NCBI GenBank assembly: GCA_944380185.1
Contig: CALWGV010000010.1
Span: 1-52,302, forward strand
Direction: 5' to 3'
Origin: an uncultured Lachnospiraceae bacterium
GTDB lineage: Bacteria > Bacillota > Clostridia > Lachnospirales > Lachnospiraceae
DNA length: 52,302 nt
The notes below the pieces were generated by a model. It saw only the letters and a list, made by a program, of their open reading frames with translations. It made no database searches and was not told the DNA's origin. Positions 1-52,302 of this stretch are shown piece after piece (positions within the stretch are counted from its first letter, which is position 1; each line of letters begins with the position of its first letter). A program made the position numbers and the translations under genes.

Positions 1-624
1 GGTGGCATACTGTTCGGCCAGCTCCGGGTTGTGGGTGACCATGACCACCAGCCGGTCCTTGGCCACCTCCTTGAGGAGCTCCATGACCTGGATGCTGGTC
101 TCCGTATCCAAAGCGCCGGTGGGCTCGTCGGCTAAGAGAATATCCGGGTCGTTGACCAGGGCCCTGGCGATGGCCACGCGCTGCATCTGCCCGCCGGACA
201 TCTGGCTGGGCTTTTTGTGCAGCTGATTGCCCAGGCCCACCTCCTCCAGAGCCTTGATCGCCCGCTTGCGGCGTTCGGATTTGGGGATGCCGGAGATGGT
301 CAGGGCCAGCTCCACATTGGAGAGGACGGTCTGGTGGGGGATCAGGTTATAGCTCTGAAAGACAAAGCCTATGGTGTGGTTGCGGTAGGAATCCCAGTCC
401 CTGTCCTTATATTTTTTGGTGGAAATCCCGTTGATGATCAGATCTCCGCTGTCATAGCGGTCCAGGCCGCCGATAATGTTCAAAAGGGTAGTCTTGCCGG
501 AGCCGCTGGGGCCCAGAATAGCCACGAATTCATTTTCACGCAGGTTGAGGCTCACGTGATCGAGGGCTTTTTGTACCAGACTGCCGGTCCGGTACTCCTT
601 GCAGATGTTTTTTACCTGAAGCAT
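1..624 (-). CDS. ABC transporter ATP-binding protein, MacB/LolD type (partial, 3' end outside window)
   Basis: ATPase subunit of an ABC system of the MacB/LolD/MJ0796 type, which pairs with FtsX-like permeases in lipoprotein handling, peptide resistance or efflux. The 208 visible codons read [14 protein letters not shown] at the start, then Walker A ([12 protein letters not shown]), the Q-loop region [14 protein letters not shown], the signature [14 protein letters not shown], Walker B ([12 protein letters not shown]) and the H-loop [10 protein letters not shown]. Only the extreme C-terminus is missing. The ATG at 622-624 has AAGGAG about nine bases upstream. It lies 63 bases downstream of a TetR gene on the same strand, so the pair is probably one autoregulated unit, with the FtsX-type permease expected just beyond base 1. 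Family assignment is firm; the substrate is unknown. Confidence 0.92.
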
Positions 625-687
625 GGTATTGTTGTCACTCCTTGTATTTATGCCGAAGATTTTGCTTCCTGCAGGCCTATATCCCCT

Positions 688-1374
688 TTAATGATTCGGG
701 CCTGCCTGCGGGCCCTCCTTCACCGAAGCGAGGGAAAGCTCGTATCCGTCCAGAAAACAGCTCATCCCGCGCAGGACGTGCTCGCGGAAGTGCTGCTGCA
801 CGCAGCCAAAGCCGGCGGCGGAACCGTTTGGATCGTCGGCTGTGCCAGCGGCCAGAGTGCAGCCGGTGAGAATCGCTTCTTCCATCAGAAAAATCTCCAT
901 TACCTGATCGGGAGAGAGGACGCCGTTCTGGCACAGATCGGCGATCCAGAGCTTTACCTGCCCCAGAAACTGTGTCCGCACCTCTTCCAGCATGGCTTCA
1001 TCGGTGTTTTTCTCCAGAATCGTGGTGCGCAGGGTCGCCAGCCGGATATAGAGCGGGCTGGTGTCAATCAGATGAGATAACTCGGCGAGAAACATTCGCT
1101 TGGCGTCTGCAAAGAAGGAGATTTGCACCTGTTTGGTCTGTTCGGCCAGATATGCCAGCCTTTTTTCGTATTCGCGCCAGAGCAGGCACAGAAACAGGGT
1201 CTCCTTGGTTTTAAAATATACGTAGATAATTCCGTTGGATATACCCATCTTCTTTGCCAGATCGATCATGCGGATCTTCCGGTAGTCTGTGGTAAGAAGC
1301 AGCTGTGCAGCGATATCTAGAATCTGGTTTGCTTTTTCTTTCTTTGCCGCCTCGGTCATCGCTCTCTTGTTCAA
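688..1374 (-). CDS. TetR/AcrR family transcriptional regulator
   Basis: About 228 residues. The N-terminal TetR helix-turn-helix is clear: ILDIAAQLLL, then IRMIDLAKKMGISNGIIYVY and FKTKETLF. The C-terminal ligand/dimerisation half is variable and unassigned. Start choice: a TTG at 1372-1374 sits 6 bases after AAGGAAGGTG, which gives MNKRAMTEAAK. The in-frame ATG at 1357-1359 lacks a well-placed Shine-Dalgarno site, and an upstream TTG at 1395 is less likely because it overlaps that site. The gene is the first of a minus-strand unit ending in the ABC ATPase, so it probably controls that transporter and itself. A strong promoter with an internal palindrome lies upstream. Confidence 0.9.
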   Translation of the reverse strand: MNKRAMTEAAKKEKANQILDIAAQLLLTTDYRKIRMIDLAKKMGISNGIIYVYFKTKETLFLCLLWREYEKRLAYLAEQTKQVQISFFADAKRMFLAELSHLIDTSPLYIRLATLRTTILEKNTDEAMLEEVRTQFLGQVKLWIADLCQNGVLSPDQVMEIFLMEEAILTGCTLAAGTADDPNGSAAGFGCVQQHFREHVLRGMSCFLDGYELSLASVKEGPQAGPNH

Positions 1375-1448
1375 AAAAATCACCTTCCTTGGCAAAAGGG
1401 ACGAAAGGGCAGGCCCCCTAAGAATAAGTAGTTGCTGTAATAGTCTCC

Positions 1449-1477
1449 ATGATAATTGATTCAGAGTCAGTTGTCAA
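1449..1477 (-). promoter_or_regulatory. Sigma-A promoter of the tetR-ABC unit with candidate operator
   Basis: On the minus strand TTGACA (1472-1477) and TATCAT (1449-1454) are separated by exactly 17 bases. Inside the spacer, 1457-1469 is a 13-base imperfect palindrome (TGATTCAGAGTCA, five of six arm pairs complementary). That is where a TetR repressor would block RNA polymerase, so autoregulation is inferred. Confidence 0.7.
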
Positions 1478-1548
1478 GATGGAATATGCCGCTGGAAGAG
1501 CCGCTGCCGCCCGACGGGTGCAAGAGCCGCCTGCTGTCAAGGGGGTTC

Positions 1549-1577
1549 TTGGCTGAACAGAGGTTCTGTGATATACT
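1549..1577 (+). promoter_or_regulatory. Promoter of the methyltransferase gene
   Basis: TTGGCT (1549-1554), 17-base spacer, TATACT (1572-1577) preceded by TGA as an extended -10. It lies about 85 bases before the methyltransferase start and diverges from the tetR promoter. Confidence 0.55.
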
Positions 1578-1660
1578 GAAGCTGCGATGCCAGGGCCGAA
1601 GGAATTTCGCCTGTTTGGCTCTGGCCTCGTAAGATAAAAGAAAGGCGCATCGGACATTCA

Positions 1661-2404
1661 ATGAAAGAGAGCAAATATGACGACGAAATCTTCTTTAAAA
1701 AATACAGCCATATGCTCCGCTCGGAAAAGGGATTAGCCGGGGCGGGGGAGTGGCCTTCTTTAGAGAAACTGCTCCCGGATTTCGCCGGAAAAAGAGTGCT
1801 GGATCTGGGCTGCGGCTATGGCTGGCACTGCAAGTATGCGGCCCAGCACGGAGCCTCCTGCGTATTGGGCATAGACCTGTCGGAGAAGATGTTAAAGCGG
1901 GCGCAGGAAAAGAACCATGACAGTCGGATCGAATACAGAAGGGCTGCCATGGAGGAATTGGATTTTGAGGAAGGCAGCTTTGATATTGTGCTCAGCTCCC
2001 TGGCCTTTCACTATGTGAAGGATTTCTCCGCCCTGCTGGCCAATATTCGCCGTTTTCTTGTGCCGGGAGGGGACTTTGTCTTTTCGGTGGAGCACCCGAT
2101 TTTTACGGCGTACGGCAGCCAGGACTGGTATTACGATGCAGAGGGGAATATCCTGCACTTTCCGGTAGACCGCTATTTTGACGAGGGAAAACGGGAGGCC
2201 GTTTTCTTAGGAGAAAAGGTAACCAAGTATCACCGCACGCTTACCACCTATCTGGACGGCCTGCTTTTGGGCGGCTTTGAACTTCTCCGGGTGGTGGAGC
2301 CGCAGCCTCCGGAAGAGATGAAGGACTTGCCGGGAATGCGGGACGAACTGCGCCGGCCGATGATGCTTTTGGTGAAGGCAAGAAAAAGGTTTTACAATCC
2401 GTGA
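1661..2404 (+). CDS. Class I SAM-dependent methyltransferase
   Basis: A 247-residue cytosolic protein with the Rossmann-type methyltransferase fold (UbiE/Methyltransf_11 family). Motif I is [16 protein letters not shown] (about residues 45-60). The acidic residue after beta-2 lies in [11 protein letters not shown], and motif IV/post-I is [13 protein letters not shown]. The C-terminal half ([29 protein letters not shown]) resembles small-molecule methyltransferases of Firmicutes. The substrate cannot be read from sequence. The stop codon at 2402-2404 overlaps the likely promoter region of glnS, so the two genes are adjacent but may be separately transcribed. Confidence 0.88.
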
Positions 2405-2418
2405 AATTGTGGTATTCT
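2391..2418 (+). promoter_or_regulatory. Possible glnS promoter
   Basis: TTTACA (2391-2396), 16-base spacer and TATTCT (2413-2418), overlapping the last codons of the methyltransferase gene. The leader before glnS would be only about 50 bases, too short for a T-box. The match is moderate. Confidence 0.35.
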
Positions 2419-2475
2419 ATAACACATGATAGAGCGCTAATGCGCCCCTTGAAGGCGCAGGAACAGGAGGAGATT

Positions 2476-4188
2476 ATGGAAAAAGAAATCGCTGCGAGAG
2501 AAGAGGCTGCAAAAGAAGAAAAGGAAGTCGTATCCAAAAATTTTATCGAGAGAATTATCGAGGAGGATCTGGCCACGGGACGGTTCGACCATGTGATGAC
2601 CCGTTTCCCTCCGGAGCCCAACGGCTATCTGCATATCGGCCATGCCAAGTCGATCCTTTTAAACTATGGGCTGGCCCAGAAATACGGCGGGAAGTTCAAC
2701 CTTCGGTTTGACGATACCAATCCCACCAAGGAGAAGATCGAGTTCGTGGAATCCATCAAGGAGGACGTGGCCTGGCTGGGCGCGGACTGGGAGGACCGGC
2801 TGTTTTTTGCATCGGACTACTTTGAGCAGATGTACGAGTGCGCGGTGAAGCTGATCAAAAAGGGAAAGGCCTATGTCTGCGACCTGACGGCCGAGGAGAT
2901 TCGGGAGTACCGCGGCACCCTGGAGGAGCCGGGCAAGGAGAGCCCTTACCGGAACCGCAGCGTGGAGGAAAACCTGCGCCTGTTTACGGAGATGCGAGAA
3001 GGAAAATACGCCGACGGGGAGAAGGTGCTGCGGGCTAAGATCGATATGGCTTCTCCTAATATAAATATGAGAGATCCGGTTATCTACCGGGTGGCTCATA
3101 TGAGCCACCACAATACCGGGGACAAATGGTGCATCTACCCGATGTACGATTTTGCTCACCCCATCGAGGACGCCATCGAGGGAATCAGCCATTCCATCTG
3201 CACCCTGGAGTTCGAGGACCATCGTCCGCTCTACGACTGGGTGGTGCGGGAGTGTGAGTTCCCGATGCCGCCCAAGCAGATCGAGTTTGCCAAGCTGTAC
3301 CTGCGAAACGTGGTCACCGGCAAGCGCTATATCAAGAAGCTGGTGGAGGAAGGAATCGTGGACGGCTGGGATGATCCCAGACTGGTGTCCATCAGCGGCT
3401 TAAGACGCAGAGGCTACACCCCGGAATCCATCAAGATGTTTGTGGAGTTGGCCGGGGTGTCCAAGAGCCAGAGCGCCTGCGATATGCCGATGCTGGAATA
3501 CTGCATCCGGGAGGACCTGAAGTTAAAGAGAAGCCGTCTGATGGCGGTGCTGCGGCCCCTGCGCCTGATCATTGACAACTATCCCGAGGGACAGACCGAA
3601 TATCTGGAGATTCCCAATAATCCGGAGAATCCGGAGCTGGGGAGCCGACAGGTGCCCTTCTCGCGGGAGCTTTATATCGAGCAGGAGGACTTCATGGAGG
3701 TGCCGGTGAAGAAGTATTTCCGCCTGTTCCCCGGCAATGAGGTCCGGCTGATGGGGGCCTACTTTGTCACCTGCACCGGCGTGGATAAGGATGAGAACGG
3801 AGAGATCACGGCGGTGCACTGCACCTACGATCCCGAGACACGGGGAGGCAACTGCACCACCCGCAAGGTCAAGGGGACGATTCACTGGGTGGCGGCGGAG
3901 ACGGCCTTGAAGGCGACCTGCCGTCTCTATGAAAATATCGTAGATGAGGAGAAGGGCGTATACAATGAGGAGGACGGTTCCCTGAACCTGAACCCTCATT
4001 CGATGGAAGTGCTGGAGGACTGCCTGCTGGAGCCCGCCTTCGCCGGGGCAAAGGCCTTTGACAGCTTCCAGTTTGTCCGCAACGGCTTCTTCTGCGTGGA
4101 CTACAAGGATTCTGCGCCGGAGCATCTGGTGTTCAACCGGATCGTATCCTTGAAGAGTTCCTTTAAGCTGCCGGCACAGAACGGCTGA
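2476..4188 (+). CDS. glnS: Glutaminyl-tRNA synthetase
   Basis: Charges tRNA(Gln) with glutamine in the cytosol (EC 6.1.1.18). The start is the ATG at 2476, preceded by AGGAGG five bases away; this gives 570 residues against about 554 in E. coli. The class I HIGH motif appears as [15 protein letters not shown]. Family blocks [37 protein letters not shown] and [20 protein letters not shown] follow in the right order, with the C-terminal anticodon-binding beta-barrels ([35 protein letters not shown]). The loop equivalent to E. coli MSKRKL reads [10 protein letters not shown], so the canonical KMSKS is degenerate; I recall this as usual in clostridial GlnRS rather than a lesion. Presence of GlnRS implies direct charging, though GatCAB may coexist elsewhere. 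Confidence 0.97.
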
Positions 4189-4201
4189 GAGGGCAGAGCC
4201 G

Positions 4202-5008
4202 ATGATCAAGTGCGTAAACTGCGGGGCCACATATGATGAGACCCTCCGCCAATGCCCTTACTGCGGGGCGGAGAATCTGGCGCTTACCGAGCGGGAGTAC
4301 CAGGGCAGGATTCAGGATATTGAAAAGAAAACCAGGCAGCTTTCCTCGCTGCCTGGTCAGCTGGTGCGCCTGTGGTCAAAGCGCTGGGGGAAGGTTCTGC
4401 TCCTTGCGGTTGCCGCCGCCTTTGTGATCGGCATCGTGGGCGCAGGGGTGCAGGCTGTGGCCGGATATATTGAAAACGAACAGGCGCCGGCCAGGCAGCA
4501 GGGACATCTGGAGGAGCTGGACCGTCTGGCGGCGGCCGAGGATTATGAGGGTATCTGGGATTACCTGAGCGACAACGATCTGCACGGCGGTCCCTATCAG
4601 GAATATTCGGATATTTATTTTGCCTCCTATCCCCTCTATTACGTGGAGGAGGACCGGAGCCTGATCGAAAGCTATGGGGCTATCTGGGAATCAACCCTGG
4701 GCTTTTCGCTGCTGGAGGTAGGCCAGGGAATCCTGGATATCGATGAGATGCTGGAGGCGGATAGCTTTGTCCGCGGAGGGGACGAGGTGATTCGTTCCAT
4801 CCGGGAAGAGCTTTTCTCCTTCCTCACCGGCGATCTGGGCCTTTCCGACGCGGATGTGGAGAGTCTGCTGGAACTGTGCCGGGAGGCGGGGGACTCGGCG
4901 GACAGTGAGGAGACGCGCACCCTCCTTGCGGAGACCTTCCGCAGCCCTGTGGAAAACCATGGGATACGGATTGCCGGCGATGAAGAAGAGCTGGGGCCTG
5001 CGGCCTGA
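4202..5008 (+). CDS. Zinc-ribbon membrane-anchored protein of unknown function (paralogue 1)
   Basis: 268 residues. The N-terminus is a short zinc ribbon with Cys4, Cys7, Cys18 and Cys21 (CVNCG, CPYCG). A basic linker (residues 29-63) is followed by one strong transmembrane helix (about 64-88, VLLLAVAAAFVIGIVG). The remaining 180 residues are acidic and mostly helical, with an internal low-complexity stretch DSADSEETRT. This predicts a cytosolic zinc ribbon and an extracellular helical domain. It starts 13 bases after glnS, so it may be co-transcribed, and is followed by a paralogue of the same architecture. I do not recognise a named family for the outer domain. The zinc-ribbon plus single-helix layout is common in Firmicutes envelope proteins of unknown role. 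Confidence 0.8.
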   Translation: MIKCVNCGATYDETLRQCPYCGAENLALTEREYQGRIQDIEKKTRQLSSLPGQLVRLWSKRWGKVLLLAVAAAFVIGIVGAGVQAVAGYIENEQAPARQQGHLEELDRLAAAEDYEGIWDYLSDNDLHGGPYQEYSDIYFASYPLYYVEEDRSLIESYGAIWESTLGFSLLEVGQGILDIDEMLEADSFVRGGDEVIRSIREELFSFLTGDLGLSDADVESLLELCREAGDSADSEETRTLLAETFRSPVENHGIRIAGDEEELGPAA

Positions 5009-5052
5009 CGTAAGACCGCCGGAAGAAGAGCAGGAGAGGAGAGAAAGGCATT

Positions 5053-5868
5053 ATGAAATGTAAGGGATGCGGAGCCACCTATGATCCGCAGCTGGAATAC
5101 TGCCCCTACTGCGGAACGGAAAACGTACGGCTGAAAAGGCAGAAGGAGGCCATTGCCAGAAGGACGGCCCGCTATGAGAAAAGAAGAAGCCAGGTGCTGG
5201 AGCAGTCGGCGGAGGATATAAGACTGGGAAAAGCCCGGCGCCTGATGTGGATTGCGGCGGGGCTTCTGGCCCTGTCGATTGTGGTGTCCGTGGGAATCGG
5301 CGTGATGCTGGAGATGGCAGACGAGCCCGGCCGCGGCGGGGTGAGCACGGAGGAGCTGGAGCAGCTGGTGGAGCAGGAGCGCTGGCAGGCATTGGAGCAA
5401 AGCCTCTATGAAGCGGATAGGCAGGATGAATCCTTTGATGAATTTTACCAGATTGAAATTTTTTCGCGGGATATGGAATACCTGCAGGAATACCGAAACG
5501 AGTACCTGCATTTAGACCGGGAGGAATACGAGGCGGCCTTTCGGGGAGATGCGTCCATGGATTCCTATGACAGGGAGTACTGCGAGAGTCATTTTGCCTT
5601 TCTGGTGGAGCAGATCTTAAGCAGCTGCCAGGATATCCTGACGGTAAGGCAGGAGTATGAAGAGGGCTACCAGATTGACGCCTACGGGGAGATAACGGAG
5701 AGGGCCGGCGCACTTCTGACCGCGTTTGAGAAAGAGGCGGACGCTACCCTTCGCGTTCTTTTTGGCTTTGACGACGGGCAGATCGAAGAGCTTCTCTCCC
5801 TGTCCTATCTGGATGAGGAGCAGAGACAGGCTTATGTGGAACAGATAAAGGAGGGGTGGCTTAAGTGA
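5053..5868 (+). CDS. Zinc-ribbon membrane-anchored protein of unknown function (paralogue 2)
   Basis: 271 residues with the same plan as the gene upstream. A zinc ribbon with Cys3, Cys6, Cys17 and Cys20 (CKGCGATYD, CPYCGTEN) is followed by a very basic linker (RRTARYEKRRSQ), one membrane helix (about 64-86, MWIAAGLLALSIVVSVGIG) and an acidic helical outer domain rich in Glu, Gln and Tyr. The opening residues nearly repeat those of the neighbour (GATYD, CPYCG), so the two genes are a tandem duplication that has diverged. GAGAAAGG provides the ribosome site. Its stop overlaps the start of the next gene (GTGA), which indicates translational coupling. Confidence 0.8.
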   Translation: MKCKGCGATYDPQLEYCPYCGTENVRLKRQKEAIARRTARYEKRRSQVLEQSAEDIRLGKARRLMWIAAGLLALSIVVSVGIGVMLEMADEPGRGGVSTEELEQLVEQERWQALEQSLYEADRQDESFDEFYQIEIFSRDMEYLQEYRNEYLHLDREEYEAAFRGDASMDSYDREYCESHFAFLVEQILSSCQDILTVRQEYEEGYQIDAYGEITERAGALLTAFEKEADATLRVLFGFDDGQIEELLSLSYLDEEQRQAYVEQIKEGWLK

Positions 5869-6281
5869 GCAAAAAGGCAAAACTGGGTATATACATAGGA
5901 GTGACCGCGGTTTTACTGATCTTTTTGGCGCTGACGGTTACCTCGTCCATCTCCCTTATTACCGAAAAGCTGGATGAGCGAAACTGGGGTCAGAGCATTG
6001 AGGATTACGACTATGACCTCTATGAGGGGGAGTACGATTCCATGCGATCCTCCCTGTCCCTCCATCAGCCCGAGGGGGAAGAATTCGATCTCTATTGGAA
6101 TGTGGCTGACGCCTACCGCTATTACTCCCAGTACTCGTTCTGGACGCTTGCCAGGGAGCAGGGACTCGACGGGGCGGACGAGGCCGCCCGGTATCGCGGG
6201 CTCCTTTTGTCGGTCTATGAAAAGAGCGACGCCCAGGCAAGGGAGATCATCGAGGGCTTTGCCGGGGAACTGGTGCAGTGA
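5865..6281 (+). CDS. Small membrane-anchored protein, third member of the zinc-ribbon cassette
   Basis: 138 residues from a GTG start that shares the four bases GTGA with the upstream stop; a GGAGGGGTGG ribosome site lies inside the upstream gene. There is one membrane helix (about residues 8-30, IYIGVTAVLLIFLALTVTSS), then an acidic Tyr/Asp-rich outer domain (IEDYDYDLYEGEYDSMRSSL). It lacks the zinc ribbon of its neighbours but has the same helix-plus-acidic-domain layout, so it may be a shortened paralogue or a partner. No known family is recognised. The overlap strongly suggests production in step with the preceding protein. Confidence 0.72.
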   Translation: MSKKAKLGIYIGVTAVLLIFLALTVTSSISLITEKLDERNWGQSIEDYDYDLYEGEYDSMRSSLSLHQPEGEEFDLYWNVADAYRYYSQYSFWTLAREQGLDGADEAARYRGLLLSVYEKSDAQAREIIEGFAGELVQ

Positions 6282-6357
6282 GATGTTGAAGAAAACAGAG
6301 AGACGTTTGCTCATTGTCCATAGATAATGGCTATAGAAAAGTATTCGTTATAAGTAT

Positions 6358-6386
6358 TTGCTATCTGAAAGGAACCGTGTTAGACT
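6358..6386 (+). promoter_or_regulatory. Promoter of the first amino-acid ABC operon
   Basis: TTGCTA (6358-6363), 17-base spacer, TAGACT (6381-6386), preceded by TGT as an extended -10. It lies 42 bases before the permease start. Confidence 0.5.
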
Positions 6387-6427
6387 TTGGGATAGAGGAC
6401 AGAACAAGGGGTGTAAGTGATTAAATT

Positions 6428-7105
6428 ATGGATGGAGAACTGTTAGAGCTCTTAATTGATTCTTTTGGCAAAATTTTGGTGCCGGGGCTGACGGTGACAA
6501 TTCCGTTGACAGCGATTGCCTTTACCTTTGCAATGATTATCGCCGTGATTACGGCCATGATTCAGTTTGCCCATGTGAAAGTGCTGACCCAGCTGGCCAG
6601 ATTTTATATCTGGGTAGTGAGAGGGACTCCTCTTCTGGTTCAGCTCTTTGTGGTGTTTTACGGACTGCCGAATCTGGGAATTGTCATCGATCCTTTTCCG
6701 GCGGCAGTGATTGTATTTTCTATTAATGAGGGCGCTTATTGTGCTGAGATCATGAGGGCGGCCTTGGAGTCTGTGCCCTCCGGCCAGATGGAGGCAGGTT
6801 ACTGTGTCGGCATGTCCTATCTGCAGGCCATGCGGCGGATCGTCCTGCCCCAGGCCATGCGCACAGCTTTTCCCTCTTTGTCGAATTCTCTGATTGCCAT
6901 GGTTAAGGATACTTCCCTGGCAGCTAATATTACTGTGGTGGAAATGTTCATGGCCACCCGCCAGATCGTAGCCCGGAGCTATCAGCCGCTGGCGCTGTAC
7001 ATAGAGGTGGGGCTGATTTATCTGATATTCTGTACGGTGCTGACCAAGCTGCAGAGTATCGGGGAAAAGCGGCTCAACGTTTATGAAAAGGTGGGAGGTA
7101 AATAA
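6428..7105 (+). CDS. Polar amino-acid ABC transporter permease (HisM/GlnP family)
   Basis: 225-residue inner-membrane subunit of a PAAT-type importer. It has about five hydrophobic helices and the EAA-type loop [20 protein letters not shown], which contacts the ATPase. Other family hallmarks are [19 protein letters not shown] and [19 protein letters not shown]. The substrate is probably a polar amino acid (glutamine, cystine or similar), not resolvable from sequence. The stop and the ATPase start overlap by one base (TAATG), so the two proteins are co-translated. The ribosome site is weak (AAGGGGTG about 14 bases away). Confidence 0.93.
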
Positions 7106-7860
7106 TGCTGGAGGTCAGAGATATCAGAAAATCCTTCGGAGACTTGGAGGTATTAAAGGGCGTTGATTTAAAAGTGGATGCCGGCGAGGTTATCGCTATA
7201 TTGGGGCCAAGCGGTTCCGGCAAGACCACGTTGCTTCGCTGCATTAATTTTCTGGAAACGGCTGACGGGGGAACGCTGCATTTTGACGGCGAGACCTTTG
7301 ATTTGGCTCATGTCTCGAAGAAGGATGCAGCCAGGCTCCGCAAAAAGACAGGTTTTGTTTTTCAGAATTATAATCTTTTCCGCAACAAGACGGCTCTGCA
7401 GAATGTGATGGAGGGGCTGGTTATTGCCCGCAAGGTGCCTAAGGGTGAGGCGGAAGAGAAGGCGAGAGCTGCCCTGGAAAAAGTGGGTCTGTCGGATCGC
7501 TGCGACTATTATCCCAGCCAGCTCTCCGGCGGCCAGCAGCAGAGAGTGGCCATCGCCAGGGCTATGGCCACAGATCCGGAGATCATCTATTTTGACGAAC
7601 CCACCTCGGCTCTGGATCCGGAGCTGACAGGAGAAGTGCTCTCCGTCATGCGCGAACTTGCCGCCGAGGGGATGACCATGGTGGTGGTGACCCATGAGAT
7701 GGGCTTTGCCAGGGATGTATCCAACCGCGTTATCTTTATGGAGAATGGGGTGGTGGTGGAGGAAGGTAATTCCAAGGAATTTTTCCAGCATCCGAAAGAG
7801 GAGAGAACCCGCGCTTTTCTTCGGTTATTTGACGAGGAAGAGTTTGGCGAGAAGGAATAA
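7105..7860 (+). CDS. Polar amino-acid ABC transporter ATP-binding protein (GlnQ/HisP family)
   Basis: 251-residue ATPase energising the importer. Walker [14 protein letters not shown]-loop [17 protein letters not shown], signature [16 protein letters not shown], Walker [14 protein letters not shown] and H-loop [15 protein letters not shown] are all intact. Family length is normal. It sits between the permease and the lipoprotein genes, completing a three-gene importer, and uses the GGGAGG inside the end of the permease gene as ribosome site. Confidence 0.95.
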
Positions 7861-7954
7861 AAAATACCGGAGTATATGAATGGATTTGCAATAGGCAGCA
7901 AATGAAAATTTGAAGAGATGAAGAAATCAGAAAAAGAAAAGAGGAGAGTGAAAA

Positions 7955-8839
7955 ATGAAGAAGAGAAATCTGGTATTGGCGATACTGATGCTGTGTCTGC
8001 TGAGTGTGTTTTGTTTAAGCGGATGCTCGCAGGGGGCTGAACAGACCCAGGCTGCGGGAGGAGAGACGGCGGCTCTGGAAGGGACACAGGCCTCCGGGGA
8101 AACCGGAAGCGGCGAGGCCGCCGGAGATCTGCTGGAGCAGATTCAGCAGCGGGGAGAGATCGTCGTCGCTCTGGAAGGCACCTGGTCGCCCTGGAACTAT
8201 CACGATGAGGCAGGCAACCTGGTGGGCTACGATGTGGAGGTGGCTCAAAACATCGCGGAGAAATTAGGCGTGACGGCCACCTTTGTGGAGGGCAATTTCG
8301 ACGGTCTGCTGGCAGGCGTAAGCGCCGGCCGCTATGACATCATGGTAAATGGAGTCAATGTTACCGAGGAGAGGGAGCAGGAGTATGATTTCAGCGAGCC
8401 CTATGCCTACAACCGGGCTGTGGTGATCGTCCGCGGCGACTATGATGAGATTAATTCCCTGGAAGATTTGGAGGGAAAGACCACAGCCAACACTATTACC
8501 AGTACCTATGCGCAGCTGGCACAGCAGTATGGAGCGGAGGTAACCGGTGTGGACGATCTGAACCAGACTATGGAGCTTTTGCTGGCCGGCCGCATTGATG
8601 CGACGCTCAATTCGCAGGAGACCTATGACGATTATATGCGGGCTCATCCCGATGCGAATGTAAAAATCGCCGTTATCACCGATACGGCGGATCCCGTCGC
8701 CATCCCGATGCGAAAGGGCGAGGAGACGGCCAGTCTCAGGGAAGCCGTCAATCAGGCCATCGATGAACTGCGGGAGGAGGGCGTGCTCTCCGAGCTGTCC
8801 GAAAAGTATTTCGGCAGAGATATTTCTTCTCTGTCCTGA
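7955..8839 (+). CDS. Amino-acid ABC transporter substrate-binding lipoprotein (SBP_bac_3)
   Basis: 294 residues. A lipoprotein signal with lipobox LSGC (Cys24) is followed by a linker rich in Gly, Glu, Ala and Thr (about 25-60), then a canonical family 3 binding fold. Lobe 1 starts at IVVALEGTWSPWNY (about 69), GYDVEVAQNIAEKLG follows, and the hinge and lobe 2 include YDIMVNGVNVTEERE and FSEPYAYN. The chain returns to lobe 1 through VKIAVITDTADPVAI and ends in the helix NQAIDELREEGVLSELSEKYFG. This normal order is the reference for judging the permuted protein at 46325. The gene lies 94 bases downstream of the ATPase with its own strong ribosome site. Confidence 0.93.
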   Translation: MKKRNLVLAILMLCLLSVFCLSGCSQGAEQTQAAGGETAALEGTQASGETGSGEAAGDLLEQIQQRGEIVVALEGTWSPWNYHDEAGNLVGYDVEVAQNIAEKLGVTATFVEGNFDGLLAGVSAGRYDIMVNGVNVTEEREQEYDFSEPYAYNRAVVIVRGDYDEINSLEDLEGKTTANTITSTYAQLAQQYGAEVTGVDDLNQTMELLLAGRIDATLNSQETYDDYMRAHPDANVKIAVITDTADPVAIPMRKGEETASLREAVNQAIDELREEGVLSELSEKYFGRDISSLS

Positions 8840-8882
8840 TGAAAAGTCTATAGCGATGACGCATGTCAGATGAACGGGAAAT

Positions 8883-8926
8883 AAAAAACTCTATGTAAGT
8901 GGGTGCACCATTTGCATAGAGTTTTT
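8883..8926 (+). terminator. Rho-independent terminator after the ABC operon
   Basis: AAAAACTCTATG pairs with CATAGAGTTTTT around a 19-base loop that itself holds the palindrome GGTGCACC. The structure ends in a T-run. Confidence 0.75.
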
Positions 8927-8986
8927 CGCTTTTTCAAAGCTGCAGTTTCTTCACAAAAAATTCAAGGACTTTTTTCCCAAAAGCTA

Positions 8987-9035
8987 TTGACCGGTTGTAA
9001 CAATCGGTAATTATAATCGGTAGTAACAAGCGATT
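8987..9035 (+). promoter_or_regulatory. Promoter with two tandem operator-like dyads upstream of the alcohol dehydrogenase
   Basis: The gap 8840-9157 (318 bases) holds the terminator of the previous operon and this control region. TTGACC (8987-8992) and TATAAT (9012-9017) are separated by 19 bases, longer than standard. The spacer carries a 19-base near-perfect dyad at 8990-9008 (ACCGGTTGTAACAATCGGT, eight of nine arm positions nearly all complementary). A related dyad follows at 9015-9035, with the shared core CGNTTGTTACNACCG on the minus strand, offset by 26 bases. A dimeric repressor or a MerR-like activator (which favours 19-base spacers) could bind; the regulator is not encoded beside it. 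Confidence 0.6.
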
Positions 9036-9157
9036 GAATCCACCTAATTATAGCGGAAATGTATTGGTGATGCAAGAGTGTGAATACCATGCGCGCATCG
9101 GTGAAGTCGCTCAGAAATTTGAAAATCAACAAGGAGTCAATAGGGAGGAAAAACAAC

Positions 9158-10303
9158 ATGAACAAATTTACTTTCTTATATCCTACAAAGGTCTACTTCG
9201 GAGAAGGCGCCGCGGCAGAAGCCCTGGAACAGGAACTTCCCAAGGTAGGAAAAACTGTCATGCTGGCTTACGGCGGCGGTTCTGTCAAGCACAGCGGGGT
9301 ATACGACGAGCTGAAGGGCCTGCTGACCGCTGCGGGCAAAGAAGTGGTGGATTTTTCCGGCATTATGCCCAATCCCACTTACGCCAAGGTACAGGAAGGG
9401 GCGGAACTGGTACGGGAACACCATGTGGACTTTATTTTGGCCGTGGGCGGCGGCAGCGTCATCGACTGCTGCAAGGTGGTCTCCGTCCAGGCGCTGGCTG
9501 GTCAGGATATTTGGAGCATGGAGTATGAACAGGGGAAATTCCCTGCAGCGGGCATCCCCATGGGGGCAGTGGTCACCGCCTCCGGAACCGGCGCGGAGAT
9601 GAACTCAGGCGCTGTAATTACCTATGAAGAAAAATTGTGGAAAGGCCCCATTGTGGGCAGCTGCGCTTCCTTCGCCATTCTCGATCCTGCCTATACCGCT
9701 ACGGTGCCGCCCATGCAGGTGCTTTCCGGGGCCTTTGACACCTTAAGCCACGCCATGGAGACCTACTTTGGAACCTCCGACCAGGACAATGTATCCGACG
9801 ATGTAGCGCTGGCTGTCATGCGTAATACGGTGGTCAATATGCGCCGGCTGCTGGAGGATATGGGCGATATGCAAGCCCGCAGCAATCTGATGTGGGATTC
9901 CGCCATGGCAGAAAACGGAATCCTTAAGGCAGGCCGCCTCACCGATTTTCAGGCCCATCAGATCGAGCATCAGCTGGGGGCCTACACCGACTGCAATCAC
10001 GGCCAGGGCCTGGCGGTGATCCACCCGGTCTACTACCGGCACATTTTAAAGGATGCTCCGGAGAAATTTACTCGCTTTGCCAAAGAAGTGTTCGGAAAGG
10101 ATACGGCGGAAGAAGGTCTGGCAGCACTGACTTCTTTTATCCAGGAGTGCGGCCTGCCCACGAAAATGGGACAGCTGAAATCGAAAGTGGAGATTACCCC
10201 GGAAGTGCTGCGCCAAGTGGCGGACACCTGCAACATCATCCAAAGCAATCCCCGCCCGCTGAGCAGAGACGAAATATATGAAATCCTCTGCGAATGCTTA
10301 TAA
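9158..10303 (+). CDS. Iron-containing alcohol dehydrogenase, YqhD/butanol dehydrogenase type
   Basis: 381-residue NAD(P)H-dependent oxidoreductase that reduces aldehydes to alcohols. The start is the ATG at 9158 with GGGAGG ahead; upstream in-frame ATGs lack ribosome sites. The cofactor motif GGGS lies at residues 97-100. Metal ligands fall at Asp194, His198 (GAFDTLSHAME), His267 and His281 (HQIEHQLGAYTDCNHG), the same numbering I recall for E. coli YqhD. Length matches YqhD/BdhA. It heads a unit with a flavodoxin-like lipoprotein and a broken FMN reductase, which suggests a redox or aldehyde stress role. The tandem dyads upstream suggest regulated expression. Confidence 0.95.
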   Translation: MNKFTFLYPTKVYFGEGAAAEALEQELPKVGKTVMLAYGGGSVKHSGVYDELKGLLTAAGKEVVDFSGIMPNPTYAKVQEGAELVREHHVDFILAVGGGSVIDCCKVVSVQALAGQDIWSMEYEQGKFPAAGIPMGAVVTASGTGAEMNSGAVITYEEKLWKGPIVGSCASFAILDPAYTATVPPMQVLSGAFDTLSHAMETYFGTSDQDNVSDDVALAVMRNTVVNMRRLLEDMGDMQARSNLMWDSAMAENGILKAGRLTDFQAHQIEHQLGAYTDCNHGQGLAVIHPVYYRHILKDAPEKFTRFAKEVFGKDTAEEGLAALTSFIQECGLPTKMGQLKSKVEITPEVLRQVADTCNIIQSNPRPLSRDEIYEILCECL

Positions 10304-10359
10304 GAGGGATAAGGGAAATGTTGTGACTCATACATCAGCTAAAAGAAAGGATAATGCAA

Positions 10360-11001
10360 ATGAAAGTAAAAAGGACTCTTCCAACTCTCGTTTTGATGCT
10401 CGCCTTTACTTTTTTGCTGACCGCCTGCTCCACGGGCCGTTCGGACAATATGAATAGTGTATCTTCGTCATCGGAGGAAAGTGTGAGTGAAGCTGTTGCC
10501 AATAGTAAGGCGGAAACCCTTTCTGTTCCGCCCAATTCGGAATCGGCAGACAATGCTGTATTGGTAGCATATTTTTCCTACACGGGAAATACGGAAGAAG
10601 TTGCCAGACAGATTGCCGGCTTTACCGGAGGAACCCTTGCGGAAATTCAGCGGGCTGAGGATTATGGAGATGTGCGGGAAGAAGCCGAAAGCGAAATTTT
10701 AGAAGGCGCTCGTCCTGAAATCACGGTCAGTGTGGATAATGTCGAGGATTTTGACACGGTTTTTGTAGGCTATCCTATTTGGTGGGATGAAGCTCCGGCC
10801 ATGATTGCTACATTCCTGGATTCTTATGACTTTTCCGGGAAAACAATCATTCCTTTTTGTACCAGCGCCAGTGATTCCATTGACAACAGCCTGCATATTT
10901 TCAGCGAACTTTGTCCAGACGCCATCATTGCCGATGGCCTGACTGCCAATGACGAGGGAGATATTGAACCATGGTTACAGGAACTTGGATTTATCCAGTA
11001 A
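10360..11001 (+). CDS. Flavodoxin-like lipoprotein
   Basis: About 213 residues. Signal peptide and lipobox LLTAC place it on the outer face of the membrane. A Ser/Glu-rich linker (to about residue 65) leads to a flavodoxin domain of the Flavodoxin_4 type: VAYFSYTGNTEEVARQIA is the FMN phosphate loop, VGYPIWWDEAPAMIATFLD the middle block, and IIPFCTSASDSIDNSL the last conserved block. It probably binds FMN and passes electrons outside the membrane or to a membrane partner. The ATG at 10360 is better spaced from AGAAAGG than the one at 10354; the difference is two residues. It follows the alcohol dehydrogenase by 56 bases. Confidence 0.88.
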   Translation: MKVKRTLPTLVLMLAFTFLLTACSTGRSDNMNSVSSSSEESVSEAVANSKAETLSVPPNSESADNAVLVAYFSYTGNTEEVARQIAGFTGGTLAEIQRAEDYGDVREEAESEILEGARPEITVSVDNVEDFDTVFVGYPIWWDEAPAMIATFLDSYDFSGKTIIPFCTSASDSIDNSLHIFSELCPDAIIADGLTANDEGDIEPWLQELGFIQ

Positions 11002-11053
11002 ATTTCCCGATAGCCTTGGATGCAGAAGCGGAAAGCAAAGAAGGAAAAATGAA

Positions 11054-11245
11054 ATGAGTAAGCAAGTTTTAATTCTATCGTCCAGTCCTCGTAAAAATGG
11101 TAACTCGGAGACTTTATGCGATCAGTTTCAGAAAGGAGCGGAGGAAACGGGCGTCATCTATGGTGCAGGAGCCTGGCAGCCGGGCGATATTCAAGGGAAC
11201 CCTGCCATGAAAGAAGCCTACCAGATGGGCAGGAACATTTGTTGA
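11054..11245 (+). pseudogene. NADPH-dependent FMN reductase/flavodoxin family, internally deleted remnant
   Basis: The 63-residue open frame begins like an intact iron-sulfur flavoprotein/FMN reductase (KQVLILSSSPRKNGNSETLC, the FMN phosphate loop SSSPRKNGNS). It then jumps at about residue 33 straight to the typical end of the family (VIYGAGAWQPGDIQGNPAM, EAYQMGRNI). Family members are about 180-210 residues, so roughly 400 bases of the middle are missing while the reading frame is kept. The flavin fold cannot form, so I call it a decayed gene. It follows the flavodoxin lipoprotein by 52 bases and was probably a redox partner. Confidence 0.75.
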
Positions 11246-11260
11246 TATAGGCCAGAAATC

Positions 11261-11340
11261 AGAAAGAGACAATCCCATAAAATTCGGTTCTTTGGTATCT
11301 CTAGAAGGCGAATTTTCTGTGGGATTGTCTCTTTCTTTTT
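11261..11340. terminator. Long hairpin between convergent genes, bidirectional terminator
   Basis: The left arm 11261-11286 and right arm 11309-11336 pair over 17 perfect base pairs, then a small bulge (T opposite CAG), then 8 more pairs around a 22-base loop. A T-run follows on the plus strand, and the adenine deaminase gene ends on the minus strand at 11400. The length is greater than an ordinary terminator. Confidence 0.7.
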
Positions 11341-11399
11341 ATGATTCTAATTTTAGGACGCGCTTTCCACGACTGAATTTTCTATATCAGGCGTTTCGG

Positions 11400-13190
11400 T
11401 CAGACTTCGATGTCCACAGAGCAGAAATGATTGCAGTCCACCAGTCCCCGGTCGGTGAGACGAAGCTCAGGCAGGCAGGCCAGAGGAATCAGGGCCATGG
11501 TCATGAAAGGGGAGGGCATCGTGCAGCCGATCTCCTTCCAGGCTTCTTCCAGGGAGGCTACGGCCTGTCCGATCTCCTCCACCGGCTTGTCATCCATCAG
11601 GCCGGCGATGGGCAGGGGAACTACACCCAGTACCTGGCCGCTGCAGACCACGCACATACCGCCGCCGCACTCGATCAGCGTGTTTGCCGCCAGGGCCATG
11701 TCAGCGTCGTTGGTGCCGATGACCAACAGATTGTGAGCATCGTGGGCTACCGTGGATGCCATTGCGCCCCGGCGGATACCGAAGCCTTTGACAAAGCCGA
11801 AGCCTTTTTTGCCGGTGGCATGGTGACGCTCAAAGACAACAGCCTTCAGCACATCCTGTTCCACATCGGACTCCAGCCGTCCGTCTTTAGCCTGCAGGGT
11901 CACATGGCGCTCATAATCGCCTACCCGGGCGGGGATTACCTCGATGGTCCGCACAGTTACCTGATCGGCTGAGGCAGGAATGACGAAGGTGGCAGGGGTG
12001 ATGACTTCGCCCACATGGATGGAGTGGGTGGCCCATTTCGGATATGTGTAGGGAGTATACGCCTGTGTTACTGCCCCGTTCTCTGCGGCCAGTTCGCCGT
12101 CGATAAAGACTTTTTGTACCTGCAGATCGGTCAGGTTATCGAGGATAACCATGTCCGCACATTTGCCGGGGGCGATGCTGCCCAGCTCATGATCCATCTG
12201 GAAGCACTGGGCGCAGTTGATGGTGACCATCTGAATGGCGGTGAGAACATCGATGCCCTCCTCCACTGCCCTGCGGACAATATGATCCAGATGGCCCTGG
12301 GCGAGCAGTGTGTGGGGATGGGTATCGTCGGAGACCAGGACAGCAAAGCGGGTGTCTACCGTGTGCTCCGTGATGCTCTTTGCCACTTCTGCCAAATCAT
12401 GCCAGGCCGAGCCCTCGCGGAACATGGCGTACATCCCTAAGCGCATTTTTGCCAGAGCGTCTTCCGCTCTGGTGGATTCATGGCAGCAGCGGACGCCCGA
12501 GGCGATATAGGCGTTTAATCCCTTGCCAGTCTCCGGCAAGGAATAATGGCCCGTGACGATTTTGCCGGCCCGCAGCGCGGCTCCGGTGATGGCATGGGTT
12601 TCTTCGTTGGAAGAGAGGATGCCGGGGAAGTTCATCATTTCGCCCAGGCCGACACAGTTGTCCCACTTCATGGTCTCAGCCACGTCCTCCGGTCCTACAT
12701 GGGAGCCCGTATCCTCAAAGCCGGGAACGGCAGGAACGCAGGAGGGAGTGGTAAACATGGCCTTGAGGGGAGTGCGTGCAGCATCTTCCAGCATGCACTT
12801 TACGCCCTGGAGTCCCAGAACATTGCAGATCTCATGAGGGTCCATATAGATGCCGGTGGTACCGTGGGGAATGACAGCCCGCGCGTATTCGCCGACGCCC
12901 ATCATGGAAGATTCCACATGAATGTGACCGTCCAAAAATCCGGGGGCCAGATACTGCCCTTGGGCATCCAGAATCCGGGTGCCTTCGCCGATACAGTGGG
13001 AGGCGTCGCCCACCAGAGCGATTCTTCCCTCGGAGACGGCCACGGAGATGTCCTCCTGTATTTCCCGGGTGCAGACATTAACCAGGTTAGCGTGGATGAT
13101 TACCAGATCCGCCGGACAGGAGCCGCCGGCTACCGCAGCCAGCTTTGCGCTGACTTCCCACAGCGGACGTTTGCAAAAATGATTGACCAT
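11400..13190 (-). CDS. ade: Adenine deaminase
   Basis: 596-residue amidohydrolase converting adenine to hypoxanthine and ammonia (EC 3.5.4.2), a purine salvage step. The metal-binding HxH is at residues 89 and 91 (GFLDGHIHVESSMM). Family blocks YMDPHEICNVLG, CHESTRAEDALAKMRLGMYA, LVSDDTHPHTLLAQGHLDHI and GSIAPGKCADMVIL follow. The C-terminal domain has AHDAHNLLVIGTNDADM and VPLPIAGLMDD, as in bacterial Ade. The ATG at 13190 has AGGAGG five bases upstream; longer frames starting nearer 13271 would run into the promoter. Monocistronic on the minus strand. Confidence 0.96.
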   Translation of the reverse strand: MVNHFCKRPLWEVSAKLAAVAGGSCPADLVIIHANLVNVCTREIQEDISVAVSEGRIALVGDASHCIGEGTRILDAQGQYLAPGFLDGHIHVESSMMGVGEYARAVIPHGTTGIYMDPHEICNVLGLQGVKCMLEDAARTPLKAMFTTPSCVPAVPGFEDTGSHVGPEDVAETMKWDNCVGLGEMMNFPGILSSNEETHAITGAALRAGKIVTGHYSLPETGKGLNAYIASGVRCCHESTRAEDALAKMRLGMYAMFREGSAWHDLAEVAKSITEHTVDTRFAVLVSDDTHPHTLLAQGHLDHIVRRAVEEGIDVLTAIQMVTINCAQCFQMDHELGSIAPGKCADMVILDNLTDLQVQKVFIDGELAAENGAVTQAYTPYTYPKWATHSIHVGEVITPATFVIPASADQVTVRTIEVIPARVGDYERHVTLQAKDGRLESDVEQDVLKAVVFERHHATGKKGFGFVKGFGIRRGAMASTVAHDAHNLLVIGTNDADMALAANTLIECGGGMCVVCSGQVLGVVPLPIAGLMDDKPVEEIGQAVASLEEAWKEIGCTMPSPFMTMALIPLACLPELRLTDRGLVDCNHFCSVDIEV

Positions 13191-13212
13191 GTTACCCTCC
13201 TTATGCTGTTTG

Positions 13213-13302
13213 AGCCCCGATTCCAGGAGCTTATACCAATACAGACTCTCTGAAGGGGGCTTTGTTGTCACATAGTATACAATTTTTTGGAGTGGATGTA
13301 AA
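13213..13302 (-). promoter_or_regulatory. ade promoter and structured 5' leader
   Basis: On the minus strand TTTACA (13297-13302), 17 bases and TATACT (13274-13279) form a good promoter, giving a leader of about 75 bases. The leader has a 6-base-pair stem (AGCCCC 13256-13261 with GGGGCT 13213-13218) enclosing 37 bases, ending close to the ribosome site. It does not match the purine riboswitch core that I know. The whole gap 13191-13499 holds only this and the degV promoter. Confidence 0.55.
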
Positions 13303-13386
13303 TCCGTCTTTTATATTATTTTTTGATAGAAGCGGAGAAATATCTTAAGATTTTTAAAAGGTTTGTAAAGTGGAGAGACAGACAGC

Positions 13387-13416
13387 TTTACAGCGGTCGG
13401 AAATATATGCTATAAT
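13387..13416 (+). promoter_or_regulatory. degV promoter
   Basis: TTTACA (13387-13392), 18-base spacer, TATAAT (13411-13416) with TGC directly before it as an extended -10. Confidence 0.6.
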
Positions 13417-13499
13417 GTGCTCGTTAAACTGACGAAAAGCATTATTTAATTGAAGAAAGGGAAGGACCGGTTTGCAAAAACCGACGGTGACAAAACGAT

Positions 13500-14363
13500 A
13501 TGGAAGAATTTACCGTGATGACTGATATCAATACGGACATTGATGCTTCCTATGCGGAAGCGGAACACATAGTGATTCTGCCCCAGTATTATCATTTCAA
13601 TGACGGCGTGATTTACGGCGATGAGCAAAAGCTGGAGCCGCCGGTCTTCTACAAGCGTCTGCTGGAGGGGGAAAGGGCCTATTCCATGGGCTGCAATCCG
13701 GAGAGAGTGCGGCAGCTTTTCGAGACCGAGCTGGATGCAGGCAGAGACATCCTCTGCATTATGTTTTCTTCCGAGTGCAGCGGCAGCTACAGCACAGTCA
13801 GCGTAGTGGCACAGGAGCTGATGAGCGAGCGCGACTGCCAAATCTGCGTGATTGATTCTCTGAATGGCTCGGTGGCGGCCGGACTGATGGTGTATCTGGC
13901 CCAGGAGATGAAGAAGCAGGGCCATACGCTGGAGGAGGTGCGGGATGCTATCGAGGCCCGCAAGAAGGATTTCGACATTCTGTTTTTGGTGGACCATCTG
14001 GACTGTTTGGTGCGCGGCGGACGTTTGAATGCAGTCAGCGGAGCCGTGGGAACGGTGCTTAATATCAAGCCGATCCTGCACTTTGAGGAGGGAAAGATTG
14101 TCTCCTTCCTGAAATGCCGCGGCAAAAACAATGCCAAGAGGACTATGCTGGATACGATGAAGAAGCTCAATCTGGACAAATCTCTGGTGGCTGTGGCCCA
14201 CTCTGACAATCTGGAGGAGGCAAAAGAGTTTGCTGCCGAGGTGGAGGCGGAGCTGGGAGTGAAGGTGGTCTATATTAATGAAATCAATCTGACCATTGGT
14301 ACACATATCGGACCGGACGCCATTGGCGTGGCCTTCTGCAAGCTGCCGGATAAGGAGAATTGA
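13500..14363 (+). CDS. DegV family fatty-acid-binding protein
   Basis: 287 residues of the DegV/FakB fold. These proteins bind a fatty acid and present it to the FakA kinase for phosphorylation. Family features: VMTDINTDI at the start, the central MFSSECSGSYSTVSVVAQEL (usual form SSxLSGTY), VIDSLNGSVAAGL, LDCLVRGGRLNAVSGAVGTVLNIKPIL, and the C-terminal block INLTIGTHIGPDAIGVAF. Its stop is followed by the phosphatase start at 14365, so the two genes form an operon. Confidence 0.93.
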   Translation: MEEFTVMTDINTDIDASYAEAEHIVILPQYYHFNDGVIYGDEQKLEPPVFYKRLLEGERAYSMGCNPERVRQLFETELDAGRDILCIMFSSECSGSYSTVSVVAQELMSERDCQICVIDSLNGSVAAGLMVYLAQEMKKQGHTLEEVRDAIEARKKDFDILFLVDHLDCLVRGGRLNAVSGAVGTVLNIKPILHFEEGKIVSFLKCRGKNNAKRTMLDTMKKLNLDKSLVAVAHSDNLEEAKEFAAEVEAELGVKVVYINEINLTIGTHIGPDAIGVAFCKLPDKEN

Positions 14364-14364
14364 T

Positions 14365-15201
14365 ATGGCAGGGACAGACAGAGCAGACCAGACGACTCGG
14401 CTGATTCAATTCGATGGTATTGAGAACGCCAGAGAACTGGGCGGTATCCCTGTGGGGGATGGCCGCAGGGTGAAAGAGGGCTGTCTGATCCGCACCGGCA
14501 TGCTGGCGTCGGTGAGCGCCCGGGATGAAGAGCGCCTGCGGAAAGAATTTCATGTGACAGATATCATAGACCTGCGCACGGATGTGGAGATTAGCCAGCA
14601 TCCGGACCAGACTCCGGAGGGAATGAACTACCACTGGCATCCGATCTTTCACGGTAAAGTGCTGGGGATCAGCCGGGAGGAAGAAGAGGCTGAAGACCCA
14701 GTGGAAAAGCGACTGATCTATGTGCGCAGTCTGGAGGGGAAAGCGCATGATTCCATGCTGCGGCTCTACCCGATGATGGTGTCCGACCCCTACTGTGTGG
14801 GACAGCTGGCAGGTTTCTTTCGCCTGCTTCTCGCTCATGAGGAAGGAGCTTTTTTGTGGCACTGTACGGCAGGCAAGGACAGGACCGGGGTGACGGCCGC
14901 GCTGCTGCTGTACGCGCTGGGCGCGTCGCGGGAGACAATCTATGAGGATTATCTGGCTACCAATGAGGCGCTTAAAGGGCGTCACCAGCGGATAACAAGG
15001 GAGATCCTGGATAGGACTGGCGATGAGGCGCTGGCTGGTCAGGCTGTAGTCTTGGATTCGGTACACAGAGATTATCTGACAGCTGTCTTTGATACCATCG
15101 AGGAAAAATACGGCGGTATGGAGAATTTCCTGACCGGACAGCTGGCGGTGACGGAGGCCGAGCGAAGCCTTTTAAGAGAAAAATACACCTGTTCGGTCTG
15201 A
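14365..15201 (+). CDS. Tyrosine/serine protein phosphatase (Y_phosphatase3 family)
   Basis: 278 residues. The P-loop signature HCTAGKDRTG has Cys167 as nucleophile and Arg173 as phosphate binder. The N-terminal family motif ENARELGGIPV and IRTGMLASVS plus the block IDLRTDVEI match the IphP/Y_phosphatase3 group of bacterial dual-specificity or phosphoinositide phosphatases. The ATG at 14365 has AAGGAG seven bases upstream, inside the end of degV, one base after its stop. The substrate is unknown. Confidence 0.9.
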   Translation: MAGTDRADQTTRLIQFDGIENARELGGIPVGDGRRVKEGCLIRTGMLASVSARDEERLRKEFHVTDIIDLRTDVEISQHPDQTPEGMNYHWHPIFHGKVLGISREEEEAEDPVEKRLIYVRSLEGKAHDSMLRLYPMMVSDPYCVGQLAGFFRLLLAHEEGAFLWHCTAGKDRTGVTAALLLYALGASRETIYEDYLATNEALKGRHQRITREILDRTGDEALAGQAVVLDSVHRDYLTAVFDTIEEKYGGMENFLTGQLAVTEAERSLLREKYTCSV

Positions 15202-15245
15202 GAATGGGATCGGATTGTTAAAGTTAAGTTTTACATCTATAAAAT

Positions 15246-15284
15246 AAGGGGTGATTCCGGTCACAGGAGGCCGGGATCACCCTT
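15246..15284. terminator. Hairpin between convergent phosphatase and luxS genes
   Basis: AAGGG(G)TGATTCCGG pairs with CCGGGATCACCCTT around a 10-base loop. The T-rich side is better on the minus strand, so it suits luxS, but it may serve both. Confidence 0.6.
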
Positions 15285-15307
15285 AAAATATGGGCGGATA
15301 TCTTCTC

Positions 15308-15796
15308 TTACTGGGGATAGACCATTCGCTCCGGCTGTTTTTCTTTCAGTACCTCGTCCATATATTTGCGGGCGTAGTACTTGGCCATGGACAGGTTCAT
15401 ATCCAGGTAGTTGCCGCAGTCCTTGGGGCTGGCGCCGGGGATGGGCCCGTCAAAATCCAGGACAAAGGCAAACATTTCTTTCACCAGGTCAAAGATGTCG
15501 TCGGAGGCAAGATCCCCTGCTAACAGCAGATAAAAACCGGTGCGGCATCCCATGGGGCCGAAATAGATCACCTGGTCCTTCCACTGGGGATGGTTGCGCA
15601 GGAAGGTGGCTCCCAGATGCTCCAGTGCATGGACGGCCGGATTGTCCATCACCGGCTCCGTGTTGGGACGGGTGATGCGCAGATCAAAGGTGGTGATCAC
15701 CTGGTCGCCCACGTAGTCCTTGCGGGATACGTAGATACCGGTCTGAAGTTTCAGGTGATCAATGGTAAAACTGGCTATTTTCTCCATTTTTTTCAT
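15308..15796 (-). CDS. luxS: S-ribosylhomocysteine lyase (LuxS, AI-2 synthesis)
   Basis: 162-residue metalloenzyme that cleaves S-ribosylhomocysteine to homocysteine and DPD, the AI-2 precursor. It recycles the methyl cycle and feeds quorum signalling. The HxxEH motif is at 56-60 (HALEH), with Cys127 (DCGNYLDMNL) as third metal ligand and catalytic Cys84 (PMGCRTGFYL). Length fits the family. The ATG at 15796 is preceded by a weak GAGG; a start at 15784 (MEKIASF) is possible. Confidence 0.97.
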   Translation of the reverse strand: MKKMEKIASFTIDHLKLQTGIYVSRKDYVGDQVITTFDLRITRPNTEPVMDNPAVHALEHLGATFLRNHPQWKDQVIYFGPMGCRTGFYLLLAGDLASDDIFDLVKEMFAFVLDFDGPIPGASPKDCGNYLDMNLSMAKYYARKYMDEVLKEKQPERMVYPQ

Positions 15797-15866
15797 TGTA
15801 ATGAACCTCGATTCAACTTTTTCATTGCGCGGGAGGGGCCAAAAGGGCTCTGTCCCGCCTTCCTTT

Positions 15867-15895
15867 AGTGTACTGTATTTTGGGCGCAGGGACAA
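15867..15895 (-). promoter_or_regulatory. luxS promoter
   Basis: Minus strand TTGTCC (15890-15895), 17-base spacer, TACACT (15867-15872), about 70 bases before the luxS start. Confidence 0.5.
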
Positions 15896-15916
15896 GAGCG
15901 AAAAAGAAAAAATTCA

Positions 15917-15945
15917 TGGACAGCCGCCGGGGGCGGGAGTATAAT
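15917..15945 (+). promoter_or_regulatory. Promoter of the MATE-carboxypeptidase unit
   Basis: TGGACA (15917-15922), 17-base GC-rich spacer, TATAAT (15940-15945). It diverges from the luxS promoter. Confidence 0.65.
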
Positions 15946-15986
15946 AAACGGACGTAAAATTGTATAAAGAAAAGGCGGGAAGAAAG

Positions 15987-17405
15987 ATGAAGCTGGAGAA
16001 CAATCTGGAAAAAGACAAGATTGGGACACTGGTATTAAGGCTGGCGCTCCCCTCGATGTTAGCTCAGTTTGTCAGTGTGCTGTACAGTATTGTAGATCGC
16101 ATGTATATCGGAAACATAGCGGAAGTGGGGGAACTGGCACTGGCAGGAGCCGGAGTCTGCGGTCCGATCGTGACGCTGATATCCTCCTTTGCCTCCCTGA
16201 TCGGTTTCGGTGGATCGCCGTTACTCAGTATTCGGATGGGAGAGAAGAGAGAAGATGCTGCCAGACAGATATTGGCCAACTGCTTTATGATGATGTGTGT
16301 GGCCGGCATTATCCTGACGGCGGCGGCTCTCCTTTTAAAGGATCAGCTTTTGTGGTGGTTTGGAGCCAGCGAAGCGACCTTTCCCTACGCGGACGCGTAT
16401 TTGAGCGTATACGTATCGGGCAGCCTTTTTGCTCTGCTGTCCACGGGAATGAATCAGTTTATCATTACCCAGGGTTTTGCCAAGGTAGGAATGCTGTCGG
16501 TGGTGCTGGGCGCAGTGCTCAATCTGGTGCTGGACCCTCTTTTTATGTTTACCTTTGGCATGGGAACGGCCGGGGCGGCCTTCGCAACGGTGCTGTCACA
16601 GATGGCTTCCAGCGCCTTTGTGCTCTGGTTTTTGTTCAGCAAAAGGGTGCCGATCCCGATTACCTTCGGCGGGTATTCCTGGAAGATCTGCAAAAGAGTG
16701 CTGGCCTTGGGATTGTCTCCTTTTCTGATTATTGCCTTCGACAGCATCCTGATTATCAGCATGAATATGGCTTTGCAGCACTATGGCGGGGCGGCCCAGG
16801 GAGATACGATGGTGGCCTGCGCTACCATTGTTCAGAGCTTTATGCTGATGATCACCATGCCTTTAGGCGGGATCACCGGCGGCACCCAGACTATTTTGGG
16901 GTACAATTACGGGGCTGGTCAGATTCGCCGTGTGCGCCGGGCTGAGATGCAGATTCTGAAGGTTTGTCTGGTCTTTACGTCGGTGATGTTTGTGGCGGCT
17001 CAGACGGTCTCGGGCCTGTTTGTGAATATCTTTACCCGGCGGGAGGAGCTCAAGGAGCTGGCGGTCTGGGCGATTCGGATTTATACGCTGGGAGTGATTC
17101 CGCTGGCTTTGCAGTACACCTTTGTGGATGGCTTTACAGGAATGGGGATTGCCAAGGTGGCCGTTAGCCTGTCCTTTTTCCGCAAGGGGCTGTTTTTTCT
17201 CTTTGTCTTCTTTCTGCCGATGCTCTTTGGAGTTCGGGCGGCTTTTTTTACCGAGCCTCTGACCGACGTGATTGCGGCCTGCGTCACCACGGCAGTATTT
17301 ATAAAAGTGAGCGCTCCGATCTATCGAAAGAGGTTGTCAGTCATAAAATCCAGGCAGCATGACTACAATGATAGTAAACAGATGCCTGAGGTTGGACGGG
17401 ATTGA
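15987..17405 (+). CDS. MATE family efflux transporter
   Basis: About 472 residues with twelve predicted membrane helices in two similar halves (ALPSMLAQFVSVLYSIVDRMYIG and the second half starting LGLSPFLIIAFDSILIISMN). The PLGGITGGTQTILGYNYGAG block is the typical MATE second-half signature. It probably exports cationic drugs or metabolites using Na+ or H+, as in the MepA group. The ATG at 15987 with GGGAAG ahead is preferred over a TTG at 15960. Its stop overlaps the TTG start of the downstream carboxypeptidase. Confidence 0.92.
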   Translation: MKLENNLEKDKIGTLVLRLALPSMLAQFVSVLYSIVDRMYIGNIAEVGELALAGAGVCGPIVTLISSFASLIGFGGSPLLSIRMGEKREDAARQILANCFMMMCVAGIILTAAALLLKDQLLWWFGASEATFPYADAYLSVYVSGSLFALLSTGMNQFIITQGFAKVGMLSVVLGAVLNLVLDPLFMFTFGMGTAGAAFATVLSQMASSAFVLWFLFSKRVPIPITFGGYSWKICKRVLALGLSPFLIIAFDSILIISMNMALQHYGGAAQGDTMVACATIVQSFMLMITMPLGGITGGTQTILGYNYGAGQIRRVRRAEMQILKVCLVFTSVMFVAAQTVSGLFVNIFTRREELKELAVWAIRIYTLGVIPLALQYTFVDGFTGMGIAKVAVSLSFFRKGLFFLFVFFLPMLFGVRAAFFTEPLTDVIAACVTTAVFIKVSAPIYRKRLSVIKSRQHDYNDSKQMPEVGRD

Positions 17406-18628
17406 AAAAGAAGATATTAGCGGTGGTATGTGCCCTTGCAGTGGCATTGGGCTGCCTGGGGCAGGCGGAGGCAGTCGGCGCCAGCGGCCAGGAAGTGGAA
17501 GAGATCGCTGGGGAGATGGAGGAGCCTGCGGCCGGGGAGAGCGCCGATATGGGGCTCACGGCGGTCTCGGCTCTTTTAATGGAAGCTTCCACCGGCACGG
17601 TGGTCTATGAGAAAAACGCCGATCAGGCCCTGTCCCCGGCCAGCATTACAAAGATCATGACGCTGATCCTGATCTTTGACGCCCTGGACAGCGGCCAGAT
17701 TTCTCTGGAGGACGAGGTGACGACCAGCGCCTATGCCAAATCCATGGGAGGCTCCCAGGTCTATCTGGAGGAGGGAGAGGTTCAGACCGTGGAAACCCTC
17801 ATCAAATGTATTGTTGTGGCTTCGGGAAACGACGCTTCCGTGGCTATGGCGGAGTATGTGGCAGGCAGCGAAACGGAGTTTGTGCGGAGAATGAACGAGA
17901 GGGCCCAGGGCCTGGGAATGACGCAGACCAACTTTGAGGACTGCTGCGGACTGACGGATTCTGCCACCCATGTGACGTCGGCGCGGGATGTTGCTATTAT
18001 GAGCCGGGAGCTGATCACGAAATATCCCCAGATCTTCGATTACAGCAGCATCTGGATGGAAAATATCACCCACAATACAGCCCAGGGAAGTTCGGAATTT
18101 TCCCTGGCCAATACCAATAAGCTGCTGAAGCAGTACGAGGGCTGCAACGGCTTGAAGACCGGTTCCACCAGTCTGGCGAAATACTGCGTTTCCGCTACGG
18201 CCACCCGGGATGGGGTGACGCTGATTGCCGTTATCATGGCAGCTCAGGATTACAAGGTGCGTTTTTCGGAGGCGGCGACATTGCTCAACTATGGTTTTGG
18301 CACCTGTCGTCTGTATACAGACGACAATCCGGAGTCTCTGCCCCTGCTCCCTGTCCAGAACGGCGTCAGAGAGGAGATAGCTCTCCGATACGGCGGCAGC
18401 TTTTCTTACTTAAGCACCACTGGGGAAGATTTCTCCGCCATCACCAAGGAGTGGGTTTATCAGGAACCGCTGACGGCTCCCATAAATGAGGGCGATGTGG
18501 TGGGCAGCCTCGTCTATTCCCTGAACGGAACCGAGATCGGCCGGATTGATATCCAGGCCGCCGAGACGGTAGAAGAGGCAGGGTATATGGACTACTGGAA
18601 AAAGGTATGGGAGGAGTACCTGTTGTAG
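17402..18628 (+). CDS. D-alanyl-D-alanine carboxypeptidase (PBP5/DacF type)
   Basis: 408-residue exported penicillin-binding protein trimming the terminal D-Ala of peptidoglycan stem peptides. Signal peptide (KKILAVVCALAVALGCLG), then the SxxK motif with Ser81 (SITK), SGN at 141-143, and KTG at 252-254 (GLKTGST). The C-terminal beta-rich domain lies about residues 310-390. A strongly amphipathic membrane-anchor helix is not obvious, but the tail YMDYWKKVWEEYLL could play that part. Translation starts at TTG 17402, overlapping the MATE stop (TTGA), so synthesis is probably coupled to the exporter gene. Confidence 0.94.
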   Translation: MKKKILAVVCALAVALGCLGQAEAVGASGQEVEEIAGEMEEPAAGESADMGLTAVSALLMEASTGTVVYEKNADQALSPASITKIMTLILIFDALDSGQISLEDEVTTSAYAKSMGGSQVYLEEGEVQTVETLIKCIVVASGNDASVAMAEYVAGSETEFVRRMNERAQGLGMTQTNFEDCCGLTDSATHVTSARDVAIMSRELITKYPQIFDYSSIWMENITHNTAQGSSEFSLANTNKLLKQYEGCNGLKTGSTSLAKYCVSATATRDGVTLIAVIMAAQDYKVRFSEAATLLNYGFGTCRLYTDDNPESLPLLPVQNGVREEIALRYGGSFSYLSTTGEDFSAITKEWVYQEPLTAPINEGDVVGSLVYSLNGTEIGRIDIQAAETVEEAGYMDYWKKVWEEYLL

Positions 18629-18710
18629 AGAGCTCGCTTGAAACGGGTAATAAAGAGCAGAATTTCAAACCGGGCAAATCACAAAAAATGGGATAATATA
18701 CAAAATTTGA

Positions 18711-18743
18711 AGGTATTTTTTGGAAAATTTCTATGATAAACTG
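18711..18743 (+). promoter_or_regulatory. Promoter element of the secreted GH16 gene, shared with the glucan importer
   Basis: AGGTATTTTTT (18711-18721) is followed 12 bases later by TGATAAACTG (18734-18743), which contains the -10-like TATGAT/GATAAACT. The same two blocks occur 14 bases apart before the importer operon at 21669. There is no good -35, so activation by a regulator is inferred. Confidence 0.5.
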
Positions 18744-18796
18744 GAGGCGGAGAAGCGGGAAATCTATTAATTTATCACACTTAGGAGGAAACATTT

Positions 18797-20572
18797 ATGG
18801 GGAAGGGATGGAAAAAGATTCTGACAGCGGCCTTTTTAATTGCAGGTATGACAGTAGGCAGCATAGGAATAGGGCGGGCTGCAACACTTCAGGAGATGGG
18901 AAGTAAGTATGAGGAACTGGATGAAGAAAAATGGCAGCTGGTCTTTCAGGATGAATTTAACGGCGCGGCCATAGATACGAGCAAGTGGAGTTTTACCATT
19001 GGAGGCGGAGGCTTTGGCAATAATGAGCAGCAGTATTATACATCGGATGCAGATAATGTCCGGGTGACAGACGGCAAGCTGATTATCCAGGCTATACCGG
19101 AAAGCTTCGGCGGGGAGGATTATACGTCGGCAAAATTAACAACGCAGGAGGAATGGACCTATGGCCGCTTTGAATTTCGTGCAAGGCTGCCGGAGGGGCA
19201 GGGACTTTGGCCTGCTATCTGGATGCTTCCTTCAGATGCCGACGTCTATGGGGGAGAGTGGCCGATCTGCGGGGAGATTGACATCATGGAATATATGGGG
19301 AGTCAGGCGGGGACGGTTCTGGGGACACTTCACTATGGGAATCCCTGGGTGTATGTTACCGATTACTATTACTTGGAAGAGGGAGAATCCTTTGCCGACG
19401 ACTTCCATACCTTTGCTATGGAATGGCTGCCGGGAGAATTCCGCTGGTATGTGGATGGAGAGCTGTATCAAATTCAGCAAAACTGGTACAGCGCAGACGA
19501 TGGAACGCAGTACAGTTATCCGGCGCCTTTCAATCAGGATTTTTACTTGATGCTGAATCTGGCTGTCGGGGGATATTTCCCCGGAGATCCCGATGAGAGC
19601 ACATGGACAAAAGATACTTTTGAGATTGATTACGTTCGTGTATATGAATACACCGGTGAATTGAGCGAAATTGAGCAGCCGGAACAGACGCTTTTTGTTA
19701 ATCTTCTGAACAATTCGGCTTTTGACAACGGCTTGGAAGGATGGAGCGTCTGGACGGAAAATGGTTCGGTATTTGACGGGGACGAAGGTGTATTTCAGGC
19801 CGATTTATATACGACGCTGCCCAACACCTGGTCGGCTCAGCTCTATCAAAATGTAGAGATTATGGCGGGGACCATGTATCGTCTGGAATTTGATATGAGA
19901 AGCACCATGGAGCGGACGGTAAGCGTGGGTCTGGAGGGGATGAATAATCTGTCCTTATTTTCGCAGACGGTAGAGACAGGGGGACAGTGGGAGCATTATT
20001 CCTTTGACTTTACTCCTGTAACCGGTTACGATGCGGCCAAGCTCCTGTTTTTCCTGGGAAATGTGGAGGGAACGGAGAATATTGCCCACAGCGTTTATAT
20101 TGACAATGTAACGCTGATGCCGATAACAGAGGAATTGGTGGTAAATGGAGATTTTAACGAAAACCTGAATGGATGGACTACTTGGACAGAGAATGGGAGT
20201 ACCTATAGTTATGATGAAGAAGAGGGATGCTTTCTGGCATCCATGCCTACTATACTTCCCAATGCCTGGTCATCTCAGCTGTACCAGATGACGGACGTGG
20301 GACAGGCTGCGACATATCGGCTTTCCTTTGATATCAAAAGCAGCATGAATCGCCAGATTACGGTGGCTGTGGAGGCAGACGGGGTGAGCCCGGCATTGAA
20401 TCAGACATTGGATGTGACGCAAAACTGGTCTGCCCAGACCTTCACATTTCAGGGAGGGAGCAGTTATTCTGCGGCAAAACTGGTGTTTATGCTGGGCTGC
20501 GCCGGAAATACAGTAAACAGTCCGCATCAGGTCTGGATCGATAACGTAGAGCTTGTAAAAATATCGGAATAA
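18797..20572 (+). CDS. Secreted GH16 endo-beta-glucanase with two CBM4/9-like modules
   Basis: 591 residues. Signal peptide (about 1-28), then a GH16 domain (about 45-290) with catalytic Glu160, Asp162 and Glu165 in GEIDIMEYMG. Conserved flanks are LVFQDEFNG, GRFEFRARLPEGQGLWPAIWMLP and FDYVRVYEY-type ending (FEIDYVRVYEY). The sequence resembles laminarinase/licheninase GH16 enzymes that cut beta-1,3 or mixed beta-1,3/1,4-glucan. Two tandem carbohydrate-binding modules (about 305-445 and 446-590) share repeated blocks: GLEGWSVWTENGS and NLNGWTTWTENGS, TWSAQLYQ and AWSSQLYQ, YDAAKLLFFLG and YSAAKLVFMLG. No LPXTG or lipobox is present, so the enzyme is released or held by binding. It has its own promoter and terminator next to the importer operon. 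Confidence 0.93.
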   Translation: MGKGWKKILTAAFLIAGMTVGSIGIGRAATLQEMGSKYEELDEEKWQLVFQDEFNGAAIDTSKWSFTIGGGGFGNNEQQYYTSDADNVRVTDGKLIIQAIPESFGGEDYTSAKLTTQEEWTYGRFEFRARLPEGQGLWPAIWMLPSDADVYGGEWPICGEIDIMEYMGSQAGTVLGTLHYGNPWVYVTDYYYLEEGESFADDFHTFAMEWLPGEFRWYVDGELYQIQQNWYSADDGTQYSYPAPFNQDFYLMLNLAVGGYFPGDPDESTWTKDTFEIDYVRVYEYTGELSEIEQPEQTLFVNLLNNSAFDNGLEGWSVWTENGSVFDGDEGVFQADLYTTLPNTWSAQLYQNVEIMAGTMYRLEFDMRSTMERTVSVGLEGMNNLSLFSQTVETGGQWEHYSFDFTPVTGYDAAKLLFFLGNVEGTENIAHSVYIDNVTLMPITEELVVNGDFNENLNGWTTWTENGSTYSYDEEEGCFLASMPTILPNAWSSQLYQMTDVGQAATYRLSFDIKSSMNRQITVAVEADGVSPALNQTLDVTQNWSAQTFTFQGGSSYSAAKLVFMLGCAGNTVNSPHQVWIDNVELVKISE

Positions 20573-20610
20573 CCGTGAAAGCATATACAAGTCTCAGAAT
20601 TTAAAAAGGG

Positions 20611-20650
20611 AACCGGTGTATTGAAAAGCGCTTCAATACGCCGGTTTTTT
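20611..20650 (+). terminator. Strong terminator after the secreted GH16 gene
   Basis: AACCGGTGTATTGAA pairs with TTCAATACGCCGGTT (one mismatch) around AAGCGC and runs into six T residues. It also lies just past the end of the minus-strand GH16 gene. Confidence 0.88.
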
Positions 20651-20700
20651 GAAACTTTATCAATAATGTCGATGTCCTATGTGCGACCAGACGTGTCCGG

Positions 20701-21504
20701 CTACTGATACACCCGGATATAGTCGATGATAAAATGGGCGGGGAAAGAGGATTCATCTATTTGATCCGGAGCGTCCATGTCAAACCAGCCGCCCACTGCC
20801 AGATTGATCAGCAGGTAAAAGGGCTGATCGAAGGGCTGGGGATATACGATGGAGGAATCTGCGGATTTCCAGGACGAAGTGGAGGCATATTCGGCGCCGT
20901 CTACCAGCCAGCGGATGCATCTCTCCTCCCATATCAGTTCGTAGACGTGAAAATCGCCGATGGATTCTTGGGGCGGAAGTTCGTAGCTGTACTCCTGCAG
21001 GGTTTTATTGGGACTTACGCCGCCATAGTGGATGGTGCCGAATACGCAGCGGGGCAGGCGGCCTTTAGCCTCCAGAATATCGATCTCGCCAGAGGCGGCC
21101 CAGGGGCCGTAGACAGATTCCTCAGGAAGCATCCAGACAGCAGGCCAGAGTCCTGTCCCCAGCGGACAGCGGGCGCGAAATTTTACTTTTCCATAGCGGA
21201 AGGAAAAAAGTCCATGGGTATCGATTCGGGCGGAGGTGTAGCTGCAGCGCTGGCCAAATTGCTCCGGCGAAGGCTGACGCCTGGCAGTGAGGTACAGGCA
21301 GCCGTCTTTCAGATACAGATTGTCGGGGGTGCCGGTGTAATACTGTTTCTCCTTGTTTCCCCAGCCCGAGATGACCGGATGCCCCTGCGGATCGGTGATC
21401 CAGTTGCCGAGGCGGATATTCCATTTGTTTTCATCGAGGGAGGGACCGTTAAAGTCCTCCTCCCATATCAGCTTCCAATTCTTATGCTTCATCGTTTCAG
21501 GCAT
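20701..21504 (-). CDS. Cytoplasmic GH16 beta-glucanase
   Basis: 267 residues, GH16 domain only, without signal peptide or lipobox, so it should act inside the cell on imported oligosaccharides. Catalytic Glu140, Asp142 and Glu145 lie in SGEIDILEAKG. Flanks include LIWEEDFNG, GKVKFRARCPLGTGLWPAVW and FIIDYIRVYQ. ATG 21504 has AAAAGGAG six bases upstream; the longer frame to 21633 has no such site. It is transcribed divergently from the importer operon and converges on the secreted GH16 gene, so the two GH16 enzymes divide the work between outside and inside. Confidence 0.93.
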   Translation of the reverse strand: MPETMKHKNWKLIWEEDFNGPSLDENKWNIRLGNWITDPQGHPVISGWGNKEKQYYTGTPDNLYLKDGCLYLTARRQPSPEQFGQRCSYTSARIDTHGLFSFRYGKVKFRARCPLGTGLWPAVWMLPEESVYGPWAASGEIDILEAKGRLPRCVFGTIHYGGVSPNKTLQEYSYELPPQESIGDFHVYELIWEERCIRWLVDGAEYASTSSWKSADSSIVYPQPFDQPFYLLINLAVGGWFDMDAPDQIDESSFPAHFIIDYIRVYQ

Positions 21505-21599
21505 GAGTCGCTCCTTTTGTTTCCATATTTTGTGATGGATGATGTCTGCTCCGGCAGACAGGTCTGCTTGCCGGCGATAAACTTGCGGGTGGTTTGGTG

Positions 21600-21637
21600 G
21601 TTTTAGTCTATTGGATTTGCATTTCTCTGTCAAGTAA
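21600..21637 (-). promoter_or_regulatory. Promoter of the cytoplasmic GH16 gene
   Basis: Minus strand TTGACA, a 17-base spacer (GAGAAATGCAAATCCAA) and TAGACT. The spacer contains GAAATGCAAA, the complement of a TTTGCATTTC (21616-21625) that recurs at 21678-21687 in the divergent importer promoter. Confidence 0.55.
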
Positions 21638-21668
21638 ACCTAAAATTCTGGGATAGAATCCAAAATAG

Positions 21669-21703
21669 AGGTATTTTTTTGCATTTCGTGATTTGATAAA
21701 CTG
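21669..21703 (+). promoter_or_regulatory. Promoter element of the glucan importer operon
   Basis: AGGTATTTTTT (21669-21679), 14 bases, TGATAAACTG (21694-21703): the same pair of blocks as upstream of the secreted GH16 gene. A 10-base direct repeat TTTGCATTTC (21616-21625 and 21678-21687) lies in the divergent region, 62 bases apart. Confidence 0.5.
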
Positions 21704-21733
21704 ATAGTGAAGCAAGTAAAGGGGGAGGAGAAG

Positions 21734-22654
21734 ATGAAAAGAAAGGCGAAAAAGAAACTGCTGGCATTAAAAAAGCAGTGGCAGCTGCAGAGCATGGTGA
21801 TACCGGGAATTGTGTGGATGGCCATATTCTGCTATATCCCGCTGGTCTATCTGATCATTGCTTTTATGGACTATAATATCTCGGTCCCGTTATTTGAAAA
21901 TGAGTGGGTGTGGTTTAAGCACTTTAAGGCTTTTTTGACCGATGACCGATTCTGGAGATCCGTGCGCAACACTCTTGGAATGAGCGTACTGAAGATTTTT
22001 ATCGGATTTCCGATACCGATTCTGTTTGCCCTTCTCCTCAATGAAATTCGCAATGAAAAGTTTAAAAAGATGGTTCAGACCATATCCTATCTTCCGCATT
22101 TTATCTCCTGGGCGATTTTTGGGGGAATTCTTTTAAACTGGCTGTCGGAGACCGGTATCATCAATCAGCTGATGGTGAGTCTGGGCTTTCAGGACAGAGC
22201 GATTCTGTACAACGCTGATCCGGACAATTTCTGGATGATCACCTTCCTTTCGGATACCTTAAAGGAGACGGGCTGGAGCGCCATCATTTATCTGGCAGCC
22301 ATAGCGGGTATCGATCCAGGACTCTACGAGGCGGCCGATCTGGATGGAGCCAACCGGTGGCAGAAGATGTGGTATATCACCGTTCAGTGTATTCGTCCTA
22401 CCATAGCGATTTTGTTTATTCTGGCGGTCAGCAACTGCCTGGGAAGCAATTTTGATCAGATTTTCTTTATGAAGAATTCGGCCAATATGCCAAAGGCGGA
22501 GACGATAGATTTGTATATCTATAACATGGGTCTGGGCCAGGGCAGGTATTCTTTCTCTACGGCGGTTTTGTTTTTCCGGAGTATCATCGCCTTTGGACTT
22601 TTGCAGCTGTGCAATTTTGTCTCAAAGAAGCTGACCGGAGAAGGGATTATTTAA
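21734..22654 (+). CDS. Carbohydrate ABC transporter permease, LplB/CUT1 type (subunit 1)
   Basis: 306-residue membrane protein with six predicted helices. The MalF-type loop YEAADLDGANRWQKMWYITV contacts the ATPase. The N-terminus is basic and cytosolic, then MVIPGIVWMAIFCYIPLVYL. LplB/YtcP/YteP-type permeases import complex oligosaccharides (rhamnogalacturonan, beta-glucan and similar) and usually share one housekeeping ATPase (MsmX type); no ATPase gene is present in this locus, in agreement. The ATG at 21734 after GGGAGGAG is preferred over the GTG at 21707. Confidence 0.93.
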   Translation: MKRKAKKKLLALKKQWQLQSMVIPGIVWMAIFCYIPLVYLIIAFMDYNISVPLFENEWVWFKHFKAFLTDDRFWRSVRNTLGMSVLKIFIGFPIPILFALLLNEIRNEKFKKMVQTISYLPHFISWAIFGGILLNWLSETGIINQLMVSLGFQDRAILYNADPDNFWMITFLSDTLKETGWSAIIYLAAIAGIDPGLYEAADLDGANRWQKMWYITVQCIRPTIAILFILAVSNCLGSNFDQIFFMKNSANMPKAETIDLYIYNMGLGQGRYSFSTAVLFFRSIIAFGLLQLCNFVSKKLTGEGII

Positions 22655-22667
22655 GGGGGAACAGAAA

Positions 22668-23555
22668 ATGAAAGCAAAAATAAAGACCAAGCGGAAATAT
22701 AAGCTGTTTGATTACGTTTTGATTCTGATCATGCTTCTGGTCTGTTTCCTGACGATTTATCCCATGTGGTATATTTTGGTCAATTCCCTGGCTGCGCCGG
22801 ATGTGGCCTCCCTGGGGGCAGTGGCATGGTGGCCGTCGGCTCTGAGCCTGGATGCCTATAAGGTGGTTTTTCAAAATGAATATATTGTCAGCGGTTTTTT
22901 GGTGACCATAGGCCGCACGGTATTGGCGACGACGATCCATGTGCTGTTTACCGCTATGGTGGCCTATGGAATGAGCCGGAACCATCTGATTGGCCGTAAG
23001 CTCTACATGAAGATTGCGATGATCACCATGTTTTTTAACGGCGGATTGATTCCGAATTTTATTCTGATGCTGAAACTGGGATTGTACAATACCTTCTGGG
23101 TTTTTGTCATTCCGGCCATGTATACATTCTACGATATGATCATTTTTATCAGCTTCTTTCGGACTATTCCGGAGAGTCTGATTGAGAGTGCAAAGATCGA
23201 CGGCGCCTCGGAGTACACAATCTTCTGGAAAATCTTACTGCCCAACTGCAAGGCGGTGATTGCGACCATTGCTCTCTTTGCCGGAGTATACCACTGGAAT
23301 GATTACTACCAGGGCGTTATCTATATTCGGGACCGTTCCTTGCAGCCGTTACAGACGATTTTGTACAAGCTTCTGGCGGAGAGTTCGATGACGACACAGC
23401 AGCAGCAGGCCATGCTGGCGCTGGGCGGTTCCACACCGTCGGCAACGATCAAATTTGCTTCGATGGTCGTGGCAACCCTGCCGATTCTCTTTATTTATCC
23501 CTTCATCCAGAAATATCTGGTAAAGGGCGTGATGATTGGGGCGATCAAGGGGTAG
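22668..23555 (+). CDS. Carbohydrate ABC transporter permease, LplC/YtcP type (subunit 2)
   Basis: 295-residue partner permease with about six helices. The MalG-like loop is LIESAKIDGASEYTIFWKILLP. The end PFIQKYLVKGVMIGAIKG is highly typical of the YtcP/LplC group. It starts 14 bases after subunit 1 with AGGGGGAAC as ribosome site, so it is the same operon. The importer lacks its own ATPase. Confidence 0.94.
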   Translation: MKAKIKTKRKYKLFDYVLILIMLLVCFLTIYPMWYILVNSLAAPDVASLGAVAWWPSALSLDAYKVVFQNEYIVSGFLVTIGRTVLATTIHVLFTAMVAYGMSRNHLIGRKLYMKIAMITMFFNGGLIPNFILMLKLGLYNTFWVFVIPAMYTFYDMIIFISFFRTIPESLIESAKIDGASEYTIFWKILLPNCKAVIATIALFAGVYHWNDYYQGVIYIRDRSLQPLQTILYKLLAESSMTTQQQQAMLALGGSTPSATIKFASMVVATLPILFIYPFIQKYLVKGVMIGAIKG

Positions 23556-23588
23556 GAAAGAACGGCAGAATCTTTAAAATAAGCGGAA

Positions 23589-23608
23589 ATACCTGCCGGG
23601 GCGGGTAT
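23589..23608 (+). other. Small intercistronic hairpin before the binding-protein gene
   Basis: ATACCTGC and GCGGGTAT pair (with one wobble) around CGGG. It has no T-run, so it more likely stabilises the binding-protein mRNA than terminates transcription. Confidence 0.35.
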
Positions 23609-23646
23609 CGCCGGTTATGATAAATAATGAGAAGGAGGATGGGAAC

Positions 23647-25311
23647 ATGAAGAAATGGAAAAGGCTCGCAGCGTTTGTGATGGCGGCGGCAATGCTTCTG
23701 GGAATTGCAGCCTGCAGCGAAGCGGAGACCTCTGAGACGGCAGGGGGAGCGGAAAGCAGCGCCGAGACAGGCACGGCGGCAGGGGGAAGCGAGAGCGCGG
23801 TCAATCCCGATGAACCGGCCTGGAAGAGCAACACGGAGCCTGTGGATCTGACCTGGTTTATCGGGGCTTCCTGGTATCCCTATACCTGGGGGGACAGCCT
23901 GGTATCTCAGTACGTGACGGAGAAGACGGGGGTAAATGTGGAGATTGTGACGCCCACCGGCGATGTAAACGAGGAGCTCTCTCTGATGATGATCAGCGGC
24001 GATCTGCCGGATCTGATTTCACTGGGAAGCTGGGAGAGCAGCTACAATACGCTGTATGAGGGCGGTTATGTGTATGCGCTTAATGAGCTGGCAGATCAAT
24101 ATGATCCTTATTTCTACAATGTGGTGGATGGCAGCGTTATCAAATGGCATACAAAGGAGGACGGCAATCTGTACTGCATTCCCAATGATGCCTATGGCGA
24201 GGATCAGATGCGGGAGACCGGCATGACGGCAGCCACGCAGACTTTTCTGGTGAGAAAGGATCTGTATGAGGATATGGGTTCGCCGGATATGACGACGCCG
24301 GAAGGTTTTCTGGAGGCGCTGCGCCTGCTGAAAAACGAATACAGCACCTACAAGGGCGAGGTGATTACTCCTTTCTATGCTCAGGGCGGTTCCGGATATG
24401 GCCTGTCCACCTTCCTGCAGAACTTCCTGGCGGTGCCCTATGAGGTGGATGGAACTCTCTACGATCGGCTGACGGATCCGGACTATATCGAATGGCTGAA
24501 AATGTTCCGTCAGGCTTATGAGGAAGGGCTGATCGGAATTGACTTTTTGGTGGATTCGGAAGATCAGGTGACGGAAAAAGCCAACAACGGCCGATATTTC
24601 TGTATGCTGCGGGAGTGGACCGGTATGCAGGAGGCCAATACGATTTTGGCACAGAGTGAGAATCCGGACAGCTATTACATTGCCATAGACGGTCCGACCA
24701 ATGCGGACGGCGATGCTCCGATGATTTTCCCTGGCTCTCTGGATGGCTGGATGTCCTGTTTTATCAGCAAGAGCTGTGAGAACCCGGACCGTGCCATCGC
24801 TTTCCTGACGTATTTAAGCAGCGAGGAGGGACAGAGGGATATCTTCCTGGGCGTAGAGGGAGAGACCTATGATATGGTGGATGGAGAACCGGTGATGAAG
24901 GAAGAATTTGTGGATATGATGACCACAGATTTTGACACCTTCTCCAATCAGTACGGTCTGTGTGATACCTACTGGATGCTGCGCAACAGCGTGATCGTAG
25001 ATCAGTGGCGTCCTGAGTCCGAACCTTATATTCAGCAGATGAGCGATTGGGCAGATGAACACGCTTACATCGAGGGCGGCATCTATAATAATCTGGAGCC
25101 TACCGGCGACAGTGACGCGGCTATCGCGGCGACCCGGATTAATCAGAGATGGCAGGAGGTGCTGCCAGAGCTGATCACAGCGGCATCGGATGAGGAATTC
25201 GACCAGATTTTCAATGATTTCCTGGCGGACAGAGACAGTTATGGCTATGATCTGGTGGTGGAGTATGAGCAGAATCTGCTGACTTCGAGACAGAACCTGA
25301 TGGCCGAATAA
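23647..25311 (+). CDS. Carbohydrate ABC transporter substrate-binding lipoprotein (LplA/LipO type)
   Basis: 554 residues. Signal with lipobox GIAAC, then a Ser/Glu/Thr/Gly linker and a large two-lobed binding fold of the SBP_bac_1 class. Typical parts are VDLTWFIGASWYPYTWGDSL, MMISGDLPDLISLG and AIAFLTYLSSEEGQRDIFLG. The last block NQRWQEVLPELI is usual in LplA-like proteins. It delivers oligosaccharides to the two permeases just upstream. Beta-1,3-glucan oligosaccharides are inferred from neighbours. The ATG at 23647 has AAGGAGG eight bases away. Confidence 0.93.
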   Translation: MKKWKRLAAFVMAAAMLLGIAACSEAETSETAGGAESSAETGTAAGGSESAVNPDEPAWKSNTEPVDLTWFIGASWYPYTWGDSLVSQYVTEKTGVNVEIVTPTGDVNEELSLMMISGDLPDLISLGSWESSYNTLYEGGYVYALNELADQYDPYFYNVVDGSVIKWHTKEDGNLYCIPNDAYGEDQMRETGMTAATQTFLVRKDLYEDMGSPDMTTPEGFLEALRLLKNEYSTYKGEVITPFYAQGGSGYGLSTFLQNFLAVPYEVDGTLYDRLTDPDYIEWLKMFRQAYEEGLIGIDFLVDSEDQVTEKANNGRYFCMLREWTGMQEANTILAQSENPDSYYIAIDGPTNADGDAPMIFPGSLDGWMSCFISKSCENPDRAIAFLTYLSSEEGQRDIFLGVEGETYDMVDGEPVMKEEFVDMMTTDFDTFSNQYGLCDTYWMLRNSVIVDQWRPESEPYIQQMSDWADEHAYIEGGIYNNLEPTGDSDAAIAATRINQRWQEVLPELITAASDEEFDQIFNDFLADRDSYGYDLVVEYEQNLLTSRQNLMAE

Positions 25312-25334
25312 GGGAAGGCGAAGATCTGAAAATG

Positions 25335-25368
25335 GGGGCGTCCAAAGATATTTTTGGGCGTCCCTTTT
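25335..25368 (+). terminator. Terminator after the glucan importer operon
   Basis: GGGGCGTCCAAA pairs with TTTGGGCGTCCC (two wobble pairs) around GATATT and ends in TTTT. Confidence 0.75.
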
Positions 25369-25502
25369 GCTGGTGGCTCCTTTGCTGCACCTGCTTTATG
25401 TTTCCTGTTTCCTGTAAATTTTGTCTGTGGTAAACTTGTTATAGTAAATAGGAAGGCTGCTGGCGGGAAGCCGGCGCAGTTTTTAGCGGAGGAGGGGGAT
25501 GT

Positions 25503-27329
25503 ATGGGGAGAGCATACAGATGGTTTCGCAGACGATACCGCAAGATGGGATTGGCGACCAAAATTGTGGTAAACCTGACGGTAATTATTTTGATTCCGGC
25601 TCTGATTCTGGCAGGCATATGGACGAAAAATGAATCGCAGCAGGTATATGAGAGGGCTTATCTTCAGGGATTTGGAACGGTGGAGCGGGTGACGGCAGAT
25701 ATGGCGGCGGGCTGTGTTCTGATTGAGAATACCGTTCTGGCAGCGCTGAGTCAGAGAGATTTTCTCTCCTTCTGTGATGGGGACATGTATGCGGATGGAC
25801 TGAAGCTGGTAAAGTTCAGTCAGACTGAGCTCAGAAACATGAATTATATCATCCAGAGCAACAGCCTGATCGATTCGGCCAGCTTTTATTTTTTTAATGA
25901 GCAGCTGTATGAAATCTGGGATACAATCTACAGCTATGATCGCTTTCAGAATCCGGAGTTTATGGCGCGGCTTCATGAAGCGCGGGGAAGCGTATTTTTG
26001 GCCAATGGCGTCACGGAGCAGGCACAGGGGTATGTGTCCTGCTACCGAGAAGTATATCTGGATACAACGCTGATTGGCGTGCTGGAGATACGGGTCCGCC
26101 CGGAGGATTTCTTTGCGCAGATTATAGAGGAAAATGAAATAGCCTCCAGGGAAGGAAGCGGCCAGATACAGGGGGTTACCCTGCTCGTTGACGGGGAGAG
26201 CAGGGAGCTGATATATCCGGAACAAATGCAGGAAATACCCACATCTCTCCTGGAAAGGCTCTCCGGTCAGATAAAGCAGACGCCTTCCCGCGCCAACTTT
26301 TCTCTCTCGACGGATGACGGGCGATATTTTGGGGTTTATCAATATATGGAAGAGATGGATCTCTATGCCGTTCATCTGGTGTCGGAGGAATCTCTGACCG
26401 GAGGAATCTATCGAAGCGTGGCGACGATCCTGCTGGCGCTGATTCTGATTCTTGCTCTGCTGTATTTGGTTGCCACTTCTGTTTACCGCAGAATGCTGGT
26501 GCGTCTTCGCCTTCTCACCGCCTCCATGCGTCAGGTTCAGGAGGGAGATCTGCAAGTGCGGGTGGAAGAGGTGGCGGACGGGGATGAACTGGACGAGCTG
26601 GGCTGCCATTTTAACAGTATGCTCTCCCGGATTGAAGGACTGATCGAGGAGAACGTAACCCGCCAGACGGCGGCAGTGGAGGCGGAGCTCAATGCGCTGC
26701 AGAGTCAGATCAACAGCCATTTTCTATACAATGCACTGGAGAGCATACGGATGATGGCGGAGATTCGCGGCGAGACGGAGCTGGCGGATACCATCGTGTC
26801 TCTGGGAAGCCTTCTGCGGTATCATATGAGCTGGAAGACCAAGACGGTAGCCCTCAGAGAGGAGATCGAAAGCATCCGGCGCTATGTGTATTTTGTCAAT
26901 ATGATCTACGAGTTTGATGTCCAGCTGACGGTACGCCTTACGGAGGAGCAGCTGAATACGGATATTCCCCGTCTCTGCCTGCAGCCTTTGGTAGAAAACA
27001 GCGTGGTCCATGGTATGGTTCCGGGCAGCCGTTCCCTGCATATCACCATCAGTGCGGTAGAAAACGGCAAGGTACTGGTCCTGCAGGTATTGGACGATGG
27101 GGCGGGGATATCCAAGGAGAGGATGAAGCTTCTGGAGGAAGCGCTCTATGGAAGAGCCCATGAAAGCCTGAAAATCGGCAGGAATGGGATTGGAATCGTC
27201 AATGTACACAGAAGACTGCAGATGAACTATGGAAATGAGTACGGCCTGGTGCTGCAGAGCGAGGAAAACACCTATACACTGGTGAAAGTTGTAATGCCTT
27301 ATGAGAGAAAAGAGCTGGGAGGATGGTAA
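25503..27329 (+). CDS. Sensor histidine kinase, YesM type
   Basis: 608 residues. First membrane helix about 20-40 (VNLTVIILIPALILAGIW), extracellular sensor domain of about 260 residues, second helix about 303-325, then HAMP (RLRLLTASMRQVQEGDLQVR). The His_kinase domain follows, with phospho-acceptor His406 in QINSHFLYNALESI (family form NPHFLYN; here Ser replaces Pro). The HATPase_c domain has LQPLVENSVVHG and VLDDGAGI. YesM-type kinases sit beside carbohydrate importers and sense the sugar or its loaded binding protein. The stop overlaps the response regulator start. Confidence 0.95.
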   Translation: MGRAYRWFRRRYRKMGLATKIVVNLTVIILIPALILAGIWTKNESQQVYERAYLQGFGTVERVTADMAAGCVLIENTVLAALSQRDFLSFCDGDMYADGLKLVKFSQTELRNMNYIIQSNSLIDSASFYFFNEQLYEIWDTIYSYDRFQNPEFMARLHEARGSVFLANGVTEQAQGYVSCYREVYLDTTLIGVLEIRVRPEDFFAQIIEENEIASREGSGQIQGVTLLVDGESRELIYPEQMQEIPTSLLERLSGQIKQTPSRANFSLSTDDGRYFGVYQYMEEMDLYAVHLVSEESLTGGIYRSVATILLALILILALLYLVATSVYRRMLVRLRLLTASMRQVQEGDLQVRVEEVADGDELDELGCHFNSMLSRIEGLIEENVTRQTAAVEAELNALQSQINSHFLYNALESIRMMAEIRGETELADTIVSLGSLLRYHMSWKTKTVALREEIESIRRYVYFVNMIYEFDVQLTVRLTEEQLNTDIPRLCLQPLVENSVVHGMVPGSRSLHITISAVENGKVLVLQVLDDGAGISKERMKLLEEALYGRAHESLKIGRNGIGIVNVHRRLQMNYGNEYGLVLQSEENTYTLVKVVMPYERKELGGW

Positions 27330-28852
27330 GGGTGTTCAATATTCTGGTAGTGGATGATCAGGCGAAGATCCGAGAGGGAATCCGCTCTATGCTTATGGGG
27401 CAGAGGGAAGGGCTGGAAACGGAGACGGCGTCAGGCGGTCTGGAGGCGCTGGAAAAGATTCACCGGAAGCGGCCGCAGCTGGTGATCACCGATATTCGGA
27501 TGCCCGGCATGGATGGCATTGCGTTGATGGAGGCAGTGCATGACCAGTATCCGGAGGTCCGTTTCCTGGTGGTCAGTGGATACGATGACTTTAAATATGC
27601 ACAGAAGGCTATTGAGTACGGAGCCAAAGGCTATCTGCTCAAGCCTCTGGAGAGAGAGCTGCTGGTGCAGGCCGTGGACCGTGTAATCCAGGAAGCTGAG
27701 CTGGAAAACAAACGGCAGATGGCTGACAGTGAAACAAAGGATGTCCGGAAATTTTTGCTGTCCTATTTGAAGGGGACAGGGCCTTGGCCGGATCGCGCCG
27801 GGTATCTTGCGCGGGAATATCCTTTTCTGGAGCAGGGGTATGTGCTGCTCTATCTGGGATATCCGGGGTATAGAGGAGAAGTGCCGGCAGGGAAAATTTT
27901 GCCGCAGCTCCTTGCAGGATTGGATTGCATCCAGCTGCAGGGGCCGGAGGAGGCGGTGGCAGTGTGCAGCCGCAGCCTTGCCCTGTCCCAGGCCAGGCAG
28001 TGCGCGGAAGGCCAGAAAGCGACGGTGATTTCCGTCAGCGGGGAATATAAGGGAGTGGGTGATCTGCCCAAGGCCTACGCGCAGGCCAGAGAAATCTATG
28101 TGCATCGTTTTCTATACCCGGACCGCCATTTCCTGACACAGGAAGAGATTGAAAATCTGCGGCCGGATTTTACTGTGCCATACCGACGGGTGGAACGGAT
28201 ACGGGATATGCTGGGGGCATGTGATGAGGCGGATATCATTGCTTATATTTCCGAGATTTTTGACCGGAAAACCTTAAGCAGCTACCGAATCGGATATACG
28301 TTGGCCCTGTGCGACTGCGTCTACCGGGCTGTGCGGTCGGTGGAGAGGGAGATAGAGCAGAAAGATGCGCAAGAGGGAAAAGAGAAAGAGGGCTGCAGTC
28401 TTGGCAGCCTGATGGACTTTGCAGGGATGCGTGAGTATCTGCTGGCCTTAAAGGAGGAGCTTTTGCGTTTGAACTGCCGGGTCAGACAGTACCGGGAGAG
28501 GTATCGGGAAAATGCAGATATGGAAAAGGCTATCGCTTATATGAAGGCCAATTATCGCCGTCAGCTGACTTTGGCCATGGTATCCAATAGCGTATCTTTA
28601 AATTACGCCTATTTTTCCAATGCGTTTCGCAAATATACAGGAATGACCTTTTTGGAATATCTGCGGGATATCCGAATCGCGGAGAGCAAGCGTCTGCTGG
28701 CAGAGACAGATCTGCGCATCGGCCAGGTGGCGGAGGCGGTGGGATATGACAGCTACAAAAATTTCTCTCGGGTGTTCAAGGAGGCTGTGGGGGTAACCCC
28801 GGCCGATTACCGCAGGGGGAAACAGATGAGAAGAGGAAATGAGGAGGAGTAA
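27323..28852 (+). CDS. Response regulator with AraC-type DNA-binding domain, YesN type
   Basis: 509 residues. Receiver domain with Asp11-Asp12 and phospho-acceptor Asp57 (VITDIRMPGMDG), a middle region of about 270 residues, and a C-terminal AraC double helix-turn-helix (about 395-500: LTLAMVSNSVSLNYAYFSNA, RIGQVAEAVGYDSYKNFSRV). It is the natural activator of the adjacent glucan genes; the duplicated promoter element at 18711 and 21669 is a candidate target. ATG 27323 lies inside the kinase's last codons with GGGAGG in front. Confidence 0.95.
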   Translation: MVRVFNILVVDDQAKIREGIRSMLMGQREGLETETASGGLEALEKIHRKRPQLVITDIRMPGMDGIALMEAVHDQYPEVRFLVVSGYDDFKYAQKAIEYGAKGYLLKPLERELLVQAVDRVIQEAELENKRQMADSETKDVRKFLLSYLKGTGPWPDRAGYLAREYPFLEQGYVLLYLGYPGYRGEVPAGKILPQLLAGLDCIQLQGPEEAVAVCSRSLALSQARQCAEGQKATVISVSGEYKGVGDLPKAYAQAREIYVHRFLYPDRHFLTQEEIENLRPDFTVPYRRVERIRDMLGACDEADIIAYISEIFDRKTLSSYRIGYTLALCDCVYRAVRSVEREIEQKDAQEGKEKEGCSLGSLMDFAGMREYLLALKEELLRLNCRVRQYRERYRENADMEKAIAYMKANYRRQLTLAMVSNSVSLNYAYFSNAFRKYTGMTFLEYLRDIRIAESKRLLAETDLRIGQVAEAVGYDSYKNFSRVFKEAVGVTPADYRRGKQMRRGNEEE

Positions 28853-28854
28853 CG

Positions 28855-31800
28855 ATGAGGAGTCTTCCTTTTGAAAAGGGGATATGCTATTCCGGCTATC
28901 GGCGGGGGCAGAGTCCCCGTACAGGCCTCTGCCCGGAAGAAAGCCAGGTGGCGGAGGATCTGGAAATTTTGGTAGCGAGAGGATACCGGCTGCTGCGCAT
29001 GTACGAGCCGGGGAAGCATACGGAAATGGTCTTAAAGCGGATCCGGCAGGATGGGCTGCCGCTGCGGGTGCAGGTGGGGATTGACCCCAGAGCGGAGCTG
29101 TACAATCCGCGCTGTGTCTGGGCGAAAAGGCTGAGCGAAGAGGAGGCGAAGGCTAACCGCAGCTATAACGAGGCGCAGCTTGCAAGGCTATGCGCCCTGG
29201 CCGGGGAATATGAGCGGGAGATTGTCGCTCTGTCGGTGGGCAATGAAAATACGCCGGACTGGGGAGGGGATATATTGGCGCAGGAGCGCCTTGTGGAATT
29301 CGCTCTGAGGGTCCGGGAGTTTTGCCGCCAGCCGGTGACCTACAATGAAGGCGCCCCTCAGTGGAAGGGGCTGCGTGCCTTAGGGGAAATTCTTGATTTT
29401 ATTTCGATTCATAGCTATCCACAGTGGAACCGCGTGCCCTTAAAGGAGGCAGCAGCCTGGACCCGCAGGGATTACGAAGAGGTAAAGGCTCTCTATCCGG
29501 ATAGACAGATCGTCATTGGCGAGTATGGCTGGACGACGAAGAGCGACAGCTGCCAGATGCTGCAGGATGAGGCTTCGGCAGAGGGACAGACCCTGTATCT
29601 GAGACAGATGGAGCGGTGGCTTAAGAAGGAGCAGGCGACGGCTTTTGTATTTGAAGCATTTGACGAGCCCTGGAAGGGCGGCAGTCAAGAAGCTGAACCG
29701 GAGAAGCACTGGGGGCTTTACACGGAGGAACGCAGGGAGAAGAACCCTGCCCTGTCGCCTGCCGGAGGGTATGTGTTTCTGGATGATGCAGGAACCTTCC
29801 GGCTTCGCAGTCCGGAACGGGTAAGCGGACTGTATCTGCCGCTTACCGCCCCGGGAGGCCTGAAATCCTGTATAAGTCCGCTGCTGGGGGGAGATGCAAA
29901 AATTGACCAGGAGCATTTTTTGCTGCAGCCGGTAAGCATAGACGATCTGCATATCAGCCGCAGCAGCCGCAATTTCTGGTGCAGTACCAAGGACGGGCGG
30001 ATCTGGTCGGCGGCAGGCGTATCGCCGGAACAGATTCAGGGACGTTTCTGCCCGCAGGAGGAGGTTACGCTGGAGGCCGGCCCTTTGTGGCAGTGCGTTC
30101 GCCGCAGCCGCGCAGGCTTCCTGACGGCCTCCGTGACTTCCTGGGTGCCGGATGAAGCGCCCAGGACGGAGGTGATGTGGGTATCCGTGCGAAATGAGAG
30201 TGAGGAGGAGCTTACGCTTACTGCCACAGCAGCCGTGCCGATTTATGGGCGCAGCGCCGACAACCTGCGGGATCACCGCCATGTCACCTCACTGCTGCAT
30301 CGAACTTATACCTCGCAGCGGGCAGTGATTGTACGTCCTACTCTGTCCTTTGATGAAAAGGGGCACAGAAAGAACGATACGGCATACTTTGTGGCGGGAG
30401 CCGGAGAGTACGGAGAAATGCCGCAGGAGTTTTGTCCTGATGCGGCGGCCTTCATCGGCGAGGGAGGAAGCTTTGAATGGCCGGAATGGGTGGTGCGCGG
30501 GCTGCCCGGATGCCCTCCCGGCAGCCGGCTCTGCGGAAAGGAAAGCGTAGGCGCTCTGCGCTTTGCGCCCCGAAGACTGAGGCCGGGGGAGACGGCAGAC
30601 TATATTGTCGTGATGGGAATCCTGGAGGGGCAGGAGATAGAGAGCAGGAAAGAGGAAGAATACCTGGATAGGCTGGGCAGCCGTATAAAAGCGTCCCGCT
30701 CTCTGGAGAAAACGAAAAAAAGCTGGCAGGATCGGCAGACGATTTCTTTTGCCACGTCGGACAGGCAGAGGGACCGACTGTACCGCTGGATTTGCCTGCA
30801 GCCTGACTTGCGCCGCATCTTTGGCTGCTCCTTTTTGCCGCATCATGATTATGGCAGGGGCGGACGAGGCTGGAGAGATCTGTGGCAGGACTGCCTGGCA
30901 GGGCTGATCACGGAGCCTGCTCTGATGCGGGACAGCCTGATTGCTTATTTTGGCGGGGTGCGTATGGATGGGACAAACGCCACGATCATCGGCACAGAAC
31001 CGGGAGAATTTATTGCAGACCGGAACCAAATCCTGCGAGTGTGGATGGATCACGGCTATTGGCCTTTTGTCACGCTGGAATTTTATGTGCAGCAGACCGG
31101 TGATTTGGATGTCCTTTTTGAGGCGGTTCCTTATTTTCAGGATGGGCAGATCAAACGGGGGACAGAAAAAGACCCGCAGTGTGAGGAAGCAGATCATCGG
31201 CTGAGGACCGTATCGGGCGAACCTTATCTGGGCACAGTGCTGGAACATGTGCTGATCGAGCATCTAACAGCCTGCGCCGAATTGGGCGAGCACGGCTATA
31301 TCCGCCTGCGCGGGGCGGACTGGAACGATGCGCTGGATATGGCGCCGGACCGGGGAGAGAGCGTAGCCTTTACGGCGGCCTATGCTGGCGGGCTGACGAA
31401 GCTGGCACGGCTGCTTCGCCATATACGCGAAGTCAAACCGCAGCAGAAGCTTATGCTGGCGCAGGAGCTGGGGGAGCTTGCCTCTATGAGTAAGAAAAGC
31501 GATGAAGAAAAGCGGGAGAGCCTGGCCCGTTATGCAGAAGCATGCAGAGGACGGATAAGCGGGCGGCGCGCAGGCTTTGATGCGCTGGAGCTTGCCGCAG
31601 AGCTGGAGGCGCTTGCCGCCGGGATGAAGGAGCGTATCCGCAGCCGGGAATGGGTGCAGTCGGAGCCGGACTGCGGCTTTATGAACGGTTATTATGACAA
31701 TCTGGGCAGAGCTGTGGAGGGGGCAGGGCCGGAAGGCGTTCGCATGATGCTGACCAGCCAGGTCTTTGCCCTGGCCTCGGATACGGCGACGGAGAGTCAG

Positions 31801-32454
31801 GCGGCGATGATGGTAAAGAGCGCCGATCGATACCTGTATCATCGAGAAAGAGGAGGATATTGCCTGAACACGGAATTTGGCGAGGGTGAAATGACTCTGG
31901 GGAGGATGTTTGGCTTTGCCTATGGCCATAAGGAAAATGGAGCCGTATTTTCCCACATGGCGGTGATGTATGCTCATGCCCTGTATGGCCGCAAAATGGT
32001 GCGGGAGGGGTACCGGGTAATCGACAGGCTGCTGCGCCAGGCGGCCGACTTTTCTGTCAGCCGGATTTATCCGGGGATTCCCGAGTATTTTGACCGGAAC
32101 GGACGGGGGATGTATCACTATCTGACCGGTGCGGCCAGCTGGCTGATGATTACGGCGGTGACGGAAATGTTCGGCGTAAAGGGAAATTGGGGAGATATGA
32201 TTTTTGAGCCGAAGCTTATGGCGGAGCAATTTGATGCAAAAGGGCAGGCAATGATCCGGCTGCGCTTCGCGGGACGTCCTTTTCAGGTGATCTACCATAA
32301 TCCGCTGCGGCTGGAATACGGCGTCTATGAAATCGGCCGCATGACAGTCGACGGGCGGGAATGGACGGGAAATATGCTGAAAAAGGCAGAGCTGGAATCG
32401 TTTGCAGCCTGCCAGGAACAGCAGATTGATATCTGGCTGGAAGAAAAAAGGTAA
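28855..32454 (+). CDS. Bifunctional GH17-like / GH94-like glycan-degrading protein
   Basis: 1199 residues, no signal peptide, so cytoplasmic. Module 1 (about 1-298) reads as bacterial GH17: GICYSGYRRGQSP at the start, acid/base Glu131 (SVGNENTP), nucleophile Glu223 (VIGEYGW), and FVFEAFDEPWKGG near its end. Module 2 (about 300-1199) reads as a GH94-type phosphorylase: an N-terminal beta-sandwich, RGGRGWRDLWQDCLAGLI (about 668-685), catalytic acid Asp825 in RGADWNDALDMA, and YRVIDRLLRQ plus a C-terminal barrel end. GH17 enzymes cut or rearrange beta-1,3-glucans; GH94 enzymes phosphorolyse beta-glucosides to glucose-1-phosphate. The fusion suggests one protein that first trims and then phosphorolyses imported glucans. 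It starts 2 bases after the regulator's stop, so it is the same operon. Exact linkage specificity is not certain. Confidence 0.85.
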   Translation: MRSLPFEKGICYSGYRRGQSPRTGLCPEESQVAEDLEILVARGYRLLRMYEPGKHTEMVLKRIRQDGLPLRVQVGIDPRAELYNPRCVWAKRLSEEEAKANRSYNEAQLARLCALAGEYEREIVALSVGNENTPDWGGDILAQERLVEFALRVREFCRQPVTYNEGAPQWKGLRALGEILDFISIHSYPQWNRVPLKEAAAWTRRDYEEVKALYPDRQIVIGEYGWTTKSDSCQMLQDEASAEGQTLYLRQMERWLKKEQATAFVFEAFDEPWKGGSQEAEPEKHWGLYTEERREKNPALSPAGGYVFLDDAGTFRLRSPERVSGLYLPLTAPGGLKSCISPLLGGDAKIDQEHFLLQPVSIDDLHISRSSRNFWCSTKDGRIWSAAGVSPEQIQGRFCPQEEVTLEAGPLWQCVRRSRAGFLTASVTSWVPDEAPRTEVMWVSVRNESEEELTLTATAAVPIYGRSADNLRDHRHVTSLLHRTYTSQRAVIVRPTLSFDEKGHRKNDTAYFVAGAGEYGEMPQEFCPDAAAFIGEGGSFEWPEWVVRGLPGCPPGSRLCGKESVGALRFAPRRLRPGETADYIVVMGILEGQEIESRKEEEYLDRLGSRIKASRSLEKTKKSWQDRQTISFATSDRQRDRLYRWICLQPDLRRIFGCSFLPHHDYGRGGRGWRDLWQDCLAGLITEPALMRDSLIAYFGGVRMDGTNATIIGTEPGEFIADRNQILRVWMDHGYWPFVTLEFYVQQTGDLDVLFEAVPYFQDGQIKRGTEKDPQCEEADHRLRTVSGEPYLGTVLEHVLIEHLTACAELGEHGYIRLRGADWNDALDMAPDRGESVAFTAAYAGGLTKLARLLRHIREVKPQQKLMLAQELGELASMSKKSDEEKRESLARYAEACRGRISGRRAGFDALELAAELEALAAGMKERIRSREWVQSEPDCGFMNGYYDNLGRAVEGAGPEGVRMMLTSQVFALASDTATESQAAMMVKSADRYLYHRERGGYCLNTEFGEGEMTLGRMFGFAYGHKENGAVFSHMAVMYAHALYGRKMVREGYRVIDRLLRQAADFSVSRIYPGIPEYFDRNGRGMYHYLTGAASWLMITAVTEMFGVKGNWGDMIFEPKLMAEQFDAKGQAMIRLRFAGRPFQVIYHNPLRLEYGVYEIGRMTVDGREWTGNMLKKAELESFAACQEQQIDIWLEEKR

Positions 32455-32472
32455 AGGGAGAGGAAAAAGAAA

Positions 32473-35400
32473 ATGAGAGTGGAAGGACAGCGCGTGATCA
32501 TCGAGGACTATGGCAGGAAACCGACATTTTCCAGCTTTCTGCCCGGCATAGCCGGCACAAGGGGGATTCCGATCTGGTGCTATTACGTAAATCGGGGGCA
32601 GGCTGTGGCCAGCTTTGGCGTGGAGGATAAGGATCACAGTATCATGGAATTCTGCCCGGCCCATCAGGCTTATCAAAACGTGAAGCGAACCGGCTTTCGC
32701 ACCTTTATCCGGCGGGATCAGGACAGATGGGAGCCCTTTGCCCAGGAGACGGAGGGGCAGCGGATGGAAATCTCCATGAATACCCTGACGCTGGTGGAGG
32801 CGAGGCGAGACAGGGGTCTGGAGATACGTGTGGACTATTTCGTTTTGCCGGGGGAGAAGGTGGGGGCATTGGCCAGAAAGCTTACCGTCACCAATATTTC
32901 CGGGGAGGAGTGGACCGGCGAGATCCTCGACGGGATGCCGGCTCTAGTCCCCTACGGCGTAAATCTGTGGACGCTCAAATATATGTGCCAGACCGGCAAG
33001 GCATGGATGGAAGCGGAGGATGCACAGACGGGAGTACCCTGTTTTTGCGTGCGTGCAAGCATGGAGGATACGGCCCAGGTAAGCGAGGTGAAGGGCGGGC
33101 ATTTTTCTCTGGGAACGGATGGAAGCGGAAAGCTGCTGGAGCCGGTGGCGGACCCGGAGGCTGTATTTGGCTACGATACTTCTCTGGAAGAGCCGGTGGC
33201 TTTTTGGGCGGGAGGACTGGCCGGTATCCTTGCCGGAAGACAGAGCTGCCAAAATCAGTTTCCCTGCAGCTTTTATGGTATCCGCAGGCGTTTGGCGGCA
33301 GGAGAGAGCGCAGAGCTGTATCAGCTGATCGGCCAGGTGGCAGACAGGGAGCAATTGGAGGAGCTGAGACGGGCAAACTTTACGGCGGCCTGGTTTGCGG
33401 ATAAGTACCGAGAGGCGGAAGGGCTGACGCAGGAACTGACGGCCCCTGCATCCGTGCGGACAGCTGATCCTGTTTTTGACGCCTACTGCCGCTACACCTA
33501 TCTGGATAATGGGCTGCGGGGCGGATTTCCCGTCCGTTTGCCCGGAAAAAAGATATTCTATACCTATTCCCGCAAGCACGGGGATTTGGAGCGGGATTAT
33601 AATTATTTCACCCTGCGGCCGGAATACTACTCGCAGGGAAACGGAAATTACCGCGATATGAATCAGAACCGGCGCTGTGATGTGAGCTTTGCTCCCTTTG
33701 TGGGGGATTATAATATTCGTTTGTTTTATGATCTGATCCAGCTGGACGGCTACAATCCTCTGCAGCTGGATCCGGTGACTTTTTGTTTAAGTCCCGGCCA
33801 GGCGGAAGAATACGGCGTTCCGGAAAGCTTTACTCCCGGTGAGCTGTGCCGCATTCTATGGGCGAAAGGGCAAAATGAGGAGGAACAGAAGGAGCTGTTT
33901 GCGCAGATTATGGAGGAAGCCTGCCTCGAAGAACGAGCTGCCTTTGGAGAGGGGTATTGGTGCGATCACTGGACCTATGGGCTGGATTTGGTTGAGGATT
34001 ACCTGAGTATCTTTCCGGATAAGGAGGAAGAGCTGCTCTTTGCCGAAAATCTTCGCTGGTATAAGGCCAAGGCCTGCTTAAAGCCCTGCCAGAAGAGGAG
34101 CAAAAAAACTGCGGCAGGACTCAGACAATATGAATTTTTAGATGAGAGGGAGACGGACAGAGATTGGGAGGCTTTCAGCAGTTCCCTGCTGGAGAAATTT
34201 GTTCTGCTGTGCGCCGTCAAGTTTGCCGCTCTGGATTTTTATGCCATGGGCGTATCCATGGAGGGGGGCAAGCCGGGCTGGTACGATGCGCTGAATGGAC
34301 TGCCGGGACTTTACGGCTCCTCCATGGCGGAAACCTGCGAGCTGGAGCGGCTTTTGCACTTCACGATGGAGAAGCTTGGCAAATACGGCAGGCCGGTGCG
34401 TCTGCGCCGAGAGATCTATGGATTGTTAAAAGAATTGGGGGATATTGCCGGTAAGCGGAGAGCAGCCCTGAAAAGAAGGGAAGTTCAGCTGTCTTTTTAT
34501 CTGGAGATCAACCGGGCGGCAGAAGCCTACCGGACCGCGGCCTATGCCGGACAATATGGAGAAGGCGTATTGGCGGAGGCCGGTGAACTGACCTTTTTGC
34601 TGGAGCCTTTATTGTCGGCGGTTACCGCGGCGGTACAAAAGGCGCAGGAGGATGCGCAGGTCTTCCCCACTTACTATTATTACGAGATTACCCGCTGGGA
34701 GGAAAATGCGGCGGGGATCTGGCCTTTGGAGGTAAAGCAGAAAAAAGCGCCGCTGTTTTTAGAAGGATCGGTGCATTGGCTGCGGTCTGGCGGCGGCCGG
34801 GAGGAGAAGCTTAAATTATACAGGGCAGTGAAAGAGAGTCCTCTCTATGACAGAGAACTTAAAATGTATAAGGTAAACGCATCCCTGCGGGAAGCCGGTA
34901 TGGAGCTGGGGAGGGCGGCGGCTTTTACGCCGGGCTGGCTGGAAAACGAATCGATCTGGCTGCATATGGAGTACAAATATCTGCTGGAGCTGCTGCGCTC
35001 AGGCCTCTATGAAGAATTTACCGAAGATTTTCGGCGGGCGGCGATTCCGTTCCTGGATGCCGATCGATACGGCAGAAGTCCGCTGGAAAATTCATCATTT
35101 TTGGTCAGCAGCAGCAATCCCGATGAAAAACTCTGGGGGCGGGGCTTTGTGGCCCGCCTGAGCGGTTCCACAGCAGAATTTCTTACCATGTGGAAATGGA
35201 TGTTCTTTGGACAGAGACCTTTTGAGACATTGGACGGAGAACTGGTGCTTCGATTGGCCCCGGCTCTCCCGGCCTGCCTGGTGAGAGACAGAAGCACAGT
35301 GGAGGCCAGATTCCTGGGACAGACAGATGTGGTGTACCGCCTGGCCCGTAATACGATGACGGAGGCTTCCTTTATGCCGGGCGAATATGAAATGGGTGAT

Positions 35401-35529
35401 ATTCGTCTTTTGTACACAGATGGAAGCATCCGCCATACCTGCGGCCTGATCCGGGGAGAGGAGGCGATCGACGTCCGGGAGGGACGGGTGAGGCGGATAG
35501 AGGCAGAGCTTCATCTCCTGTCGGAGTAA
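32473..35529 (+). CDS. Large inverting phosphorylase-like protein, probably beta-1,3-glucan phosphorylase (GH161/GH149-like)
   Basis: 1018 residues, cytoplasmic. The N-terminal beta-sandwich (about 1-300) carries NTLTLVEARRDRGLEIRVDY. The core (about 330-950) is an (alpha/alpha)6 barrel with DLERDYNYF, QGNGNYRDMNQNRR (about 388-401), GDYNIRLFYDLIQLDGYNPL and GKPGWYDALNGLPGLYGSS. Asp605 is the likely catalytic acid. These large-phosphorylase blocks differ from classical GH94 and resemble the oligomer-acting beta-1,3-glucan phosphorylases. The expected reaction is glucan plus phosphate giving glucose-1-phosphate. It begins 18 bases after the GH17-GH94 gene. Its last 19 bases overlap the convergent MATE gene. 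Family placement (GH161, GH149 or divergent GH94) is by motif memory only. Confidence 0.7.
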   Translation: MRVEGQRVIIEDYGRKPTFSSFLPGIAGTRGIPIWCYYVNRGQAVASFGVEDKDHSIMEFCPAHQAYQNVKRTGFRTFIRRDQDRWEPFAQETEGQRMEISMNTLTLVEARRDRGLEIRVDYFVLPGEKVGALARKLTVTNISGEEWTGEILDGMPALVPYGVNLWTLKYMCQTGKAWMEAEDAQTGVPCFCVRASMEDTAQVSEVKGGHFSLGTDGSGKLLEPVADPEAVFGYDTSLEEPVAFWAGGLAGILAGRQSCQNQFPCSFYGIRRRLAAGESAELYQLIGQVADREQLEELRRANFTAAWFADKYREAEGLTQELTAPASVRTADPVFDAYCRYTYLDNGLRGGFPVRLPGKKIFYTYSRKHGDLERDYNYFTLRPEYYSQGNGNYRDMNQNRRCDVSFAPFVGDYNIRLFYDLIQLDGYNPLQLDPVTFCLSPGQAEEYGVPESFTPGELCRILWAKGQNEEEQKELFAQIMEEACLEERAAFGEGYWCDHWTYGLDLVEDYLSIFPDKEEELLFAENLRWYKAKACLKPCQKRSKKTAAGLRQYEFLDERETDRDWEAFSSSLLEKFVLLCAVKFAALDFYAMGVSMEGGKPGWYDALNGLPGLYGSSMAETCELERLLHFTMEKLGKYGRPVRLRREIYGLLKELGDIAGKRRAALKRREVQLSFYLEINRAAEAYRTAAYAGQYGEGVLAEAGELTFLLEPLLSAVTAAVQKAQEDAQVFPTYYYYEITRWEENAAGIWPLEVKQKKAPLFLEGSVHWLRSGGGREEKLKLYRAVKESPLYDRELKMYKVNASLREAGMELGRAAAFTPGWLENESIWLHMEYKYLLELLRSGLYEEFTEDFRRAAIPFLDADRYGRSPLENSSFLVSSSNPDEKLWGRGFVARLSGSTAEFLTMWKWMFFGQRPFETLDGELVLRLAPALPACLVRDRSTVEARFLGQTDVVYRLARNTMTEASFMPGEYEMGDIRLLYTDGSIRHTCGLIRGEEAIDVREGRVRRIEAELHLLSE

Positions 35530-36860
35530 ATCTTGATTCCCAGAGCGACGAGACAGGTGAGAATCTGGGAGAGAGCCATACTCCACCAGACGCCGTTCAG
35601 GCCCTGCAGAGGGGGGATGACGAGGAGAAGCAGGGCGAGGAGGATCGGTTCGGCGTATACCAAAACATAGGAGCAAATATTTTCTTCTGTGGCATAGAGG
35701 GCCGAGGTGGTGACTCTGGTGAAGGCGAGGAAAGGGATTGCAGCGAGAAAAACAGGCAGAGCTCTTGCCACGTCGGCGGACACCTCTCCGGAAGCGCCGA
35801 ACAGTACGCCCACGGAAGCTCTCAGCGCAAAGAGGATAATCATGCAGAGAACGCCGACGATCCAGGCGGCCCAGTAGGACAGGCGGCGGATCTGCCGGAC
35901 CTCTGCCTTGTCGCCCTCACCGTAATACTGGCTCATCAGGGGCTGGCTGCCGTCGCCGACGCCCTGCAGCAGCAGGTAGACGATGGTCATGATGTAGGCG
36001 ACGCAGGCATAGCAGGCCACTCCTGCTTCACCTCCCCAGGTCAGGGAGTATTTATTCATCAATAGCAATGAGATCATGGGGCACATGGTGTTGCCAAAGG
36101 GGGCGATGCCAATCCGCAGAATATGGAGGCAGAGCGCTCTCTTTTGACGAACCGGTCCCCGGAAGGGGAGCCTTTTCAGCAGCAGATAGACTAGGCCGCC
36201 GGCCATGGTCACGCCCTGACCGATGATGGTGGCGGCTGCTGCCCCTGTCATTCCCCAGGAAAACACCCAGACAAAGGCGTAGTCCAGCACGATATTGGTC
36301 AGGAAGCCGGCGATCATGCAGAACATGGAAAAAAGGGAGCCGTTGTTGTTGCGGATCAGCGGTACGATGCCGGTGCCGAAGACCTGAAGGATGGCGCCCA
36401 GCACGATGACATACAGATATTCGCGTCCCAGTTCATGCAGATGCCCTTCTGCGCCCATCAGAGTTAACAGAGGATCGATAGCGGGAAAGAGCAGAAGGGA
36501 GAGAAGAAAACCGCTCACGGCGAGAAGGCGGATAGTCCCTCGCAGAGAGTTCTCCGCATCGCCACGCCGGTCCTCCGCCAGGCGCACAGCGTAGAGAACT
36601 GCCCCTCCCATGCCGATTCCCGTTCCCATGGCCTGGATCAGCGCGGTCACCGGATAGGCGATATTGATGGCGGACAATCCCGCGTCGCCTATGCTGTTGC
36701 CGACGAAAAAACCGTCCACGATGGCATATACGCCGGACAGGGCAAAGGACAGTACCGATGGCAGCACATAGGCGCAGAAAACCCGGTATCTATTCTGACG
36801 GAGGGCCGGTGCAGCCGTTTCCCTCCCTTTTATTTTCCCGCAATTTTTTTTGTCGTTCAT
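35511..36860 (-). CDS. MATE family efflux transporter (second copy)
   Basis: 449 residues with twelve helices: VFCAYVLPSVLSFALSGVYA and VDGFFVGNSIGDAGL at the N-terminus, then GLSAINIAYPVTALIQAMGTG. The mid-region YLLLQGVGDGSQPLMSQYYG is the MATE signature block. It resembles the MepA/DinF branch and is not a close copy of the exporter at 15987. ATG 36860 follows GAGG with a six-base gap; an ATG at 36872 is possible. It runs against the beta-glucan operon and overlaps its end tail-to-tail by 19 bases. Confidence 0.92.
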   Translation of the reverse strand: MNDKKNCGKIKGRETAAPALRQNRYRVFCAYVLPSVLSFALSGVYAIVDGFFVGNSIGDAGLSAINIAYPVTALIQAMGTGIGMGGAVLYAVRLAEDRRGDAENSLRGTIRLLAVSGFLLSLLLFPAIDPLLTLMGAEGHLHELGREYLYVIVLGAILQVFGTGIVPLIRNNNGSLFSMFCMIAGFLTNIVLDYAFVWVFSWGMTGAAAATIIGQGVTMAGGLVYLLLKRLPFRGPVRQKRALCLHILRIGIAPFGNTMCPMISLLLMNKYSLTWGGEAGVACYACVAYIMTIVYLLLQGVGDGSQPLMSQYYGEGDKAEVRQIRRLSYWAAWIVGVLCMIILFALRASVGVLFGASGEVSADVARALPVFLAAIPFLAFTRVTTSALYATEENICSYVLVYAEPILLALLLLVIPPLQGLNGVWWSMALSQILTCLVALGIKIYSDRR

Positions 36861-36938
36861 GAGAGACCTCATTTCTTTTGATTTCAGCAGCTTATCTTAT
36901 TATCTTATATTGCACTGCACTGTCTTTGGCGCAGACCT

Positions 36939-36967
36939 ATCATAATTGGCCCCGGCCCTGTTGTCAA
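36939..36967 (-). promoter_or_regulatory. Promoter of the second MATE gene
   Basis: Minus strand TTGACA (36962-36967), 17-base spacer, TATGAT (36939-36944). The transcribed leader contains two tandem copies of TATCTTAT (plus-strand sense, near 36892-36909) and TGCACTGCAC, a possible operator. Confidence 0.65.
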
Positions 36968-37012
36968 GCTAAAAAGGCCGGGCGGCAAAATCCCGTAAAA
37001 AGTTTTATTTTC

Positions 37013-37044
37013 AAGTCACAAAAATGTGATTTTTCCTGTGACTT
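37013..37044. repeat. Inverted repeat upstream of the TVP38-like gene
   Basis: AAGTCACA (37013-37020) and TGTGACTT (37037-37044) are complementary over 8 bases, 16 apart; a nested TCACA-TGTGA pair overlaps the left half. The gap 36861-37250 (390 bases) otherwise holds the MATE promoter and no credible gene. Confidence 0.45.
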
Positions 37045-37250
37045 TGTGGTAACATTAGTATTGTATAGTGATACCAGAGTTAAAAAGCCGCGGCAGCGAG
37101 GCAGACTTACAAAGATTTCAGAGCATTATCTTAAGATTTTCTTCACATTTAGTTCGCAGGATATTAAACATCGGCCTTTAAAATGAGGACATAACAAAAA
37201 AGAAAATCGCAGCTTTGGAATCGAGACGGAAGAAGATGAAGGAGAAGGAC

Positions 37251-38036
37251 ATGGAAAATCAGCAGAGCATCGGAATTCGCACGAACCAGGTCACGGTGAA
37301 AGAAATGTGCAGTGGCATGGAAGAAAAAATAGAGAAGAAAATTGAAGACAAACTGGGACAGCACCGCGAGAAAAAAGAGGCCAGAGCAAAAGAGCAGGCT
37401 CAGGCCTTTGAACAGGCAGAAGCTCAGATTCAGGCTCAGCCGCAGAACAGGGCGGCAAAGTGGATTTTAAACGGCTGTACCGTGGTCGGACTTGCGCTGA
37501 TGGCTCTCTTTGTCTGGTACTGCTGGCAGCAGGGAATCTTTCAGTCGCAGGATGCGCTGGAGACTTTTCTCGGGCGTTTTGGCATCTGGGCTCCGCTGAT
37601 TTTTACCGCGGTTCAGGCCGTGCAGGTGGTGCTGCCGATCCTTCCGGGAGCAGTGGGGTGCCTGGCGGGAGTGCTGATCTTCGGGCCGGTATGGGGATTT
37701 GTCTATAACTATATCGGCATCAGTATCGGTTCCATCTGTGCTTTCCTGCTGGCGAGAAGATACGGAGCGCCTTTTGTGCGCAGCATTACCAGTCCCAAGC
37801 TGTATGATAAGTACATCGGCTGGCTGGAGAAGGGCAACCGCTTTGATAAGTTTTTTGCCGTAGCTATCTTTTTCCCGGTGGCGCCGGATGATTTCCTCTG
37901 CTATCTGGCAGGACTTACACGGATGAGACTGAGAAAAATGGCTGCCATCATACTGCTTGGCAAGCCCTTTTCCATCGCCCTGTACAGCCTGGGACTGTAC
38001 ACGGTAGGGATGAAGCTGCTTTCGCTGATCAAATAG
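37251..38036 (+). CDS. TVP38/TMEM64 (DedA-like, VTT domain) membrane protein
   Basis: About 261 residues. The N-terminal 70 residues are highly charged and Gln/Glu/Ala-rich (EKKIEDKLGQHREKKEARAK), probably a cytosolic coiled coil. After one helix (NGCTVVGLALMALFVWYCW) comes the VTT/SNARE-associated domain with QVVLPILPGAVGCLAGVLIF, GFVYNYIGISIGSICAFLLA and FFPVAPDDFLCYLAGLTRM. These proteins are linked to lipid scrambling or carrier recycling in membranes. ATG 37251 with AAGGAG six bases away is the best start; ATG 37236 and TTG 37215 are weaker. It is followed 22 bases later by a glycosyltransferase gene, probably co-transcribed. Confidence 0.88.
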   Translation: MENQQSIGIRTNQVTVKEMCSGMEEKIEKKIEDKLGQHREKKEARAKEQAQAFEQAEAQIQAQPQNRAAKWILNGCTVVGLALMALFVWYCWQQGIFQSQDALETFLGRFGIWAPLIFTAVQAVQVVLPILPGAVGCLAGVLIFGPVWGFVYNYIGISIGSICAFLLARRYGAPFVRSITSPKLYDKYIGWLEKGNRFDKFFAVAIFFPVAPDDFLCYLAGLTRMRLRKMAAIILLGKPFSIALYSLGLYTVGMKLLSLIK

Positions 38037-38058
38037 GCTAATAGGAGGGAGTTTTGTC

Positions 38059-39171
38059 ATGAAGGTTTTATTGTATTCGGGAGCGCAGAAAGTGATCGAG
38101 AAAAGCGGTGTGGGCCGTGCCATCTATCATCAGATGGAAGCTCTTGACGCCAACCATGTGGAATACACGACAAATATTGACGATGACTGGGATGTGGCGC
38201 ATATCAATACCATTTTTCCCAAGTCCTTTTTGCTGGCGCGCCGGGCCCACCATCAGGGGAAAAAGGTGGTCTATCATGGTCATTCCACTGAGGAAGATTT
38301 CCGCAATTCTTTTATCGGCTCCAATCTGGTGGCGCCTCTGTTTAAAAAATGGCTGACGCTGTGCTATTCGCAGGGAGACGTGGTGATTGCCCCCACTCCT
38401 TATGCCAAACGGCTGTTGGACGGCTATCGCATCGGCCGGCCGGTAGTCAGCATTTCCAACGGCATCGATCTGTCCTTCTACCGGAGAGACGAAGAGGCCG
38501 GCAGAGCTTTTCGGCGCAAATACGGATTTTCCGACGACGATCAGGTGGTGCTTTCGGTGGGGCTTCCCATTGACCGCAAAGGAATTCTGGATTTTATTGA
38601 GATGGCCAGGAGGCTTCCGCAGTATCAGTTTATCTGGTTTGGCGATCTGAATCTGCCGATGATCCCGCCCCATATCCGTGAGGCTCTGGGCACAAAGCTT
38701 CCCAATCTGCATTTTCCGGGATATATTCCCAAGGAGGAACTGCGGGATGCCTACTGCGGCAGTGACGTGTTCTTGTTTATGACCAAAGAGGAGACAGAAG
38801 GAATCGTCCTTCTGGAGGCTCTGGCTATGAAATGCCCTGTCCTGGTGCGAGACATCCCGATCTACGAGGACTGGCTCGTGGACGGCAGACAGGTGTACAA
38901 AGCCTCCACGCTGGATGGTTTTCAGGAGAAACTGGTGTCCATGCTGGACGGCGCAGAGCGGAAGAATCTGTCCCGCGTGACGGAGGCCGGCTATGAGGTG
39001 GCAAAGAGCCGCAGCATCGCCTCCGTGGGCTGGCAGCTGGCCAGAGAGTATCGCCGCCTGACGGAACAGCCCCCTGAGCCGGTGAACCTGGAGAAGAAGA
39101 AAACGAGTCACGGCTGGCAAAAAAAGCTGTCGCCGGCTCCGGTACTGTCCTTTTTCAACCGCATAAAATAA
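38059..39171 (+). CDS. Family 4 (GT4) glycosyltransferase, possibly lipid glycosyltransferase
   Basis: 370-residue GT-B enzyme. The N-terminal domain has the donor-independent glycine loop KSGVGRAIYHQ and HGHSTEEDFRNSF. The C-terminal nucleotide-sugar domain has VLSVGLPIDRKGILDFIEM and the EX7E motif ETEGIVLLEALAMKCPV. The sequence resembles clostridial and streptococcal diacylglycerol glucosyltransferases, and its neighbour is a membrane-lipid-type protein, which fits glycolipid synthesis. The acceptor is inferred, not shown. Ribosome site GGAGGG precedes the ATG. Confidence 0.86.
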   Translation: MKVLLYSGAQKVIEKSGVGRAIYHQMEALDANHVEYTTNIDDDWDVAHINTIFPKSFLLARRAHHQGKKVVYHGHSTEEDFRNSFIGSNLVAPLFKKWLTLCYSQGDVVIAPTPYAKRLLDGYRIGRPVVSISNGIDLSFYRRDEEAGRAFRRKYGFSDDDQVVLSVGLPIDRKGILDFIEMARRLPQYQFIWFGDLNLPMIPPHIREALGTKLPNLHFPGYIPKEELRDAYCGSDVFLFMTKEETEGIVLLEALAMKCPVLVRDIPIYEDWLVDGRQVYKASTLDGFQEKLVSMLDGAERKNLSRVTEAGYEVAKSRSIASVGWQLAREYRRLTEQPPEPVNLEKKKTSHGWQKKLSPAPVLSFFNRIK

Positions 39172-39176
39172 TTTTC

Positions 39177-39193
39177 TTTACACAGACTTTACA
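39177..39193 (+). promoter_or_regulatory. Pho-box-like direct repeat upstream of ppk
   Basis: TTTACA occurs at 39177-39182 and 39188-39193, separated by 5 bases (11-base period). This matches the layout of PhoP binding repeats known from Bacillus (TTAACA-N5-TTAACA type). It lies just upstream of the likely ppk promoter. Confidence 0.45.
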
Positions 39194-39202
39194 ATAAAGC
39201 TC

Positions 39203-39231
39203 TTTCCTCTTCGGGTGAAGTCTGGTAAGAT
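39203..39231 (+). promoter_or_regulatory. Likely ppk promoter
   Basis: TTTCCT (39203-39208), 17-base spacer, TAAGAT (39226-39231). The weak -35 fits a promoter needing an activator; the Pho-box-like repeat would fall about 45-61 bases before the start point. Confidence 0.4.
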
Positions 39232-39256
39232 AGAAGAAAAATAGAGGAATTGACAG

Positions 39257-41422
39257 ATGAAAAGGACAGGTTTTGATAATCGAGAATTATCTTGGTTAAA
39301 GTTTAACGAGAGGGTTCTGGAGGAAGCGGAGGATCAGTCGCTTCCTCTTTGCGAACGCCTCTTTTTTCTTTCGGTCTATCAGACCAATCTGGATGAATTT
39401 TTCCGCGTTCGGGTGGGCTCTCTGATCGACCAGATTCAGATTTCGGAGGAAATCCGGGAAAACAAGACCCAGATGACGGGGCCGGAGCAGCTGACGGCTA
39501 TTTCTGTCATGGTCAAAAATCTGGGAACCCGCATGGAGGCAGCGTACCGGGAGCTTAAGAAGGAGTTGGAGGGGCAGGGCTTTCATCTGGTCAGCCCCCG
39601 CAATCTGAAGAAGGATGAAAACCGATACGTAAAGGAATATTTTGACCGGGAGCTGCGTCCCATTCTTTCTCCCCAGATCGTAGGCAAGAAGCAGCCCTTC
39701 CCTTTTCTTCCCAATGGCAGCATATATGTGGTAGTCAGTCTGGAGGGACGGGGAGGCAGCGCTAAGCTGGGCTTGATCTCCTGCCTCAGCGGTTTTGTAC
39801 ACCGGCTTATCCCTCTGCCGGGAGGCAAGGGCAGATACGTGCTGACGGAGGATCTGATCCGTCAGTTTGCCCCCTCTGTGTTCGGCAGTTACAATGTGAA
39901 GGGACAGGCTCTGCTGCGGGTTACCCGCAATGCGGACATCGACCCGGATATGGCCGATGAAGAGGATTATCGGGGAGCCATGGAGGAGATGGTGCGCCGC
40001 AGATTGAGGCGCAAGCCTGTGCGGGTACAGCTGTCCAAAAGGCTGCCGGCGGGAATGCTCGATCAGCTGTGCGGTTATCTGGATACAGACCGCAGTGAGG
40101 TATACTACTGCCGTATCCCGATGGATCTGGCTTTCGTGGATGATATCCGCCACATCCTGCGGGGACGCAGTCAGCTGTTTTATGAGAAAAAGACGCCGCA
40201 GAAAGCGCTGATGCTCCACGAAAGTGAGAACATCTGGCAGCAGGTCCAGAAAAAGGACAGACTTCTTTCCTATCCCTTTGAGAGCATGAAGCCTTTCCTG
40301 CAGATGCTGGAGGAGGCCGCGGCAGATCCCGACGTGATCTCCATCAAGATGACGCTGTATCGCTTGGCCAGAGGCAGCAAGGTGGCCGAGGCCCTGATTG
40401 AGGCGGCGGAAAACGGGAAGGAGGTCCTGGTGCTTCTGGAGCTGGGAGCCCGCTTTGATGAAGAGAACAATATCGAGTGGTCCCGGAGACTGGAGGAGGC
40501 AGGCTGCCGTATTCTCTATGGGCTGGATGGCTTGAAAGTCCACTCCAAGCTGTGCCTGATCACAGCGCGTAAGGATGGACACATCGCCTATCTGAGCCAG
40601 ATTGGTACAGGCAATTATAACGAGAAGACGGCCAGACAGTATACGGATCTGTCTTACATGACTGCTGATCCGGAGATCGGAGCAGAGATGGTCAGCATTT
40701 TTAATAGTCTCAGCCTGGGACAGGCGCCTGAGCCTTTAACGCATTTATTGGCAGCGCCCACCTCTCTGCAGAGCGGGGTGCTGGATATGATTCATGAGCA
40801 GATAAGGCAGGCCAGGGCAGGAGAGCCTGCTTATATCGGCATGAAGATGAATTCGCTGACGGACAAAAAGATCATCGATGCGCTGATGGAGGCCTCCGAT
40901 GCCGGAGTGCCGGTGGACCTGATTGTCCGGGGAAGCTGCTGTATCGTCGGAGGAATTCCGGGCAAAACTAAGAATATCCGTGTAATCAGCATAGTGGGCC
41001 GTTTCCTGGAGCACTCCCGGATCTATCTCTTTGGCCTGGGCGACAGGCAGAAGATCTATATCGGTTCCGCAGACCTGATGACCCGCAATACCATGCGAAG
41101 AGTGGAAGTCATCACGCCGGTGACGGAGGCAGAGTGCAGGGAAAGGCTGCGCCAGATGTTTGCCATTTTGCTGGCTGACAACTGCAACTGCCATGTGCAG
41201 ATGGCAGACGGCACCTATATGCGTCGGGTTCCGATGGAGGGAGAATATGTCATGAATTCTCAGGAGTTTCTCTATCAGAGAGCTTATGAGCGGCGTCCCG
41301 CCGTGCTTCCCGCTGAATGTCACGGAGCTCTGTGTCTGATGGATCCCCAGGAGCAGGTACAAAAAACAGAGGCAATCCCAGGACAAGGAAGAACAACGGA
41401 GAATAAGAGCAGCAAAGAATAA
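39257..41422 (+). CDS. ppk: Polyphosphate kinase 1
   Basis: 721-residue enzyme reversibly polymerising the terminal phosphate of ATP into polyphosphate (EC 2.7.4.1). N-domain start FDNRELSWLKFNERVLEEA is characteristic. The autophosphorylated histidine is His429 in GLKVHSKLCLITA; the second conserved His586 is in LEHSRIYLFGLG. Also present are SYPFESMKPFLQML, DVISIKMTLYRLARGSKV and IGTGNYNEKTARQYTDLS. Full length. The exopolyphosphatase gene follows 40 bases downstream, a common ppk-ppx pairing giving synthesis and breakdown. Confidence 0.97.
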   Translation: MKRTGFDNRELSWLKFNERVLEEAEDQSLPLCERLFFLSVYQTNLDEFFRVRVGSLIDQIQISEEIRENKTQMTGPEQLTAISVMVKNLGTRMEAAYRELKKELEGQGFHLVSPRNLKKDENRYVKEYFDRELRPILSPQIVGKKQPFPFLPNGSIYVVVSLEGRGGSAKLGLISCLSGFVHRLIPLPGGKGRYVLTEDLIRQFAPSVFGSYNVKGQALLRVTRNADIDPDMADEEDYRGAMEEMVRRRLRRKPVRVQLSKRLPAGMLDQLCGYLDTDRSEVYYCRIPMDLAFVDDIRHILRGRSQLFYEKKTPQKALMLHESENIWQQVQKKDRLLSYPFESMKPFLQMLEEAAADPDVISIKMTLYRLARGSKVAEALIEAAENGKEVLVLLELGARFDEENNIEWSRRLEEAGCRILYGLDGLKVHSKLCLITARKDGHIAYLSQIGTGNYNEKTARQYTDLSYMTADPEIGAEMVSIFNSLSLGQAPEPLTHLLAAPTSLQSGVLDMIHEQIRQARAGEPAYIGMKMNSLTDKKIIDALMEASDAGVPVDLIVRGSCCIVGGIPGKTKNIRVISIVGRFLEHSRIYLFGLGDRQKIYIGSADLMTRNTMRRVEVITPVTEAECRERLRQMFAILLADNCNCHVQMADGTYMRRVPMEGEYVMNSQEFLYQRAYERRPAVLPAECHGALCLMDPQEQVQKTEAIPGQGRTTENKSSKE

Positions 41423-41462
41423 GAGTGACGGCAGGCCGCTCAGAGGAAAGGAAGAAAAAGGG

Positions 41463-42449
41463 ATGTACGCAGTGATTGATATGGGTTCCAACACCATGCG
41501 GCTTGGAATCTATCACAATGAAAATGGAAATTTTAAGCAATTTTTCCACAAAAAAGAGATGGTGGGACTGGCCGGCTACGTAAAGGACGGTTTTCTCACG
41601 GAAGAAGGCATCGAGGCGGCGGCTTCCGTGCTGAAGGAGTTTGGGACGATTGTCAGGAATCTGGGGATCGAGCATGTGATGGTATTTGCAACGGCGTCCC
41701 TGCGAAATGTGGAGAACACGGAGGAGGCAGCCGTCCGTCTGTGGCAGATGACCGGATTTAAGATTCACGTGATCAGCGGTGAAGAGGAGGCCAAGCTGGA
41801 CTTTAAGGGGGCGGTCTCACAGATCCGCAGCCGGGACGGAATCTTGGTGGATATCGGCGGAGGCAGTACGGAGATTGTCACCTTTTATGATAAGACGGTG
41901 CTGGATGCCCTGAGCATCCCTGTGGGTTCTCTGAGTCTTTACAAGAAACAGGTGAAGAGGATTCTGCCCAAGGACGAGGAGAGGGCAAAGATCCGCGGCA
42001 TTGTCAATAAACAGCTCAATGACGCCGGGCTGATGGTCATGAAGCCGGAGAGCGGCCAGCTGGTGGGTATTGGCGGAAGTATCCGCGCTATCGGCCGTCT
42101 GTATCGCCATTTCTATGAGCTGCCGGAAGAGTGCAATGTCATGGAAGTGAAAAAACTAAAAAAAATGTATCGCCAGATCGTGGAGAAAAAGAACGGCAAG
42201 TGGCAGCTGATTCTCAAGCTTTGCCCGGATCGTATCCACACCTTGATCCCTGGTTTCCTGATTCTTCTTACCGTAATCGAACGCTACGATATCGATACTG
42301 TGGTGATCAGCCGCTATGGCCTGCGCGAAGGTTATCTGATGGAGTACGCGGATGGAGAAAATGAAGCGGCGGCAGAGACGGAAGGCGGAGAGGCAGTACA
42401 GGAGGACGCAGCACAGGACGATGCGGCGCAGAATGGGGCGGAAGAATAA
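41463..42449 (+). CDS. ppx: Exopolyphosphatase/GppA family phosphatase
   Basis: 328 residues of the actin-like ASKHA fold. The phosphate-1 motif is YAVIDMGSNTMRLGIY, and phosphate-2 is GILVDIGGGSTEIVTF, with the preceding ISGEEEAKLDFKGA. The second domain is short, as in Firmicutes Ppx of about 310-330 residues. The last 25 residues are Ala/Glu/Asp-rich (AVQEDAAQDDAAQNGAEE) and probably disordered. It would hydrolyse polyphosphate or pppGpp. AGGAAAGG serves as ribosome site. Confidence 0.93.
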   Translation: MYAVIDMGSNTMRLGIYHNENGNFKQFFHKKEMVGLAGYVKDGFLTEEGIEAAASVLKEFGTIVRNLGIEHVMVFATASLRNVENTEEAAVRLWQMTGFKIHVISGEEEAKLDFKGAVSQIRSRDGILVDIGGGSTEIVTFYDKTVLDALSIPVGSLSLYKKQVKRILPKDEERAKIRGIVNKQLNDAGLMVMKPESGQLVGIGGSIRAIGRLYRHFYELPEECNVMEVKKLKKMYRQIVEKKNGKWQLILKLCPDRIHTLIPGFLILLTVIERYDIDTVVISRYGLREGYLMEYADGENEAAAETEGGEAVQEDAAQDDAAQNGAEE

Positions 42450-42480
42450 AGAATAGCCTGACTGAAATTATGGATGAAAT

Positions 42481-42529
42481 GGGTGCTCCGACGGGGGATG
42501 CATGTGTTTTCCGGCGGCGCGCCCTTTTT
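42481..42529 (+). terminator. Terminator after ppk-ppx
   Basis: GGGTGCTCCGACGG pairs with CCGGCGGCGCGCCC (two mismatches, one wobble) around an 18-base loop and runs into TTTTT. Confidence 0.6.
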
Positions 42530-42585
42530 GATGTCTGGGCGATATCCGGCAGAGGATTTTTTGGCCTGACTTGCTGAAAACAGGA

Positions 42586-42611
42586 TTTATTGACGAGTGT
42601 TTATTGATGAG
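42586..42611 (+). repeat. Tandem 12-base direct repeat before the TIGR04076 gene
   Basis: TTTATTGACGAG (42586-42597) and TTTATTGATGAG (42600-42611) match at 11 of 12 positions with a 14-base period, immediately upstream of the ribosome site. Confidence 0.4.
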
Positions 42612-42638
42612 GAAAATTGCTGATAGGGAGGTACGTAT

Positions 42639-43049
42639 ATGCAGTACGAATGCAGAATAACGGTGCTGGAGACAAAGGTGTTTCCGGAATTACAGGAGAG
42701 GTATCTTGCCGATCCCAAGTCGGGCGCCTGTCCGTTCTTTAAGGCGGGAGATACTTTTGTCCTCAGGAGGACGGCTGAGCAGGACGATTTTTATCACCTG
42801 ATGAACGGCAAATTCTGCGGCGAGGCCTGGGATGCCGTCAGCCGCTATGTCTATGCCGCTCTGCAGGGAGGCTCCATCATGAGAAAGTGGACCAATGACG
42901 ACCGCATGATGATTGCCTGCTGCAACGATGGGACGAGACCGGTGATCTTTAAGATCGAAAGGATCGACATCCCTGAATCGCCAGAGGAAGAAGAGTGGCT
43001 GGCCAGACAAAATTTCCGCAATGGAGCAGATGAGGCCTATACCGGGTAA
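42639..43049 (+). CDS. TIGR04076 family protein
   Basis: 136 residues, soluble. The family layout is visible: KVFPELQERYLADP, CPFFKAGDTFVL, FCGEAWDAVSRYVYAALQGG, then MIACCNDGTRPVIFKIERID. Conserved Cys residues (CPFF, KFCGEAWD, ACCNDG) suggest metal or redox chemistry, but the function is unknown in the family as I know it. It stands alone, with GGGAGG as ribosome site and no evident operon partner. Confidence 0.82.
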   Translation: MQYECRITVLETKVFPELQERYLADPKSGACPFFKAGDTFVLRRTAEQDDFYHLMNGKFCGEAWDAVSRYVYAALQGGSIMRKWTNDDRMMIACCNDGTRPVIFKIERIDIPESPEEEEWLARQNFRNGADEAYTG

Positions 43050-43152
43050 GACATATGGCGGACACGCGATCGGATGAGTATAGGATGAATATGGGTGGAA
43101 GAAAATTTACTGCCGGTTAATTTTTCAGCGCTTCCTGTTGATGAACGCTCAG

Positions 43153-43181
43153 TTGCCGCAGAAAGGGCGGGATGATACGAT
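43153..43181 (+). promoter_or_regulatory. Promoter of the XRE/TPR regulator
   Basis: TTGCCG (43153-43158), 17-base spacer, TACGAT (43176-43181) with TGA before it as an extended -10. Confidence 0.45.
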
Positions 43182-43216
43182 AAAAGTGCTAAAAATTAAA
43201 CGGAGGTGTCGGATAG

Positions 43217-44233
43217 GTGAGAATCAATGAAATAATCCGGGAGCGTCGTCTGGCCAAAAGCATGACCCAGGAGCAGGTGGCAGAGGCGCTGGGGGTGACT
43301 GCTCCGGCAGTAAATAAATGGGAAAAGGGAATATCCTGTCCTGACATAGCTTTGCTCGCGCCGCTGGCCAGGCTTTTGGGGACGGATCTCAATACGCTGT
43401 TCTCTTTCCGGGAGGAGCTGAGTGCGCAGGAGATCGCTCTGTTTCTCAATCATCTGTCGGAGATCAAGGAGACGGAAGGCTGGGAGAAAGCCTGTGAGAC
43501 GGCAAGAGAAAAGCTTCGGGAATATCCCTCCTGCGATCTGCTGATTTTGAACACAGCCCTGTGGCTGGATGGGACTTCGGTTTTAGAAAATCGTCCAGAA
43601 GAGACAGAGCCGCTGTACAGACAGATAATGGATAGTTCCAATGAACAGGTCCGCAGCCAGGCCAGGTCCATGCTGATATCCAAGTACAGACAGAGAGAGG
43701 AGTATGAGAAGGCTGAGGAGCTGATCCAATCTCTGCCGGATGAAAACTGCGTGGATAAGAAGCTGCTGTGGATTAATCTTTGCATTGATCAGGGGAAAAT
43801 GGAAGAGGCTTCCAGGAAGGCGGAGGAGAAACTTTTGCTTGCAGCCGGCCAGCTGCAGACAATTCTTCTCACCTTGATGGAGATCGCGCTGAAGGAGGGA
43901 CGGCCGGAGGATGCCCGGCATATTGCAGACGTCTCTGAAGGGACTGCCAGGCTTCTGGAATCGTGGGAATTCAATTTCTATACGGCTCATTTTCAGCTCT
44001 ATATGGCATTGAAGGATAAAGCAAATTGCCTCAGGGTGTGGGAACTAATGATGAGGGCTTTGACGCAGGAGTGGAAGCCCAGCGAATCTCCCCTCTATCG
44101 TCATATACAGCAGAAGGAGGCGAAAGATTGGGGCTTGACAATGAAAAGGACACTAAGCCGACTCATGGAAGAGGACGAAGAGGCTGAATTTCTGAGAGAA
44201 GATGAGAGATGGAAAGAGCTTGATTTTTCATGA
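43217..44233 (+). CDS. XRE-family regulator with TPR-like C-terminal domain
   Basis: 338 residues from a GTG start (GGAGG ten bases upstream). N-terminal helix-turn-helix: ERRLAKSMTQEQVAEALGVT followed by APAVNKWEKGISCPDIALLA (about residues 9-50). The rest is helical, with repeated Glu/Leu-rich units (YEKAEELIQSLPDENC, MEEASRKAEEKLLLAAGQ, GRPEDARHIADVSEGTAR) that resemble tetratricopeptide repeats. Such XRE-TPR proteins are often peptide-responsive regulators or stand-alone helix-turn-helix sensors. No target is evident nearby, and no small secreted peptide gene was found beside it. Confidence 0.85.
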   Translation: MRINEIIRERRLAKSMTQEQVAEALGVTAPAVNKWEKGISCPDIALLAPLARLLGTDLNTLFSFREELSAQEIALFLNHLSEIKETEGWEKACETAREKLREYPSCDLLILNTALWLDGTSVLENRPEETEPLYRQIMDSSNEQVRSQARSMLISKYRQREEYEKAEELIQSLPDENCVDKKLLWINLCIDQGKMEEASRKAEEKLLLAAGQLQTILLTLMEIALKEGRPEDARHIADVSEGTARLLESWEFNFYTAHFQLYMALKDKANCLRVWELMMRALTQEWKPSESPLYRHIQQKEAKDWGLTMKRTLSRLMEEDEEAEFLREDERWKELDFS

Positions 44234-44359
44234 TGATGCCGAAGGAGAGGCTGGCGGTCTGGTTTCTCATCTGGGAAATGGATTTTTTGCAGCCTTCGCG
44301 GCGGATGGTGACTATGTCACATAACGGGCATTTGGGCGGTATTATTGCCGGAAACGGCC

Positions 44360-44388
44360 TTGACACAGAGGATAAACTCCTGTAGAAT
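44360..44388 (+). promoter_or_regulatory. Strong promoter of the SDR gene
   Basis: TTGACA (44360-44365), 17-base spacer, TAGAAT (44383-44388). A small GAAA-capped stem (GCCG-GAAA-CGGC) lies directly upstream at 44347-44358. Confidence 0.75.
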
Positions 44389-44446
44389 CGGAGATGAAAC
44401 AGAAATAATAATCATTACTGATTTTAAAGTTTAGAGAGGTGATACT

Positions 44447-45190
44447 ATGTTAAAAGGGAAAGTGGCAGTGGTAACCGGCGGTACCAGAGGAATCGGCCTG
44501 GCGATTGTGAAAAAATTTCTGGACAACGGGGCGAAGGTGGCTCTGTGCGGTTCCCGTCAGGAGACGGTGGACAAGGCGCTGGAGGAGCTTCTGGAAAACT
44601 ATCCGCAGGAATCCGTGATGGGACTCTGGCCGGATCTGTCGGATGAGAAGGCCGTAGCGCAGGCCTTCAGTCAGGTGAAGGAGCGTTTTGGAAGACTGGA
44701 TATTCTGGCAAACAATGCCGGGGTCTCCTCCAGCACCAGCATTTATGATTATCAGCCCGGCGAATTTGAAAAGATTATTCGCCTCAATGTCAATGCGGTT
44801 TTTGTCTGCGCCCAGGCGGCGGCCCGGATGATGAAGGAGCAGGGAGGCGGCGTAATCATCAATACCAGTTCCATGGTAAGCCTGTACGGCCAGTCTTCGG
44901 GCTGCGGCTATCCGGCGTCCAAATTCGCGGTCAATGGCCTGACCAAATCCCTGGCCAGGGAGCTGGGAAAGGACCACATTCGGGTAAACGCCGTTGCTCC
45001 TGGCATCACCCGGACCGATATGGTGGCGGCTCTGCCGGATGAGATGATTAAGCCGCTCATGGCGGCGATTCCCCTGGGCCGTGTGGGCGAGCCGGAGGAC
45101 ATTGCCAATGCTTTTCTGTTTCTGGCCAGCGACATGGCCAGTTATGTGACGGGAGAGATCCTGTCTGTGGACGGAGCCATGATGGTGTAA
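44447..45190 (+). CDS. Short-chain dehydrogenase/reductase (FabG/BaiA-like)
   Basis: 247-residue NAD(P)-dependent oxidoreductase. Cofactor motif TGGTRGIG (residues 10-17), NNAGVSS, catalytic Ser in NTSSMVSLYG, and YPASK with Tyr and Lys. The C-terminal GEILSVDGAMMV is typical SDR. Several blocks (IVKKFLDNGAKVALCG, ELLENYPQESVMGLWPDLSD, GYPASKFAVNGLTKSLAREL) resemble BaiA-type 3-alpha-hydroxysteroid dehydrogenases of gut clostridia as I remember them, but FabG-like 3-oxoacyl reductase or a sugar-alcohol dehydrogenase is equally possible. Monocistronic between a strong promoter and a terminator. Confidence 0.88.
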   Translation: MLKGKVAVVTGGTRGIGLAIVKKFLDNGAKVALCGSRQETVDKALEELLENYPQESVMGLWPDLSDEKAVAQAFSQVKERFGRLDILANNAGVSSSTSIYDYQPGEFEKIIRLNVNAVFVCAQAAARMMKEQGGGVIINTSSMVSLYGQSSGCGYPASKFAVNGLTKSLARELGKDHIRVNAVAPGITRTDMVAALPDEMIKPLMAAIPLGRVGEPEDIANAFLFLASDMASYVTGEILSVDGAMMV

Positions 45191-45220
45191 GCGGCCAGGA
45201 CATTTGCAGATAGTCAAATA

Positions 45221-45271
45221 AAAGGGATATTTTCTGATAACCGGAACGGGGATCGGGGGATGTCCCTTTTT
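45221..45271 (+). terminator. Terminator after the SDR gene
   Basis: AAAGGGATAT pairs with ATGTCCCTTT (one wobble) around a 29-base spacer and ends in TTTTT. Confidence 0.6.
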
Positions 45272-45330
45272 CGTAAACAGGGTGCGGTAAAAAACAGCAA
45301 TTTTCTTTATAAGGTGAGCATTTATAAAAA

Positions 45331-45359
45331 TTTATATTGCAGGAAGAAGGGTGTATACT
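45331..45359 (+). promoter_or_regulatory. Promoter of the DUF1638 gene
   Basis: TTTATA (45331-45336), 17-base spacer, TATACT (45354-45359) in an AT-rich stretch. Confidence 0.45.
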
Positions 45360-45433
45360 AAGCTTATCGTGAAGCTTCCCGGACAGGGACCGCCAATGCT
45401 TTGGGAAAGCAAAAATGGGGAGGAACCATACTG

Positions 45434-46132
45434 ATGAAAAGCAGAAAATATATAGCGTGTCAGATCTATAAGCCTTATTTGGAACGAATCCTGAAAGAGG
45501 AGAAGCTGTGCGCCGAAGTGGAATATGTGGATATCGAGGCGCATAATGAACCGCGGAAACTGCGGGAAACTTTGCAGGAACGGATTGATGCAAACCAGGA
45601 TAAGGATGAGATTGTTCTGCTGTACGGAATCTGCGGAAATGCAGCAGAGGGACTGCGGTCCGAGAAAAGCGAATTGATCCTGTTTCGCGTACACGACTGT
45701 CTGGCTGTGCTTTTGGGAAGCAACATTCGATATCAGGAAATGATTGAGATCCATAAGGTGGGGCAGTGGAAATGCGAGGGAAACTATTCGGTATATTTGC
45801 AGCGGTACGGCCGGCAGTATTATGAGTACGTAAGGCGGTACGGGGAGGATAACGCCCGCTATATCATGTCGGTATTAAACCCGGAGCCGGATCGGACAGA
45901 CTATATTTGCTTTGGAACGGATGAGGACCGGGAGAATATCCGTCATCTGCGGCAGACAAAAGAGGTGACGGTATGGGAAGGGGATATGCAGCTTTTAAAA
46001 GACATGATGCTGCAGAGGGCAAACGATATGATTTTGCATGTGAAAGCGGGCGGCAGCATTCACTGCATTTATGATTACGAAACGGTAATGCAGGAACGGC
46101 GAGGGCCGTGTCATGGTAAAAAGCACCGATAG
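45434..46132 (+). CDS. DUF1638 domain-containing protein
   Basis: 232 residues. The family motifs are present: IACQIYKPYLERIL at the start, VLLYGICGNAAEGLRS, LILFRVHDCLAVLLGSN (HDC motif) and YICFGTDEDRENIRHL later. DUF1638 proteins are usually found with corrinoid-dependent methyltransferase systems; none is seen here, so this copy is isolated. The conserved Cys, His and Asp residues suggest a metal or small-molecule site. ATG 45434 follows GGGGAGG with ten bases between; it could start earlier but without a better ribosome site. Confidence 0.78.
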   Translation: MKSRKYIACQIYKPYLERILKEEKLCAEVEYVDIEAHNEPRKLRETLQERIDANQDKDEIVLLYGICGNAAEGLRSEKSELILFRVHDCLAVLLGSNIRYQEMIEIHKVGQWKCEGNYSVYLQRYGRQYYEYVRRYGEDNARYIMSVLNPEPDRTDYICFGTDEDRENIRHLRQTKEVTVWEGDMQLLKDMMLQRANDMILHVKAGGSIHCIYDYETVMQERRGPCHGKKHR

Positions 46133-46136
46133 AATT

Positions 46137-46172
46137 TGAATATTTATACAAGAATTTATGAATATTTATTCT
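46137..46172 (+). promoter_or_regulatory. Two ARG-box-like sites (candidate ArgR operator)
   Basis: TGAATATTTATACA (46137-46150) and TGAATATTTATTCT (46159-46172) each match the ArgR consensus TGAATwwwwATTCA at all but one position. They are 22 bases apart, close to the 21-base spacing of known ARG-box pairs. The second overlaps the -35 of the transporter promoter. Confidence 0.5.
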
Positions 46173-46200
46173 TGCGTTTTTCTCTTCTCTATGCTATAGT
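46172..46200 (+). promoter_or_regulatory. Promoter of the second amino-acid ABC importer
   Basis: TTGCGT (46172-46177), 17-base spacer, TATAGT (46195-46200), preceded by TGC as an extended -10. Confidence 0.5.
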
Positions 46201-46324
46201 ATAAACCAATCAGCGGGGAGCTGCATTCTTCCCGATAAAATTTGATAAGGAAAAGCTGGAAAAGGCCGAAGAAAAACGCAAGATAGGAGACATGAAAGGC
46301 AAAGCCCGGCGGGAGGAGAGAAAA

Positions 46325-47212
46325 ATGAAAAAACTCATAGCTTTATGCATGGCAATGCTGTTGGCCGTATCGATGATCGGCTGCGGCGGAAACGAGGAGA
46401 CGACAGCGGCGCAGACCCAGGCGGCCGGCGGCGAGGAAACGGTCCAGGCGGTCAAGGTTATTCCCATTGACCTGACGGAAGAGGAATATGCTTTCGGTGT
46501 GGATAAAACACAGCCGGAGCTGCTGGAGCAGGTGAACGCTTTTATTGCCAAGATTCAGGAGGACGGCACCCTGGATGAAATCTTCAATAAATATTTTGGC
46601 GACGGCGAGCCCACCCCTGTCGTTTCCGCAGAGCTTGACGAGTCCAAGGATCAGCTGGTGGTTGCGACCAATGCAGCTTTTGAGCCTTTCGAGTATATGG
46701 ATGGCGACAGCTACCTGGGCATCGACATGGAGATTGCAGCCCTCCTTGCCGAGGAACTGGGGCAGGAGCTGGTAATTCAGAATATGGAATTTGACGCGGT
46801 CTGCCTCTCCGTGGGACAGCAGAGATGCGATATCGCCATGGCTGGTCTGACGGTCAACGCCGAGAGAGAAGAGTATGTGACCTTCTCCGACACCTATTAT
46901 CAGGCGTCCCAGAGGCTGATCACCACCGGTGATGACACCACCTTTGATGCCTGCACCGACGCTGCTTCCGTGGAAGAGATTCTGGCGGGCCTAAGCTCTT
47001 CCGATAAGATCGGTGTGCAGAGAGGCACTACCGGCCAGTACTATGTGGAGGGCGATGAGGATTGGGGATTCGCGGGACTTCCCGCCGAATGCGTGCCCTA
47101 CGCCAATGGCTCCCTGGCGGTTCAGGACTTGATCAACGGCAACCTCACCTATGTGATCATTGACGCGGCTCCGGCTGACTGTATCACCGAGGCGCTCAAT
47201 GAGGTGCAGTGA
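46325..47212 (+). CDS. Amino-acid ABC transporter substrate-binding lipoprotein with apparently circularly permuted fold
   Basis: 295 residues with lipobox MIGC (Cys20). After a linker, residues 43-92 (VKVIPIDLTEEEYAFGV ... DEIFNKYFG) are what normally closes an SBP_bac_3 protein: the last strand and two helices of lobe 1. Only then, from about residue 110, comes the usual beginning (LVVATNAAFEPFEY, GIDMEIAALLAEELG), followed by lobe 2 (CDIAMAGLTVNAEREEYVTFSD). The protein stops at VIIDAAPADCITEALNEVQ, exactly where the missing terminal segment would follow. The binding protein at 7955 in this window has the normal order. Start ATG 46325 has GGAGGAG. It precedes the permease and ATPase genes. 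Confidence 0.9.
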   Translation: MKKLIALCMAMLLAVSMIGCGGNEETTAAQTQAAGGEETVQAVKVIPIDLTEEEYAFGVDKTQPELLEQVNAFIAKIQEDGTLDEIFNKYFGDGEPTPVVSAELDESKDQLVVATNAAFEPFEYMDGDSYLGIDMEIAALLAEELGQELVIQNMEFDAVCLSVGQQRCDIAMAGLTVNAEREEYVTFSDTYYQASQRLITTGDDTTFDACTDAASVEEILAGLSSSDKIGVQRGTTGQYYVEGDEDWGFAGLPAECVPYANGSLAVQDLINGNLTYVIIDAAPADCITEALNEVQ

Positions 47213-47261
47213 ACGGCTGCGTCATCACGGTAAGAACAGCGGATAGAATATCAGACAGACT

Positions 47262-47295
47262 AAAAAGCGGGCAGAAAAAAGGCTGCCCGCTTTTT
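47262..47295 (+). terminator. Intra-operon terminator between binding protein and permease
   Basis: A perfect 13-base-pair stem (AAAAAGCGGGCAG with CTGCCCGCTTTTT) around 8 bases and ending in T5. It lies between the binding-protein and permease genes, so most transcripts would end after the binding protein, giving it an excess over the membrane parts. Confidence 0.85.
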
Positions 47296-47318
47296 AACCG
47301 GCAGAGTCAGGTGGTAAT

Positions 47319-48029
47319 ATGGGAGATTTCGGACGAAAAATAGAACGTTTTCTGGAAGTTTTTATTGAGAAAAACGGATATGTCAGGGTGCTGAACGGCC
47401 TGCAGAACACCCTGCTTATTGCGGTGACCGGCCTGCTGATCGGCATAGTGATCGGCACGCTGATCGCAACGGTGCGGGTGGTGCCTAAATATAAAAGGCT
47501 GCCCCGCGTCTTAAATGGATTTTGCAGCTTTTACGTAGGGCTGTTTCGCGGGACACCTATGGTGGTGCAGCTGCTGGTTTTTTATTATGTGCTGCTGCCC
47601 CTTTTGGATATCAATATGACCGGCGTGCAGGTATCCATGATGGTGTTCGGCTTAAACAGCGGAGCCTATATCTCGGAGATCATGCGGAGCGGCATTCAGT
47701 CGGTGGATCCGGGTCAGCTGGAGGCGGGCCGGGCCGTGGGTCTCAGCTTTCACACCAGCATGATGAAAATTGTGATTCCCCAGGCGGTGAAAAATATTCT
47801 GCCCACCCTGGGCAACGAATTTATCTCGCTGATCAAGGAGACCTCGGTGGTGAGCTTCGTAGGGGCGGCCGACCTGTATGTGGCCTTCAGCTATATCGGC
47901 AGCAACAGCTATGAGTTTATGGTGCCTTATCTGGTGATGGCCCTGATCTATATCGTGCTGGTGATGCTCATTTCTCTGATGATACGATGGATGGAAAGGA
48001 GCCTGAAGAAGAGTGATAGACGTAATTGA
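47319..48029 (+). CDS. Polar amino-acid ABC transporter permease (second importer)
   Basis: 236-residue PAAT permease: [20 protein letters not shown] at the first helix, [19 protein letters not shown], then the EAA-type loop [21 protein letters not shown] and [21 protein letters not shown]. The substrate is plausibly a basic or polar amino acid, in view of the ARG-box-like sites upstream of the operon. The gene overlaps the ATPase start by 17 bases, indicating tight translational coupling. Confidence 0.93.
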
Positions 48030-48843
48030 TCTGAAAAAAAGCTTTGACGGTGTGGAAGTCTTAAAGGGGATCAATGTGACCATCAACAAGGGCGATATCG
48101 TCGTGGTCATCGGCCCTTCCGGCTCCGGCAAGAGCACCTTCCTGCGCTGCTTAAACTGCATGGAGGATCCCACCAGCGGCAGCGTGATCTTTAATGGAGT
48201 GGATATCGCTGATATGAGCGTGGATATCAACATTCACCGCCGTCATATGGGAATGGTGTTCCAGCACTTTAATCTGTTCAACAATAAGACGGTAATCGAG
48301 AACATCATGCTGGCGCCGGTCTATACCCGCTGCCAGGAGTTAAACAAGGCGCGCCGCAGAAATGCCTGGCTGGGCGTGAAAAACCGTTTTGCCCCGGCGG
48401 ATAAGAAGGAGGAGCCGGTTCCGGTTGCCACCACCAAGGCGGAAATCAAAAAGGAAGCGAGGGAGGACGCCCTGCGTCTCTTAAAGCGAATCGGCCTGGA
48501 GGATAAGGCCGATGCTTATCCATCTACCCTGTCCGGCGGACAGAAGCAGAGGGTGGCGATTGTCCGGTCTCTGGCGATGAATCCGGATGTAATTCTGTTC
48601 GACGAGCCCACCAGCGCCCTGGACCCGGAGATGGTCGGCGAGGTGCTGGATCTGATGAAGGCCCTGGCTGATGAAGGAATGACCATGGTCATCGTCACCC
48701 ATGAGATGGGCTTTGCCAGAGAGGTAGCGACCAGAGTCCTCTTTATGGATGAGGGAGTCATCAAGGAGAGCGCTCCGCCGGAGGAGTTTTTTGCTCATCC
48801 GAAGAATCCCAGACTCCAGGAATTTTTATCCAAGGTACTGTAA
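48013..48843 (+). CDS. Polar amino-acid ABC transporter ATP-binding protein with inserted segment
   Basis: 276 residues from a GTG start inside the permease gene. Walker [14 protein letters not shown]-loop [17 protein letters not shown], signature [16 protein letters not shown], Walker [14 protein letters not shown] and H-loop [14 protein letters not shown]. It is about 25-30 residues longer than the ATPase at 7105; the extra charged stretch (around [20 protein letters not shown], residues about 116-135 and on to about 150) falls in the helical domain between Q-loop and signature. Everything needed for ATP hydrolysis is intact. Confidence 0.94.
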
Positions 48844-48860
48844 AAGCACAGACGATAAAG

Positions 48861-48907
48861 ACAGAGCGGTACAGCCGGCGGGTCCGGCGGCGTACCGCTC
48901 TGTTTTT
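48861..48907 (+). terminator. Terminator of the second amino-acid importer
   Basis: ACAGAGCGGTAC pairs perfectly with GTACCGCTCTGT, with an inner GCCGG-CCGGC helix, then TTTTA. Confidence 0.88.
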
Positions 48908-48910
48908 ACA

Positions 48911-48939
48911 TTGCCTCGCTGCCGGATTTGTGATAGAAT
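48911..48939 (+). promoter_or_regulatory. hisH promoter
   Basis: TTGCCT (48911-48916), 17-base spacer, TAGAAT (48934-48939) preceded by TGA as an extended -10. Confidence 0.6.
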
Positions 48940-48984
48940 AAAAAACAGTATTTAGACGGGCAGCGGCAGAAAAGAGGCGATGCG

Positions 48985-49590
48985 ATGATAGCGGTCATAG
49001 ATTACGATGCAGGCAACTTAAAGAGTGTGGAGAAGGCTCTGGCCTATCTCGGCCAGCAGCCGATGGCAACCAGAGAGCCGGAGACGATCCTTGCAGCGGA
49101 CAAGGTAATTTTGCCGGGAGTAGGTTCCTTTGGCGATGCAATGAGCCGACTTCGGGAGTACGGCCTGGAGGAAACGATTCGGCAGGTGACCAAAAGGGGT
49201 ACGCCGTTCTTAGGAATTTGCCTGGGACTGCAGCTTCTTTTTGAAGAGAGTGAGGAGAGCCCAGGCGTGAAGGGGCTGGGACTGATAAGGGGGAGAGTGT
49301 CTCGCATACCTGAAGCGCCGGGACTCAAGATCCCCCATATCGGATGGAATTCTCTGCGTCTCAGACCGGACAGCCGTTTGTTTCGCGGGATAAAAGACGG
49401 CTCCTATGTCTATTTTGTCCACTCATATTATGTGCAGCCGGAGAATCGGACAGCTGTGGCGGCAGAGACCGAATATGGGACTGTTCTTCCGGTGGCAGTG
49501 GAGAGGGGGAACCTTTTTGCCTGCCAGTTTCACCCGGAAAAAAGCGGTGAAGTGGGATTGCAGATTCTCCGCAATTTCGCGGCGCTGTAA
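48985..49590 (+). CDS. hisH: Imidazole glycerol phosphate synthase, glutamine amidotransferase subunit
   Basis: 201-residue class I glutaminase that passes ammonia to HisF for IGP and AICAR formation in histidine synthesis. Catalytic Cys79 (PFLGICLGLQLLF) and the His/Glu pair in FACQFHPEKSGEVG. The oxyanion strand PGVGSFGDAM is present. GAGG precedes the ATG by seven bases. It has its own promoter and is followed by hisF 87 bases later; no other his gene lies in the window. Confidence 0.96.
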   Translation: MIAVIDYDAGNLKSVEKALAYLGQQPMATREPETILAADKVILPGVGSFGDAMSRLREYGLEETIRQVTKRGTPFLGICLGLQLLFEESEESPGVKGLGLIRGRVSRIPEAPGLKIPHIGWNSLRLRPDSRLFRGIKDGSYVYFVHSYYVQPENRTAVAAETEYGTVLPVAVERGNLFACQFHPEKSGEVGLQILRNFAAL

Positions 49591-49677
49591 AAGGACTGTC
49601 CGAAAAGAATTATATTAAGAAAATCTTTTGTGGTATTTTGGCTGTGCAGCTGATATGATGGGAAGAAGAGGAATGCT

Positions 49678-50436
49678 ATGTATACCAAGCGAATCATACC
49701 CTGCCTGGATGTGACCGGTGGGCGGGTGGTAAAGGGAGTCAACTTTGTAGATCTCAGGGATGCCGGCGACCCGGTGGAGGTTGCGGCGGCTTATGATCAG
49801 GAAGGAGCCGATGAGCTGGTTTTTCTGGATATTACGGCCTCGTCGGACAATCGCCGTACGGTAGTGGATATGGTGGCCCGGGTGGCAGAACGGGTGTTTA
49901 TTCCGTTTACCGTGGGCGGCGGTATCCGCAGCGTAGAGGATTTTCGCCTGCTCCTCAGAGAAGGGGCCGATAAGATTTCCATCAATTCCTCGGCAATCAG
50001 CACGCCGCGGCTGATCAGCGATGCAGCGGACAAATTCGGCAGTCAATGCGTGGTGGTAGCCATTGATGCCAAAAGAAAGCCGGACGGCGGCTATACGGTA
50101 TACAAAAACGGCGGCCGCATCGATGTGGGGCTGGATGCCGTGGAGTGGGCCATGGAAGCGGAGAGACTGGGGGCAGGAGAGATATTGCTCACCAGTATGG
50201 ACTGCGACGGGACGAAGGGCGGATATGATAATGAGCTCACCGGTCTTGTGGCGGAGAATGTATCTATTCCGGTGATTGCATCGGGAGGGGCCGGCAGAGA
50301 AGAACATTTTTACGATGTGCTGACGGAGGGCAAGGCTGACGCCGCGCTGGCGGCTTCTCTGTTTCACTATAAGGAACTGAAGATAAAGGATTTGAAGCGC
50401 TATCTGGTGGACAGAGGTGTGAGTGTGAGGATTTAA
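49678..50436 (+). CDS. hisF: Imidazole glycerol phosphate synthase, cyclase subunit
   Basis: 252-residue TIM barrel. Catalytic Asp11 ([18 protein letters not shown]) and the second Asp in VVAIDAKRK. Phosphate-binding loops FTVGGGIRS and IASGGAGR are intact, as is [15 protein letters not shown]. It works with HisH in the fifth step of histidine synthesis and makes AICAR for purines. Ribosome site GAAGAGG precedes the ATG. The ung gene starts two bases after the stop. Confidence 0.96.
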
Positions 50437-50438
50437 TT

Positions 50439-51113
50439 ATGGGAGCTATTGCAAATGACTGGCTGGGACCGCTCTCAGCCGAATTTAAAAAGCCTTATTA
50501 TGCCAAATTATATAAGACGGTGAAGCATGAATATGAGACGAGACAGATTTTTCCGGCGGCAGATGATATTTTCAATGCCTTTGAATTCACTCCGCTGTCG
50601 AAGGTCAAGGCTGTAATTCTGGGGCAGGATCCCTATCACAACGTAGGTCAGGCCCATGGTCTGTGCTTTTCGGTGAAGCCGGGAGTGGAGATCCCGCCTT
50701 CTCTGGTCAATATCTATCAGGAGCTTCATGATGATCTGGGATGCCGCATTCCCAACAACGGCTGTCTGGAAAAGTGGGCCAGACAGGGGGTCATGCTTCT
50801 CAATACAGTGCTGACGGTCCGCGCTCATCAGGCCAATTCTCATAGAGGGATAGGCTGGGAGGAGTTTACCGATGCAGCTATCCGCGTGCTCAATGACATC
50901 GATCGCCCCATTGTCTTTATTTTGTGGGGCAGACCAGCTCAGATGAAGAAGTCTATGCTGACTAATCCAAAGCATCTGATTTTGGAGGCGCCTCATCCCA
51001 GTCCGCTGTCGGCTTATCGGGGGTTTTTCGGAAGCAGACCCTTCAGCAAAACCAATGCTTTTTTGGAGGAACACGGCGTGGAACCGATCGACTGGCAGAT
51101 CGAGGACATTTGA
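50439..51113 (+). CDS. ung: Uracil-DNA glycosylase (family 1)
   Basis: 224-residue base-excision repair enzyme removing uracil from DNA. Catalytic Asp64 in VILGQDPYHNVGQAHGLCFSV. The second motif HPSPLSAYRGFFGSRPFSKT carries the catalytic His and the DNA-intercalating loop. LLNTVLTVRAHQANSHRGIGW is the uracil-recognition region. It begins two bases after hisF and uses GAGG within its end, so it is probably co-transcribed and translationally coupled with the his pair. Confidence 0.97.
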   Translation: MGAIANDWLGPLSAEFKKPYYAKLYKTVKHEYETRQIFPAADDIFNAFEFTPLSKVKAVILGQDPYHNVGQAHGLCFSVKPGVEIPPSLVNIYQELHDDLGCRIPNNGCLEKWARQGVMLLNTVLTVRAHQANSHRGIGWEEFTDAAIRVLNDIDRPIVFILWGRPAQMKKSMLTNPKHLILEAPHPSPLSAYRGFFGSRPFSKTNAFLEEHGVEPIDWQIEDI

Positions 51114-51182
51114 TCCGTCGGCGTGATAAATCAAGAGCAGGAATAAAATAGTAGTGAGTATACAGGAGGAATTAAGAAGCCA

Positions 51183-52040
51183 ATGGAACTTATTGAACTG
51201 CTGAAATCAGCGATATACGGAATCGTGGAGGGCATCACGGAATTTCTCCCGATCAGCAGTACAGGTCATCTGCTTTTGCTGGAGGAAATTCTGCCGTTAA
51301 ATGCAACGGACGCTTTTATGGAAATGTTTGATGTGGTGATTCAGCTGGGGGCAATTCTGGCTGTGGTGGTACTGTATTTCCATAAGTTAAATCCTTTTGC
51401 CCCGAGCAAATCGGCAAGACAGAAGCAGCAGACCTGGGCTACTTGGGGAAAGGTGGCTGTCGGCTGCATTCCGGCGGTGATTATGGGACTGCTCTTTGAC
51501 GACTGGATGGATGAACATTTCTATAACTCCTATGTGGTTTCTGCCATGCTGGTGCTCTACGGCATCTTCTTTATTGTGCTGGAAAATAAAAACAAGAGAC
51601 GTGTCTTTACGGTGAACACGGTGGGCCAGCTCTCTTATATGGGAGCTGCGCTGATCGGTCTGTTCCAGATTTTGGCCATGGTGCCCGGCACCTCGCGTTC
51701 GGGCGTGACGATCTTAGGAGCAATGCTCCTTGGCGTGTCCCGGACGGCTGCTGCTGAATATTCATTCTTTTTGTCCATTCCTATTATGGCGGGAGCCAGC
51801 GGACTTAAGTTCATCAAATTTTTCCTGGATGGGAATAGGCTCACCAGCTCGGATATTGGGATATTGGCAGTAGGAATGATCACGGCTTTTGTGGTGGCGG
51901 TGATTGCGATCCGCTTCCTGTTGGGCTATATCAAGCAGCATGACTTTAAGATGTTCGGCTGGTATCGCATTGTGCTGGGAGGCCTGATTCTGGCCTATGC
52001 CCTCCTTGAGTGGCTGGTCTTTGCTCCGGCAGCGGCGTGA
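51183..52040 (+). CDS. uppP: Undecaprenyl-diphosphatase
   Basis: 285-residue multi-helix membrane enzyme recycling undecaprenyl diphosphate for peptidoglycan synthesis, and a bacitracin resistance factor (BacA family). Conserved blocks are [20 protein letters not shown] near the N-terminus (catalytic Glu-rich loop) and the phosphate-binding [10 protein letters not shown]. About eight helices are predicted. The usual AGGAGG lies 13 bases before ATG 51183, a slightly long gap. Confidence 0.96.
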
Positions 52041-52063
52041 AAATATTGATTTAGTGATTTTTT

Positions 52064-52097
52064 CGGGGGCGGTCCGATGGGCGGCCTCCGGCTTTTT
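52064..52097 (+). terminator. Possible terminator after uppP
   Basis: CGGGGGC pairs with GCCTCCG (one wobble) around 13 bases, followed by GCTTTTT. The stem is short. Confidence 0.4.
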
Positions 52098-52175
52098 CAG
52101 ACAGCGTTGTCTGTGTCCGCATATTGGGACGGGTGAAAGGGAAGGTTATTGAGCAAAAAACAGCGGAGGTACAGA

Positions 52176-52302
52176 ATGAAAATAAAAAGCTATGAGAGAA
52201 AGGCCCACTACTATGAGACCGATCAGATGGGGATGATTCACCACGCCAACTATGTGCATTGGCTGGAGGAGGCCCGGATCGATTACCTGGAGCAGGTGGG
52301 CA
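52176..52302 (+). CDS. Acyl-CoA thioesterase, YbgC/FadM type (partial, 3' end outside window)
   Basis: The 42 visible residues read as a 4HBT hot-dog thioesterase: YYETDQMGMIHHANYVHWLE carries the conserved Asp and the HHANY helix start, then EARIDYLEQVG. Proteins of this group (about 130-150 residues) cleave short-chain or hydroxybenzoyl-type acyl-CoA. GGAGGT precedes the ATG by five bases. The rest of the gene lies past the window. Confidence 0.85.
   Translation, partial: MKIKSYERKAHYYETDQMGMIHHANYVHWLEEARIDYLEQVG

Follow-up and report, generated by a model that had tools for sequence, protein, structure and literature searches.

Organization of the locus at 46325 to 47212

Within the window, by which we mean the whole stretch of 52,302 nucleotides that was analyzed, an open reading frame (ORF) on the + strand starts with an ATG at 46325, has a stop codon ending at 47212, and encodes a lipoprotein of 295 amino acids. 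The sequence GGGAGGAGAG directly 5' of this ATG is the likely ribosome-binding site; an alternative in-frame ATG, 33 nt upstream of 46325, is a less likely start. The predicted product is a solute-binding protein (SBP), and its gene is followed by those for a permease and an ATPase. The features of this region are as follows.

46325..47212, + strand: circularly permuted SBP_bac_3 lipoprotein of 295 amino acids, with the tail segment ahead of lobe 1 and lobe 2 last
46325..46384, + strand: signal peptide and lipobox (MIGC, Cys20), the lipobox read by eye
46448..46603, + strand: displaced C-terminal segment, residues 42 to 93, with the last lobe-2 strand, the second hinge and two lobe-1 helices
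46604..46645, + strand: linker, residues 94 to 107, from the old C terminus to the old N terminus
46646..46894, + strand: lobe 1, canonical N-terminal part, residues 108 to 190, with Thr176 and Arg181
46910..47209, + strand: lobe 2, residues 196 to 295, with Asp280; the chain end is the cut site
47262..47295, + strand: terminator-like 13-bp hairpin with a T-rich 3' arm, between the SBP and permease genes, found by eye and not listed by the scan
47319..48029, + strand: cognate amino-acid ABC permease (BPD_transp_1, HEQRo_perm_3TM)
48013..48843, + strand: cognate GlnQ-like ABC ATPase, with an insertion relative to GlnQ at about residues 103 to 141 (window positions 48319 to 48436)

The permease scored 72.8 bits against TIGR01726 (cut-off, 42.2), and the GlnQ-like ATPase scored 297.5, below the equivalog cut-off of 379. 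The HEQRo-type permease and the ATPase expected of a polar amino-acid ABC importer were thus both present, and they were conserved in relatives. A search for an RNA leader gave no Rfam match at gathering thresholds within the window.

The surroundings of the operon were also inspected. A gene for a DUF1638 protein (45401 to 46132) lies directly 5' of the SBP gene; among the compared relatives, it was found only in L005 and L071, which probably come from the same genome. Downstream histidine genes were considered as a hint to the substrate and rejected, because hisH and hisF stand beside the operon only in the window and in L005, some loci being too short to show them. Elsewhere in the window, positions 18797 to 35529 contain a probable beta-glucan locus. 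It encodes a pair of GH16 enzymes, a GH94-type protein whose weak GH17-like match falls short of the cut-off, and a 1,018-amino-acid protein without a Pfam match; between them, a binding protein and two ABC permeases were recognized by eye.

The C-terminal segment of the binding protein comes first

The original prediction held that the segment belonging at the C terminus of such a protein stands ahead of lobe 1, that the protein encoded from position 7955 shows the standard order, and that the difference amounts to a circular permutation. The Pfam profile SBP_bac_3 (PF00497) matched the window protein at 110 bits (curated cut-off, 26.4) in two stretches. The canonical linear order, lobe 1 to lobe 2 to C-terminal segment, was not found; the tail came first, and the chain stopped at the point where the canonical tail would follow. 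After reordering in silico to the canonical arrangement, the profile matched in a single stretch from position 1 to 131 of 132 (4.3e-34), compared with two stretches for the native sequence, the better of which covered positions 1 to 98 of 132 (9.2e-32). BLASTP against the canonical protein of the window (7955 to 8839) gave crossed matches, with residues 1 to 203 aligned to 1 to 162 (E, 8e-13) and residues 43 to 92 aligned to 236 to 287 (E, 5e-5). Likewise, residues 110 to 284 and 42 to 93 aligned to 11 to 171 and 182 to 233, respectively, of AncQR (4zv1), and residues 110 to 212 and 45 to 93 aligned to 4 to 106 and 175 to 223 of GlnH (1ggg). When a 53-amino-acid tail fragment was the sole query, it matched AncQR at 183 to 233 (E, 4.2e-6; 177,635 sequences).

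In what follows, lobe 1 is called a, lobe 2 is called b, and the tail is called c; the canonical order is a-b-c, that of the window type is c-a-b, and a third rotation is b-c-a. No leftover second copy of the tail was seen behind lobe 2 in the window-type ORFs of the loci examined, the sole other stretch listed in such an ORF being one within lobe 1 of L023 (E, 3.1). These comparisons bore out the order proposed for both proteins of the window, and at the level of sequence, the predicted product of 46325 to 47212 is confirmed as a polar amino-acid binding protein (SBP_bac_3) in the circularly permuted order c-a-b.

The tail-first order is shared by relatives from independent genomes

One scan of the genome collection gave 66 related loci, among which 47 were tail-first, 1 (L049) was split over two frames, and 18 were canonical. 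A chance segment order is excluded because the same order recurs in these 47 of 66 loci, a recurrence that also upholds the reading as a permutation. In L049, from a metagenome assembly, two ORFs within about 3874 to 4855 make up a window-type gene in two frames, which points to a frameshift or a sequencing error. The tail-first order was present in all seven same-genus genomes searched, the window's included, and in named isolates, Merdimonas faecis (L046) and Sporofaciens musculi (L031) among them; some of the tail-first loci (L026, L027, L037, L038, and L045) belong to genomes with Oscillospiraceae or Ruminococcus in their titles. Similar sequences had been thought possible in Lachnospiraceae, and a search for homologues with the same order had been proposed; these loci, together with matches in 33 of 299 genomes of the family (see below), supplied them.

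In an alignment of 43 sequences (the window protein and those of 42 of the 47 tail-first loci), Cys20 was invariant. The two profile matches were separated by 14 to 15 residues in 58 of the 60 tail-first ORFs, a set in which some genes are repeated. Relative to L004 and L005, the two closest relatives, dN/dS was low, with ratios of 0.030 and 0.042 in the displaced segment compared with 0.026 and 0.036 in the remainder; of four further comparisons, three were affected by saturation of one or more values, and the ratios that stayed finite ranged from 0.074 to 0.105. The next gene was that of a separate permease in 44 of the 47 tail-first loci, and the permease was fused to the SBP in the other 3 (L029, L033, and L050). 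An ATPase was present in 46 of the 47, the remaining locus, L040, ending before the ATPase position. The ATPase varies in length between relatives.

Both termini map to lobe 2 of a fold predicted to be kept

The lobes of GlnBP are delimited as 5 to 84 plus 186 to 224 (large) and 90 to 180 (small) in PMC13229503. When these boundaries were mapped by alignment, residues 42 to 50 of the window protein corresponded to the last part of lobe 2, residues 51 to 55 to the second hinge, and residues 56 to 93 to lobe 1. Lobe 1 thus comprises residues 56 to 190, now continuous, and lobe 2 comprises residues 42 to 50 and 196 to 295. By this mapping, both new termini are placed on lobe 2, so that the lipid anchor is predicted to be attached to lobe 2 and no longer to lobe 1. 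The original prediction that the tether changes while the fold is retained stands, the fold by the model described below, whereas its wording that the lobe 1 terminus was moved next to the anchor does not fit the mapping.

A structure prediction, which had been recommended, modeled the mature domain with high confidence. With the 43 aligned sequences, AlphaFold2 gave a mean pLDDT of 88.1 and a pTM of 0.77, and 217 of the 295 residues scored at least 90. Beyond the first 40 residues (the signal peptide and the following stretch), every mean over ten residues exceeded 80 and nearly every one exceeded 90; for the displaced segment (residues 41 to 90), the means were 95 to 98. The model supports the view that the predicted fold is kept in the permuted protein and that the displaced segment is part of it, and it speaks against a separate N-terminal domain, the outcome named at the outset as one that would overturn the permutation. 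In a sequential Foldseek search, the 50 matches listed were amino-acid or related SBPs, with no sugar SBP among them. Typically about 185 of 220 residues were aligned to closed structures (for example, 4f3p_B, with 184 columns, 2.1 Å, and a TMt of 0.70), as expected with a tail unable to follow in sequence.

The aligned pocket is nearly the same across segment orders

In GlnH, R75, T70, and D157 form the alpha-amino-acid clamp. R181, T176, and D280 of the window protein align to these residues, and they were invariant in all 43 aligned sequences. We further compared 11 positions aligned to the ligand site of GlnH, two of them uncertain. The resulting pocket string, NFFAGTRQTID, was identical in the window protein, the b-c-a protein L102, the canonical L053, the tandem L091, and the divergent c-a-b protein L094; the canonical L052 and L054 had one and two differences, respectively. 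The 51 rows of order c-a-b and the 14 of order b-c-a for the most part matched it position by position. The divergent permuted proteins L093, L095, and L079 departed from it, and in distant canonical rows, including the 7955 protein of the window, the pocket residues were widely different. The aligned residues suggest one ligand type common to the close group of c-a-b, b-c-a, and nearest canonical proteins.

A third rotation exists in the same family

A window-type profile gave full-length matches in 33 of 299 genomes of the family (Lachnospiraceae) and, unexpectedly, 52 partial matches covering the tail and lobe 1. The 20 regions fetched from this search contained 13 b-c-a proteins, with a permease fusion in 5 cases, as well as 5 window-type proteins (L094 to L098), 1 triple tandem (L091), and 1 kinase fusion (L093). 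The b-c-a model had a mean pLDDT of 90.3, and when the predicted models were compared, its secondary-structure elements read like those of the window protein in rotated order. A third rotation, b-c-a, exists in the window's family.

Beyond the fetched loci, order was taken from a full-length match to an ordered profile. A profile of the 13 b-c-a proteins matched in 63 of the 299 family genomes, or 62 without the tandem-bearing genome G200, with 1 of the 62 (G172) being partial. The 33 c-a-b and 62 b-c-a genomes did not overlap among the 299 (P, 2.8e-4 by a hypergeometric calculation that ignores kinship); in all these genome searches, the best 8 candidates per genome were scored (the best 6 in the window-type phylum sample), and absences are accordingly soft. 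In an order-level sample, window-type full-length matches were found in 11 of 295 genomes, some of them in two other families. In phylum samples, the window type was found in 2 of 398 genomes, both family members and one of them the window's own, and b-c-a was found in 1 of 299, also a family member.

Several related ORFs had unusual structures. L091 (G200:C2) is a 973-amino-acid ORF in which a tandem of three canonical SBDs, nearly identical to one another, is fused to a permease. L093 (G236:C17, 510 to 2654) encodes a 715-amino-acid serine/threonine kinase with a tail-first SBP domain on its C-terminal side, in which the profile recognizes the tail and lobe 1, not lobe 2. Its aligned pocket, IYFSASQEAGQ, is altered, and because of these changes the domain may sense something else. 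L079 (G001:C233), from the window's genus, is a divergent SBP beside permease and ATPase genes; it is probably of the order b-c-a, with lobe 2 unrecognized by the profile.

Proposed function and origin

We consider it very likely that the window protein is a naturally permuted, lipid-anchored SBP serving a polar amino-acid ABC importer of type I, and its order would have come about by duplication and trimming of tandem domains. Such a protein would bind an alpha-amino acid by ordinary two-lobe closure and deliver it to its own permease while anchored via lobe 2. A tandem SBD-SBD-permease protein, as in GlnPQ, would have been trimmed to the tail of one domain and the lobes of the next, and b-c-a would be the product of a similar trim. 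Among published models of permutation, that by duplication is the earliest (PMC3320104).

The best PDB match of the c-a-b family profile was the GlnPQ SBD1-SBD2 tandem 6h30, from the SBD1 tail into SBD2. This structure was also the top Foldseek match of the b-c-a model, over 233 columns at 19.6 Å, an rmsd that fits pieces lying in two separate domains; by sequence, the b-c-a profile placed it third, behind AncQR 4zv1 and an ArgBP entry. Because any tandem contains a tail-to-lobe junction, these matches indicate compatibility, not ancestry. The linkers of the tail-first ORFs, of 14 to 15 residues, compare with one of 14 residues in GlnPQ (PMC8025302). Trimming of a GlnPQ-like tandem is favoured as the origin, though not proven, because of the 6h30 matches, the triple tandem L091, the permease fusions, and the linker length. 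L091 fell outside the window clade, grouping with b-c-a, and the near identity of its three units marks them as recent; the loci examined included no tandem ancestral to the window clade.

A tree was built from 88 reordered sequences, leaving out 18 loci (repeated or nearly duplicate ones, those representing copies or homologues of the canonical protein of the window, and the split gene). In this tree, 50 of the 51 c-a-b rows formed one branch (100/99), and the remaining one, L094, sat with b-c-a and the tandem L091. The group of L094 and L091 held 13 of the 14 b-c-a rows, the weakly recognized L079 being elsewhere; long branches affect several of these placements. The trees preferred more than one origin per rotation, but AU tests on 83 rows (5 long-branch rows dropped from the 88) did not reject a single origin for c-a-b (P, 0.10), b-c-a (P, 0.33), or both (P, 0.09).

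Of the explanations that compete with this account, an assembly or annotation artefact has a negligible chance of being right. The window does come from a draft genome of 112 contigs that is 84% complete; nevertheless, the order recurs in all seven same-genus genomes, as full-length profile matches in 33 of the 299 family genomes, and in named isolates, and an assembly error, which the original prediction had named as a possible refutation, was rejected on the strength of these independent assemblies. It is also improbable that the displaced segment completes a neighbouring molecule, in an obligate domain-swapped dimer with no intramolecular permutation. The C-terminal helices of Thermotoga ArgBP are swapped, entries for that protein are among our matches, and a linker of 14 to 15 residues could allow swapping. 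Yet the monomer model places the segment with high confidence, and the length of the linker is nearly fixed.

Somewhat less improbable, though still unlikely, is a route by fission and fusion, in which the tail first split off into its own gene and was then fused in front. This is a general published model (PMC3320104), and in L049 the tail and lobes are in two frames, although a frameshift is more likely there; a stand-alone tail gene was not met in passing among the fetched loci, and the tandem and permease-fused forms fit trimming better. A different kind of question is whether the lobe-2 anchor is an advantage at all. The permutation may be a neutral relic of tandem decay, a reading that competes only with an adaptive one, is compatible with tandem trimming, and seems to us evenly balanced. 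The nearest canonical, c-a-b, and b-c-a proteins share nearly one pocket string and have the gene order SBP-permease-ATPase in common, and the two rotations never co-occur in the 299 genomes, as if they were interchangeable. Against neutrality, each order persists in a large clade, which neutrality permits as well.

Taking tandem trimming as the favoured origin, we tentatively extend it, at somewhat less than even confidence, to all three rotations in the family and its kin: a-b-c, c-a-b, and b-c-a would be interchangeable modules of one importer type, spun off from tandem-domain transporters, with the rotation deciding whether lobe 1 or lobe 2 is attached to the lipid or permease. In fused window-type forms, both tethers would be on lobe 2, and docking could thereby be steered.

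Relation to known binding proteins

Engineered permutants of binding proteins serve as tools, and few natural ones have been met in print. Here, the canonical form is accompanied by two rotations in which the aligned pocket is almost unchanged and the operon order is retained, and a tandem occurs among the relatives, which makes the origin of a permutation testable; with natural rotations at hand, the effect of lobe-1 versus lobe-2 anchoring on uptake becomes testable too. A caution also arises for profile searches, in which permuted SBPs show up as two fragments, even the better of which matches only part of the profile.

The original prediction knew of no description of such a protein as a permutation. 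This held for SBP_bac_3, for which no report of a natural permutation was found in searches of an open-access library, but not for other SBP families, in which natural permutation is published. In their accessible text, the CIRPIN paper (PMC12667903) does not mention solute-binding, ABC transporter, or periplasmic, and the term "permut" does not occur in PMC9602780; PMC2912341 was set aside as a chance co-occurrence of terms in the part available.

With canonical polar amino-acid SBPs (PF00497: GlnH, AncQR, HisJ), the window protein shares the profile match, the lobes and hinge by alignment, the aligned Arg/Thr/Asp clamp, the lipobox, and the operon; it differs from them in segment order and in having both termini on lobe 2, where the canonical form has them on lobe 1. 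The treponemal TpMglB-2 (Tp0684), proposed in PMC4990184 as a permuted sugar SBP of "Type Ic / Cluster Bc," is likewise a naturally permuted lipoprotein SBP, and its authors also speculate on tethering; it has a Type I sugar-binding fold and a different cut site and strand order, whereas the Pfam match of the window protein is of the SBP_bac_3 kind. The glycine betaine-binding proteins 2B4L, 1R9L, and 1SW1, circular permutants of one another according to PMC2395249, are a further natural permutation in bilobed binding proteins, but in another family and detected by structure at <24% identity. The SBD1-SBD2-permease arrangement of GlnPQ (6h30; PMC8025302) has the same tail-linker-lobe junction and is resembled by the permease fusions of the relatives; GlnPQ carries two complete canonical SBDs fused to its permease, whereas the window protein is one permuted domain with a separate permease. 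Natural SBP permutation is thus already published for sugar and glycine betaine families, and the protein described here is a case from SBP_bac_3.
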